Of a DNA stretch of 64,000 nt, positions 1-64,000 are shown piece after piece. The stretch comes from Loxodes magnus (Eukaryota > Ciliophora > Karyorelictea > Loxodida > Loxodidae). The stretch's first letter is position 1. Every line of letters starts with the position of its first letter. The notes under the pieces are model-generated. The model searched no databases. It worked only from the letters and a program-made list of their open reading frames with translations, and had not been told where the DNA came from. Position numbers and translations under genes: made by a program. The DNA lies in NCBI GenBank assembly GCA_946699065.1, contig CAMPDV010000006.1, positions 124,001-188,000 of the forward strand. The letters are read 5' to 3'.

Positions 1-692
1 GATTCAAAAAGATTATATTTATCTAAGTACTGGGATTTAATATACAAGCACACTGGAGGTGTAAAGCACTAATCAAATCATAAGTTATCATTAACCTGTA
101 TGGCTAGTGGAGCAGGGGCTCAAAAATAGATTGCTACTGATTTGTTGGCAAGCCATAAGATTAAATTGCTCGTGAATAAATAAAAATAGATATTGCGACA
201 GGAAATAGGCTTGAGATAATTTATTATTTTAAGGAAAAGATCATTGAGCTTGACAAGAATGTTTTTATAGTGTTTGCACTTAATAAAAGAGGCTATTTTG
301 AAAAATTCAGCATTTGCTTGCTTATAACTGACATTTTTTGGACCAAGACAAGTGAACTAAGCTTTTATATTGTGCTTGGTATTCCAATAATAATTGCCCC
401 TCCTCTCGGAGCACATAAGAGATGTAGCAAAGAGTGACTGGAATATAGGGGTTGTGGCTTTACCCAGAAAAATTTATTATATGCTGATGAATGAATTAGT
501 GACTGGATAAATAGCAGAAGGTTGGCAAAAGCTACAATTGATGGATTTATGAAAGCAACTTGCTTACGAATCTATAATAATGAGAGGATTGTAGATAATC
601 CCTTGAATATGTTTTTGAAATATCAAATTCAAGATTCTTTGCCTGCTTAAACAATCTGCCTCTTATTTCATCAACTGTTCCTCTGTGTTTGA
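1..692 (+). CDS. GT-B glycosyltransferase-like protein, C-terminal part (5' end outside window)
   Basis: Read from base 3 with TAA/TAG = Gln and TGA = Trp, this frame is open to a TGA at 690-692 and gives about 229 residues. It contains a run resembling the C-terminal domain of GT-B glycosyltransferases of the MGDG-synthase/GT28 type: FALNKRGYFEKFS, then TDIFWTKTSELSFY, then GIPIIIAPPLGAHK, then GCGFTQ and YADEWISDWI. The pattern of a Ser/Glu pair before a hydrophobic strand and a Pro-Pro-x-Gly-x-His turn is typical of a nucleotide-sugar-binding site. I recall this layout from bacterial proteins of unknown function rather than from eukaryotes, so transfer is possible. The last 100 or so bases overlap the convergent CYTH gene on the other strand, so the true end may be earlier. 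The family assignment is from memory of motifs and is tentative; that it is a real coding frame is more certain. Confidence 0.5.
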
Positions 693-1130
693 GGGCCTCT
701 ATCTCAATGAAATAGCCAAGCACATTAACGGTATCAAGACTGATTTCAAATTCATCCTGATAGGCAAAAATCTCTCGCTCTTTTTCAGCAGCAACCAATT
801 CTCTTAGTTTTAATATAGAGAAAATTTTGTCTGTCTGTTCTAGTTTTTCTAGAACAGTCTCATATTCGTCGCATTGAGTTGCTTTAATTTAATCTCAGAA
901 TAATAATGATTATAATTAAGAAGCATTTTTCTCAGTCTGCATATACTTAGCTCTCATAGAAAAAATATGGTTAAGGAAAATTCCTATGTTGGAGTAAAAT
1001 AGGTATCTGCTTGGGATGATTTATTGAGAAACCTTTCTATTTTCTGCAATTTTTCTCAGGATAAGAAAAAAGTATTACTCAGCATGTATTTTATCTCGAT
1101 TTCTACATATCTATGTAATTTTTGCAGAAA
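547..1130 (-). CDS. CYTH-domain protein (class IV adenylate cyclase / triphosphatase superfamily), with one frame change
   Basis: The minus strand encodes the CYTH hallmarks in order. VEIEIKYML at about 1106-1080 carries the ExExK signature. LSWEKLQKIERFL follows (its Trp is TGA), then QADTYF, the usual substrate-tunnel motif. The C-terminal half reads EFEISLDTVNVLGYFIEIEAL (698-757 region), the usual i-LD-V-x-x-LG-x-F-x-EIE motif. CYTH enzym proteins are compact metal-dependent triphosphate-tunnel proteins acting on ATP, thiamine triphosphate or polyphosphate; the exact substrate cannot be told here. The two halves are in different frames, with the change somewhere near 880-990, so either a very short intron or an indel lies there. 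I see no clear start codon upstream of the ExExK motif. It converges on, and probably overlaps, the glycosyltransferase-like gene. Confidence 0.6.
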
Positions 1131-1299
1131 AAATAGGAGATGGTATAAAAATTTTCTGGGCAACTAATAGAGTAGCAAGCAAAAACCTAGCAGCATTACA
1201 GCTTAGTAACATTTGGCCTTTCTCACTTTGCCAAAAAGAATGCCGTGCTCTCTTATATTTTTTATTTTTTTCTTATTTTATTCTGCTTCTTTCTTCCCA

Positions 1300-4200
1300 C
1301 TAGCTAGCTCTTCTTTTACTCAAGAATAACTTATGTAAGACATCCTCTTTGCAGGTACCCCACATCATTCAGTTGAACAATGATCAAGTGAATCTGCTTA
1401 TCTCTGTAGTCAAAATTACTGAGAATAGTTTAACTAGCTTGCATATTTTTAAAATTAAAATACTCTAAATGATCTTGAATCTACGAAATTTCTGAATTGT
1501 TCTTCTAGCAATAACTAGAAATCTTCCTTCTCTTTTAAATTTATTTAATTCTACTAAATATTTCCATTTTTTTGTATCCTAACTTGAATCCTTTTTAAAC
1601 TCTTTTACTAATTCAATCATTACGCTAAGACTCTCTAATTTTACAACTTTTGCTAATTATTGTACATAGATTATAAAATACTTTAATTTCAAGATAATAA
1701 TAAAATAGCCTGCAAACTATTTAAATAGTTAAGCCATCTAGCCTTTATTCTATCTCATTAAATATTTTACATGCATTCTTAAATAATCTCCAATATTTTT
1801 ATAAATGTATTTTTAAGAATAATCTTAAATATGATTTGGTAATTCAATTTTAAGTTCTAGAATAACTAACTAATTTACTATTATTTCTTTTTGCTTTTTT
1901 ATCTTTAATATTCAACTTTTATAAACTATTTTATTGGGACCTATTATATTCCTTTAATCTCTTTTAGAAGCTTCTTAAATTTATGAATTTTCTAGCTAAA
2001 ATCTTACATTTTTTAGCACTTAATTTCATTTTTAAATACAATATTAATATTCTAAGTTTGTAGCTTCATTTCTATTGAGTATTAATAGCTGAAACTTTAA
2101 TTCACAGCTTAGAATTGCTTCATTATTAAACTTAACTAAGCTTCTCTTTTCTTGGATGTTTTTATCTTAGTATCCATTGTTTCTTATATGAAGTTTTATC
2201 TTACTAAGTAACTAAATTATTGGATTCCTTTCTAGTTATAAACTAACTATTAATCTTTATCTTTTTTATTATTTTATAGCAATAGCCTTCAATTTTATGT
2301 GATTTATATATATTAAATTGCAAAGTGACTATTTTAATATCCTGCTGCTTATATTACTATAAGCTTATTAATAATTATAAGTTTTATAGTTTCCTACTAA
2401 TATCTCTAATCTATACTTACAAGTAGATAGTTATATCTACTATTTTCTTTTACTACTAAAGTGATTATTGATTTGGGTATATTAATGAAGGTATTTTTGT
2501 TAATTTAAGTTAGTTTAATTTAAATAGGATAATTTATAGCTTTTATAGTTAAGCTAGTTAACTTGCTTATATCTAAATCTTATTGGTTTACTTACTTATC
2601 TTGTAAATGGTACATTAGATTAAAGCTAATATTTATATAATAAGTTGAATACTAATATAGTGGCTTAATGCTAATTTAATCTTTCCATTGCATTATTTTA
2701 TTAACTATCTAAGGTATTAAAGACTTAGCATACTTTCATAAGAGTCTTAATTATACTAGGAAAGATTAAATAAGCCTATTTTATAATTTAGCTACTAACT
2801 TTTATTTATTCTTACCATTTATCTATGACTGATAGAACAACTTACTACCTTACTTTTATATTTTAGGCTAAATAAGTAAGATATAACCTCTAATAAGTTA
2901 ACTTATATCCTTGGATTGGGAGTTTAATTTAACTAAATACTTCTTGGGATAACTAAGTCTCAATTATTAAATGCTTTTGAGTAAGAAATTAGCTAAGGCT
3001 AATTACTAATATTTCGTATTTATTCATTAAGAAAATATCACAAGAAGATGTTTAAGAAATGTAGGCTATATTTAATAGACAAATATTTCAAAAGTAAGAT
3101 AAGGGAAACTTGCTTCAAAGTAAGAAAACCTATCCTAATACAACTTAACTTTCTGAAATATTTAATTGAGATAAAAGAATTCTTAATTAAATATTAAATC
3201 CTTTGCTAAAATTGTGACTAGTCATAGTTAAAGCAGATATATAAGTCCATCTAAAAGTAATTTTCTTCAACTTTTTAATGCGAAAGTTCATGCTAATTGT
3301 TTAAGGCTAGTAATTAAGATAATATTAGAGCAATTTTGTCTTTAAATAGGATTCTGTTAATTAAAAAGGGAAAATTATATAGAGCTAAATATCTTCATAT
3401 TCTATCTAATCTGGCATCTTTAAATTGCTTATAATTGAAAACTTTTTTTAGCATTTTTCTTTGTTGATTCAATTATCTATCAACTTTTTTTGAGATTCTA
3501 ACTTTGATATTTCTTAATCTGCTTGTTATTCGAGCATGTATTCTGCGTCAAGCTCTAACGTAAAACCTATAATATTCAACACAATAAATTACTATGTTAA
3601 AATTAAACAATTCTTTATTAGACACCTTCCTTTTATTTATTCCATTATAATAAATTTATTCTTCAGTTTATTAGCCACATTATATCCGCTCTAATATTTA
3701 AAGCTTTTCTACTTTACACCAAACTTTTCTTATTTGTACTTAGAAGGTCTTATCTCATGCTTTTGCTTATTTCTGTTGCAAACGTTTTATTAAATGTATG
3801 TTTTATCTTTCAGCCCCTTATAGAAATTTATTTTTCTATCAAGTATAAGAACCACTGGATTAAGGGCCTTTTTATTTTATTGTATTATTGAGCTTTTCTA
3901 ATATAGCAAGTCCTATGTTTTGGTATTGTTCTGTTTTAGTAGGCGTAATAGTAAATTTTTTTAATTAAAGTCTTGAACTTCTATATAGAGTTAATTTCAT
4001 TTACTGCCTAACTTCCTTGCCTTTAGTCTATTTCACTAAATGACCAAATAGAACCTCTTTTACAATTAGAGTTGCTTTTATGTTCTATGTATCTTTCTCT
4101 AAATCCCTTAATTTATAATTACCTTTTTTATCTTTTGATTTCCTTCTTAATTATCTAATTTTGTTCTAGTTACATTGTTTGCTATAAAATCTGCTTCATA

Positions 4201-6656
4201 GACTGCTTTTCTTTAGTACTTAGTAAGCTCTTAAATGAAATCTCTCTTTTATTAGCCTTTCTTATTAATATTGTTTCACTTTGCTCTAATATTTCTTTTA
4301 TTTATAAGTTAAAGCATTAGTTAAATGCTAAAACTTACATCTAAAGTTTAAAATAGGTAAATGAAGAAATAGCTAAGTATTTAGCTAATAAAGGACTATA
4401 ATAAGTAGTCTTAGTAAGAGATAAAGCTGCAGAAAAGAGTTTATAGGATAAATAGAAGGATAATTAACATTATAGGGAGAAAAAGCTATTTTAAGCAATA
4501 GAGATTAAGAGGAATATCCCATTGCTGCTTCTAAATTTAATTAGCACCTTGAAAAAACTCTCTAACTTAATTAAAATATTATAGACTTAAGACCCATAAA
4601 AGGAATAGTGAATGAAATAAGTAACTAATTTATAGCTGCTGCTGTTTTATTCAGGGTTTTAAGAAAACAGCTATATAAGATGGAAAGAATTTACTTCTGG
4701 ATTAGAGAAGTAAAAGTTAAGGACAAAAAGGATGCTAAGATTGAAGAAGAGCAAACAAATTAAGCTAATTTTTAATCTAAATTAGATTAAAAATTATCCT
4801 TTTAGCTAAGATTTAACAATCATCCTACACTCACGTCCTCTAAGCTAATTCCAAGATAAGATAAAAACGTACTGCAAATGTCAAAATTTTAGATTCTCTG
4901 CTAAGCCTGGAGGAATAGAGCTCAAACATAGAGTTTTTAATATAAAAAAGTAAAAAATTGTTTTAGAGAGGAATAAATAAAGCTTTAGCTAAATTTAAGC
5001 CAATCTTGCTGTAGAAAAGTTTCCCTATTAGTATAGCTACAAAAATCACACTAAACTACTATAAAAAAATAGAATGGTAAAATAAGATTCTAAGGTTAAA
5101 CCTAATAAATCCTCGTTCACTAGTCTCCTTATCTATTTTATCATGAAGAATAATAAAATATGATGATAAACAGTAATGATGAAAGAAGATATAAAGGATT
5201 CAATGTATAGTATAGTTAACTTATTAAGCAAGTTTGCTAAAACTTAGAATTTAATTTTAAAAGTAAACTTAGAAACTCTTTATTAATAACAAGCTTAACA
5301 TTATATAAGCTAATTTAAAATATCAAGCTACTTATACTCATTATGCTTTTAAATTAATCTTATAGATCTAAGCTTCATCTATTAGATGCTACTTTCAAAT
5401 TAAAATTAATCCTTAAATTTTGAATTTAAATTTGGCGCTCTTTTCTACATACTAAACGTATTGAAGCAGAATAACATGAAGTTAAATTAAAATAAAAGGT
5501 TTGATATTATAATGGTTATTTATATAATTAAATGGTAAATAAGCTAGAAAGGAAGAGATGTAATGTCTGAAACCTTTATGAAATGAAGATTTATATTCTT
5601 ACACTCTTATTAACTATATCTCTACTTATTTCTCTCTTAATAACTGCTAAATAGCTTTTATCATTTGCTATCCTTAGCTATACCAATTTTACACTAGGTT
5701 TCTGTATAAATAAGGTATGCTATAACTCTTTGAGGCTATTCTAAAAGATCTAATGCTAAAGATTCATTTTTATATTATAATAGTAAATTTACTAACTCAT
5801 TCACTAACCTAGCTTACATGCTTGGAAAGATTGAGTGCTGATTCTAAGATTTCAGAAATTAGTTAAATTAATAGCTTAAAATAGAAGAAATTCTCTTATA
5901 CAACTAGAAAATCACATAAAGCTAATATCCAAGTAAAAAAACTAATTTTTATCAAAGCTAAAGAAGGAAACTCAAATAAAAGGAAGAGATCTAAACTTTG
6001 GTAGAGTTTATGATTGATTAATAAAGTCATAATAGCAAGCCAATACTAGAATATAATAGAAACTTAAAAAATAATTATTAAAAAAGAAAAGCGATTGCTA
6101 GCTTTACTTATGTGACTCTAAGAAATTGACTTGCTGAAGTCCACTAGATATTCAGTTTAATCTTATAAATATAAAAATTACAATATAATATCTAAAAATA
6201 ATAAAAACAGTCATTCGTATTACAAGAAATCTTATACATAATGTTTAAGATAAATGTAGGATCTTAATAAATGCTAGTAACTTACAATTCCAAAATTAAT
6301 GTGCTATTAAATAAATCTAAAATGCTATATCATAAACATAAAAGATGATTCAAGCCATACTTCTAAATAATTAGATTATTTAATAGCCACTAGTTAATTA
6401 ACTTAACTAGCTATTATATAAAAGTCTAAACTAGAAGCATGCTATTATTTACTAATTTTATTAAGATTATTTTAAAAGCTAATTGTTTAAGTAATATCAA
6501 ATAAAATTGCATGCTTATTATATTAAAAACTTTCTAAATAAAGCATAAGAGATAAAAGCACTCATATCAAATAAAAGGCTTCTATAAGCTAAATTAGAAT
6601 AATGTTATGCTTAGTCTATAAAATTAAGATTTAATTTTAAAGATTAATAAAATAAA
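1300..6656. other. AT-rich stretch without a recognised gene
   Basis: More than 5 kb with strand asymmetry: T-rich on the plus strand to about 4.3 kb and A-rich after that. Because TAA and TAG are sense codons here, nearly every frame is open, so open frames alone mean little. The part at 4,330-5,300 gives somewhat protein-like translations on the plus strand (short charged stretches such as VRDKAAEKS), but I recognise no domain and no start. It is best left as unassigned sequence with a possible unrecognised gene around 4.3-5.3 kb. Confidence 0.4.
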
Positions 6657-9600
6657 ATGAAATCAATTTAAAGCCAAAGTAGAAAAGATAAATCTCCCTT
6701 TATTAATATAGATACTTCGTAACAAGAAGATAAAACTTAACCAAATTAAAGAATAAAGCATCCAACAGAATAATTTTAATCTAACTAAGCAGTCTAAGAT
6801 TAGGAATTAAAAGCATAATTAATTGAAAGAGAATAAAAAGATCTACCAGAAAATTAAAATAATTAAGAATTAATAAAATATGAAAATGGTGATATCTATA
6901 AAGGTTATATTGTAAATGGTAAAAGATGGAGATAAGGAAAAATGTTATACAAAAACGGATAAACTTTTGAAGGCGAATGGAGAAACGATGAACCATATAA
7001 TGGAAGTGGATTATATTCTTATCCAAATGGAAATTTTTACGTAGGTCAGTTAATAAAAAGGTAAAAGTAAGGATAAGGAAAAATGATTTATAAAAATGGT
7101 TAATTTTTTGAAGGTGAATGATTAAAGGATGAACCATGAAACGGAAGTGGATTCCACATTTATTAAAATGGAGACGGCTATGAAGGTCAGTTTTTAAATG
7201 GAAACAGATAAGGAAAAGGAAAAATAATGTATAAAAACGGATAAACTTTTGAAGGCGAATGAAGAAACGATGAACCATATAATGGAAATGGATTTTATTC
7301 TTATCCAAATGGAAATTGCTATGAAGGTCAGTTTGTAAATGGAAAAAAATAAAGATAAGGAAAAATAATATACAAAAATGGATAAATTTTTGAAGGGGAA
7401 TGATAAAATAATAATCCTATAAATGGAAGTGGATTTTATATTTATCCAAATGGAGATTGTTACGAAGGGCAGTTTGTAAATGGAAACAGAAAAGGATAAG
7501 GAAAAATGATTTACATAAATGGATAAATTTTCGAAGGTTAATGATTAGAGGATAAGCCTACTAATGGAATATTTAGATATTTAAATGGTGATAAATATGA
7601 AGGTCAGTTTTTAAATGGAAACAGATAAGGGTAAGGAAAAATAATATATAAAAATGGTTAAATTTTTCAAGGTGAATAAAGATATGATAAGCCATATAAT
7701 GGAAATGGATTTTATTCTTATCCAAATGGAGATAGTTATGAAGGTCAGTTTGTAAATGGAAACAGACAAGGATAAGGAAAAATGATCTACAAAAGTGGTA
7801 AAATTTTTGAAGGGGAATGATAAAATAATAATCCTATAAATGGAAATGGATTTTAATCTTATCCAAATGGAAATTGTTATGAAGGTTAGTTTGTAAATGG
7901 AAACAGATAAGGATAAGGAAAAATAATATATAAAAATGGATAAATTTTCGAAGGTTAATGATTAGAGGATAAACCCTGTAATGGAAGTGGATTTTATTCT
8001 TATCCAAATGGAGATTGCTACGAAGGTCAGTTTGTAAATGGAAATAGATAAGGATAAGGAAAAATGATTTACATAAATGGATAAATTTTCAAAGGTTAAT
8101 GATTAGAGGATAAGCCTGCAAATGGAATATTTAGATATTTAAATAATGATAAATACGAAGGTCAGTTTGTAAATGGAAACAGATAAGGGTAAGGAAAAAT
8201 GATTTGCATAAATGGATAAATTTTCGAAGGTTAATGATTAGAGGATAAGCCTGCAAATGGAATATTTAGATATTTAAATAATGATAAATATGAAGGTCAG
8301 TTTGTAAATGGAAACAGATAAGGGTAAGGAAAAATAATATATAAAAACGGATAAACTTTTGAAGGCGAATGGAGAAACGATGAACCATATAATGGAAATG
8401 GATTTTATTCTTATCCAAATGGAAATTGTTATGAAGGTCAGTTTGTAAATGGAAAAAAATAAAAATAAGGAAAAATAATATACAAAAATGGTTAATCTTT
8501 TATAGGTTAATGATTAGAGGATAAGCCTGCAAATGGAATATTTAGATATTTAAATGGTGATAAGTATGAAGGCCAATTTGTAAATGGAAATAGATAAGGA
8601 TAAGGAAAAATGATCTTCAAAAATGGTTAATCTTTTGAAGGTGGATGGAAAAATGATACAATGCATAATGGTATTCTTTTATTTACAAATGGAGATAAAT
8701 TTGAAGGTAATTTTGCAAAATAAAGATTTAATGGCTCTGGATCTTTCACTTTTTATATCAAAAAGTTATTTTGACAAAAGTTTTTATTTTAGTAAGCATA
8801 TCCTTAATATTTTATAAAAATTGAAGGAGCTTGATATGATAATTTACTTATTTAAGATATAAAGCTTTCTCTTCTCGATGAAGTAAAATATAGTTAGAAT
8901 TAGCTTTAAACTGTTTAAAGACAACAATAATAAAATAATAATATTTAGACCTAAGCAAGAATTTATTTTAGTCTTTAATAAGAAGAAAATAGATTAAGTA
9001 ATACATTTATTTAATAAGTTTGGAGTAACTAAAACTTATTTAATTATATAATTTCCTATTTAAATTTTGAAAGCATTTGCAATTTATCCAGAGTTAATAA
9101 GTATCTGAATACTTTTCCGTATTTAATATAGAGTTTATCAATCTTTAGATATAGAGATTATGAAGCTTATGTTAGAAGCAGAGTCTTAAGCAGCTTAAAG
9201 TTTTTAATATTTTCTAAAGTTAAAAGTTTTAGAATAGATTTATCAGATTTTTCTTAGAGTTTATGTGATTAACTACATAGAATGCTTTATGTATCTCTTA
9301 TTCTAAATCAACTATTAAGTGCTTAATTAAATAGACCAAACCATCTTTAGGAACTTTCAATTTAATGTACTTATAAAACCTTTTTTCTATTAAGTGTGAT
9401 GCCTACTTCTCTATAAAAATTAGTTTTATAAGGGTAGTTAGAAGACAAAGATTTACAATTTTTATCTAAGCTAGAAAAACTAGAACATATCTAATTAAAA
9501 AGCTAGACTACTACATTTAAAAACATTGGAATAAAAGGAAGCTTTCTAATGGAATTTTGCTAGAATTTAAGTTTGAAAGTTATAAAAATAAAGAGTAATA

Positions 9601-10574
9601 GCATTTAAATTCCTTATTTGCAAGAATATCTAAGACTAAAAGGATAACTAGTATAAGAATTAAAAATTAACTAAAACAAGGAAATCGATTAATTACTTTA
9701 TCTGTGTCCTAATATTATTTCAATAGACTCTTACTAAAATACTTCTATCAATCAAATTCTTGGATAGATTAAGAATTATAATCTTAGATACTTAAAGTTG
9801 AATAATAGTTTCCATTCTGATCTGTTTTCTTAGTTTATTACTTAAGGATTTAATAAACTCTAATAACTTTATATAGCTAACTGCTAAAACTTCAGTGATG
9901 AAAACTTAATTCTACTAATGCAAAATACTCCCAATCTTAAATCCTTGTACTTAAAAGAAATTAATTTACTTAATAGTTCAGCTCTAATGCAAATAGGTAC
10001 TTATGGATAAAAATATGAATAAATAGGGCTAGTTGATATAGCTTAACTAGACTAGTAAACTATGGAATATATATTCTAGAAATGCTAATAATTGAAATAA
10101 ATAGAACTAAAAACTTAAATTAAAACAAGTGACTAAGTATTTAAAGTCATTTAGTAAAACTGTAAGTAACTATGAAGTTTAAGTTTAAGCCTTTTAACAA
10201 TAGAAAATAGTTTATTATGAATCTAAGAATTTACTAAATATGTCAAGCTTAGACATTTAAAGTTTTACAATTTAGATTTAACAGATTAAGATATCCATTT
10301 AATAATATAATGCTGCTACCATTTACATACTTTGGAATTAATCAATTCATGTACTTTGTCATCTAATACTTTGCCTATATAAGATTACAATTTAGTTAAC
10401 TTTCCTATTTGGAAGAATCTAAGAATCCTTAAATTTCAAGACAACAAATAGAATCTTCCATTTATTTTTAAGCAAATTATAAAAGAATTTAAGAAACTGA
10501 AGATTTTTTATAAAGGAAAGGAAATAAGGATATCTAGAGAAGATTTATGCTTTGAATTGGATAACTTGTTTTGA
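6657..10574 (+). CDS. MORN-repeat / F-box / leucine-rich-repeat fusion protein
   Basis: A single frame of 1305 codons runs from ATG 6657 to TGA 10572-10574, which is followed at once by a second TGA. Residues 1 to about 75 are Gln-rich and charged. From about 75 to 700 there are roughly 13 tandem pairs of MORN motifs, with cores like YKNGQTFEGEW and YPNGNCYEGQF, each pair about 46-48 residues. At the conserved MORN Trp the codon is TGG in some repeats and TGA in many others, so TGA must be Trp. A Gln-rich linker follows, then an F-box-like segment near residue 790 (IISYLNFESICNLSRVNKYL), then LRRs to the end, for example NTPNLKSLYLKEINLL. MORN repeats commonly bind membranes or scaffold the cytoskeleton, and F-box/LRR proteins recruit substrates to SCF ubiquitin ligases; a combined role is inference. 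A TGA at 8772-8774 separates the MORN part from the linker; I read it as Trp because the frame stays coding on both sides. An inverted paralogue lies at 35.5-39.1 kb. Confidence 0.8.
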
Positions 10575-10638
10575 TGAAGAAAATAAACAAAGTAACTTTT
10601 ATTAAAAAGATTAAGAATAATTTCAGATATAACATAAT
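6660..10638 (+). repeat. Arm A of a 24.8-kb-spaced inverted duplication
   Basis: The sequence from the LRR half to about 10,638 reappears on the opposite strand from about 35,423 upward with very few differences. The MORN half is clearly homologous but differs in repeat number, and the first 70 codons are only loosely similar. Homology stops abruptly just after the stop codons at both inner ends. Confidence 0.85.
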
Positions 10639-11112
10639 AATATACATTCTTATTTCTATACATCAAAGTTAACTTTTAACAACCGTTCTATAACATTATA
10701 TCTATATGCTATTTTATAAATTAATTTCTATCTTAAAAGGGATTTAAAAATCACTAATATCTAAATGTAAAATGATTTAAATAAAAATTCTTAAGAAAAA
10801 AGTATAGAAAATCAAATATTTTAACAAAGGAAATTGAAAAAGCATAAGCTACTTGACAAATATAATTAGTTTATTGTAATGTAGTGAGGTTAAGATTAAA
10901 ATAAAAAGAGGTTAATTTTTCATGCTAATTTACTAACAAAATATCTAACTTCTTAATTAATCTCAAATATTTGATAGTAATTAAAGCGTTTTTTGAAGTT
11001 ATGTGAAAGGAATTATTTGCTTTATGCATGCTAATTCAACTTCTATATTTTAATATATTATAAAAATTTTATCTTTTAGATTCATTAATAAAAAGTCCTA
11101 AATTTTAAGATA
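10639..11112. other. AT-rich spacer, nothing recognised
   Basis: I see no gene, structured RNA or repeat related to other parts of the window in this stretch between the MORN/LRR gene and the first SINE copy. Confidence 0.4.
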
Positions 11113-11650
11113 TAAATAAATAAATAAATAAATTTGATTATAGAGCGCGTAGCATTTTCGTTGGTGCGCAGCTCTTTAAAAAATGTTTCATACCGACAAG
11201 AATGTTTGTTACTGATAAAATTATCAGATACTGATAGACCTTGTTCAATACTGGTATAATTATTCAGTACTGATAAAAATGTTCAATACTGATATAATTT
11301 CAGAATACTCGTAATCTTTAATACTTGTTGGAGGTTCAAGAACATGGCAGGATTGCGTCTCATTGCATCACCAAAGCAGAGGACGACATGTGTCAATTAT
11401 GGGTGCTTAAATTCCGCACCTCTGATGAAGCTCGCAAAAATAATTTCCTTTTATTTCCAGAATTAAAAATTAAAATAAGGCAGTGCTGAAGGTCAAACTA
11501 GCAGATGTCTCGAGGCCAAGCCAAAGCAGAGGAAGACATAAAGTCGATTATGGGTACTTAACTTCTCCAACCTCTGATGAAGCCGTCCCTTGTTGTTCAC
11601 CTTTGAACAATTATGGCTATTTAATAAATATATATAATAATAATAATAAT
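11113..11650 (-). mobile_element. Dimeric SINE-like element, copy 1
   Basis: On the minus strand this element has two related monomers of about 90 bp, each containing a segment like CAGAGGT.GGAA.TTAAG and the shared words ACCCATAAT and CCTCTGCTTTGG. They are followed by a stretch of imperfect TCAGTATTGAA-type minirepeats, a GC-rich hairpin (GAGCTGCGCACC ... GCGCTC) and a tail of TTTA repeats (at 11,113-11,140 on the plus strand). A second copy on the other strand lies at about 40,055-40,593. The terminal hairpin and TTTA tail are shared with a LINE 3' end at 22.6-22.7 kb and with another SINE family at 16.2 and 17.4 kb, as expected for SINEs that borrow a LINE's reverse transcriptase. The 5' end coordinate is approximate. 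Short frames within it are not genes. Confidence 0.7.
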
Positions 11651-12289
11651 AATGATAATAATGAATTATAGTGATTCCACATTTCAATCAGGTTCATACT
11701 GTAAATTTTATTAGTTTTGCTAAATATTCCATTTCCAGTCTTCTTCAGATTAATTTTCTTATAATTAATATCTGGCATCAAGATTTCACTTGCTTTGTAC
11801 ACTTTTCTCTTGTATAATAGATCTTTTAGAATGCAATATAAATTACTAAACGATTTTCATAATTTTTAATTTTCTTGTTATGGCTTTCGTTTGAAATATC
11901 AGCAGTATCTTATTGTATGTCCAAATTTCCTGCGATATCAGCATTTTTTTCTTATATAAGAAAATTTTTTCTGATAGATCTTAAGTTCAACATCCATTGA
12001 CATATTTTAAAGGAATATGCTTTTTATCACCTCTGAGAATAGGTTGAATTTTATTTCTAATTATTAAATTCTGAATTTTGCTGAATACTTATTTTCAGTT
12101 TTTTATTCTTATGTGTTAGTCATTAGGTATGAGATTTACCTTCAAGCTTTATACGTTTTTTAAAAGTTTAAATTTCTCCTATAACTTAATTTTGAGTTCT
12201 TAAAGTACAATTTGCTAATCGTAATTTGATTGAGATGGATCCTGTCTAGAAGAAACTTTTTTACAAGTAAAAAATTTTACTTTCTATAA
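11651..12289. other. AT-rich spacer, nothing recognised
   Basis: No convincing coding frame or repeat was seen. A TAA/AAT microsatellite at about 11,636-11,668 borders the SINE. Confidence 0.35.
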
Positions 12290-14370
12290 AAAATTGAAAT
12301 ATCTTATTCTCTATAAATGTTTAAATACTCTATAATCTTAGTAAGTTAAAATTCATACCATCTTCAAATATTAAAAATATCTTGATCCTATTAATATTAA
12401 AAAATCTAACCATCTATATATATTTAAAATATTTTACTCCCTATAAATGCTTAAATTATTAAAAACTATAAATAATAAAAAATTTTTCATCCTTTTAATA
12501 TTTAAAAATTCTCACGATCTTTGAATATCTAAATGTTACAGCTTTTGAATATTTAAATATTTTACAAAATACAAGCATTTAAACAATCTCACTCATTCTA
12601 GTTAATTATAATAACTTACTCCTATAAATATAAAATTATTTTACTCACATATCAGTTTAAAATAATAGTATCTGCTAGAAATGTTTTAAATATCTTCTTT
12701 CTTTAATAATTTAAGTATTTTACCTACTATAAATCTTCAAAATATTTTACGTCATATAAGTATTTAAAATATCCTACTGCCTTCAAATGTGTTAATTATA
12801 ACTTACCATCTTAATATAGTCTAAAATTCTTACAATCTATTTTTATATAAATTTTCTTATTTCCTGTAAAAATTTAAATAGATTTACAATTTATAAAATA
12901 TAATAATATATAATCTAAAAATAAATAAAGATATCTAACTCTCTATAAGTAGTTATATTACTTACCATCTATTCATTTTTAATTTATTTATTTTAACTAA
13001 AAGAGTTTTTGGGATTGGAAACTCCTTTCCAACTAAACGACCCGACGCTCTCTTTTTTAAGGAATAACGGGGATATCCTGTTGTATTCCAGACGCAGCTA
13101 CCAGGAAGATCCATCGTTACGAGCAGTTAGGTTTAAAGTCCCTAATAAGAGTGAATAATCTCAAAGACAGTGTTCTCTTCAGAAAATGACTTTGACCAGT
13201 GACTTTCTCAGCGACAAGAAAGGAACTTATTTAAAGCTATAAAGCCATAAAGCCAGAAAGTTTAGCTAAGAAGGCCAACCTCAGCTCCCTCCATCTTTTT
13301 AATTATTCTATTAATTTTTAATGTATTACATCCTATAAATAATTAAGAATTATGACTTTCTATAAATATTTTATCTGAATTACTCTATGTAAGTATATAT
13401 ATTTTACCATATATTAATTTTTTATTATTTTACATCATATAAATTAATTAAATAATTTAATCTCTATGAAAATCTAATTATCTTACCTTCTTTAAGTATT
13501 TATATAAGAATACCATCTAACATTAAAAAGCTTACAATCTATAAATAATAGAAATATCTTACCATCTATATTTTTAAAATGTCTCACTCTCTATAAACAT
13601 TTATTCTATTTTACCATCTTCCTGTTTTAAAACTATTTTACTATCTATTTTATATTATAATAACTACTCTCTAATAGCATTATTAACTTACCCTCTATAA
13701 AATTCACATTAAATTACCATCTATTAATCTTTTAAACATCTTACAATCTATAAGTGTTTTAAAAATTTTACTTTCTGTGTATAATAAAATTATATTACTC
13801 TCCATAAATATTTAAAATATTTTGCTTTCTAATAAATTTATAATATCTCACTATCTATACTTATTTAAAGTATTTTAAATTATATAAATTTTTAAATATC
13901 TTATCTAGTATGTGATATTCAAAACATTTTGCCATCTATAAATGCTTAAAGTTCTTTGCATTCTATGAATTTTTAAATATCTTTCCTTCTATTAATATAT
14001 AAAATATTTTGCTATTTTTTAATTTTAAAATAAATGCCATCTTTAAATATTTTTAAGTAAAATGCATCCTATAGCAAATATTTTGCATTCTAAATTTTTT
14101 TAAACACCTTATCCTCTATGGAGTTTAAAATATTTATCATCTATGATTATTTAAAGTAATGCTATCTGTAAAAATTTTAATTAGTTTACATCCTGTAAAT
14201 TTAACAAACCTTACATTCTAATTTACTATTTACCCTCTTTAAAGTTTTACCTCCTTTATTTAAGCATAACTTTTCTTAAACGCATTTTTATCTTCTATAG
14301 TATTTAAATCTTCTTTTTTATTTGATTATTTTTACTTTCTAATATCATATTTTACTATCTATAAGTAGTC
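12290..14370. repeat. Degenerate AT-rich minisatellite, period about 27-36 bp
   Basis: The phrase CTATAAATATTTAAAATAT, usually preceded by TTTTAC or TTAC and a C/T pair, recurs dozens of times with many substitutions and variable spacing. A rough consensus is TTTTACCATCTATAAAT followed by a short AT run. The array is interrupted by a SINE at 12,984-13,306, so the array is older than that insertion. No coding frame is evident. Confidence 0.65.
12984..13306. mobile_element. 300-bp SINE-like element, family with GGGGATATCC core, copy 1
   Basis: One of three copies in the window sharing a GC-rich body with words such as CCCGACGCTCTC, ACGGGGATATCCTG and AGTGACTTTCTCAGCGAC. It is flanked by a target-site duplication, TCTATTCATTTTTAAT at 12,968-12,983 and TCTATTAATTTTTAAT at 13,307-13,322, differing at one base. 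This copy is the most diverged of the three and so probably the oldest. A word like GGTTTAAAGTCCC resembles a tRNA-type internal B box, which hints at RNA polymerase III origin, but I see no clear A box. Confidence 0.75.
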
Positions 14371-15485
14371 TTAGCTTCTCATTCTCTTTTTTTTAATTTA
14401 CTTACATTAGTTCAATCTTAGTTCTTACTAAACTTAATCTTAGTCCTCAATTTTATTTATATCTTATTTTAAATCTAATTTTTTTCGTTTGCTTTATAAC
14501 TCATAAAAATCAGGATCGATTCCTTGTTGCTTTTATATTTTTGATTTAGTGATTCAATTGTATCTCTTTGCTTTACTATTATGTTTATTTATTCTTCATT
14601 TTAAGTTAAAATTTTAATCTTTATTTATTCTATTTCTTATTATATTTTTTGCTATAAAATTAGCTTATTTTTAATGCCTCAAAAATTGAATTATTTTAAC
14701 TCTTTTAGCTTTAATTTTATTATCCTTTTTTGTTTATAACTTTATGGATAGTTTAAATTAACATTTTTGCCCTTTTTTTATTGAAAATATTTGTAACTGT
14801 ATTTTAAATTTAATTAATTATAGCAGATTTCACATATTTAATCTCCACAAGGAAGAGCTACTAGATTTCTTGCTTTAAAGTAAAAATAGCATGAACATTG
14901 GCTGCACCTGCTAGGTTCAGACATTTTATTATTATTTAGGAAATTTAGCAATTTTTAATTTAAATAAAATGAGATCAGAAAACTATTTAAATGCATAAGA
15001 AAATAGAAAACGTAAAGAGAGTTATATTCAACATTTAAAAAGCAGCAACTAGAAATAGATGAAAAATAATAATATTTTTAATTTATAATATTAGATTAAG
15101 TAAAAATGGCTTGCTTTTTCTAAGCTTATATAAGTTATTTATAGATATTTAAAAGCATGATGCCTTTATAGTTTTTTAAAATAAGTATAATTAGAATTTT
15201 TAGTATATAGTTAATAATAAGACTAATAGAACTTAATTTATATATGTGCATTACTATAAGCATTTCTTTTATTTCTATATCATTTTTATATTCTTTCTTG
15301 TATAATTTTTAATGTTGTATGGATCTTTTATTCAAGTCAATATAAATTTTTAAGCTGTAAAATTTGCTAAATATACTTGATTGAAAGCATGGTCTGCATG
15401 AATAATCCTACTTTCGTTAATAATTTTTGTAAATATGAAAATTAGAAGTTAATATTTAGTAAGATATACTTATTAAAATAAGCAG
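14371..15485. other. AT-rich spacer, nothing recognised
   Basis: Continues from the minisatellite without recognisable repeats, RNA genes or protein motifs. Confidence 0.35.
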
Positions 15486-15501
15486 AACTAAATTATTTTT
15501 A

Positions 15502-15812
15502 ATTAATTTCAACTAAAAAAGTTTTTGAATCGGAAACTCCTTTCCGATTGCATGACCCGACGCTCTCTTTTTATGGAATAACGGGGATATCCTGTTGTGC
15601 TCCAGGCACAGCTGCTAGGGAGCTCCATCGCTATGAGCAGCCAGGCTTCAAGCCCCTATCAAGAGCGAATAATCTCAAAGACAGCGTTCCCTTCAGAAAA
15701 TTACTCTGATCAGGGACTTTCTCAGCGACAGGAAAGGAACTTGTTCCTAGCCATAAAACCAGAAAGTTTAGTCACGAAGGTAATTCTCAGCTCCCACCAT
15801 CTTTTCAATTAT
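15502..15812. mobile_element. 300-bp SINE-like element, copy 2
   Basis: Best-preserved copy, beginning near TTTCAACTAAAAAAG and ending near CACCATCTTTTCAATTAT. It is bounded by a perfect 16-bp target-site duplication, AACTAAATTATTTTTA, at 15,486-15,501 and 15,813-15,828. Such long, AT-rich duplications are typical of LINE-type target-primed integration. The segment GGCTTCAAGCCCC is a close match to a B-box consensus. The perfect duplication suggests a young insertion. A 73-codon open frame across it is incidental. Confidence 0.8.
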
Positions 15813-16204
15813 AACTAAATTATTTTTATCTAAGCTTTATGAAATTAGTTTTAGTGACCTAAATACATTTTAGTATACTTCAGAATAATTATTTTTAGAA
15901 TATAAACTCTTTTATATGCTAAAGAAAACACTTATATTGGGTTAGTCTTTATAATTAAGAGATTATTTATCATTATTCCATTTCGATTTTATATCTGAAA
16001 CACTAGTTAAATAGCTGATAAAATGGCAAATTATTTATATACGTATCTCCACTTTTTCTATTGAAGTAGAATGATGAAAACTTTTAGAAAAATATATAAA
16101 TGTCAAATCCATGATCTTGTTTATTTTTCTATTAATTAAAAAAACTTGCATTTAATAAGTCACATATATTTATATAAATCAAACATTTAAATCTATTGTT
16201 ATTT

Positions 16205-16625
16205 CTGTAAATAAATAAATAAAATGATTATAGAGCGCGTAGCACCTCGATGGCACGCAGCTCTTTCAATATCAATATTTAATCTTTAAAAATGTTCTCA
16301 TGATTCTTGTTAAATTCTATAGGTCCGATGAGTTATGTCAGCTTCTCCAAATGGGGAATCTTCTTATTAAAAATTATTCTAAAATCTTGAGTCAAATGTT
16401 TCAGTCTTCTTGAATAAGGTCCAAATAAGAGACAGTTATTAAGTTGGTAATTAGAAGGCCCGTCAGTCAAACTTTCATACTGCTAGAGAACCCTCGGGGT
16501 AAGTTAGGTACGTCTCAACAGAGCTTACCCACCCTTCCCCGTGGTGGCATCAAGTGCGAGATTACTCGCAATGCAGTATACACTGCACCAGGTTACCTAC
16601 TAGTTTGACTGATACGGCCGACATC
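16205..16625 (-). mobile_element. SINE-like element with structured RNA head, copy 1
   Basis: Oriented on the minus strand, with the TTTA-repeat tail and GC hairpin at 16,209-16,265 as in the dimeric SINE and the LINE. The 5' part (about 16,455-16,615) is rich in potential helices. An outer pair CAGTCAAACT / AGTTTGACTG encloses the block at 16,467 and 16,604. Inside it are GTGCGAGATTACTCGCA, GCAGTATACACTGC, and complementary words GGTAAG and CTTACC, TAGGTA and TACCTA. I do not recognise the parent RNA. A second, diverged copy lies at 17,370-17,765. Confidence 0.65.
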
Positions 16626-16829
16626 CATTTTTTATATAATAATGAAAATCAATTTTATTTAAAGGAATTGCTAATTTCCTTTTATTACATAACTATTTAT
16701 TTTTAGATTCTCCTAAATGATGTAAATATAAAGTTATTTCTTCAAATTTTATTCTTCTTCATTTAAAGTTTTTATTTTATATTTCATTACTCCTAACAAA
16801 TGTATAAGAATTCGAAAGGAAAATAGAAT

Positions 16830-17372
16830 ACCTGATGATTAATTAATAAGAACAAAAAATTTAAAGAACTAGAAGCAAAATTCAACCTATTTGCATAGTT
16901 AACTGAAAGTATATTCCTCTAAAGAATATCAATGAATGATGCAATGGATGTTGAACAGCAAACTACAACAACTTATATTCTCTTTCGGAAAATTATGACA
17001 TGCTGATATTGCAAGAGACTTGGGATTAAAGTACGAAATTGATTGCAATTTAGACTTAAAGAAAAAAGAGATAGAGAAAAATAATGGGAAAATATTTTAG
17101 AATCTATTGTACTCAAGAAGGAAAAATCTACGGGGAAAAATACTTCAACTAAATAAAGAAGTTCCTCATATTTAGTGAGCATCAATGAGTTAAATAAGAA
17201 ATGAATGGGAATTGATTTATAGGAAACCATTAGTAAAAATAAATTAAAAATCTTGAGAATTTATGATAGACTTGATTTATACAATTTGAAGTTTCTATTA
17301 TTTAACAATAAACTATTAATTCGTGGAAAACTAAATAAAGGTGACTCCACGTTCATCAATTATTATTATATA
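16830..17372 (+). mobile_element. LINE-type coding fragment with a distinct 3' end (family 2), copy 1
   Basis: The plus strand encodes a run like IRNEWELIYRKPLVKINQKS followed by EFMIDLI, ending in a 3' terminus with GGTGACTCCACG and a run of TTA/TAT. The same peptide pattern (IRNEWELTYWKSLVKINQKS) and 3' terminus occur on the minus strand at 23,234-23,470, and the terminus again at about 23,480. This indicates a repeated retroelement-like family different from the one with the TTTA tail. I cannot name the protein domain. The copy is decayed and a SINE tail abuts its 3' end. Confidence 0.45.
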
Positions 17373-17765
17373 AATAAATATGATTGTAGAGTCGTAGCAC
17401 CACTTTAGCGCGCAACTCTTTAATATTAATATTCAATATTAAAAAATGTTTTCTCACACTTCTTGTCGTCATTCTATACGTCCAATCAGAAGCGTCAGTT
17501 TCCCCAAATGGGAAATCTATTTATTAAAATTATTCTTGAACCGAATACTCCAGACTTCTTGAATAAAATCCAAATAAGATTAGTTGTTTAGTCATTAACA
17601 GGTCCGTCAGTCAAACGTTCATACTGCTAGGGAAAATACTTGGATAAGTTAAGCTTGCCACTTCCGAACTTGTTCACTTTCCTCGTAATGGCATCTAGTG
17701 CGAGATTACTTGCAATGCAGTTACACTGCACAAGATTACCTATTAGTTCTCCTGATCACGGTGTA
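17370..17765 (-). mobile_element. SINE-like element with structured RNA head, copy 2
   Basis: Diverged relative of the copy at 16.2-16.6 kb, in the same orientation. The shared landmarks include the tail and hairpin at about 17,375-17,430, GTCAGTCAAACGTTCATACT at about 17,603-17,622, and GTGCGAGATTACTTGCAATG. The internal helices are partly broken, so this copy looks older. It sits directly against the 3' end of the preceding LINE-type fragment. Confidence 0.6.
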
Positions 17766-17981
17766 GATTCATATTTTTTTAATTTTTATAAAGATATCAT
17801 ATAATAAAAGAAGCATTATATAATTACTTTTTAAGTTTGAATATTTGTTTTGATTTATATATTTCATATTTATTTATAGAATGTACTATTATTTATTTTG
17901 ATAATCATTATTTAATCTTTATTAAATAATAATTTTAAGGGGCTCTTCCTATTATTTTATTAATCATGCTTAAATATTTTT

Positions 17982-18998
17982 TCATCTTTATTTTTATTTT
18001 TATTTAATTTTTTTAATATTTAAAATATACTGTTTCGTTCTAGATTTTCTAAATTAATTATTTCCTTTTCTAATTTTCTATCTTTTTATGATTAATTTTG
18101 CTTGTAACTAAATTTGATTTGTCTCTAAAGTTAAATCATAGAGTTAAAAGTTAAAAAGCTTTGTCAAAGCCTTAGTAGTCAGCCATCTGACCTATTCTAT
18201 CAGCTTGTCTCCATTAGCTTGTCTTGAATTCATACTAGGCTTAGTTAGGCGGTGTAGCACTTCATTAGTGCATCATCCTTTAATATTCTGAATAGTTCTT
18301 ATCTTGAACGTAGCGTTCCTAATTATTTCTCCAAGGATTAAGATTTGAATTAATGAATCTTTTCCTATAAATTTTTCCGCTTTATGTTGAATATATCCTA
18401 AATAGTTTTTTAAAAATATCTTATTTATTCTTTCTTTAAATTTCGCAAAGTTAGTAACAATATGTTCGTTGGTGTTATTTATTGCAGACATAACATTTAT
18501 TCTTCTTTTAAACTATTATTCCTGTAACACTTGATTAATTTAAATTTAAAAGTTATTTTAAATTAACGTTTACTGCTTATTTTAATTTGAAGCTTCATTT
18601 TCTATTTCCATAGGATCTGATTAATTCTGTTAAAATGAAAATGGCGTTACCTAAATTTATTATTAAATTTAAAGAATTCTTTGTTCCAGTTTGTCTTCTA
18701 TTTCTTATGATGATTAATGTTGTTTCTCAAGTAAAGACGTTATTAGTTTTTCTAATTTTTCTACTTTATCAGTGAGGTATCTATTTTTAAACATAAACTC
18801 TTTTAATGACTTAGATAATATTTCTATTTGAGTTTGTGTCAGAAGTTTTTTTAGTTCTGGATTTCCAAGTGGTTAATGTTCGTCATATCAATCATATTTC
18901 TCACTTTCACTCATTATAATTATTTCGCTTTTTTATTTTTTAAAGAATTTTGCTGTTTAAATGTTTTGTTCAAAGTTCTGTTATTTCTTAGAAGCCAT
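17982..18998 (-). CDS. Coiled-coil protein, possibly a retroelement ORF1-like or host protein
   Basis: Minus-strand frame from ATG at 18,998 to TGA at 17,984-17,982, 338 codons with TAA/TAG as Gln. The N-terminus starts MASKKQQNFEQN. A coiled coil of about residues 45-115 follows, with heptads such as YLTDKVEKLEKLITSLLEKQ. A Gln/Asn-rich spacer comes next, then a compact mixed alpha/beta region starting VMSAINNTNEHIVTNF and running through a short TGA-encoded Trp (IKGWCTNEVLH). The C-terminus is strongly basic (KIRKGNNQFRKSRTK). Coiled coil, then a folded domain, then a basic tail is the layout of ORF1 proteins of LINEs, and a neighbour at 24,220 starts with the similar MASKIK. No knuckle or named domain is visible, so a host protein is equally possible. 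The frame has no interruption over 1 kb. Confidence 0.55.
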
Positions 18999-19492
18999 TT
19001 TATTAAATATAATAATTTCTTTTAAAAGTTGAAAATATTTTATTTATTCCAGAACTATGAGCACAATTTAATAATATTTAATCCTTTTAATATAATAAGC
19101 TAAGTTATACTTCAAAGGTAAAAGCACATAAGTTTAATTTTAGGTCTTATGGTATATATAGATTCATATTTATAATAAAACTATCTCGTATATAATATGG
19201 CTTTAGTATTATATTATCTAAATTTTCATTTTATAGAGACATAAAATTTAAAGTAATTGAAGAAAGAATATTAAGAGGATTTTCTGGTTTAATAGTTTTT
19301 TGTAGATAGTATACAATGAAACTAGTTTCATATTTTAGTAATATAATAAGTTTTATAAAAAGAAAATTTGAAAAAAGTATGAATGTTTGATATATAAAAT
19401 GGGGGAAAAATTAATATCTACCATATTTTTATTTATTTTATCTGTTTTTAAGAAAGTTAATTTAATTTTTTGAAAATTAATATTTGACCCTT
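18999..19492. other. AT-rich intergenic region
   Basis: About 500 bp between two minus-strand genes; no gene seen. It should contain the 3' region of the carboxypeptidase gene's neighbour and the promoter of the coiled-coil gene, but I see no distinct signal beyond AT-rich runs. Confidence 0.35.
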
Positions 19493-20818
19493 TCACAGCT
19501 TTTCTCCTTTTATAAAGCTTCTTACAAACTTTCTACTGAAATCAGGCTAATTCATTGGAACCATATGTCCTGCTTTCATTACAATTACTTCTGTTAAATT
19601 TTAGTATGATTTTGTATATCCTATTATAGATTTATTTTGATACACTGGTTTTCTGGCTATCTTATTATATTCCGTTTGTCCATTTCATTTTAGCTTTTTA
19701 ACAAACTCTTACCACCCAGCAGCATTTACAATGATATCGTCCTATCCTACGTATAATAATACTCTAATGTTTTAAAGCAAATAATCAAAAAAATCCACAT
19801 AAGAAACCATGATATCGTTTCCATAATTTGAAAACACGATACTTGTGCATGATTCTGTTGATTTAGCTTAAGGAACTCCTAAATTCCTTTTAGTTTGGGG
19901 ATTGTTAAAAAAATTTAAAATTGTAAGATCATCAAAAGGAATATTGTACTATCTAGAATTATAAACATCGATGTTATAAGTTCAAATCTTAACTAAACCT
20001 AATTCCTATTCTCATAAATGGTTTGCTTTTAAATAATCTCCCTATTGCATAGCTACAATAGCTTGGTCTGTTAATTCTTAAAGAATTCCGGATTATCTTA
20101 TTGTTACTAGCCCTAGAGAAAACATTTAATCAGCGTTATGAATTATTTAGTTGATAGGATCATGCCATCCATCTCCTACACCTATTCCTTTTAAGTTATC
20201 TCAATCTCCTGACTTTAGTAAAGTGTATGCATATGTTGGAGTTCAGTGGCCTGCATAACTAGTTCCCCATAAATACATAGGTAATTAAAATCAATCAGGA
20301 TGCATTTTTCTAATATTACCCATTGCTATTAGAAAATGTTCAGCACTTTGCCAAGTTGTTGTTGTAAATGGCCCTGAACCTCTAGTTGAGTATCCAGTTC
20401 CAACAGGCTAATCTATAAAAAGAAGATCATAATAATCAGCCCATGAATTTGCACTCCTATATGTTTAGTTATTTTTTGGATCAATCTAAATTGGATTAAT
20501 GAGATCAGAGATACCAGCAATGGAAGAACTACATCCTGGCCCTCCTGCTGTATAAACTATCAAAGCTTGAGCAGGTTAATTAATAGAAGGAATATACCAG
20601 TAGAACAAAGCCGATCCATACAATTTCTAGACAGTTGCATATCCACTTACAGTATTAATTCCAGCAAAGGTATTTTAAACAGAAGTATCTTCATATATTA
20701 ATATATCCTAGTTTTGAATATTCTACTTCGCTTCTCTAAACTTCTTATTGAAAATCAACTTAGCTTATGCTTAATTGATTATTACAAATAAGATTATGAG
20801 AATATACCTAAACTCCAT
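19493..20818 (-). CDS. Serine carboxypeptidase, peptidase family S10
   Basis: Intact frame of 441 codons from ATG at 20,818 to TGA at 19,495-19,493. Residues 1-19 form a signal peptide (ending NQAQA), so the enzyme is probably lysosomal or secreted. Family landmarks: TAGGPGCSSS (about residues 90-99), FIDQPVGTGYS, the nucleophile motif GTSYAG with Ser at about 187, VGQDDIIVN with catalytic Asp near 361, and AGHMVPMNQP with catalytic His near 418. The family's usual Glu in the GESYAG motif is Thr here; that Glu helps bind the substrate carboxylate, so specificity may differ. Six Trp codons are TGA (in PDWFQ, GHWTP, GDWDN, HLWEQ, KIWTY, KLKWN) and six others are TGG, yet the final TGA falls exactly at the family's usual C-terminus. 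This gene is the clearest proof of the dual use of TGA. Confidence 0.93.
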
Positions 20819-21689
20819 TTTTCAAGATATATAGAAAAAGAAATAAAGAAAACGATTTATTTCCCTTAATAAACAGCTTAATATAAACTTCTAAAAAGGT
20901 TTAATATAAAGTAATAGGATATTTAATCATAGAAAGCATACTTAAATTAATTAAAATAAAGAATGTTCTTAATGTCATATTTTTAAATTTTATTGTCTCT
21001 ATAAAACTCATATGTAATATAAAAAAATAAGCTGAATGATAAAACTAAAAAGGGAATTCTTTGTCACTATAAATGATTTTATGTCTAGTTTAAAAATTTT
21101 AATTTTAAATTATAATTCAAACTTATTTTCTTTTCTTTTTGAAGAATTTCATAAATAATCTTCAATTTTTTTCAAAATCTAATTAATACTATTTATTTAT
21201 AAATCTCTCTAGTTTATCCATTTATTAGGAAATTGGTAACCTGGATACAAATTTTTCTCATCTATCATAGCTTTTCTACTCAATTAGGATTTTGAAACTA
21301 ATAAATAAAATGTTATAGATATGATTTATAAAATATATTAAGGATGTATATTTATTTTAATCTGCTGTATTTAAAAAAATTCTTAAATATTTTCTCTTTA
21401 TTCTTATTTTTTTTAATTTATTCAGACAAAATATTAATTCTTATGAAATGCTATTCTTGCAAGTATCTTTCAGAACTTAATACTTCTTTAATTTTTATTT
21501 TTTATTACTTTTTTAAACATCTAAAATTTGAGGTAAAATTACCCTTTAATAAATTTTAACATCTATCGACAATACTTAAGCTTTTCTTTAGTTATTGGTA
21601 TTTGCAAATTTTTAAATTAATCTTTAATTAGAAATGAAGCTAAACATTTGAAATTGCTTGCTTTTTTTAATAGGTAATTTAACTTCTAG
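20819..21689. other. AT-rich intergenic region
   Basis: Between the carboxypeptidase start and the LINE remains. It holds the carboxypeptidase promoter by position. A 71-codon open frame at about 21,344 is hydrophobic, AT-driven and not credible. Confidence 0.35.
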
Positions 21690-22356
21690 TAAACTTCTAC
21701 TGTGATGAAGAAATTAAACTAAAAATCAATTGTTAAATAGCAAAATCATTCGCGAAAAATAAAGGACTAAAACAGGGATGCATAACATCGCCAAGACTAT
21801 TTAACTTGACAATAGCAAGACTTCTCCATATTTTAGAAGGTTAAAAGCTAGGAATTATGATAAACTATAAAAACGAAGAGGGATTAACATAAGAAATATA
21901 TACAGGATGTTTTGTATACGCAGATGACCTAGCCTTCATAAGTGAATGGGAATAATTAGAGGAAGTAATCGAAAATTTAACCTAATGGCAGAAAAGTACA
22001 AATTGGAAATTGAAGATAAAACAAAATGAATGATATGAAAAACAGCAGGAAATAGTAAGTGAGAAAATATTGTAAATACTATCGAGGTGGGAAATTTAAA
22101 GATTGAAAGAGTAACTACCTTTAGTATCTATGTCATACAGTAGAAGAAAATATCAGTTTTGAAAAGCTCATGGAGAATAGACTAGAAGCAGCATAAAAGA
22201 TGTAAACAATATTATTGAGAAAAATAACAATGAATAAGGGATTAACACCATATAATGCAGGAATAGCGATAAAAACCTTCGTAAGCTCAGTTTTGAGTTA
22301 TGAGACAGAATTAATTCCATATTGCAAAAAATTGGTAGGAAAATAAGTGATGGAGC
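21690..22356 (+). mobile_element. LINE reverse-transcriptase fragment
   Basis: The plus strand encodes the palm of a LINE-type reverse transcriptase: KGLKQGCITSPRLFNL (the G-x-x-x-QG-x-x-x-SP motif) and TGCFVYADDLAFIS with the catalytic YADD. After this come a thumb-like stretch and NRLEAAQKMQTILLRKI with VSSVLSYETELIPY, which are typical post-RT LINE features. TAA is Gln throughout, so the element used the host code. At least one frame change separates the palm from the thumb, and the 5' part is missing. The copy is therefore dead. It is broken at its 3' side by an inverted TTTA-tailed insertion at 22,357. Confidence 0.8.
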
Positions 22357-22440
22357 AATTATAAATAAATAAATAAATTGAATTATTGAGCGCATAACAC
22401 TATTGTTGGTGCTTTGCTCTTTAAATTAATTTTATTTAAT
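22357..22440 (-). mobile_element. TTTA-tailed 3' end fragment (LINE/SINE tail), inverted insertion
   Basis: AAAT repeats followed by a diverged form of the shared terminal hairpin (GAGCGCATAACACT ... GGTGCTTTGCTC). The tail orientation shows an element inserted on the minus strand, with its 3' end against the LINE fragment. The 5' limit of this short insertion is unclear. Confidence 0.55.
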
Positions 22441-22499
22441 GTCTAAAAATAAAATTTAATAAGTCTCTCTATCCTTGTTTTCTCTTCTTACAATAAAAA

Positions 22500-22710
22500 T
22501 CTAATAAAGCGTAGATATATAGAAGACAGAAAGTCAAGTGATAATGTAGAGGAAAACGATGAAGATATGTAACTAATAAGAGAAGAATTTCTATTACCTG
22601 AAGGTTACTTGAAGAAACTGACATATATTAAAATATGGAAAGAGCTGCACACCAACAAGGTGCTACGCGATCTATAATCAAATTTATTTATTTATTAATT
22701 GAATTATTAT
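22500..22710 (+). mobile_element. LINE 3' end with coding terminus, hairpin and TTTA tail
   Basis: The plus strand reads NVEENDEDMQLIREEF then LLPEGYLKKLTYIKIWKELH and TNKVLRDL, with the last dozen codons lying inside the GC-rich hairpin that other copies use as a terminal element. It ends in TTTATTTATTTATT. This suggests that the hairpin at the end of the SINEs derives from the 3' coding end of this LINE. It may be the 3' remnant of the reverse transcriptase copy just upstream, split by the inverted tail fragment. Confidence 0.55.
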
Positions 22711-23233
22711 TTAAGTAATTTATTACAAAAATAAATAAATTTCCTTATTTTTGTAATTTTTATTAAGCTATTTTTTATAATTATTGTCATATTTTCAATA
22801 TATTGGATGAAAATTTTCATCCAATATCTAATTTTGTTTAAGGGACTTAAAGAAATAATTACTTAAGAAAAATATTTGTCAGACTTAAATTAGAAAAATG
22901 CTCTATAGTTTTGCTTTTATTAAATATAGGAAATACTGAATATGAGTTAATGAAAAGCTTCAAGTAGAAAGCCTAAAACAAAATAAAAGTTAACTCTTAA
23001 TTAAATATAAAAAGGATTACTTTATATAGTTTAAAAGCTAAAAGTGATAATATAATTTATATTCCTAATATTATTATTTTGCATCTTATTTTAAATTTAC
23101 CCTATCTATTAGCTTTTACATTTTCTAACTTATGCTAATTTTTTTTAATTTAATATTAGAAAATTTTATTATATATAAAATAGATTCTTAGCATATGATT
23201 CTTGAAAACTCTAAAAATATAGTAATAATAATA
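22711..23233. other. AT-rich spacer, nothing recognised
   Basis: No coding frame, tRNA or named repeat seen. An inverted pair ATTGGATGAAAATTTTCATCCAAT lies at 22,802-22,825, a perfect short palindrome of unknown role. Confidence 0.4.
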
Positions 23234-23470
23234 ATTTATTAACGTGAAGTCATCTTTATTTGGATTTCCACGAATTAATAGTTTATTGTTAAATAATAGA
23301 AACTTCAAATTTGTCTAAATCAAGTCTATCATAAATTCTCAAGATTTTTAATTTATTTTTACTAATGATTTCCAATAGGTCAATTCTCATTCATTTCTTA
23401 TTGAACTCATTGACTGCTTGCTAAATATGTGCAGCTTCTTTGTTTATTTGAAGTTTTTTTTTCCTGTATA
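23234..23470 (-). mobile_element. LINE-type 3' fragment (family 2), copy 2
   Basis: Minus-strand sequence encoding IRNEWELTYWKSLVKINQKS and EFMIDLIQTNLKFLLF, then ending in a terminus with AAAGATGACTTCACG and TTATTATTATT. It matches the plus-strand copy at 17,150-17,372. It lies tandem to another copy of the same terminus at 23,480. Confidence 0.5.
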
Positions 23471-23479
23471 ATAATATAT

Positions 23480-24220
23480 TAAAGTGACGTCACCTTTGTT
23501 CGGTTTGCCACTAAATTAAAGTTTGTAGAAATTTCAAATTCTCAATAAGTTTCTTAATATAATCCTTCTGCTTTTTCTGGATAATAAATTCTTATTATTT
23601 ACTTGCTTTTTCCTCTTGTTAGTTGGTTATAATAAAAACCAAATTATCATCTCTCAAATCGTCTCATTGCATCCGTTATCTTTGGTGCTTCACATATCAT
23701 TAAAAAAAGTTTTGATAAAGCCTTTCTTCTGGCGTAAAATAAATCTTAAATAGACTATAAATTCCTTTTTCTTTTATTTTATCTTATTTCTAATAAAATT
23801 GTAGCATTTTTTATCTTTTGTCCCTATTTTTTGCAGTATCAGCATTTTAGTTTTCTCTTTATGTATACAAATTCTAGGGACACGCTCTGTTTCGTTCTTG
23901 ATTCTGGATTATTTAGTTAATTTATGTTGTTACGCTCCAGTTAATTAATTATCTGATCTAAAGTTTATCTTAAATTGCTTTCCAATGTGTTAAATTACTT
24001 TTCCATCTATAACGTCTAAGACTATAAGTAATTTTGTTATTTTACGCACTATTTGTTGACTATTTTGGTAATATTTATCATAAGATTTTAGATTATTTAT
24101 TATAGATTTTCGATTTCTTTTGTTAATTTCTAATTATCCAGTTGGAGTATATAGAATTAATTGCTTAAGTCTTTTTGATTGTTAGAAGTTTTCGTATGCA
24201 ATCTTTATTTTGGAAGCCAT
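23480..24220 (-). mobile_element. LINE-type coding fragment (family 2), copy 3, with start codon
   Basis: The minus strand opens with ATG at 24,220 (MASKIKIAYENFQQSKRLKQ) and reads a charged Gln/Lys-rich protein for over 150 codons. After a change of frame it continues as TPEERLYQNFFQW ... RMQWDDLRDDNLVF to the family-2 3' terminus (AACAAAGGTGACGTCAC). The start resembles that of the coiled-coil gene at 18,998 (MASKKQ). It is a decayed element; I cannot assign a domain. Confidence 0.45.
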
Positions 24221-24326
24221 CTTTTTTATCTTTAAAATTAATAAATATATAATAAGAAAACTGATAATTATCAGTACAATTACATTCACTTAAAGAACAA
24301 ATTTAAAGCCTAGTAACTAGCATGGT

Positions 24327-26720
24327 ATGCTAAAAAAGGAGAATAACAATCAAATCCGAAATTTGCGATATCCTCAATTCCAAGGAGATCAATTTGCGAA
24401 TTCTGCAGACAGAGAAAAAACTAAGCCAATTTGCTTATCTATTTTAAACCTTTTTCCAAAAACCTTCCTCTTAATAAATATAGAACAGCAGTGCATTAGG
24501 CAAAAGGAATGGAGAAAAAAAATGCTGGTTCTGTAAAGCACTTGGAAGCTTCTTTAAAAATTGCTGGAAGTTTGAAACAAAAAAAAGTCTGAGAGAAAGA
24601 AAATATAAAAACTATGAAATAAACTAAGTAAACAGTGAACTACTTTAGAGGGTAAAAGCTATAGATTTAAGATAATATACCAAAGATTTTAGTGCTTAGA
24701 ATCTTCAGAACTCTACTCTAAAATTTGATAATTAATTGAACTTAAGTCAAATGTTTATAAAAAAATAGGAGAAAAGAATAATAGTTGATATGTTTCATGA
24801 ATCATAGGACAAAGAAAAATTATAAAGATTTCTACCAGAATATTTTATTTTGAAATTGGCAAACTTAAAAACTGTGAAGAATCTACTTGAAGGTTGTATC
24901 AATTTAATAAAAAATATTAATTATATAAAGTAAACTTTATAATTAAACAATTTAGCTTGAAAAGCATAAATTTTGATAAATAAGCAGAAGAGCTATCGTA
25001 TACTTATAATATTAAGATGCAGGAATTTTAATTCCTAGATGTATTTAGAGTATTTAATTAAAAATGATTTTAATATATTTAACTTTTATTTTTTAATTAG
25101 AAAATGATTCTAGTTACTTTTTCTCTTATTTAAAATTTTATTTTATTGCTTATAGACTTATCCCAAACTTTTTTGATCAAGTTAGAATGTAATTTCTAAT
25201 TCTTACTTCTTTAATTTATTTGATAGGTTATTGAATTATTTTTATTTATTAAATCCAGCTTTTCTCCTTGGTTTGAATATGAAGTAATTGGTTCATATAT
25301 TATACCATTTATTAAAGGAAGTCTATATTATAGGAACTGACCAAATAATATAGTTACTATAATTGATATAGTTGTTTACTTTTCATAATAGGGATATAAT
25401 TATATAACTAGAAAGGAAAAAGGTTTAATATCAGAATGCTATTAAAAGGGTTAAAGGTAGTAAGCAGAATATGGTTAGGTAATGATAAATAAATATAATT
25501 TTAATATTAGAAGAGAAATAATTTAAATGAGCTATTAAAATATATATTTTAAAATATCCAACAAAACCTGAGAATTTAAACCTTAAATTCTGACTTAATA
25601 GATCAATCTTAGGTCTTAGTTAACTGGCAAGAACCAAGAATTCAAAAAAAATATACTCCTGTTAAGGATTGGAAAATACTGAATTTCTTAACAAACTTAA
25701 AAAGCTTGAGAAACTCCATTAACAAAACATTATTTTGCTCTATTCCTTAATTGAGTAAATGAATACAGAAATTTAAACTTTTGAAGGCAGAAAACTATAT
25801 CCTTAAGCTTCTTTTGTATGATGAAAAGGAAGATAAAAGCTTGATAAGTTAAATTTTGCTTTAAAATGAAGCCTTAACTTCCAAATTTGTATTGATAGAA
25901 AAAACCTAGCATCAAATTCGTAGAAAATTGAAGAAAAAGTCCAATTACAAATAAAAAAACACTAACTTTAAATTGAAAAGACGGAAATTGAACAAAAAAT
26001 TTGAACACAATAAAAACTTAATTTAAGATTCTAAATAAATAATTTTTAATTTATTAATTAATTTCAACTAAAAAAGTTTTGGACCGGAAACTCTCTTTTT
26101 ATGGAATAACGGGGATATCCTGTTGTGCTCCAGGCACAGCTGCTAGGGAGATCCATCGCTATGAGCAGTTAGGTTTAAAGTCCCTAATAAGAGTGAATAA
26201 TCTCAAAGACAACGTTCCCTTCAGAAAATGACTCTGACCAGTGACTTTCTCAGCGACAGGAAAGGAACTTGTTCCTAGCCATAAAACAAGAAAATGTTGT
26301 CACGAAGGTCATTTTCAGTTCCCACCATCTTTTCAATTATTATAAATAATTTTTATTGTTGCCAAAAGACTGGACATTAATGGAGATAATATCTAAAGTG
26401 AAGAATAGTGCTTGAACAGCACCGAAAAGAATTTGGAACATCAAAGAGACTATATTGAAAATGATTTGGAGTTATTTATAGAAAGAATCCAATATTAGTA
26501 GACTCAAATGTGAAATTACTCAAACAGGATTTTGATAATTAATAGTAAAAAAATAAACAACTACAAAAGAACAACGATGACCTATTATTTGTTTAGAGAA
26601 TTGGAGAAAAATAACAAAAAGATGAAAGAACAGTTTTATTAGCTTATAGAAGAGAAAAGAATTATCTCAGTTTGAAATTGATTCAGATAAAGTCATGTAC
26701 ATTTGAGTGATGGATATAAA
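24327..26720 (+). pseudogene. Decayed coiled-coil reading frames interrupted by a SINE
   Basis: The plus strand contains separated coding-like blocks in different frames. Near 24,515-24,570 is a zinc-knuckle-like CWFCKALGSFFKNC, matching C-x2-C-x4-H-x4-C except Ser in place of His. Near 25,900-26,030 is a coiled coil (IKKHQLQIEKTEIEQKIW). After the SINE at 26,049-26,341 further coiled-coil blocks follow, such as NDLELFIERIQYQQTQ and LFRELEKNNKKMKEQFYQLI. Sequence on either side of the SINE is joined by its target-site duplication, so the SINE landed in an existing frame. Whether this was a host gene or a retroelement protein is unclear. The blocks do not form one frame, so I call it broken. 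Confidence 0.35.
26049..26341. mobile_element. 300-bp SINE-like element, copy 3
   Basis: Near-identical to the copy at 15.5 kb except for an internal gap of about 24 bp after GGAAACTC. It is flanked by a perfect 14-bp target-site duplication, ATAAATAATTTTTA, at 26,035-26,048 and 26,342-26,355. It interrupts a coiled-coil frame. Confidence 0.8.
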
Positions 26721-27319
26721 AACTTTTATTGTCTTTTATTTTAGAAAGCATTTCCTCTAATTAAAGATGACCCTAACCCTTTTAGTTAAAATTAATAAAG
26801 AATTAAAATAAGATAAATTTGACATTTATTATTAAAACTGAAACTAAAGCTCTAAGTATATTTTGTCATTTATCCCTTTCTCTTAAGCTAAATAAATCTA
26901 GCTTTTATTTTAAGTTTTAATTTTTCCTTTCAAATTTATATAATCTTAAATAAAAAATCAAATAAATGATAATAATTTTCTTCTGGCTCTAGGTTTCTCT
27001 ATTTACTTTTATCTGCTTTAATCAACTTATATTCTTCATCTATCATATCTCACTTTTAAGCTTGCTTTAAATTACTAATATTTTTATAATCCTTATGCAA
27101 AGATGATTTGTTTGGGTATTAATCTCTTTAACTTAGGTAATATTAGATGAAATCATAATTGTAATAGTATATTCTTTTTCCTTATGATAAAGTATCTCTA
27201 TTATGCAACTTGTATTAAAGGGATTTAATTTTAGTGATATGTAAAGTGTTATTCTGTCCTCTTTTTACTGAAATCTTTATTCTTATTAAGTTCATTCTTT
27301 TTAAGCAATCAAGTGTAAA
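26721..27319. other. AT-rich spacer, nothing recognised
   Basis: No convincing coding block. The missing N-terminal part of the O-methyltransferase could lie in the last 100-200 bases but I could not identify it. Confidence 0.35.
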
Positions 27320-28119
27320 ATTTCTTACCTATAAGCATTAAACGTTGCCACCTGTTTAATAACTTCGGAGGAAAATAATGGAAAATGGAAATACACAAAT
27401 AGTAAAATAACTTCTATAGTGAATTAATGTGCAATCTTAGAGAAATTGGGCAAAACCTAACTCTTGCAGTATAAAAAGATCTTTGGAGTCTAACTTGTAT
27501 TTGGATAGATTCATACTAGAAGGAAACATAAGAGCTTAATTCTCAACTTATATGTCTGATTTTATTTTAAGCATTGCTTAAGAATAGAATTGGTAACCAA
27601 ATAAAGAATTATTTGCTAACATTAATGCTCTAGTAGATGTTGGAGGATCAGAAGGAATCCTTTTATGCTCAATTTCGAAGTATAATCCTCATTAAAAGTA
27701 ATTATTTTTTATCTTGAGAAGCTAGAACCAATTACAACCAAATTTATATAAGATTAAAACTTAGCTGATAGAGCTAGGTTCTAGTCAGGAAATTTCTTCA
27801 AACCTGAAACAATAGTAAGTGCAGATTGCTATATAATGAAGTCAGTACTTCATAATTGGAATGATGAAGAATACATCTAAATATTAGAAAATATAACAAA
27901 AATAGTCCCTTAAACCTCTTAAAGAAATAATTTTACAGTGCTGAATTGATATTAGACTTTAGTGATTAGTTTAGCGCTCTAGTAGATATTCTTATTATGA
28001 TTACAACAAGAGGAAATAAAATAACCTTAGAATATATCAGCATCTTTATAAGAGTCAGAGTATTATATACTGAAGCAACAAAAGTAGGAAGTCTCCTTTT
28101 AGTTTAATATGTGTAATGA
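27320..28119 (+). pseudogene. O-methyltransferase family 2 (SAM-dependent), frame-broken
   Basis: Plus-strand pieces match the plant/fungal-type O-methyltransferase family in order. They are: an N-terminal segment FNNFGGKQWKMEIHKQ; FSTYMSDFILSIAQEQ; the SAM-binding ALVDVGGSEGILLCSISKYN; FYLEKLEPITTKFI where the family has a Asp-Leu pair; the acceptor-site region SADCYIMKSVLHNWNDEEYI with the conserved His of the LHxWxD motif; and the C-terminal ALVDILIMITTRG. The pieces need at least two frame changes, one before the SAM motif and one at about 27,690, and no acceptable short intron explains the second. The end at TGA 28,117-28,119 is near the family's usual C-terminus. It is most likely a decaying gene, though sequencing error or unrecognised introns cannot be excluded. 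The family often methylates small phenolic compounds. Confidence 0.65.
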
Positions 28120-28521
28120 GAGTATGAGATAGATTATATTATCTTAATGTATTTAGTAAATTTATATAATTTATACATCCAGGAATTACAATTTAATTAT
28201 AAAGCGAAAAACATTGCTTACAGTACGAAAATAAATTACCTATTAAAGTAATTGAATAGGCATATACAATTGTTCACTTAGATCTAATGAAAGTCATTTT
28301 AATTATTTTTAACTTATTTGAAAATTAGAATTCGATAATGTGCATAAGGGATTCAAAGGTGTCACAATTAAAATGATGAAAATTAAATATACCTTTATGA
28401 TTACAAGTTGATAAATTAACTAGCATTACTAGTAGTTAAGAAGGATTAATTATGATATGGAAGAGTTAAATTAAATTATATTCATCTTATTAAAGTTATT
28501 TTTTATTTAACTATTTAATAA
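28120..28521. other. AT-rich intergenic region
   Basis: Between the methyltransferase remains and the F-box/LRR gene; should hold that gene's promoter. No specific signal seen. Confidence 0.35.
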
Positions 28522-30183
28522 ATGAAGGGATATAGTTAATACGATTTTTCACAACGAGCGATAGATATATAGGAAGAAAAGAAAGAAGCTAAAAATGTAA
28601 AAAGCTGAGTTTTTATTCGAGAAGGAAATATTTCGAAATCATTTTGGAGGTATAAGAATTTAGTCAACTTGATAACTTAATTTCTGACCTTGAAGGAAGT
28701 TTGCAAACTGTAACTAGTGGATAAGAACTTAAACTAGTTCTAATATCAGTTTAATGAAATCTAATTATCTAACGAAGACGACTATGATTAAGAATCATAT
28801 TATAATGAACCGTAAGAAAAGTCTAAGAACTACAATGTTGAATGAATTTTTAGATAGCTAATAAGATAAAAAGTTAACAAATTTGTTTTTAATTAAGATC
28901 AAATTATTCGAGCTGAGAATTAGATTGATTGGTTTAATCTATAATGCTAGCGAATCAATAGCATACCAAATGTGTAAGAAGCGTATATAAGCTATTGCTT
29001 TTATAATAAACTTCCAGAATTATAAATCTACATAAATCTAAAAAAGTTAGAACTGTAAGGCAATCATTTACGTGACGAAAATCTTTTTTTTCTGGAAAAA
29101 TTAGTTAATTTGGAATTTTTCGAACTGGAAGATATAGAAATCTCAGGAGGATTCTTAAACTTATACTGCTAAAACCTGAACTTAAAAGTTCTGAAAATAG
29201 AAAGTGAAGTATTTGACTATTCCTATCTATTATAGTTTTTATTTAACAAAGGTCATTTAATTACTGAGATAGAAATTAATTAAAATGATAAAATAGACTA
29301 GTTCATAGACTTTTGTCCAAACTTAAGAAATATACGTTTCTATTCTAATATACCTTAAAAAGTGTTAAAAGAAATCAACCATAAATCTTTAAGATGCTTG
29401 AAAATTGAAGCTGATCTACCTAGAAAAGATTTTACTCATTTCCTGTCGTAAAATCTGCCCAACCTTGTTTTGGTAGATATTGAAAGTTGTCCTAGCTTTT
29501 GTAATTAGCATTTGATACTGATTATGAAAAACTCTCCTAACTTAAGAGCAATAAATTTGATAGATCTAGAGTAACTTGAAGATATAGCAATAAGAGAGAT
29601 AGGTAGGTATGGACAAAATTTAGAAGAAATTATTTTTGAAGGAATAGACACTACAAATGAATCTCTAAGATATATCTTTTAGAATTGCTCCAAACTGAAA
29701 TGCATATAGCTTTAGGTGGAATTATTCTTAAGCTTTGAACTGCTAGACATAATTAACAAAAATTGCTATCAAATAAGAATCCTAAATTTAGAGACCTGTC
29801 AATTTGATTAAGTTGAATATTAAATCTAAGAAATGATTTATTTCAAATAACTGGTATTTTTAAGCTTAAATTACTAAGAATGGTAAACAACTGAAGATGT
29901 GAAGTAACTGATAACAAATCTTAAGAATGTTTGAGAGCTAGAATTAGCAATAAATAGTAAGGTAACCTCGGATGCTTTTCCTTTTGTTGATGAAAATGGA
30001 TTTGATCTTAAGATCTGAGAAACTTTGAGAATATTTACTTTAAGACATGCAGAAGGTTTCGATTTAAAATGATTAGATGATCTAAAAATAAAATTTAAGT
30101 AAATTGAAATATCAACAAATGAAATCTGAGAAATAGAGGATAGCGAAATTGAAAATAGTCATGAAGATATTTACGAAAACTGA
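28522..30183 (+). CDS. F-box / leucine-rich-repeat protein
   Basis: An uninterrupted frame from ATG 28,522. An F-box-like segment lies at about residues 43-75 (YKNLVNLITQFLTLKEVCKL). After a Glu/Asp/Tyr-rich acidic stretch come LRRs from about residue 130, e.g. INLKKLELQGNHLRDENLF, LEKLVNLEFFELEDIEI, NSPNLRAINLIDLEQLEDI and NCYQIRILNLETCQFD. Several TGA codons are inside the LRRs (in KNVWELEL, LKIWETLRIF, DLKWLDDLK), where Trp fits. The tail is acidic (EIEDSEIENSHEDIYEN). I take the TGA at 30,181-30,183 as the stop because the sequence after it looks non-coding; if that TGA is Trp the frame runs to TGA 30,610-30,612. It is likely a substrate receptor of an SCF ubiquitin ligase, by family. It shares architecture, but not close sequence, with the MORN-containing F-box/LRR pair. 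Confidence 0.75.
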
Positions 30184-33100
30184 GAAAATTAGGGCATTTA
30201 GAAATTAGACATTTTAACTCTATTTTAGCAAAATTAAATATCTTATACTTAAATTATTTAAAATAGCTCTATAAAATCTAAATTGTACGCTTACTAAATA
30301 AATAAAAAAAGCATATAGACTCCCTATATATCAGTTTGCTTAAGGGAGAGTTTAATAATTTTGCTTTTCATCTCTATTGTTCGTAATAAGGCAAGTAGTT
30401 GTATTATAACACAATCATACGAAAGCTAAAAAACAATAAAATTAAATAATAAAGATTTTATTTTAAATTATTTCCTCAAAAATTAGAATTTAAAGCAATA
30501 TAAGAGTTATAGAATATAGCAAGCAATTAGCTAAGAAAATGCTTACATTTAAGGCTTTACAATGTTTTAACATGATAACCTACCAGATGGAATAGTTAGT
30601 ATATGCAAATGAATTTAGATCGTATAGTAAAATATGTTTTTTATCTAAATAAAACACTCAACTGCAAGATTATTATTTGATTTAAATTAATAAAGGCATA
30701 CATCATAAGAAAAGAAATATCTATTCATATTCTTGGTTATAATTATTATTTCTAGCTTTAAATGTTTGAAGACAGCTAAAATTTCGCTGTGCTGCTATCT
30801 CTGAATGGACTCTTTATGGATATAGTGGTATAGTGAAGCCACAATGAGTATTCTATACATATTCAATAATTAAACTTAAAACACTTACCTAAAACTGATT
30901 ATCTTTCAGTCACTTTTCCTTCAATGTTTTGGATCTAATCATGAATCGTTCTTAGGTTAGAGACATAATTGAAAGTTCAAATCTAGCTACAGACATTCTT
31001 TTGATTATTATATTCCTAATTATAAATTTTGTTATTATTAATTTACTGAAATTAGTCGTTAAAAGAGGTAGGAAATACAAGTTAAGCAGTATAATTAAGT
31101 TAAATAATTAAATTAAAATGTCTTCTGGTGTATATCTCAATATCAAAGTATTCAATTTCAAAATTAGCAACAGAAGTAAACAAAACTAGGAAACAGAATT
31201 GAAGAAAACCAGCAATAACTATAATAATTATATTTATTAATTATAAGTAATAAATGTCAGACAATAATTAATTCTTCATATAATTAAGATCTCACATTTT
31301 CTATTAATTAACTTCATATTTAAATTTTTATAGAAGCATCATATTTTTCCTTTCAATTTTTCTGCTTCCGTATATCAGCAATTATAGTAAAGCTTCTTCT
31401 TTTTATTTATATGTTACAAAATATTTATTTAATATTCTTAAATCTGTAATTTAGATAAACTGCTATAATCTTTTTATTTAGGTAGTGATCTTCTTTTATA
31501 AAAGTAACTATATATTTGTTTTTTTTCATAGTCAAATATTTATATGCAAATATATGTGAAACTTTCTCTTCATATGCTGGTATATCCTTTTATTATCCCT
31601 TTTACTTCATTAAAAGTTTTTAAATTTAAAGCTTTACCTTATTTTATATATCTTAAGAAATATTACAGTTTATTTATTAGATGCTGTAGATATCTCAAGA
31701 ATTTACTTTAGTCTGCTAGTTTGAAATGATAGCAAGCTACCCAGTTAAAACATGAATACTAAAAGATGGAATAAAGTTAAGTGAAAGAGATAGCTATCTT
31801 TAGCATGATTTGTAATAAAGAAATGAAAGTTATTTATAGTATAGCTAAGATAGTTAATATAAACATAAATTAATCTTAATTCTATTATAGCTACATTAAT
31901 TCAAACTAGTTTGGTAAATCTTTAAGAAATAAAAGGCAAAAGCCAAAAAGAGACTAGCAGTATAAATATGCTAGTTTTCAAATATTATACTTCATTTCAT
32001 TAGTCAGCATTAAGATATTAGCATCTATATCTAGAATCTATTTTCAACTTAATAGCTTAGTAAATTTAATTGATTAAGCAAATATAACTAAAGATATAAT
32101 TAATTAAGAACAATTATGTTAATCTAAAAAATAGCAAAGCAAGGAAAAAAATAAATAAGGATGCTAGTTTGAAATTGAAATAGGCAATAAAAATAAAATG
32201 TAAGATTAGCACTAAGAAGTTAAGCTAAGCAAACGCAACATCACTTTAATAAATTAATAATTTTAGATAAGCAAAAAGATAAAATGCAACATCAAAAATA
32301 TAGCAATTTAATTTTTAACTAAATAGGAGTTCAAATAGTAGATAAAATAAGAAGCTTTATCTAATCTTTTTATTAGATTTTTGAATAATTATGCTTTTCT
32401 AACTCGTTCAAATAGTTTTAATATGTCTCATCTCTCAAAAAGTTTAGCAAATTAAATAATCAGTAAGATATCCATAAATTGGAATTTTGGATAGCTATGA
32501 CTAATAATTCTAATAACTTTAGTAGTTCATAAATTCTAAAATTTGTTTTCAGTTCTGATTCTATTTTTGCAATACTAATAGTTAACTTTTAACTAACCTG
32601 AAGAATAATTATTTTATAGGATTTAAATAAATTTAATAAAATTATATATCAGTATGATTATACTCTATCTTGATTATACCTTATAGTAGGAGATATAGTT
32701 GAGTTCGTTTATTTCTAAACTAATCAGTAAATGATATCACTATATAGACAAAAGAAGGTATATTTGTCAGTATCTAAATAGTAGTTTAAACTTAAAATCC
32801 ATCTGTTTCTAATTAAGCTTCAAAGATTTCTTAATTAATTAAAATAGTTTCTAGATCTTAATTATTTAATTATCTTTTTTCCTAGCACTAGATAAGTTAA
32901 ATTTTCATAATATATTTTAGACATTAGGTTTGTAAAAGATTTTTAAGGATGTAGATATACCTTAATTTTTATCTCTTAACCTTCAAAGAAATTACCTTTA
33001 TTAAAGTTATTATGACTAAAATATTTTGTAAGGGATTTTTTCAATTTAGATATCAAACTTCGCAGGATAAAAAAGTATCTATAATAACATAATAATTTTT

Positions 33101-35422
33101 TATTTACACCAACACTTCTCTATCTCTTAGACTTATATGATTCTTTTATAGTTAATAAAGTAAAAGAACATAAATCTCTTTTATCCTATGAAATAATAAC
33201 AAATTTACTTTATAGTTAAGAAATTTATTCAATTGAGAGACTTTAGTTATATTTGCTAAAACACTATACTTTCCTCTTTTTTGTGTTGTTTATTGTAAAA
33301 ATATTTGATAAAGGGAAATAGATAAAAATATCTTTTTATTCTTAAGAAAACCATCAAGTTTATCCTTTTTACTAAAAAGAAGATTAAATGCTTTCTTAGC
33401 ACCAATGAATGTAAAATTATCATTGCTAATGTTGTATTTCAATATTAGTAGATTTTGAAATCTCATTCACTCACTACTTTACCTTACGCTAGTATGGTTT
33501 TAAACATAATTTGGTAGGAAAATTAATTTATGCTTGTTCTTTGAAGCCTAATATTAAACCTTCAGCAACATTAGTACATCAGAGTTATTTTTAACTAAAC
33601 TAATACTAAATATAACCTATTTAATCAGTTAGATTTAAAGCTTTATATCTAAATACTATATAAAATAGACTTGCTTACATGGATTAAAATGATTGTAAGA
33701 AAAGAAGTGTTTAATAAGTAATTTCCTAATTCTAATAAATGAGCTTTATTTTCCTTCAGTCAGATTAATAAATTTCAAGATCATAAAAGTATAAAAGATT
33801 CTTTAAAAAAGTTATAGATGAGGAAGAAAGCTAGAAAGGTGATATTTTAGCAAGCTGGAGCATAAATATTTAACTCCTTTTAATATAAAAAGAGTATAAA
33901 AGGAAATAGCTATATATCTATTTCTAAATAGCTTGCTATTGATGTTAATACTGGGTTAGATTTTAATTATCGATAAATGTTTTCTTTATCTTTAAATAAT
34001 CACATTCAAAAATGAAAATAAGAACTAAGAATAAAAAGGTAAAATTATAGCATTAAGGTTTTTATCTTTGGCAAAAAATAAGAAATGTAGAAAAATTTTT
34101 GAAAGGTCAGAACTTAATGTTTCATTCAATTAAATCTTCGCATAACTAAATGATTATTGTTTAGTATGAATATACTTGCTAGACTTAATTAAAAAGGGTA
34201 TAAAATAAAGGATTTTTATAATTTAGCCTTATTTACGTTATAATATTACATGACTCTACAAAGATCTTTCTTTTCTTTAATTATTAACTTATTTTTCAAA
34301 TTACAGTAGTAAACATTATTTTATTAAGATGCAGGTAGTAACCAAAAAATCCATAACTTGACTTGATTGTATATAATAAGCAATCTGGTATTGACTCTTC
34401 CTTAATTTATATAAATCTAGTTTATTTTAAGTGATTTTATTTCCTTTAAAAATCTATAGCATTGAGTAAAAATCTATTAGTTTTATGCTTCAAATTATTT
34501 TTATAGATATTATAATTAATGAGCATTTACTTCGAAAATGGGATTTTTAAGTTTTAAATCTAAAATCAAAATTTTGGAGCTTTCTTTGAAAATCCTTTGA
34601 TTTTATATTTTAGTTATTTTTTAGACTAAAACCAAAAGAAAATTTTAAAAAGCTTAAGAATTAAGTCTATTAGCTGCATATTTACTTGCAAATATACATT
34701 AATCTTAAAATTGATTCTCAAATAAATATCTTCTGTCTTATTTTAGTCCTTTAAATAAAATTATGTAATAAGCTCTTTTATATTTTTCTACTAGTAGCAA
34801 TATTCTATGTGAAGCTACTATAATAGTTTGCTCTGCTATAATATTAAAATACTGTAGCATGGATTCATTATAATATCTATTTAGAGATACAATTAACCAA
34901 TTTCATATCTCCCTTTAATAATTCTAAAGCTTTCAATTACCTTACAATGGTGATATATTTACTATCGATTATAAAGTAGACTTATTAGCAATGTATAGTT
35001 ATTATTCCATGCTATGCCTTTATATAATTACTTAGTCAATAGCTAATAATTAGTTAAATATAAAGTTTCCTTCAAATCAAGACTTATAAACTACTATATT
35101 AGACGTTTAAAATTTTATTACTTTTGGTTTGCGCTATTAGGAAGTTCCTCTAGTGTTAAAGTTTATAATTAAAAAATAAAAATAGCTTTATATAAAAATC
35201 TAAATTTAAATGAAACCTTAATAGAATTATAATTTAAAGGAATCAGCAATGATCAAGATATCTTAATGAGGAATATACTAAAAATATAAGGAAAATCTGA
35301 GATATAAATGAAAACATTTGAAATAGATAAAAAGAGATAAATTTTACAATTTACTGATTTAAATTTTAAATAGTTTATATAGAAGCAAGCTTTAATGACT
35401 AAAAACAAGAATGGTTAGTTAA
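30184..35422. other. Long AT-rich region without a recognised gene
   Basis: Over 5 kb lying between the F-box/LRR gene and the inverted copy of the MORN gene. Words like AGCTA, TTAAG and CTTAA are frequent, as in 1.3-6.6 kb, and there is no sustained protein-like frame, tRNA or repeat I can name. It could be plain intergenic DNA or hold decayed genes beyond recognition. Confidence 0.4.
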
Positions 35423-38400
35423 TATCTGAAATTATTCTTAATCTTTTTAATAAAAGTTACTTTGTTTATTTTCTTCATCAAAACAAGTTATCCAATTCAA
35501 AGCATAAATCTTCTCTAGATATCCTTATTTCCTTTCCTTTATAAAAAATCTTCAGTTTCTTAAATTCTTTTATAATTTGCTTAAAAATAAATGGAAGACT
35601 CTATTTGTTGTCTTGAAATTTAAGGATTCTTAGATTCTTCCAAATAGGAAAGTTAACTAAATTGTAATCTTATATAGGCAAAGTATTAGATGACAAAGTA
35701 CATGAATTGATTAATTCCAAAGTATGTAAATGGTAGCAGCATTATATTATTAAATGGATATCTTAATCTGTTAAATCTAAATTGTAAAACTTTAAATGTC
35801 TAAGCTTGACATATTTAGTAAATTCTTAGATTCATAATAAACTATTTTCTATTGTTAAAAGGCTTAAACTTAAACTTCATAGTTACTTACAGTTTTACTA
35901 AATGACTTTAAATACTTAGTCACTTGTTTTAATTTAAGTTTTTAGTTCTATTTATTTCAATTATTAGCATTTCTAGAATATATATTCCATAGTTTACTAG
36001 TCTAGTTAAGCTATATCAACTAGCCCTATTTATTCATATTTTTATCCATAAGTACCTATTTGCATTAGAGCTGAACTATTAAGTAAATTAATTTCTTTTA
36101 AGTACAAGGATTTAAGATTGGGAGTATTTTGCATTAGTAGAATTAAGTTTTCATCACTGAAGTTTTAGCAGTTAGCTATATAAAGTTATTAGAGTTTATT
36201 AAATCCTTAAGTAATAAACTAAGAAAACAGATCAGAATGGAAACTATTATTCAACTTTAAGTATCTAAGATTATAATTCTTAATCTATCCAAGAATTTGA
36301 TTGATAGAAGTATTTTAGTAAGAGTCTATTGAAATAATATTAGGACACAGATAAAGTAATTAATCGATTTCCTTGTTTTAGTTAATTTTTAATTCTTATA
36401 CTAGTTATCCTTTTAGTCTTAGATATTCTTGCAAATAAGGAATTTAAATGCTATTACTCTTTATTTTTATAACTTTCAAACTTAAATTCTAGCAAAATTC
36501 CATTAGAAAGCTTCCTTTTATTCCAATGTTTTTAAATGTAGTAGTCTAGCTTTTTAATTAGATATGTTCTAGTTTTTCTAGCTTAGATAAAAATTGTAAA
36601 TCTTTGTCTTCTAACTACCCTTATAAAACTAATTTTTATAGAGAAGTAGGCATCACACTTAATAGAAAAAAGGTTTTATCAGTACATTAAATTGAAAGTT
36701 CCTAAAGATGGTTTGGTCTATTTAATTAAGCACTTAATAGTTGATTTAGAATAAGAGATACATAAAGCATTCTATGTAGTTAATCACATAAACTCTAAGA
36801 AAAATCTGATAAATCTATTCTAAAACTTTTAACTTTAGAAAATATTAAAAACTTTAAGCTGCTTAAGACTCTGCTTCTAACATAAGCTTCATAATCTCTA
36901 TATCTAAAGATTGATAAACTCTATATTAAATACGGAAAAGTATTCAGATACTTATTAACTCTGGATAAATTGCAAATGCTTTAAAATTTAAATAGGAAAT
37001 TATATAATTAAATAAGTTTTAGTTGCTCCAAACTTATTAAATAAATGTATTACTTAATCTACTCTTATTGCTGACTAAATTAAATTCTTTTTTAAGTCTA
37101 AATATTATTTTTTATTATTGTTGTCTTTAAACAGTCAAAGGCTAATTCTAACTATATTTTACTTCATCGAGAAGAGAAAGCTTTATATCTTAAATAAGTA
37201 AATTATCATATCAAGCTCCTTCGATTTTTAAAAATATTAAGGATATTTTACTAAAACAAAAGCTTTTGTCAAAAGTGTTTTTTTGATATAAAAAGTGAAA
37301 GATCCAGAACCATTAAATCTTTATTTTGCAAAATTACCTTCAAATTTATCTCCATTAGTAAATAAAATTTTGCCATTATGCATTGTATCATTTTTCCATC
37401 CACCTTCCAAAGATTAACCATTTTTGAAGATCATTTTTCCTTATCCTTATCTATTTCCATTTACAAATTGGCCTTCATACTTATCACCATTTAAATATCT
37501 AAATATTCCATTTGCAGGCTTATCCTCTAATCATTAACCTATAAAAGATTAACCATTTTTGTATATTATTTTTCCTTATCTTTATTTTTTTCCATTTACA
37601 AACTGACCTTCATAGCAATTTCCATTTGGATAAGAATAAAATCCATTTCCATTATATGGTTCATCGTTTCTCCATTCGCCTTCAAAAGTTTATCCGTTTT
37701 TATACATTATTTTTCCTTTTCCTTATCTGTTTCCATTTACAAACTGACCTTCATAGCCGTCTCCATTTTAATAAATGTGGAATCCACTTCCGTTTCATGG
37801 TTCATCCTTTAATCATTCACCTTCAAAAAATTAACCATTTTTATAAATCATTTTTCCTTATCCTTATCTATTTCCATTTACAAATTGGCCTTCATACTTA
37901 TCACCATTTAAATATCTAAATATTCCATTTGCAGGCTTATCCTCTAATCATTCCCCTTCAAAAGATTAACCATTTTTGAATATTATTTTTCCTTATCTTT
38001 ATTTTTTTCCATTTACAAACTGACCTTCATAGCAATTTCCATTTGGATAAGAATAAAATCCATTTCCATTATATGGTTCATCGTTTCTCCATTCGCCTTC
38101 AAAAGTTTATCCGTTTTTATATATTATTTTTCCTTACCCTTATCTGTTTCCATTTACAAACTAACCTTCATAACAATTTCCATTTGGATAAGATTAGAAT
38201 CCACTTCCATTTAGAGGTTTATCATTTTTTCATTCACCTTCAAAAATTTAACCATTTTTGTAGATCATTTTTCCTAATCCTTATTTGCTTCCGTTTACAA
38301 AACTACCTTCATAACTATCTCCATTTGGATAAATATAAAATACGATTCCATTTAAAGGTTTATTATTTTTTCAATGACCTTCAAAAGTTTTTCCGTTTTT

Positions 38401-39123
38401 GAATATCATTTTTCCTTAACCTTATCTAACTCCATTTACAAACTAACCTTCATAAATATCCCCATTTTAGTAATTATATATTCCATTTTATAGTTCATCG
38501 TTTTTTCAAACTCCTTCAAAAGTTTCACCATTTTTGTAAATCATTTTTCCTTAACCTTATCTGAATCCATTTACAAACTGGCCTTCATAAATATATTCAT
38601 TTTTATAACCAAAAGATCCACTTTCATTTTGAAGCTTATTTTTTAAATAACCTTCATTTACTTTTTGGTTTTAGTATATCATTTTTCCTTTTCCTTATTT
38701 TTATCTTTTTATTAGCTGACCCACATAAATGTTTCCATTTGGATAAATATAAAACCCATTTCCATTATAAGGTTCATTATTTCGTCATTCACCTTCAAAA
38801 GATTCCCCATTTTTATATATAATTTTTCCTTTTCCTTATCTTTTGCTGTTTTCAATCTAGCCTTCATAACTATCACCATTTTAGTATTTAATCATTTATA
38901 TTCCTTAAATATTTTCATTTTCTGCTTAATCTTTTTAATTTTCTCCAATTTATAACTTTTTTAATTCCTAATCATTATCTGCTAAATTTGACTAAAGTTC
39001 TCCTGTGGATTCCTTTAATTTTTAATTTTCTTGTCTAAAAGCATATTTTTATTATTTATCTATATCCAATAGAGAAGATGGATCTTATTAGTTTTAATGG
39101 AATATACTTTAAGTTGATTCCAT
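35423..39123 (-). repeat. Arm B of the inverted duplication
   Basis: Reverse-complement counterpart of 6.66-10.64 kb. The stretch 35,423-36,960 (LRR half) differs from arm A at only a few bases, including a shared double TGA stop. The linker at about 37,060-37,270 has several indels, and the MORN half has fewer repeats and more substitutions. The gradient suggests recent gene conversion of the 3' half or recombination between older paralogues. Confidence 0.8.
35475..39123 (-). pseudogene. Second MORN / F-box / LRR gene, frame shifted in the linker
   Basis: Starts at ATG 39,123 with a leader different from its partner (MESTQSIFHQNQQDPSSLLD), a coiled stretch (QENQKLKESTGELQSNLADN), then about 11 pairs of MORN motifs with TGA or TGG at the conserved Trp. 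The F-box and LRR part ends at the double TGA at 35,480-35,475 and is almost identical to the plus-strand partner. Between MORN and F-box the linker carries several small insertions and deletions relative to the partner (for instance an extra base near 37,284 and losses near 37,245, 37,105 and 37,070). The distance from ATG to stop is not a multiple of three. Either the MORN and LRR parts are now separate proteins, or the gene is decaying. Antisense open frames at 37.6-38.4 kb are shadows of the MORN repeats. Confidence 0.65.
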
Positions 39124-39299
39124 GCTTAAATTTATTAATTAAGAAATAAAGATTGAATATATAGACTAAAGCAATGTAACTCTTAGCTTTTTAATTTAAA
39201 TTTAATTACTTTATCTGAGTATTAATATACACTAACTAGGAAATTAATAAAATGGTAGTAAAAGCTAGAAATACATGTGACTGACATATATGCTTATCT

Positions 39300-39950
39300 T
39301 CAGATAAATCTGAAACTACTCGCTTTTTTTCTTAATGGAGATATAAATAAGAAAATCCATAGATATAAGTACCTACATCAGACTTAAAAAACTAAAATTT
39401 GCAATAAAGCTTATTTGCTTTCGGTATATTAAGCTAAGGAAGCTACAGAAATTACTAAAGTAACTACTTCAGGTTTAATAATTAAGCTACTAGTATAACT
39501 TAAAACATTGGAAAGTGATGTTTGAATTATTATAAAGTAGAGCAAAATATTTCCATAATTACTTAGCACTATAAAAATCTTAGAGTAAAAAGCTCCAAAT
39601 GATCCATATAATTTATAAGCTATTTCTGAACAGCTGATTTATCCAGTTTAGTTGCAAGCTTAAATATACAAATCGCTAGTATAAATACACAAGCAAAACA
39701 CCAAAATGATCCACAAATTTCCATATAACATTCCTCAAACTCTTGCAACATAAGGAAGTGCAACGATATCGATTCCTATGATAGTAGTAATTATCATAAG
39801 AATAACAGAATAAAAATGAGTAGTTTTCAATTACTACTCTTCTATCTCCTACTACATCTCTCCATCTAAAATCCCTTTCTAACTAGTGATATTTACCTCT
39901 TTAATATAATCCTAAGGAAGTTACTAGTAAACCATTCCTTTAATTCCCAT
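39300..39950 (-). CDS. Amino-acid transporter (Aa_trans / AAAP family), N-terminal half only
   Basis: Minus-strand frame of 216 codons from ATG 39,950 to an in-frame TGA at 39,302-39,300. A hydrophilic leader (about 50 residues, GMVYQQLPQDYIKEVN and later EMQQEIEEQQ) precedes membrane segments typical of the family: SVILMIITTIIGIDIVALPY (TM1 with the usual G...LP break), NLWIILVFCLCIYTSDLYI (TM2-3), SEIAYKLYGSFG, and NILLYFIIIQTSLSNVLS. One Trp in ARVWGMLYG is TGA. The family normally has about 11 membrane segments and 400-500 residues, so over half is missing. The truncation lies within 200 bp of the start of the inverted MORN/F-box/LRR copy, suggesting that the duplication removed the 3' half. 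It is probably non-functional. Confidence 0.75.
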
Positions 39951-40054
39951 TTATATAGTTATGTTTCAAGATATTAAATACTAATTTTTAATAAATATTG
40001 AAGTAGTGTCATTTCATCCTTTCGTTAATATTAAAGATCAGATTCTGTTTATAA

Positions 40055-40593
40055 TAATTATTATATTATATATATTTATTAAATAACCATAGTTGTTCAA
40101 AGGTGAAAAACAAGGGACAGCTTCGTCAGAGGTTGGGGAAGTTAAGTACCCATAATCGACTTTATGTCTTCCTCTGCTTTGGCTTGGCCTCGAGACATCT
40201 GTTAATTTGGCCTTCGGCACTGGTTTATTTCATTTTTTTATTCTGGAAATAAAAAGAAATTATTTCTGCGGGCTTCATTAGAGGTGTGGAATTTAAGCAC
40301 CCATAATTGACACATGTCGTCCTCTGCTTTGGTGATGCAATGAGACGCAACCCTGCCATGTCCTTGAACCTCCAACAAGTATTAAAGATTACGAGTATTC
40401 TGAAATTATATCAGTATTGAAAATTTTTATAAGTACTGAATAATTATACCAGTATTGAACAAGTTTTATCAGTATCTGATAATTTTATCAGTAACAAACA
40501 TTCTTGTCAGTATGAAATATTTTTTTAAAGAGCTGCGCACCAACGAGAGTGCTACGCGCTCTATAATCAAATTTATTTATTTATTTATTTATA
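40055..40593 (+). mobile_element. Dimeric SINE-like element, copy 2
   Basis: Plus-strand partner of the copy at 11.1-11.65 kb. It begins near CCATAGTTGTTCAAAGGTG, has two related monomers (40,110-40,200 and 40,270-40,355), minirepeats with CAGTATTGAA, the terminal hairpin (GAGCTGCGCACCAACGAG / GCTACGCGCTC) and four or more TTTA units. It sits just upstream of the transporter fragment. Confidence 0.7.
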
Positions 40594-40892
40594 AGGTTTA
40601 ATTTCTTGATCTTTATGGGTAGAAAACGAAATGATAGAGTAAATCTCTTGATTATATGAATACTATATTTATAATCATATTACACTTACTTTCATTAATC
40701 TTCCCTATCTTAATTAACTTGATTTATAAAAGCTTATACTAAACAGTTTATGCATTTTGTTATAAAATATAAGATACAATATTGTCTGAAAAAGTATTTC
40801 TATTTAAAGTATAATGGAATGTAAAGCTAGATTAGTATCTATAGAATAGATACTAATAATTAGATATTTAATTTACACTTTTAAAATTATAT

Positions 40893-40896
40893 AAAA
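40893..40896 (-). terminator. RNA polymerase III terminator of tRNA-Sec
   Basis: A run of four T on the minus strand begins immediately after the tRNA 3' end. Confidence 0.6.
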
Positions 40897-40983
40897 CGCC
40901 CGAAAGGGTGAATCGAACACCTGAGACTCTCGTCTCCCTAGGATTTGAAGTCCTAGCCGAAGTCCACCCCGGGTCATCTAGGC
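40897..40983 (-). tRNA. tRNA-Sec, anticodon UCA
   Basis: An 87-nt minus-strand gene. The 3' part GATTCACCCTTTCGGGCG and the anticodon arm CTAGGA-CTTCAAA-TCCTAG (6-bp stem, anticodon TCA) match eukaryotic selenocysteine tRNAs. The long variable arm is GAGAC-GAGA-GTCTC and the T arm is GGTG-TTCGATT-CACC. The D arm has an extended stem with a tiny loop, also typical of tRNA-Sec. The acceptor starts GCCTAGATGA, close to the family's GCCCGGATGA, with one or two weak pairs. A tRNA-Trp(UCA) is excluded by the long variable arm. In this organism UGA also means Trp and stop. Confidence 0.9.
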
Positions 40984-41001
40984 AATATTAAGGTATAATT
41001 A

Positions 41002-41014
41002 GAATTATAAATAG
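41002..41014 (-). promoter_or_regulatory. TATA-like box upstream of tRNA-Sec
   Basis: Minus-strand TATTTATAATTCT lies at about -20 to -31 from the tRNA-Sec 5' end, where animal tRNA-Sec genes carry an external TATA box. AT-rich surroundings weaken the argument. Confidence 0.35.
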
Positions 41015-41873
41015 ATCCTATGCTAAAACTTATTTATATATATATTCATATCTATCCTTACACTTTAATTATATACCTTCTTCATAAATTTACCTACTCA
41101 TTTCTATTTAATACTTCTATATTATTTATAGAAAAGGCCTTATGTCTTTAAGGAAGCCAATAAATTAGCCTAAACTTATAAAAGGATCTTAAGAAACTAG
41201 GAATGTAGTAAGTAGCTATAAAATACTTGAATGTGACTATTAACATAATTGAAGCTAACTTATATTAAATACTTATTAAACTAAAGGTAAGCTAATATAC
41301 TATGATTAAAGAAATTAATATAAGCGCTAGTTATAAATAGTATATCAAGAGCAATATTTAAGATAATTATAGAAATTTAAAGCTTAAACAAATACATCAC
41401 AGGTAAAGCCAACACCTTAAGCAATTATAAATTACAGACATTTAAAGTTTTAAACAATCATACCAATTAAACTAGCGTTCTTACTTATAAATCGCTAATT
41501 TGGATAATTAAAAAAAGAGAATTTAAATAATTCATAATAAATAAAGAGTTATTTTACTCTTTAGTCAAAAATATACACTATTTTGAAAAAACCTATACCA
41601 ACTATCTAATAGTCAATTCCTTTTGCGTTAGGCCTACTCAAAGTTTTGAAAAAGCACTAAGTTAATAATAAGCATGCAAAAGTACTAAAATCAAAAACTA
41701 AAATCAACTTTCAAAGCAAAAAAGTATGTCAAGGAGATTACTGTGATTTATCTAATGTTAGTGGAAATAATATCGGAAAGAAGGAGCATTCTTAAAAGCT
41801 TAATGATAGAATACGACAATATAAATAGTAGCTAACTAAGAAAGTATAGCCATAATAGCTTGAATTTATAAAA

Positions 41874-42290
41874 ATGATGTACGAAAATGATAGTAATTAA
41901 AGCTTTTATTATTAATATAAAAAGCCTTGCTTCTTTAAAATTTTCAGACTTAAAATATTCTAAGACAGATTGAAATTTAGAAACTTTCTATCTAAAAAAG
42001 AATTGCCTAAGTAAAAGAAGGAAACAGTGTTTTTAGATAGAGATTTTGAAATGATAAACGTTTGTGAAACTTATTTCTCTTACTAATAAACACCTAAATC
42101 TAAGAAAAAAATAATCCTACATTTCAAATATTTCCTTCCACTGTGGAGACTAAATTTTGAAGAACTCAAAAAGCTTTAGATAATTTCCCAAAAATTTTAC
42201 ATAAGAATCAAAGTCCAACAGCATCGAGAGAAAATCAAACATTTATAACTAATAAGAAAAAAAAGAAAAAGGCAATTAATATTTTAATGA
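41874..42290 (+). CDS. Hypothetical basic protein, start uncertain
   Basis: A plus-strand frame ending at TGA 42,288-42,290 reads like protein, with Lys-rich and aromatic stretches: KPCFFKIFRLKIFQDRLKF, LPKQKKETVFLDRDFEMINV, HFKYFLPLWRLNFEELKKL, and a very basic end (IRKKRKRQLIFQ). The first in-frame ATG is at 41,874. The frame is open and coding-like further up (VCQGDYCDLSNVSGNNIG at about 41,730), so the true start or an upstream exon may be earlier. I recognise no domain. It lies 90 bp before the next plus-strand gene. Confidence 0.5.
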
Positions 42291-42380
42291 CTAGCTTTTA
42301 AAAACACTTGGTTATTTTATTTATTTAAAACTTCACTTTTTTGAATATTTTCCTCATTAACTTTTAATTAAAAATAAGCT

Positions 42381-44335
42381 ATGAAATATTTAAGGATTGG
42401 AGATAAAATAGAAAAATCATAAATATCTTCTAGTAAGTCAGGGCTTATAACACTGGTATACAATAATGATATCTTTATAATAGACAGCTATTCTTAAGGT
42501 ATAGATATAATTTAGTATTCAAATCCTAGAGAAGAACTAAAGAACTAACAAGATATAATACTAGTATCTACATGCTCGAAGCAATAGTCAGATAAAAATA
42601 TTAAAGAGTATCTGCATAACTTAGATTAAACTATAGGATAATATTAAATGAAATATCAAGATTCTCAACTTACAATAGCTTGCGTATATTCAGATTGATT
42701 GCTATTTCTATATGAAGTAAACTAGTGAAATGAAATATTTAAATGTAATTTACTAGAGTAAATTTAGAAATAAGAGCAAACTATGAAAATTGAGTACTGT
42801 TATTTGTAATTTTACCAGGAGTTATTATTTGTAGGGTTATAGCATAATCTGCTAATTTTCAAAGGATAATAGCTATAGCAGAACATAACGGATGAATAAT
42901 TAGTGGATATGGTATAGATAGATTATGACACCTTCAATTAATAGCTCTTAGTTTTACTAAAGATTAATCATCTTTTACAATGGAAAAACAAAAACTAATG
43001 GAGGCTAATAAATTTAACATTCTTAAACTATACAAATTTAAGGAGAGTTAAGCATCGAGCATCAGGTTTTAATTAATAAATATGGAAAAGCCTTATTAAA
43101 ATGACAGAGTAATAACTAGTTTTGGTTGAAGATATTCTTCAGAATGCTTAGAGGGTTTTAATAAGTAATGAGTCTGTTGTATTAAAGGATTTTTTTTATA
43201 TTCTAAAGTAATGAGATTATTTTAACTTTGATACCTTTTTCAAATTATATCTTTATAACCTTAACGTGATTCTGATGAGAAGCTTTAACCAAAATATGAA
43301 CTCATAAAAGTAATAGATTTGAATGAATTTCTTTAAGAGTAAATATTACAAGCTCTAATATTGAAAGATCACGTCTATTTGAACTCATTTTGTATATACT
43401 GCCTTACTAACTAATGCAAATTTATTTGTAGAAAGCTAACTCAAACACCCACCAAATTATAGTAAGCTCATCTAACTAAGTCAAGTTTCCCAACTAAATA
43501 GCCTAATTATACTTCTTACAAAGTAGCACATAAAAGTAGATGGTAGCATGAGCCTAAAGTAACTATTAATGATATCTTGATATCAAGAAATGTAAACATT
43601 CATACAGATAAATTACTAAGGAAAGTATTTTTCGAGGAAGATATAAAAAATACTAGCCTTGTGAATAATAGTGACTTACTTGTAGTTGCAAGTACCTCTA
43701 TAAGTATCTATAATTTTGAATAAAGCTCCGTCAGCAACTTAATCACTTTTGATAAGTAAAATGTTATACAAGGCCATTTTGAAAATGGTTAGCTAGTTAC
43801 TATAGTGCATGATAAAAATAATTACAAAGTTAACTTGGAAATTATTTGGATAATTGCTTAAGACAAGAATAACTTGAAAAAAACACCTTACCATTTGCAG
43901 AAACTTTCTAGAAGTAGTATTTAATCAAATTCAATAATAATTCAATAAAAAACGAACTAATACCTTAAATAATATGAATAAAATTAGCAAACAGATAGTG
44001 AATCGATCAAAAAAAGATTATAATGTTGTTAATTATTATTAGAGAGAACATTTTGCCCAAATATAGACTGCTAAAATATTTTATACTTAATAGTTAGTAT
44101 GTCTACTAGCAAATATTAAATAATTCGAACTTAACGAAATCGATAAAAAAATTAATTAAACAAGTTCCTAATTGAAATAAACATTCATATTTAACATTTC
44201 ATGATAAAAAAATTTAAAATTTAAAAGTTTAAAAATTTGTGCAGAAGCAATTTAATGGAAAGCAAAATTTCGCTTATTCATAAAATTTACAAATAAAATG
44301 GCTTAAAAATGTATTTAGACAGAGAATAAATATGA
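42381..44335 (+). CDS. Beta-propeller-like protein of unknown function, with one frame change
   Basis: Starts ATG 42,381 (MKYLRIGDKIEKSQISSSKS). It has repeated blade-like strands ending in aromatic and hydrophobic pairs: GLITLVYNNDIFIIDSY, LTIACVYSDWLLFLYEVNQW, QELLFVGLQHNLLIFKG, and in the second part SDLLVVASTSISIYNFEQ and GQLVTIVHDKNNYKVNLEII. Such spacing resembles WD40-type propellers, but no WD dipeptides are seen. Two TGA codons fit Trp in the first half (SDWLLF, NQWNEI). The frame moves once between about 42,930 and 42,990; I found no GT-AG segment of suitable length, so an indel is as likely as an intron. The second frame then runs to TGA 44,333-44,335. The last 300 bases are Lys/Asn-rich and the true end may be earlier. 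Confidence 0.5.
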
Positions 44336-44542
44336 AAGTGAAAAAGGTTATACAGTAAAACAAGTTTATTGGAAAATGGCAATTTAATTAGAATGAAAGT
44401 TCGAATCTCGAAAAAAAAGTAATACACAAGAAGATAATGAAGAAAATTTGATAATATGAAAAAAATAAGAAAAGAATCTATTTAAAAAAAAATTATCATC
44501 ACTTTAACATGAATAAAAAAAAAAGTTATGAAGCCATCACAT
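44336..44542. other. Unique AT-rich spacer before the tandem array
   Basis: About 200 bp, A-rich, without similarity to the array. It marks the left border of the repeat array. Confidence 0.5.
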
Positions 44543-44762
44543 GAAAAAGAGACTACTCGAATGAATCTTTGTTGTAATAATTAAATAATAAAAATTAAAG
44601 AAGGCAAAGTAATATAATTCATAATATGTCACCTTCAATTTAGATAAACAAGTATAAACAGTCTAAATACTTCTAAAAGAATTAATAAATGTTCAAAACA
44701 TAATGTGATATTTTGTCATTATAATTTCCGATTGAAAAATTAAATCTACTAGAAATTCTCCT

Positions 44763-44780
44763 ATAAAATATATTATAAAG
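44763..44780 (+). promoter_or_regulatory. Candidate TATA region upstream of the 61-codon gene (each unit)
   Basis: ATAAAATATATTATAAAG lies 37-54 bp before the ATG in unit 1 and in the same place in every unit. It is the most TATA-like run near the start, but in such AT-rich DNA this is weak evidence. Confidence 0.3.
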
Positions 44781-44816
44781 TCATTATATATTTCCATTTT
44801 ATTTTATCTATCTATA

Positions 44817-45002
44817 ATGGAATCTCAAAATTCTTCAAAGGCAACCAATTATGCAAATGATAACCGATCCAACTAGCTCAATCCTAATAACTCTCAATAT
44901 CAAGGAACTGAATCTAATAAATCATCAAGTAGTTATGCCAAAGATAACCGATCTAACCAGCTCAACTCTAACAACTTTCGTTACCAAGGAAAAAAAAGTT
45001 GA
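44817..45002 (+). CDS. Array gene, copy 1: 61-residue Asn/Gln/Ser-rich protein
   Basis: ATG 44,817 to TGA 45,000-45,002, with a TAG codon read as Gln inside. The protein starts MESQNSSKATN and contains two copies of a 19-residue motif: YANDNRSNQLNPNNSQYQG and YAKDNRSNQLNSNNFRYQG, then GKKS-like end (KKS). Between the two motif copies six codons differ synonymously (GCA/GCC, TCC/TCT, TAG/CAG, AAT/AAC twice, TAT/TAC) and four change the residue. This excess of silent changes, including TAG/CAG which is silent only when TAG is Gln, supports translation in this frame. There is no signal peptide or membrane segment; the protein is polar, low-complexity and probably disordered. I recognise no family. 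At least 15 copies exist, so high expression or a copy-number role is possible. Confidence 0.7.
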
Positions 45003-45200
45003 TAGGTACTTTATAACAATATTTACTGATTAAGTCTTAAATAAATCTGTATATTCTAAATCACATTTACATTGCCTAAATTAAGTTTATGCTTTTTTAC
45101 TTTGATTTGCCCTAAAGCCTTACATTTTTTTAATTTGTTTTTTTATTAGCGGCGAAATAAGTCGATCAATTTTGAGCTGATTACGTTAAACGTCTTTTAC

Positions 45201-45224
45201 ATCGATATTTTTATCATATTTATA
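45201..45224 (+). repeat. ATCGATATTTTTA motif, first of two per unit
   Basis: ATCGATATTTTTATCAT and the following TTTAT recur in slightly altered form 434 bp later in the unit. Both occur once each in every unit, on either side of the AT-rich centre. Confidence 0.5.
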
Positions 45225-45634
45225 TGAAAAAGTGATCCTTTTTTTTTACATTTGTAAATAGCAGTTTTAAAATTTTATTTTCTATTTTTTTCAGTTTTTA
45301 AATTTTTATCTTTATATTTTTCTTTATTCGTATTTGAATTTATATATACATTTTTTTATTTTGCATTATTAAAAGAGTAAACATAAAATGTTTTAGATTT
45401 TTAAATGAAAGGTTTTCAGCTTGAAAAGAATAAAAATGCAAAATGTTTTTTATTATCATTTTTATTTTTTTCCTTTCTTGTTTTTTTATTTTTTTTGTTT
45501 CATTAAAAAAACAAGAGATCTTTATATTGTCATTTTCATTAGACTTCACTAGAGTTTTCGATATTTTAATTCGAATTTTACTGGAATAGAAAAAAACTAT
45601 TTCTTTAAACAAATTTAGAGTGACTTATAAAAAA

Positions 45635-45658
45635 ATCGATATTTTTAGATCATTTTAT
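45635..45658 (+). repeat. ATCGATATTTTTA motif, second of two per unit
   Basis: ATCGATATTTTTAGATCAT then TTTAT; near-identical to the motif at 45,201. It lies 30 bp before the possible 58-codon frame, so a regulatory or origin role is conceivable but unproven. Confidence 0.5.
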
Positions 45659-45687
45659 TGTGTGAAAAATAAGTTTTATTTCAATAA

Positions 45688-45864
45688 ATGAATTAAAATC
45701 AAGGGGTTTATGTTCATGATTGGAATTTTCACCTCCTCCTTCTTATAAAATCCAGAACTACTTTCTCTTACCACAGCCTAGCTTCAACCTTATTCAAACC
45801 GACAAATGCTATTGCTAAAAGTTTCGAACAGAAGAATTAACGCAACTCCAAACGCCTCCATTGA
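45688..45864 (+). CDS. Possible 58-codon gene in each array unit
   Basis: ATG 45,688 to TGA 45,862-45,864, repeated in all complete units. The protein reads MNQNQGVYVHDWNFHLLLL, then SRTTFSYHSLASTLFKPTNA and a basic end (QKNQRNSKRLH). This part of the unit is the least AT-rich, and third positions carry many C. But the other two plus-strand frames across the same bases also give plausible peptides, so the frame is uncertain. Its TGA coincides with the boundary where the first array unit begins, which is why I favour it slightly. No family recognised. Confidence 0.3.
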
Positions 45865-46137
45865 AAAAAGAGACTACTCGAATGAATCTTTGTTGTAATA
45901 ATTAAATAATAAAAATTAAAGAAGGCAAAGTAATATAATTCATAATATGTCACCTTCAATTTAGATAAACAAGTATAAACAGTCTAAATACTTCTAAAAG
46001 AATTAATAAATGTTCAAAACATAATGTGATATTTTGTCATTATAATTTCCGATTGAAAAATTAAATCTACTAGAAATTCTCCTATAAAATATATTATAAA
46101 GTCATTATATATTTCCATTTTATTTTATCTATCTATA

Positions 46138-46323
46138 ATGGAATCTCAAAATTCTTCAAAGGCAACCAATTATGCAAATGATAACCGATCCAACTAGCTC
46201 AATCCTAATAACTCTCAATATCAAGGAACTGAATCTAATAAATCATCAAGTAGTTATGCCAAAGATAACCGATCTAACCAGCTCAACTCTAACAACTTTC
46301 GTTACCAAGGAAAAAAAAGTTGA
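46138..46323 (+). CDS. Array gene, copy 2
   Basis: Same 61-codon Asn/Gln/Ser-rich protein as copy 1, in a 1321-bp unit. Confidence 0.7.
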
Positions 46324-47458
46324 TAGGTACTTTATAACAATATTTACTGATTAAGTCTTAAATAAATCTGTATATTCTAAATCACATTTACATTGCCTAA
46401 ATTAAGTTTATGCTTTTTTACTTTGATTTGCCCTAAAGCCTTACATTTTTTTAATTTGTTTTTTTATTAGCGGCGAAATAAGTCGATCAATTTTGAGCTG
46501 ATTACGTTAAACGTCTTTTACATCGATATTTTTATCATATTTATATGAAAAAGTGATCCTTTTTTTTTACATTTGTAAATAGCAGTTTTAAAATTTTATT
46601 TTCTATTTTTTTCAGTTTTTAAATTTTTATCTTTATATTTTTCTTTATTCGTATTTGAATTTATATATACATTTTTTTATTTTGCATTATTAAAAGAGTA
46701 AACATAAAATGTTTTAGATTTTTAAATGAAAGGTTTTCAGCTTGAAAAGAATAAAAATGCAAAATGTTTTTTATTATCATTTTTATTTTTTTCCTTTCTT
46801 GTTTTTTTATTTTTTTTGTTTCATTAAAAAAACAAGAGATCTTTATATTGTCATTTTCATTAGACTTCACTAGAGTTTTCGATATTTTAATTCGAATTTT
46901 ACTGGAATAGAAAAAAACTATTTCTTTAAACAAATTTAGAGTGACTTATAAAAAAATCGATATTTTTAGATCATTTTATTGTGTGAAAAATAAGTTTTAT
47001 TTCAATAAATGAATTAAAATCAAGGGGTTTATGTTCATGATTGGAATTTTCACCTCCTCCTTCTTATAAAATCCAGAACTACTTTCTCTTACCACAGCCT
47101 AGCTTCAACCTTATTCAAACCGACAAATGCTATTGCTAAAAGTTTCGAACAGAAGAATTAACGCAACTCCAAACGCCTCCATTGAAAAAAGAGACTACTC
47201 GAATGAATCTTTGTTGTAATAATTAAATAATAAAAATTAAAGAAGGCAAAGTAATATAATTCATAATATGTCACCTTCAATTTAGATAAACAAGTATAAA
47301 CAGTCTAAATACTTCTAAAAGAATTAATAAATGTTCAAAACATAATGTGATATTTTGTCATTATAATTTCCGATTGAAAAATTAAATCTACTAGAAATTC
47401 TCCTATAAAATATATTATAAAGTCATTATATATTTCCATTTTATTTTATCTATCTATA

Positions 47459-47644
47459 ATGGAATCTCAAAATTCTTCAAAGGCAACCAATTATGCAAAT
47501 GATAACCGATCCAACTAGCTCAATCCTAATAACTCTCAATATCAAGGAACTGAATCTAATAAATCATCAAGTAGTTATGCCAAAGATAACCGATCTAACC
47601 AGCTCAACTCTAACAACTTTCGTTACCAAGGAAAAAAAAGTTGA
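47459..47644 (+). CDS. Array gene, copy 3
   Basis: Same protein as copy 1; first copy in a unit with the 4-bp-shorter spacer downstream. Confidence 0.7.
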
Positions 47645-48775
47645 TAGGTACTTTATAACAATATTTACTGATTAAGTCTTAAATAAATCTGTATATTCTA
47701 AATCACATTTACATTGCCTAAATTAAGTTTATGCTTTTTTACTTTGATTTGCCCTAAAGCCTTACATTTTTTTAATTTGTTTTTTTATTAGCGGCGAAAT
47801 AAGTCGATCAATTTTGAGCTACGTTAAACGTCTTTTGCATCGATATTTTTATCATATTTATATGAAAAAGTGATCCTTTTTTTTTACATTTGTAAATAGC
47901 AGTTTTAAAATTTTATTTTCTATTTTTTTCAGTTTTTAAATTTTTATCTTTATATTTTTCTTTATTCGTATTTGAATTTATATATACATTTTTTTATTTT
48001 GCATTATTAAAAGAGTAAACATAAAATGTTTTAGATTTTTAAATGAAAGGTTTTCAGCTTGAAAAGAATAAAAATGCAAAATGTTTTTTATTATCATTTT
48101 TATTTTTTTCCTTTCTTGTTTTTTAATTTTTTTTGTTTCATTAAAAAAACAAGAGATCTTTATATTGTCATTTTCATTAGACTTCACTAGAGTTTTCGAT
48201 ATTTTAATTCGAATTTTACTGGAATAGAAAAAAACTATTTCTTTAAACAAATTTAGAGTGACTTATAAAAAAATCGATATTTTTAGATCATTTTATTGTG
48301 TGAAAAATAAGTTTTATTTCAATAAATGAATTAAAATCAAGGGGTTTATGTTCATGATTGGAATTTTCACCTCCTCCTTCTTATAAAATCCAGAACTACT
48401 TTCTCTTACCACAGCCTAGCTTCAACCTTATTCAAACCGACAAATGCTATTGCTAAAAGTTTCGAACAGAAGAATTAACGCAACTCCAAACGCCTCCATT
48501 GAAAAAAGAGACTACTCGAATGAATCTTTGTTGTAATAATTAAATAATAAAAATTAAAGAAGGCAAAGTAATATAATTCATAATATGTCACCTTCAATTT
48601 AGATAAACAAGTATAAACAGTCTAAATACTTCTAAAAGAATTAATAAATGTTCAAAACATAATGTGATATTTTGTCATTATAATTTCCGATTGAAAAATT
48701 AAATCTACTAGAAATTCTCCTATAAAATATATTATAAAGTCATTATATATTTCCATTTTATTTTATCTATCTATA

Positions 48776-48961
48776 ATGGAATCTCAAAATTCTTCAAAGG
48801 CAACCAATTATGCAAATGATAACCGATCCAACTAGCTCAATCCTAATAACTCTCAATATCAAGGAACTGAATCTAATAAATCATCAAGTAGTTATGCCAA
48901 AGATAACCGATCTAACCAGCTCAACTCTAACAACTTTCGTTACCAAGGAAAAAAAAGTTGA
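48776..48961 (+). CDS. Array gene, copy 4
   Basis: Same protein as copy 1, 1317-bp unit type. Confidence 0.7.
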
Positions 48962-50092
48962 TAGGTACTTTATAACAATATTTACTGATTAAGTCTTAAA
49001 TAAATCTGTATATTCTAAATCACATTTACATTGCCTAAATTAAGTTTATGCTTTTTTACTTTGATTTGCCCTAAAGCCTTACATTTTTTTAATTTGTTTT
49101 TTTATTAGCGGCGAAATAAGTCGATCAATTTTGAGCTACGTTAAACGTCTTTTGCATCGATATTTTTATCATATTTATATGAAAAAGTGATCCTTTTTTT
49201 TTACATTTGTAAATAGCAGTTTTAAAATTTTATTTTCTATTTTTTTCAGTTTTTAAATTTTTATCTTTATATTTTTCTTTATTCGTATTTGAATTTATAT
49301 ATACATTTTTTTATTTTGCATTATTAAAAGAGTAAACATAAAATGTTTTAGATTTTTAAATGAAAGGTTTTCAGCTTGAAAAGAATAAAAATGCAAAATG
49401 TTTTTTATTATCATTTTTATTTTTTTCCTTTCTTGTTTTTTAATTTTTTTTGTTTCATTAAAAAAACAAGAGATCTTTATATTGTCATTTTCATTAGACT
49501 TCACTAGAGTTTTCGATATTTTAATTCGAATTTTACTGGAATAGAAAAAAACTATTTCTTTAAACAAATTTAGAGTGACTTATAAAAAAATCGATATTTT
49601 TAGATCATTTTATTGTGTGAAAAATAAGTTTTATTTCAATAAATGAATTAAAATCAAGGGGTTTATGTTCATGATTGGAATTTTCACCTCCTCCTTCTTA
49701 TAAAATCCAGAACTACTTTCTCTTACCACAGCCTAGCTTCAACCTTATTCAAACCGACAAATGCTATTGCTAAAAGTTTCGAACAGAAGAATTAACGCAA
49801 CTCCAAACGCCTCCATTGAAAAAAGAGACTACTCGAATGAATCTTTGTTGTAATAATTAAATAATAAAAATTAAAGAAGGCAAAGTAATATAATTCATAA
49901 TATGTCACCTTCAATTTAGATAAACAAGTATAAACAGTCTAAATACTTCTAAAAGAATTAATAAATGTTCAAAACATAATGTGATATTTTGTCATTATAA
50001 TTTCCGATTGAAAAATTAAATCTACTAGAAATTCTCCTATAAAATATATTATAAAGTCATTATATATTTCCATTTTATTTTATCTATCTATA

Positions 50093-50278
50093 ATGGAATC
50101 TCAAAATTCTTCAAAGGCAACCAATTATGCAAATGATAACCGATCCAACTAGCTCAATCCTAATAACTCTCAATATCAAGGAACTGAATCTAATAAATCA
50201 TCAAGTAGTTATGCCAAAGATAACCGATCTAACCAGCTCAACTCTAACAACTTTCGTTACCAAGGAAAAAAAAGTTGA
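50093..50278 (+). CDS. Array gene, copy 5
   Basis: Same protein as copy 1, 1317-bp unit type. Confidence 0.7.
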
Positions 50279-51409
50279 TAGGTACTTTATAACAATATTT
50301 ACTGATTAAGTCTTAAATAAATCTGTATATTCTAAATCACATTTACATTGCCTAAATTAAGTTTATGCTTTTTTACTTTGATTTGCCCTAAAGCCTTACA
50401 TTTTTTTAATTTGTTTTTTTATTAGCGGCGAAATAAGTCGATCAATTTTGAGCTACGTTAAACGTCTTTTGCATCGATATTTTTATCATATTTATATGAA
50501 AAAGTGATCCTTTTTTTTTACATTTGTAAATAGCAGTTTTAAAATTTTATTTTCTATTTTTTTCAGTTTTTAAATTTTTATCTTTATATTTTTCTTTATT
50601 CGTATTTGAATTTATATATACATTTTTTTATTTTGCATTATTAAAAGAGTAAACATAAAATGTTTTAGATTTTTAAATGAAAGGTTTTCAGCTTGAAAAG
50701 AATAAAAATGCAAAATGTTTTTTATTATCATTTTTATTTTTTTCCTTTCTTGTTTTTTAATTTTTTTTGTTTCATTAAAAAAACAAGAGATCTTTATATT
50801 GTCATTTTCATTAGACTTCACTAGAGTTTTCGATATTTTAATTCGAATTTTACTGGAATAGAAAAAAACTATTTCTTTAAACAAATTTAGAGTGACTTAT
50901 AAAAAAATCGATATTTTTAGATCATTTTATTGTGTGAAAAATAAGTTTTATTTCAATAAATGAATTAAAATCAAGGGGTTTATGTTCATGATTGGAATTT
51001 TCACCTCCTCCTTCTTATAAAATCCAGAACTACTTTCTCTTACCACAGCCTAGCTTCAACCTTATTCAAACCGACAAATGCTATTGCTAAAAGTTTCGAA
51101 CAGAAGAATTAACGCAACTCCAAACGCCTCCATTGAAAAAAGAGACTACTCGAATGAATCTTTGTTGTAATAATTAAATAATAAAAATTAAAGAAGGCAA
51201 AGTAATATAATTCATAATATGTCACCTTCAATTTAGATAAACAAGTATAAACAGTCTAAATACTTCTAAAAGAATTAATAAATGTTCAAAACATAATGTG
51301 ATATTTTGTCATTATAATTTCCGATTGAAAAATTAAATCTACTAGAAATTCTCCTATAAAATATATTATAAAGTCATTATATATTTCCATTTTATTTTAT
51401 CTATCTATA

Positions 51410-51595
51410 ATGGAATCTCAAAATTCTTCAAAGGCAACCAATTATGCAAATGATAACCGATCCAACTAGCTCAATCCTAATAACTCTCAATATCAAGGAA
51501 CTGAATCTAATAAATCATCAAGTAGTTATGCCAAAGATAACCGATCTAACCAGCTCAACTCTAACAACTTTCGTTACCAAGGAAAAAAAAGTTGA
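51410..51595 (+). CDS. Array gene, copy 6
   Basis: Same protein as copy 1, 1317-bp unit type. Confidence 0.7.
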
Positions 51596-52726
51596 TAGGT
51601 ACTTTATAACAATATTTACTGATTAAGTCTTAAATAAATCTGTATATTCTAAATCACATTTACATTGCCTAAATTAAGTTTATGCTTTTTTACTTTGATT
51701 TGCCCTAAAGCCTTACATTTTTTTAATTTGTTTTTTTATTAGCGGCGAAATAAGTCGATCAATTTTGAGCTACGTTAAACGTCTTTTGCATCGATATTTT
51801 TATCATATTTATATGAAAAAGTGATCCTTTTTTTTTACATTTGTAAATAGCAGTTTTAAAATTTTATTTTCTATTTTTTTCAGTTTTTAAATTTTTATCT
51901 TTATATTTTTCTTTATTCGTATTTGAATTTATATATACATTTTTTTATTTTGCATTATTAAAAGAGTAAACATAAAATGTTTTAGATTTTTAAATGAAAG
52001 GTTTTCAGCTTGAAAAGAATAAAAATGCAAAATGTTTTTTATTATCATTTTTATTTTTTTCCTTTCTTGTTTTTTAATTTTTTTTGTTTCATTAAAAAAA
52101 CAAGAGATCTTTATATTGTCATTTTCATTAGACTTCACTAGAGTTTTCGATATTTTAATTCGAATTTTACTGGAATAGAAAAAAACTATTTCTTTAAACA
52201 AATTTAGAGTGACTTATAAAAAAATCGATATTTTTAGATCATTTTATTGTGTGAAAAATAAGTTTTATTTCAATAAATGAATTAAAATCAAGGGGTTTAT
52301 GTTCATGATTGGAATTTTCACCTCCTCCTTCTTATAAAATCCAGAACTACTTTCTCTTACCACAGCCTAGCTTCAACCTTATTCAAACCGACAAATGCTA
52401 TTGCTAAAAGTTTCGAACAGAAGAATTAACGCAACTCCAAACGCCTCCATTGAAAAAAGAGACTACTCGAATGAATCTTTGTTGTAATAATTAAATAATA
52501 AAAATTAAAGAAGGCAAAGTAATATAATTCATAATATGTCACCTTCAATTTAGATAAACAAGTATAAACAGTCTAAATACTTCTAAAAGAATTAATAAAT
52601 GTTCAAAACATAATGTGATATTTTGTCATTATAATTTCCGATTGAAAAATTAAATCTACTAGAAATTCTCCTATAAAATATATTATAAAGTCATTATATA
52701 TTTCCATTTTATTTTATCTATCTATA

Positions 52727-52912
52727 ATGGAATCTCAAAATTCTTCAAAGGCAACCAATTATGCAAATGATAACCGATCCAACTAGCTCAATCCTAATAA
52801 CTCTCAATATCAAGGAACTGAATCTAATAAATCATCAAGTAGTTATGCCAAAGATAACCGATCTAACCAGCTCAACTCTAACAACTTTCGTTACCAAGGA
52901 AAAAAAAGTTGA
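52727..52912 (+). CDS. Array gene, copy 7
   Basis: Same protein as copy 1, 1317-bp unit type. Confidence 0.7.
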
Positions 52913-54043
52913 TAGGTACTTTATAACAATATTTACTGATTAAGTCTTAAATAAATCTGTATATTCTAAATCACATTTACATTGCCTAAATTAAGTTTAT
53001 GCTTTTTTACTTTGATTTGCCCTAAAGCCTTACATTTTTTTAATTTGTTTTTTTATTAGCGGCGAAATAAGTCGATCAATTTTGAGCTACGTTAAACGTC
53101 TTTTGCATCGATATTTTTATCATATTTATATGAAAAAGTGATCCTTTTTTTTTACATTTGTAAATAGCAGTTTTAAAATTTTATTTTCTATTTTTTTCAG
53201 TTTTTAAATTTTTATCTTTATATTTTTCTTTATTCGTATTTGAATTTATATATACATTTTTTTATTTTGCATTATTAAAAGAGTAAACATAAAATGTTTT
53301 AGATTTTTAAATGAAAGGTTTTCAGCTTGAAAAGAATAAAAATGCAAAATGTTTTTTATTATCATTTTTATTTTTTTCCTTTCTTGTTTTTTAATTTTTT
53401 TTGTTTCATTAAAAAAACAAGAGATCTTTATATTGTCATTTTCATTAGACTTCACTAGAGTTTTCGATATTTTAATTCGAATTTTACTGGAATAGAAAAA
53501 AACTATTTCTTTAAACAAATTTAGAGTGACTTATAAAAAAATCGATATTTTTAGATCATTTTATTGTGTGAAAAATAAGTTTTATTTCAATAAATGAATT
53601 AAAATCAAGGGGTTTATGTTCATGATTGGAATTTTCACCTCCTCCTTCTTATAAAATCCAGAACTACTTTCTCTTACCACAGCCTAGCTTCAACCTTATT
53701 CAAACCGACAAATGCTATTGCTAAAAGTTTCGAACAGAAGAATTAACGCAACTCCAAACGCCTCCATTGAAAAAAGAGACTACTCGAATGAATCTTTGTT
53801 GTAATAATTAAATAATAAAAATTAAAGAAGGCAAAGTAATATAATTCATAATATGTCACCTTCAATTTAGATAAACAAGTATAAACAGTCTAAATACTTC
53901 TAAAAGAATTAATAAATGTTCAAAACATAATGTGATATTTTGTCATTATAATTTCCGATTGAAAAATTAAATCTACTAGAAATTCTCCTATAAAATATAT
54001 TATAAAGTCATTATATATTTCCATTTTATTTTATCTATCTATA

Positions 54044-54229
54044 ATGGAATCTCAAAATTCTTCAAAGGCAACCAATTATGCAAATGATAACCGATCCAAC
54101 TAGCTCAATCCTAATAACTCTCAATATCAAGGAACTGAATCTAATAAATCATCAAGTAGTTATGCCAAAGATAACCGATCTAACCAGCTCAACTCTAACA
54201 ACTTTCGTTACCAAGGAAAAAAAAGTTGA
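54044..54229 (+). CDS. Array gene, copy 8
   Basis: Same protein as copy 1, 1317-bp unit type. Confidence 0.7.
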
Positions 54230-55360
54230 TAGGTACTTTATAACAATATTTACTGATTAAGTCTTAAATAAATCTGTATATTCTAAATCACATTTACATT
54301 GCCTAAATTAAGTTTATGCTTTTTTACTTTGATTTGCCCTAAAGCCTTACATTTTTTTAATTTGTTTTTTTATTAGCGGCGAAATAAGTCGATCAATTTT
54401 GAGCTACGTTAAACGTCTTTTGCATCGATATTTTTATCATATTTATATGAAAAAGTGATCCTTTTTTTTTACATTTGTAAATAGCAGTTTTAAAATTTTA
54501 TTTTCTATTTTTTTCAGTTTTTAAATTTTTATCTTTATATTTTTCTTTATTCGTATTTGAATTTATATATACATTTTTTTATTTTGCATTATTAAAAGAG
54601 TAAACATAAAATGTTTTAGATTTTTAAATGAAAGGTTTTCAGCTTGAAAAGAATAAAAATGCAAAATGTTTTTTATTATCATTTTTATTTTTTTCCTTTC
54701 TTGTTTTTTAATTTTTTTTGTTTCATTAAAAAAACAAGAGATCTTTATATTGTCATTTTCATTAGACTTCACTAGAGTTTTCGATATTTTAATTCGAATT
54801 TTACTGGAATAGAAAAAAACTATTTCTTTAAACAAATTTAGAGTGACTTATAAAAAAATCGATATTTTTAGATCATTTTATTGTGTGAAAAATAAGTTTT
54901 ATTTCAATAAATGAATTAAAATCAAGGGGTTTATGTTCATGATTGGAATTTTCACCTCCTCCTTCTTATAAAATCCAGAACTACTTTCTCTTACCACAGC
55001 CTAGCTTCAACCTTATTCAAACCGACAAATGCTATTGCTAAAAGTTTCGAACAGAAGAATTAACGCAACTCCAAACGCCTCCATTGAAAAAAGAGACTAC
55101 TCGAATGAATCTTTGTTGTAATAATTAAATAATAAAAATTAAAGAAGGCAAAGTAATATAATTCATAATATGTCACCTTCAATTTAGATAAACAAGTATA
55201 AACAGTCTAAATACTTCTAAAAGAATTAATAAATGTTCAAAACATAATGTGATATTTTGTCATTATAATTTCCGATTGAAAAATTAAATCTACTAGAAAT
55301 TCTCCTATAAAATATATTATAAAGTCATTATATATTTCCATTTTATTTTATCTATCTATA

Positions 55361-55546
55361 ATGGAATCTCAAAATTCTTCAAAGGCAACCAATTATGCAA
55401 ATGATAACCGATCCAACTAGCTCAATCCTAATAACTCTCAATATCAAGGAACTGAATCTAATAAATCATCAAGTAGTTATGCCAAAGATAACCGATCTAA
55501 CCAGCTCAACTCTAACAACTTTCGTTACCAAGGAAAAAAAAGTTGA
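55361..55546 (+). CDS. Array gene, copy 9
   Basis: Same protein as copy 1, 1317-bp unit type. Confidence 0.7.
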
Positions 55547-56677
55547 TAGGTACTTTATAACAATATTTACTGATTAAGTCTTAAATAAATCTGTATATTC
55601 TAAATCACATTTACATTGCCTAAATTAAGTTTATGCTTTTTTACTTTGATTTGCCCTAAAGCCTTACATTTTTTTAATTTGTTTTTTTATTAGCGGCGAA
55701 ATAAGTCGATCAATTTTGAGCTACGTTAAACGTCTTTTGCATCGATATTTTTATCATATTTATATGAAAAAGTGATCCTTTTTTTTTACATTTGTAAATA
55801 GCAGTTTTAAAATTTTATTTTCTATTTTTTTCAGTTTTTAAATTTTTATCTTTATATTTTTCTTTATTCGTATTTGAATTTATATATACATTTTTTTATT
55901 TTGCATTATTAAAAGAGTAAACATAAAATGTTTTAGATTTTTAAATGAAAGGTTTTCAGCTTGAAAAGAATAAAAATGCAAAATGTTTTTTATTATCATT
56001 TTTATTTTTTTCCTTTCTTGTTTTTTAATTTTTTTTGTTTCATTAAAAAAACAAGAGATCTTTATATTGTCATTTTCATTAGACTTCACTAGAGTTTTCG
56101 ATATTTTAATTCGAATTTTACTGGAATAGAAAAAAACTATTTCTTTAAACAAATTTAGAGTGACTTATAAAAAAATCGATATTTTTAGATCATTTTATTG
56201 TGTGAAAAATAAGTTTTATTTCAATAAATGAATTAAAATCAAGGGGTTTATGTTCATGATTGGAATTTTCACCTCCTCCTTCTTATAAAATCCAGAACTA
56301 CTTTCTCTTACCACAGCCTAGCTTCAACCTTATTCAAACCGACAAATGCTATTGCTAAAAGTTTCGAACAGAAGAATTAACGCAACTCCAAACGCCTCCA
56401 TTGAAAAAAGAGACTACTCGAATGAATCTTTGTTGTAATAATTAAATAATAAAAATTAAAGAAGGCAAAGTAATATAATTCATAATATGTCACCTTCAAT
56501 TTAGATAAACAAGTATAAACAGTCTAAATACTTCTAAAAGAATTAATAAATGTTCAAAACATAATGTGATATTTTGTCATTATAATTTCCGATTGAAAAA
56601 TTAAATCTACTAGAAATTCTCCTATAAAATATATTATAAAGTCATTATATATTTCCATTTTATTTTATCTATCTATA

Positions 56678-56863
56678 ATGGAATCTCAAAATTCTTCAAA
56701 GGCAACCAATTATGCAAATGATAACCGATCCAACTAGCTCAATCCTAATAACTCTCAATATCAAGGAACTGAATCTAATAAATCATCAAGTAGTTATGCC
56801 AAAGATAACCGATCTAACCAGCTCAACTCTAACAACTTTCGTTACCAAGGAAAAAAAAGTTGA
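56678..56863 (+). CDS. Array gene, copy 10
   Basis: Same protein as copy 1, in a 1321-bp unit that otherwise carries the T-run variant of the 1317-bp units. Confidence 0.7.
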
Positions 56864-57998
56864 TAGGTACTTTATAACAATATTTACTGATTAAGTCTTA
56901 AATAAATCTGTATATTCTAAATCACATTTACATTGCCTAAATTAAGTTTATGCTTTTTTACTTTGATTTGCCCTAAAGCCTTACATTTTTTTAATTTGTT
57001 TTTTTATTAGCGGCGAAATAAGTCGATCAATTTTGAGCTGATTACGTTAAACGTCTTTTACATCGATATTTTTATCATATTTATATGAAAAAGTGATCCT
57101 TTTTTTTTACATTTGTAAATAGCAGTTTTAAAATTTTATTTTCTATTTTTTTCAGTTTTTAAATTTTTATCTTTATATTTTTCTTTATTCGTATTTGAAT
57201 TTATATATACATTTTTTTATTTTGCATTATTAAAAGAGTAAACATAAAATGTTTTAGATTTTTAAATGAAAGGTTTTCAGCTTGAAAAGAATAAAAATGC
57301 AAAATGTTTTTTATTATCATTTTTATTTTTTTCCTTTCTTGTTTTTTAATTTTTTTTGTTTCATTAAAAAAACAAGAGATCTTTATATTGTCATTTTCAT
57401 TAGACTTCACTAGAGTTTTCGATATTTTAATTCGAATTTTACTGGAATAGAAAAAAACTATTTCTTTAAACAAATTTAGAGTGACTTATAAAAAAATCGA
57501 TATTTTTAGATCATTTTATTGTGTGAAAAATAAGTTTTATTTCAATAAATGAATTAAAATCAAGGGGTTTATGTTCATGATTGGAATTTTCACCTCCTCC
57601 TTCTTATAAAATCCAGAACTACTTTCTCTTACCACAGCCTAGCTTCAACCTTATTCAAACCGACAAATGCTATTGCTAAAAGTTTCGAACAGAAGAATTA
57701 ACGCAACTCCAAACGCCTCCATTGAAAAAAGAGACTACTCGAATGAATCTTTGTTGTAATAATTAAATAATAAAAATTAAAGAAGGCAAAGTAATATAAT
57801 TCATAATATGTCACCTTCAATTTAGATAAACAAGTATAAACAGTCTAAATACTTCTAAAAGAATTAATAAATGTTCAAAACATAATGTGATATTTTGTCA
57901 TTATAATTTCCGATTGAAAAATTAAATCTACTAGAAATTCTCCTATAAAATATATTATAAAGTCATTATATATTTCCATTTTATTTTATCTATCTATA

Positions 57999-58184
57999 AT
58001 GGAATCTCAAAATTCTTCAAAGGCAACCAATTATGCAAATGATAACCGATCCAACTAGCTCAATCCTAATAACTCTCAATATCAAGGAACTGAATCTAAT
58101 AAATCATCAAGTAGTTATGCCAAAGATAACCGATCTAACCAGCTCAACTCTAACAACTTTCGTTACCAAGGAAAAAAAAGTTGA
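57999..58184 (+). CDS. Array gene, copy 11
   Basis: Same protein as copy 1, 1317-bp unit type. Confidence 0.7.
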
Positions 58185-59315
58185 TAGGTACTTTATAACA
58201 ATATTTACTGATTAAGTCTTAAATAAATCTGTATATTCTAAATCACATTTACATTGCCTAAATTAAGTTTATGCTTTTTTACTTTGATTTGCCCTAAAGC
58301 CTTACATTTTTTTAATTTGTTTTTTTATTAGCGGCGAAATAAGTCGATCAATTTTGAGCTACGTTAAACGTCTTTTGCATCGATATTTTTATCATATTTA
58401 TATGAAAAAGTGATCCTTTTTTTTTACATTTGTAAATAGCAGTTTTAAAATTTTATTTTCTATTTTTTTCAGTTTTTAAATTTTTATCTTTATATTTTTC
58501 TTTATTCGTATTTGAATTTATATATACATTTTTTTATTTTGCATTATTAAAAGAGTAAACATAAAATGTTTTAGATTTTTAAATGAAAGGTTTTCAGCTT
58601 GAAAAGAATAAAAATGCAAAATGTTTTTTATTATCATTTTTATTTTTTTCCTTTCTTGTTTTTTAATTTTTTTTGTTTCATTAAAAAAACAAGAGATCTT
58701 TATATTGTCATTTTCATTAGACTTCACTAGAGTTTTCGATATTTTAATTCGAATTTTACTGGAATAGAAAAAAACTATTTCTTTAAACAAATTTAGAGTG
58801 ACTTATAAAAAAATCGATATTTTTAGATCATTTTATTGTGTGAAAAATAAGTTTTATTTCAATAAATGAATTAAAATCAAGGGGTTTATGTTCATGATTG
58901 GAATTTTCACCTCCTCCTTCTTATAAAATCCAGAACTACTTTCTCTTACCACAGCCTAGCTTCAACCTTATTCAAACCGACAAATGCTATTGCTAAAAGT
59001 TTCGAACAGAAGAATTAACGCAACTCCAAACGCCTCCATTGAAAAAAGAGACTACTCGAATGAATCTTTGTTGTAATAATTAAATAATAAAAATTAAAGA
59101 AGGCAAAGTAATATAATTCATAATATGTCACCTTCAATTTAGATAAACAAGTATAAACAGTCTAAATACTTCTAAAAGAATTAATAAATGTTCAAAACAT
59201 AATGTGATATTTTGTCATTATAATTTCCGATTGAAAAATTAAATCTACTAGAAATTCTCCTATAAAATATATTATAAAGTCATTATATATTTCCATTTTA
59301 TTTTATCTATCTATA

Positions 59316-59501
59316 ATGGAATCTCAAAATTCTTCAAAGGCAACCAATTATGCAAATGATAACCGATCCAACTAGCTCAATCCTAATAACTCTCAATATC
59401 AAGGAACTGAATCTAATAAATCATCAAGTAGTTATGCCAAAGATAACCGATCTAACCAGCTCAACTCTAACAACTTTCGTTACCAAGGAAAAAAAAGTTG
59501 A
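59316..59501 (+). CDS. Array gene, copy 12
   Basis: Same protein as copy 1, 1317-bp unit type. Confidence 0.7.
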
Positions 59502-60632
59502 TAGGTACTTTATAACAATATTTACTGATTAAGTCTTAAATAAATCTGTATATTCTAAATCACATTTACATTGCCTAAATTAAGTTTATGCTTTTTTACT
59601 TTGATTTGCCCTAAAGCCTTACATTTTTTTAATTTGTTTTTTTATTAGCGGCGAAATAAGTCGATCAATTTTGAGCTACGTTAAACGTCTTTTGCATCGA
59701 TATTTTTATCATATTTATATGAAAAAGTGATCCTTTTTTTTTACATTTGTAAATAGCAGTTTTAAAATTTTATTTTCTATTTTTTTCAGTTTTTAAATTT
59801 TTATCTTTATATTTTTCTTTATTCGTATTTGAATTTATATATACATTTTTTTATTTTGCATTATTAAAAGAGTAAACATAAAATGTTTTAGATTTTTAAA
59901 TGAAAGGTTTTCAGCTTGAAAAGAATAAAAATGCAAAATGTTTTTTATTATCATTTTTATTTTTTTCCTTTCTTGTTTTTTAATTTTTTTTGTTTCATTA
60001 AAAAAACAAGAGATCTTTATATTGTCATTTTCATTAGACTTCACTAGAGTTTTCGATATTTTAATTCGAATTTTACTGGAATAGAAAAAAACTATTTCTT
60101 TAAACAAATTTAGAGTGACTTATAAAAAAATCGATATTTTTAGATCATTTTATTGTGTGAAAAATAAGTTTTATTTCAATAAATGAATTAAAATCAAGGG
60201 GTTTATGTTCATGATTGGAATTTTCACCTCCTCCTTCTTATAAAATCCAGAACTACTTTCTCTTACCACAGCCTAGCTTCAACCTTATTCAAACCGACAA
60301 ATGCTATTGCTAAAAGTTTCGAACAGAAGAATTAACGCAACTCCAAACGCCTCCATTGAAAAAAGAGACTACTCGAATGAATCTTTGTTGTAATAATTAA
60401 ATAATAAAAATTAAAGAAGGCAAAGTAATATAATTCATAATATGTCACCTTCAATTTAGATAAACAAGTATAAACAGTCTAAATACTTCTAAAAGAATTA
60501 ATAAATGTTCAAAACATAATGTGATATTTTGTCATTATAATTTCCGATTGAAAAATTAAATCTACTAGAAATTCTCCTATAAAATATATTATAAAGTCAT
60601 TATATATTTCCATTTTATTTTATCTATCTATA

Positions 60633-60818
60633 ATGGAATCTCAAAATTCTTCAAAGGCAACCAATTATGCAAATGATAACCGATCCAACTAGCTCAATCC
60701 TAATAACTCTCAATATCAAGGAACTGAATCTAATAAATCATCAAGTAGTTATGCCAAAGATAACCGATCTAACCAGCTCAACTCTAACAACTTTCGTTAC
60801 CAAGGAAAAAAAAGTTGA
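60633..60818 (+). CDS. Array gene, copy 13
   Basis: Same protein as copy 1, 1317-bp unit type. Confidence 0.7.
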
Positions 60819-61949
60819 TAGGTACTTTATAACAATATTTACTGATTAAGTCTTAAATAAATCTGTATATTCTAAATCACATTTACATTGCCTAAATTAA
60901 GTTTATGCTTTTTTACTTTGATTTGCCCTAAAGCCTTACATTTTTTTAATTTGTTTTTTTATTAGCGGCGAAATAAGTCGATCAATTTTGAGCTACGTTA
61001 AACGTCTTTTGCATCGATATTTTTATCATATTTATATGAAAAAGTGATCCTTTTTTTTTACATTTGTAAATAGCAGTTTTAAAATTTTATTTTCTATTTT
61101 TTTCAGTTTTTAAATTTTTATCTTTATATTTTTCTTTATTCGTATTTGAATTTATATATACATTTTTTTATTTTGCATTATTAAAAGAGTAAACATAAAA
61201 TGTTTTAGATTTTTAAATGAAAGGTTTTCAGCTTGAAAAGAATAAAAATGCAAAATGTTTTTTATTATCATTTTTATTTTTTTCCTTTCTTGTTTTTTAA
61301 TTTTTTTTGTTTCATTAAAAAAACAAGAGATCTTTATATTGTCATTTTCATTAGACTTCACTAGAGTTTTCGATATTTTAATTCGAATTTTACTGGAATA
61401 GAAAAAAACTATTTCTTTAAACAAATTTAGAGTGACTTATAAAAAAATCGATATTTTTAGATCATTTTATTGTGTGAAAAATAAGTTTTATTTCAATAAA
61501 TGAATTAAAATCAAGGGGTTTATGTTCATGATTGGAATTTTCACCTCCTCCTTCTTATAAAATCCAGAACTACTTTCTCTTACCACAGCCTAGCTTCAAC
61601 CTTATTCAAACCGACAAATGCTATTGCTAAAAGTTTCGAACAGAAGAATTAACGCAACTCCAAACGCCTCCATTGAAAAAAGAGACTACTCGAATGAATC
61701 TTTGTTGTAATAATTAAATAATAAAAATTAAAGAAGGCAAAGTAATATAATTCATAATATGTCACCTTCAATTTAGATAAACAAGTATAAACAGTCTAAA
61801 TACTTCTAAAAGAATTAATAAATGTTCAAAACATAATGTGATATTTTGTCATTATAATTTCCGATTGAAAAATTAAATCTACTAGAAATTCTCCTATAAA
61901 ATATATTATAAAGTCATTATATATTTCCATTTTATTTTATCTATCTATA

Positions 61950-62135
61950 ATGGAATCTCAAAATTCTTCAAAGGCAACCAATTATGCAAATGATAACCGA
62001 TCCAACTAGCTCAATCCTAATAACTCTCAATATCAAGGAACTGAATCTAATAAATCATCAAGTAGTTATGCCAAAGATAACCGATCTAACCAGCTCAACT
62101 CTAACAACTTTCGTTACCAAGGAAAAAAAAGTTGA
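61950..62135 (+). CDS. Array gene, copy 14
   Basis: Same protein as copy 1, in a 1321-bp unit. Confidence 0.7.
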
Positions 62136-63270
62136 TAGGTACTTTATAACAATATTTACTGATTAAGTCTTAAATAAATCTGTATATTCTAAATCACATT
62201 TACATTGCCTAAATTAAGTTTATGCTTTTTTACTTTGATTTGCCCTAAAGCCTTACATTTTTTTAATTTGTTTTTTTATTAGCGGCGAAATAAGTCGATC
62301 AATTTTGAGCTGATTACGTTAAACGTCTTTTACATCGATATTTTTATCATATTTATATGAAAAAGTGATCCTTTTTTTTTACATTTGTAAATAGCAGTTT
62401 TAAAATTTTATTTTCTATTTTTTTCAGTTTTTAAATTTTTATCTTTATATTTTTCTTTATTCGTATTTGAATTTATATATACATTTTTTTATTTTGCATT
62501 ATTAAAAGAGTAAACATAAAATGTTTTAGATTTTTAAATGAAAGGTTTTCAGCTTGAAAAGAATAAAAATGCAAAATGTTTTTTATTATCATTTTTATTT
62601 TTTTCCTTTCTTGTTTTTTAATTTTTTTTGTTTCATTAAAAAAACAAGAGATCTTTATATTGTCATTTTCATTAGACTTCACTAGAGTTTTCGATATTTT
62701 AATTCGAATTTTACTGGAATAGAAAAAAACTATTTCTTTAAACAAATTTAGAGTGACTTATAAAAAAATCGATATTTTTAGATCATTTTATTGTGTGAAA
62801 AATAAGTTTTATTTCAATAAATGAATTAAAATCAAGGGGTTTATGTTCATGATTGGAATTTTCACCTCCTCCTTCTTATAAAATCCAGAACTACTTTCTC
62901 TTACCACAGCCTAGCTTCAACCTTATTCAAACCGACAAATGCTATTGCTAAAAGTTTCGAACAGAAGAATTAACGCAACTCCAAACGCCTCCATTGAAAA
63001 AAGAGACTACTCGAATGAATCTTTGTTGTAATAATTAAATAATAAAAATTAAAGAAGGCAAAGTAATATAATTCATAATATGTCACCTTCAATTTAGATA
63101 AACAAGTATAAACAGTCTAAATACTTCTAAAAGAATTAATAAATGTTCAAAACATAATGTGATATTTTGTCATTATAATTTCCGATTGAAAAATTAAATC
63201 TACTAGAAATTCTCCTATAAAATATATTATAAAGTCATTATATATTTCCATTTTATTTTATCTATCTATA

Positions 63271-63456
63271 ATGGAATCTCAAAATTCTTCAAAGGCAACC
63301 AATTATGCAAATGATAACCGATCCAACTAGCTCAATCCTAATAACTCTCAATATCAAGGAACTGAATCTAATAAATCATCAAGTAGTTATGCCAAAGATA
63401 ACCGATCTAACCAGCTCAACTCTAACAACTTTCGTTACCAAGGAAAAAAAAGTTGA
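63271..63456 (+). CDS. Array gene, copy 15
   Basis: Same protein as copy 1; the unit is cut by the window end, so the array continues. Confidence 0.7.
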
Positions 63457-64000
63457 TAGGTACTTTATAACAATATTTACTGATTAAGTCTTAAATAAAT
63501 CTGTATATTCTAAATCACATTTACATTGCCTAAATTAAGTTTATGCTTTTTTACTTTGATTTGCCCTAAAGCCTTACATTTTTTTAATTTGTTTTTTTAT
63601 TAGCGGCGAAATAAGTCGATCAATTTTGAGCTACGTTAAACGTCTTTTGCATCGATATTTTTATCATATTTATATGAAAAAGTGATCCTTTTTTTTTACA
63701 TTTGTAAATAGCAGTTTTAAAATTTTATTTTCTATTTTTTTCAGTTTTTAAATTTTTATCTTTATATTTTTCTTTATTCGTATTTGAATTTATATATACA
63801 TTTTTTTATTTTGCATTATTAAAAGAGTAAACATAAAATGTTTTAGATTTTTAAATGAAAGGTTTTCAGCTTGAAAAGAATAAAAATGCAAAATGTTTTT
63901 TATTATCATTTTTATTTTTTTCCTTTCTTGTTTTTTAATTTTTTTTGTTTCATTAAAAAAACAAGAGATCTTTATATTGTCATTTTCATTAGACTTCACT

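Follow-up and report, generated by a model that had tools for sequence, protein, structure and literature searches.

A homogeneous tandem array of 1.3-kb units in Loxodes magnus, each unit with a very probable small protein gene that has relatives in Asgard archaea, bacteria and phage-like contigs

In the window, by which we mean the whole 64,000-nucleotide stretch of Loxodes magnus DNA analysed here, an array of 15 head-to-tail units, each of 1,317 or 1,321 bp, runs from position 44,544 to the window end, and every unit reached carries the same ORF of 61 codons. The probable explanation, we propose, is that a karyorelict-type ciliate carries in its nuclear genome a homogenised array of genes, resembling a macrosatellite, by which the dosage of a protein, probably a disordered one, would be raised. 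In the model, the array would be chromosomal and transcribed unit by unit, with each unit amounting to a single small gene composed of the upstream sequence, the uninterrupted 61-codon ORF, the TGA and an AT-rich spacer. Unequal crossing-over together with gene conversion would keep the copies alike, and the array would likely serve the dosage of the small protein.

The near-identical tandem array of about 1.3 kb that had been described in the first-pass annotation is confirmed by the anchor spacing, the MAFFT alignment and the base-by-base comparison (Table 1). Used as an anchor, 25 bases of the ORF start were found at 15 places, lying 1,317 bp apart in 10 of the 14 intervals and 1,321 bp apart in the other 4. 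In the alignment of the 14 complete units only 6 of the 1,321 columns are variable, corresponding to three events in total, namely an indel of 4 bp and two changes of a single base. The TGAT indel and a linked A/G change characterise the longer unit type, which is interspersed (units 1, 2, 10 and 14), and the T/A change is present only in units 1 and 2, the edge units. The partial 15th unit equals unit 4 across its entire length; it is cut by the window end after 730 bp, in agreement with the earlier claim that the array runs past the window. At the left end, the identity to the unit is exact from 44,544, leaving a 273-bp partial unit before the first ATG at 44,817, and the junction falls within a short TGAAAAA run, which the unit also contains. 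The small frame of 61 residues claimed for every unit was found as well, with 15 of 15 ORFs intact and sharing one 186-bp sequence. The array thus consists of homogeneous kb-scale units, head to tail, with an intact ORF in each, as is expected of a gene-bearing macrosatellite, and, judged from its length and identity alone, chance is no concern. Note that the array is missing from the Tandem Repeats Finder list because the longest period in this run was 500, and that no second locus of the unit was seen by blastn in bases 1-44,530 (best match 22 bp, E 0.001).

Table 1. Coordinates of the array, its ORF copies and related features in the window
Feature	Position	Strand	Basis
Whole tandem array (about 14.8 units; 1,317/1,321 bp each), truncated at window end	44544..64000	+	anchor spacing, alignment
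Leading partial unit, upstream region of first ORF	44544..44816	+	base-by-base comparison
ORF copy 1, 61 aa + TGA	44817..45002	+	anchor, sequence comparison
ORF copy 2, reference translation P0001	46138..46323	+	anchor, sequence comparison
ORF copy 3	47459..47644	+	anchor, sequence comparison
ORF copy 4, reference unit = 48776-50092	48776..48961	+	anchor, sequence comparison
ORF copy 5	50093..50278	+	anchor, sequence comparison
ORF copy 6	51410..51595	+	anchor, sequence comparison
ORF copy 7	52727..52912	+	anchor, sequence comparison
ORF copy 8	54044..54229	+	anchor, sequence comparison
ORF copy 9	55361..55546	+	anchor, sequence comparison
ORF copy 10	56678..56863	+	anchor, sequence comparison
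ORF copy 11	57999..58184	+	anchor, sequence comparison
ORF copy 12	59316..59501	+	anchor, sequence comparison
ORF copy 13	60633..60818	+	anchor, sequence comparison
ORF copy 14	61950..62135	+	anchor, sequence comparison
ORF copy 15	63271..63456	+	anchor, sequence comparison
TGAT indel, marker of 1,321-bp type (also units 1, 10, 14)	46499..46502	+	alignment columns 362-365
S10 carboxypeptidase gene stretch, in-frame TGA codons	19400..20818	-	code evidence for reading the array

In this genome TGA has two meanings, Trp and stop. One of the six internal TGA codons of the S10 gene aligns with a Trp that is common to the aligned solved structures, and the MORN genes in the window give further evidence for TGA as Trp. 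With TAA/TAG read as Gln and TGA as Trp at conserved positions, the code fits NCBI table 27 (karyorelict nuclear: TAA/TAG = Gln, TGA = Trp), and the plain ciliate code is incomplete for the window because TGA also encodes Trp. It is noted that the Condylostoma code has the same TAA/TAG/TGA features as table 27. A second in-frame TGA is present 9 codons past the TGA of the array ORF. According to the L. magnus genome study, coding UGAs are depleted in about the 20 codons ahead of the true stop (PMC11441545), and because of this depletion the array ORF likely ends at its first TGA.

The 61-codon ORF is very probably a true gene, coding for a small protein whose family is undescribed. Its product contains two internal 18-codon repeats, which differ mostly at synonymous sites, TAG/CAG (both Gln) included. 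Between the two repeats there are 6.5 synonymous changes per 11.2 sites versus 4.5 nonsynonymous changes per 42.8 sites, giving a dS of 1.12 and a dN of 0.11, with a binomial P of 0.014 when 6.5 is counted as 6, and this pattern is a sign of purifying selection on the ORF. Selection between the ORF copies is beyond measure because the 15 ORFs are identical, and their intactness is weak evidence, the variation being so low. The GC content of the ORF is 0.34, versus 0.10-0.28 for the blocks that follow the stop as far as roughly unit position 900; another GC-richer stretch of the unit is located at about positions 900-1080.

The product is polar and carries two copies of the motif YAxDNRSNQLNxNNxxYQG. 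Its structure model, based on 8 sequences, has a mean pLDDT of 54.1 and a pTM of 0.14; the protein is probably disordered, which the poor model fits without showing it. The earlier suggestions as to its role find no support: for a structural protein the model is of low confidence, for a secreted one no hydrophobic stretch is visible by eye in the 61 residues, and for a defence-related one P0001 has no PADLOC match, with a single bacterial relative lying beside a viperin gene. The suggestion of an unknown family agrees with the searches, in which Pfam, NCBIfam and PDB gave no match for P0001.

Several other identities of the unit were rejected. For an array of rRNA, snRNA or other ncRNA genes, the best in-unit Rfam match has 18.4 bits versus a gathering score of 43, and the sole match to attain its gathering score is a tRNA-Sec located outside the array. 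The fold z-score has its minimum, -5.3, near unit position 601, at a 16-nt inverted repeat in AT-rich DNA. For a histone array, Pfam gave nothing for P0001 and no histone among the matches of the other unit ORFs, the two other long ones (238 and 167 aa, code 6) having one Pfam match each, below the curated cut-off (10 and 14.1 bits versus 25). The initial statement that the unit holds neither an rRNA nor a histone gene therefore stands with both Rfam and Pfam. As for the possibility that the unit DNA came from a phage or plasmid, blastn gave nothing in plasmids and one 106-bp match in phages (E 8e-4). At the protein level, P0001 gave one match in PHROGs (E 1.4), no relatives among 10 stretches of viral contigs in a single-sequence search, none in phage records and one weak match in plasmids (E 3); neither plasmids nor phages gave a match to a composite probe for the family, and the DNA of the second motif copy, searched as an exact pattern that the first copy does not fit, occurred in 0 viral contigs. 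None of P0001, P0002 and P0003 matched a PADLOC family at E <= 0.1, i.e., no known anti-phage protein. The motif strings of the family do not occur in the literature searched, and the portions consulted of the literature on ciliate protein-gene arrays contain no description of the present one.

Relatives were found among small proteins with DNRSNQLNPNN motifs from Asgard archaea, a few Pseudomonadota and phage-like contigs, so that homologous genes do exist outside arrays, the absence of which had been named earlier as a ground for doubting the gene. With membership of the family defined by two D-N-[RH]-[SA]-[ND]-Q-[LM]-N-P-N-N-like motifs in a protein of 40-70 aa, P0001 qualifies (alignments A2 and A4), with Ser in place of Pro in its second repeat. 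A three-row profile matched 26 of the 227 genomes of the Harpocratesius phylum (Asgard) at E <= 0.001, 25 of them besides the seed genome, versus 0/227 for its shuffled-column control (best E 0.0065). With the 19-row profile (alignment A2) the count is 28/227, which is inflated by seeds, A2 containing sequences from many of these genomes, and 26/227 is the cleaner count; the shuffled control, of 18 rows versus 19, gave 0/227 (best E 0.05), and a stop was present in 5 of the 33 matches of the 19-row search. The family motif is short and Asn-rich, and the members were collected by searches starting from the ciliate sequence. With a profile without the ciliate row, the ORF product scored 53.5 bits versus at most 3.7 among 2,000 shuffles of it, and the ORF was found at E 2.7e-15 among 990 window peptides, the next best being 0.53. 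In the Pseudomonadota, 9 of 398 matched, the seed genome counted in: 5 are clear small proteins, L059 and L060 have one motif opening a longer protein, and L061 and L062 have no motif by pattern search. In another search the single match among 321 was the Shewanella seed genome itself. From the phage-like or viral contigs, 13 loci were drawn from 32 pattern matches, including near-duplicates (L047/L063; L048, L049 and L064; L068/L069; L071/L072), a contig seen already (L066), a single-motif protein (L067) and one without the motif by pattern (L070).

The relatives in Candidatus Harpocratesius (L001, 49 aa) and Shewanella kaireitica (L002, 46 aa) carry DNRSNQLNPNN-type motifs and are 59% and 50% identical to P0001, respectively (alignment A1), the Shewanella protein having one clear motif only. 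Each of these two genomes gave a single match and thus, unlike the ciliate, has no array, and the linker of the ciliate protein is longer by 10 residues. Of the 34 regions fetched, 30 had a recognisable motif gene. No conserved neighbour was found in the prokaryotic loci: the most widespread neighbour clusters, three in number, are each present at three loci, and two of these clusters share one trio (L078, L083 and L104). Immediately upstream of the Shewanella gene are a prokaryotic viperin and a HicA-like gene, which is one case only, and the small protein itself has no PADLOC model match at E <= 0.1. Mobile-element genes, chosen by eye, lie near several bacterial and viral relatives: integrases (L093, L095), a serine recombinase (L046), a small terminase (L047), YqaJ (L051) and, at L006, a DNA methylase with a cell wall hydrolase. 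We put forward, as a tentative possibility only, that a gene of prokaryotic or phage mobile elements entered the ciliate nuclear genome and was amplified to a homogenised array, so that a disordered DNRSNQLNPNN protein would be supplied at a eukaryote-scale dose.

Long head-to-tail arrays of kb-sized units with a protein gene in each are represented by the RS447/USP17 and D4Z4 macrosatellites and by Drosophila Stellate, which involve other genes and organisms, whereas here the unit encodes a 61-aa protein with relatives in prokaryotes and phage-like contigs. The Stellate layout, with one gene per unit, resembles the present one, and together with the mobile-element genes near several bacterial and viral relatives it would accord with a selfish amplified gene, whose protein or array favours its own transmission rather than the cell; with no sign of a partner or suppressor within the window and no conserved neighbour at the prokaryotic loci, we consider this highly improbable. 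The rDNA of L. magnus also forms chromosomal tandem arrays, according to the genome study (PMC11441545), with the same head-to-tail layout, but the present unit reaches no Rfam gathering score.

An ordinary satellite, whose unit captured a small gene by chance and whose copy number is functionless, one or few copies being enough, seems unlikely to us. The homogeneity is typical of satellites, about 86% of the unit is non-ORF (the ORF taking 186 of 1,317 bp), and such arrays abound in L. magnus, low-complexity tandem repeats being annotated over 231 Mbp of the 706-Mbp MAC assembly and 359 Mbp of the 848-Mbp MIC assembly (PMC11441545), so that the array as such is less surprising. Against this stand the sign of purifying selection between the internal repeats, the 15 identical, intact ORFs and the 273 bp of upstream region that the first ORF retains. 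It would also be possible that the assembler expanded the copy number from a smaller array or from a circular or rolling-circle template. The array extends to the window end, and the authors of the genome study suspect low-complexity repeat misassembly behind the MIC/MAC differences in assembly size (PMC11441545), because of which the copy number is unsure. If this were true, however, a simple looped consensus would be expected to yield identical units, which is inconsistent with the irregular alternation of two unit types and with one variant occurring only in the edge units; moreover, the left flank has no match to the unit except short AT-rich pieces. An artefact is thus improbable.

The finding of a homogenised gene array suggests that real genes may sit within the tandem repeats of karyorelict-type genomes. 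In the published L. magnus pipeline, predicted genes were compared by bedtools (-v -f 1.0) with the regions that Tandem Repeats Finder listed for periods up to 2000 (PMC11441545), and from these options genes wholly within arrays were probably set aside; further amplified genes may be hidden likewise by such repeat filtering. The small-protein family, for which Pfam, NCBIfam and the PDB gave no match, has a motif conserved enough to be testable and spans a ciliate, Asgard archaea, bacteria and phage-like contigs. If the entry and amplification described above were true, the family would mark an unrecognised cross-domain function, shared by Asgard archaea, bacteria and phages, of very short proteins.

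The first-pass annotation had described a head-to-tail 1.3-kb array with almost no divergence and with a small protein gene frame in each unit, and both descriptions hold. A 25-base anchor at the start of the open reading frame (ORF) occurs 15 times in the window, with a spacing of 1,317 bp in 10 of the 14 intervals and of 1,321 bp in 4 of the 14, and across the 14 complete units only 6 of 1,321 alignment columns vary. These columns reduce to three events, all located outside the ORF: one T/A variant, and a TGAT indel with an A/G variant linked to it. The ORF has a single identical sequence in 15 of 15 copies, and the last, partial unit is identical to unit 4, the reference unit, throughout its length. 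Units 1, 2, 10 and 14 are of the 1,321-bp type, while the T/A variant is restricted to units 1 and 2, i.e., to the array edge, where the junction lies inside a short TGAAAAA run. Searching bases 1-44,530 for a second copy of the unit gave a best match of only 22 bp (E 0.001). It is also noted that the unit has a second GC-richer stretch (0.33-0.38 versus 0.18-0.22 in its flanks), which has no protein-family or RNA-family match; it could be a promoter, or else a short gene that has escaped recognition.

Features of the window (positions in the window)
Feature	Position	Strand	Remark
Tandem array	from 44,544		unit identity starts here
GC-richer stretch of unit	unit ~900-1080		e.g. 49,676-49,855
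S10 carboxypeptidase gene	start 20,818	-	single frame only with TGA read as a sense codon too
MORN gene	6.3-8.75 kb		
Selenocysteine tRNA gene	40,898-40,983	-	Rfam RF01852
Large inverted duplication	6,600-11,653 and 35,390-40,593		92-94% identity in two blocks
Inverted duplication, block 1	7161-10668 vs 38886-35390		
Inverted duplication, block 2	11111-11653 vs 40593-40051		
Short dispersed repeats	12,983-13,306; 15,499-15,812; 26,082-26,359; also 17,136-17,369, 23,225-23,460		82-91% identical

The plain ciliate code of the first-pass annotation is kept for TAA and TAG, both read as Gln, and is incomplete for TGA, which is also a sense codon, for Trp, as shown by the S10 and MORN genes. With TGA read as Trp, the S10 gene matches Pfam Peptidase_S10 across profile positions 9-420 (E 9.1e-71); it has six TGG and seven TGA codons, the last TGA (codon 442) being probably the stop. 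Compared with KEX1 and carboxypeptidase Y, one of the six internal TGAs is aligned to a Trp common to both ('LKW', 'LPW'), another to their Tyr after 'SYAG', and the others to variable or unaligned positions. In MORN repeats, the position after [YF]xGx alternates between Phe and Trp. In 22 motif matches of the MORN gene this position is Phe in 10, TGA in 7, TGG in 2 and other in 3, and in the other arm of the inverted duplication (n = 18) the numbers are 9, 5, 2 and 2; MORN-repeat coding sequence is present on both arms. The window code fits NCBI table 27 (TGA Trp, TAA/TAG Gln), given as the code of karyorelicts in PMC11441545, and the related Condylostoma code is also possible. The GC content is 33.9% in the ORF and 31.0% in the S10 stretch, with 33.5% for L. 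magnus coding sequence and 18.6% for 3' untranslated regions in the same paper. Code and GC content together indicate that the window probably belongs to Loxodes or a relative. Note also that a selenocysteine tRNA gene (63.5 bits; ARAGORN concurs) is found in a genome where UGA means both Trp and stop, a threefold use that Swart et al. 2016 (PMC4967479) already describe for Condylostoma and Parduczia. The short dispersed repeat families of the window, without Rfam match, are possible mobile elements.

Although TGA can mean Trp or stop under such a code, the first TGA is taken as the ORF stop on sequence grounds, because coding UGAs in L. magnus are depleted over the ~20 codons preceding true stops (PMC11441545) and the next in-frame TGA lies 9 codons downstream, because several family members, like the ORF product, P0001, terminate a few residues past the second motif, and because GC drops from 0.34 to 0.22 past this TGA. 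The ORF is very probably a gene. Its two internal repeats, of 18 codons each, differ at 11 bases, with 6.5 synonymous changes in 11.2 sites versus 4.5 nonsynonymous in 42.8 sites (dS 1.12, dN 0.11; binomial tail 0.014 with 6.5 entered as 6, only 18 codons being compared). A TAG/CAG pair is among the synonymous differences, the two codons having the shared meaning Gln solely in this type of code. The Gln codons of the ORF are CAA 4, CAG 1, TAG 1 and TAA 0, whereas the S10 stretch, counted with five codons beyond the probable stop, has CAA 9, CAG 0, TAG 10 and TAA 14 (Fisher P 0.016); nearness to the stop may explain this difference.

Scanning a prokaryotic genome collection with the single protein gave two relatives out of 99 pattern matches, a 49-aa protein in Candidatus Harpocratesius repetitus and a 46-aa one in Shewanella kaireitica, organisms whose phyla we take from the organism names to be Asgard and Pseudomonadota, respectively. 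A three-row profile of these two proteins and P0001 matched 26 of 227 genomes of the Harpocratesius phylum, including the seed genome, and in the Shewanella class 1 of 321, the seed genome alone; with its columns shuffled, the profile matched none of the 227 genomes at E <= 0.001 and five of them at E <= 0.1, the best at 0.0065. A 19-member profile, with many members from these same genomes, matched 28 of the 227, and its shuffled control (18 rows) 0 at 0.001 and 1 at 0.1. With phage-type members included, a profile matched 9 of 398 genomes of the Shewanella phylum: five clear small proteins, two with a single motif starting a longer protein and two missed by the motif pattern. In viral contigs, single-sequence searches with P0001 found no relative, and 13 loci, several of them near-duplicates, were confirmed out of 32 pattern matches. 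Among 990 window peptides, an 18-row profile without ciliate sequence, its rows having themselves been collected through searches started from the ciliate sequence, recovers the array ORF with E 2.7e-15 (the second-best peptide has 0.53), at 53.5 bits versus at most 3.7 in 2,000 shuffles of the product. Loci L059, L060 and L067 each encode a longer protein with a lone 'DRDNRSNQLNPNNxAY'-like motif close to its start, a position that would suit a tag or docking motif; for the longer proteins of L059 and L060, no Pfam family scores above its cut-off.

Of 34 prokaryotic regions fetched, 30 had a recognisable motif gene. In these regions no conserved partner gene was seen, because no neighbour cluster occurs in more than three loci (three clusters reach this number). 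Phage integrases lie near the copies in L093 and L095, a DNA methylase and a cell wall hydrolase near that in L006, YqaJ near that in L051, a serine recombinase near that in L046, a small terminase and an HNH nuclease slightly under the Pfam cut-off near that in L047, and an HNH nuclease near that in L098; these mobile-element neighbours of some bacterial and viral copies, chosen by eye, indicate a tendency and are not a count. Directly upstream of the Shewanella kaireitica copy, within L002 3766-5123, lie two genes, one for a prokaryotic viperin (pVip, E 1.7e-94), the other HicA-like; judged from this gene order the copy is possibly a third gene of that defence locus. The neighbour genes assign no function to the family.

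Searches of Pfam, NCBIfam, PADLOC and the PDB copy with P0001 gave no match, the one PHROGs match is at chance level, and six motif strings of the family are absent from the literature searched. The AlphaFold2 model from 8 sequences (mean pLDDT 54.1, pTM 0.14) has one short helix and, together with the composition, suggests from this shallow alignment that P0001 is disordered.

The array belongs to a known kind, the gene-bearing macrosatellite. Its main alternative explanation is a satellite that carries a gene, with no benefit from the copy number, in line with tandem arrays being ordinary in L. magnus, because low-complexity tandem repeats make up 231 of the 706 Mbp of its MAC assembly (PMC11441545); the copy number could also reflect mis-assembly. 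We favour the explanation that it is a homogenised gene array, in which recombination would keep the copies alike and the many copies would boost the dose of their small product, which is probably disordered.
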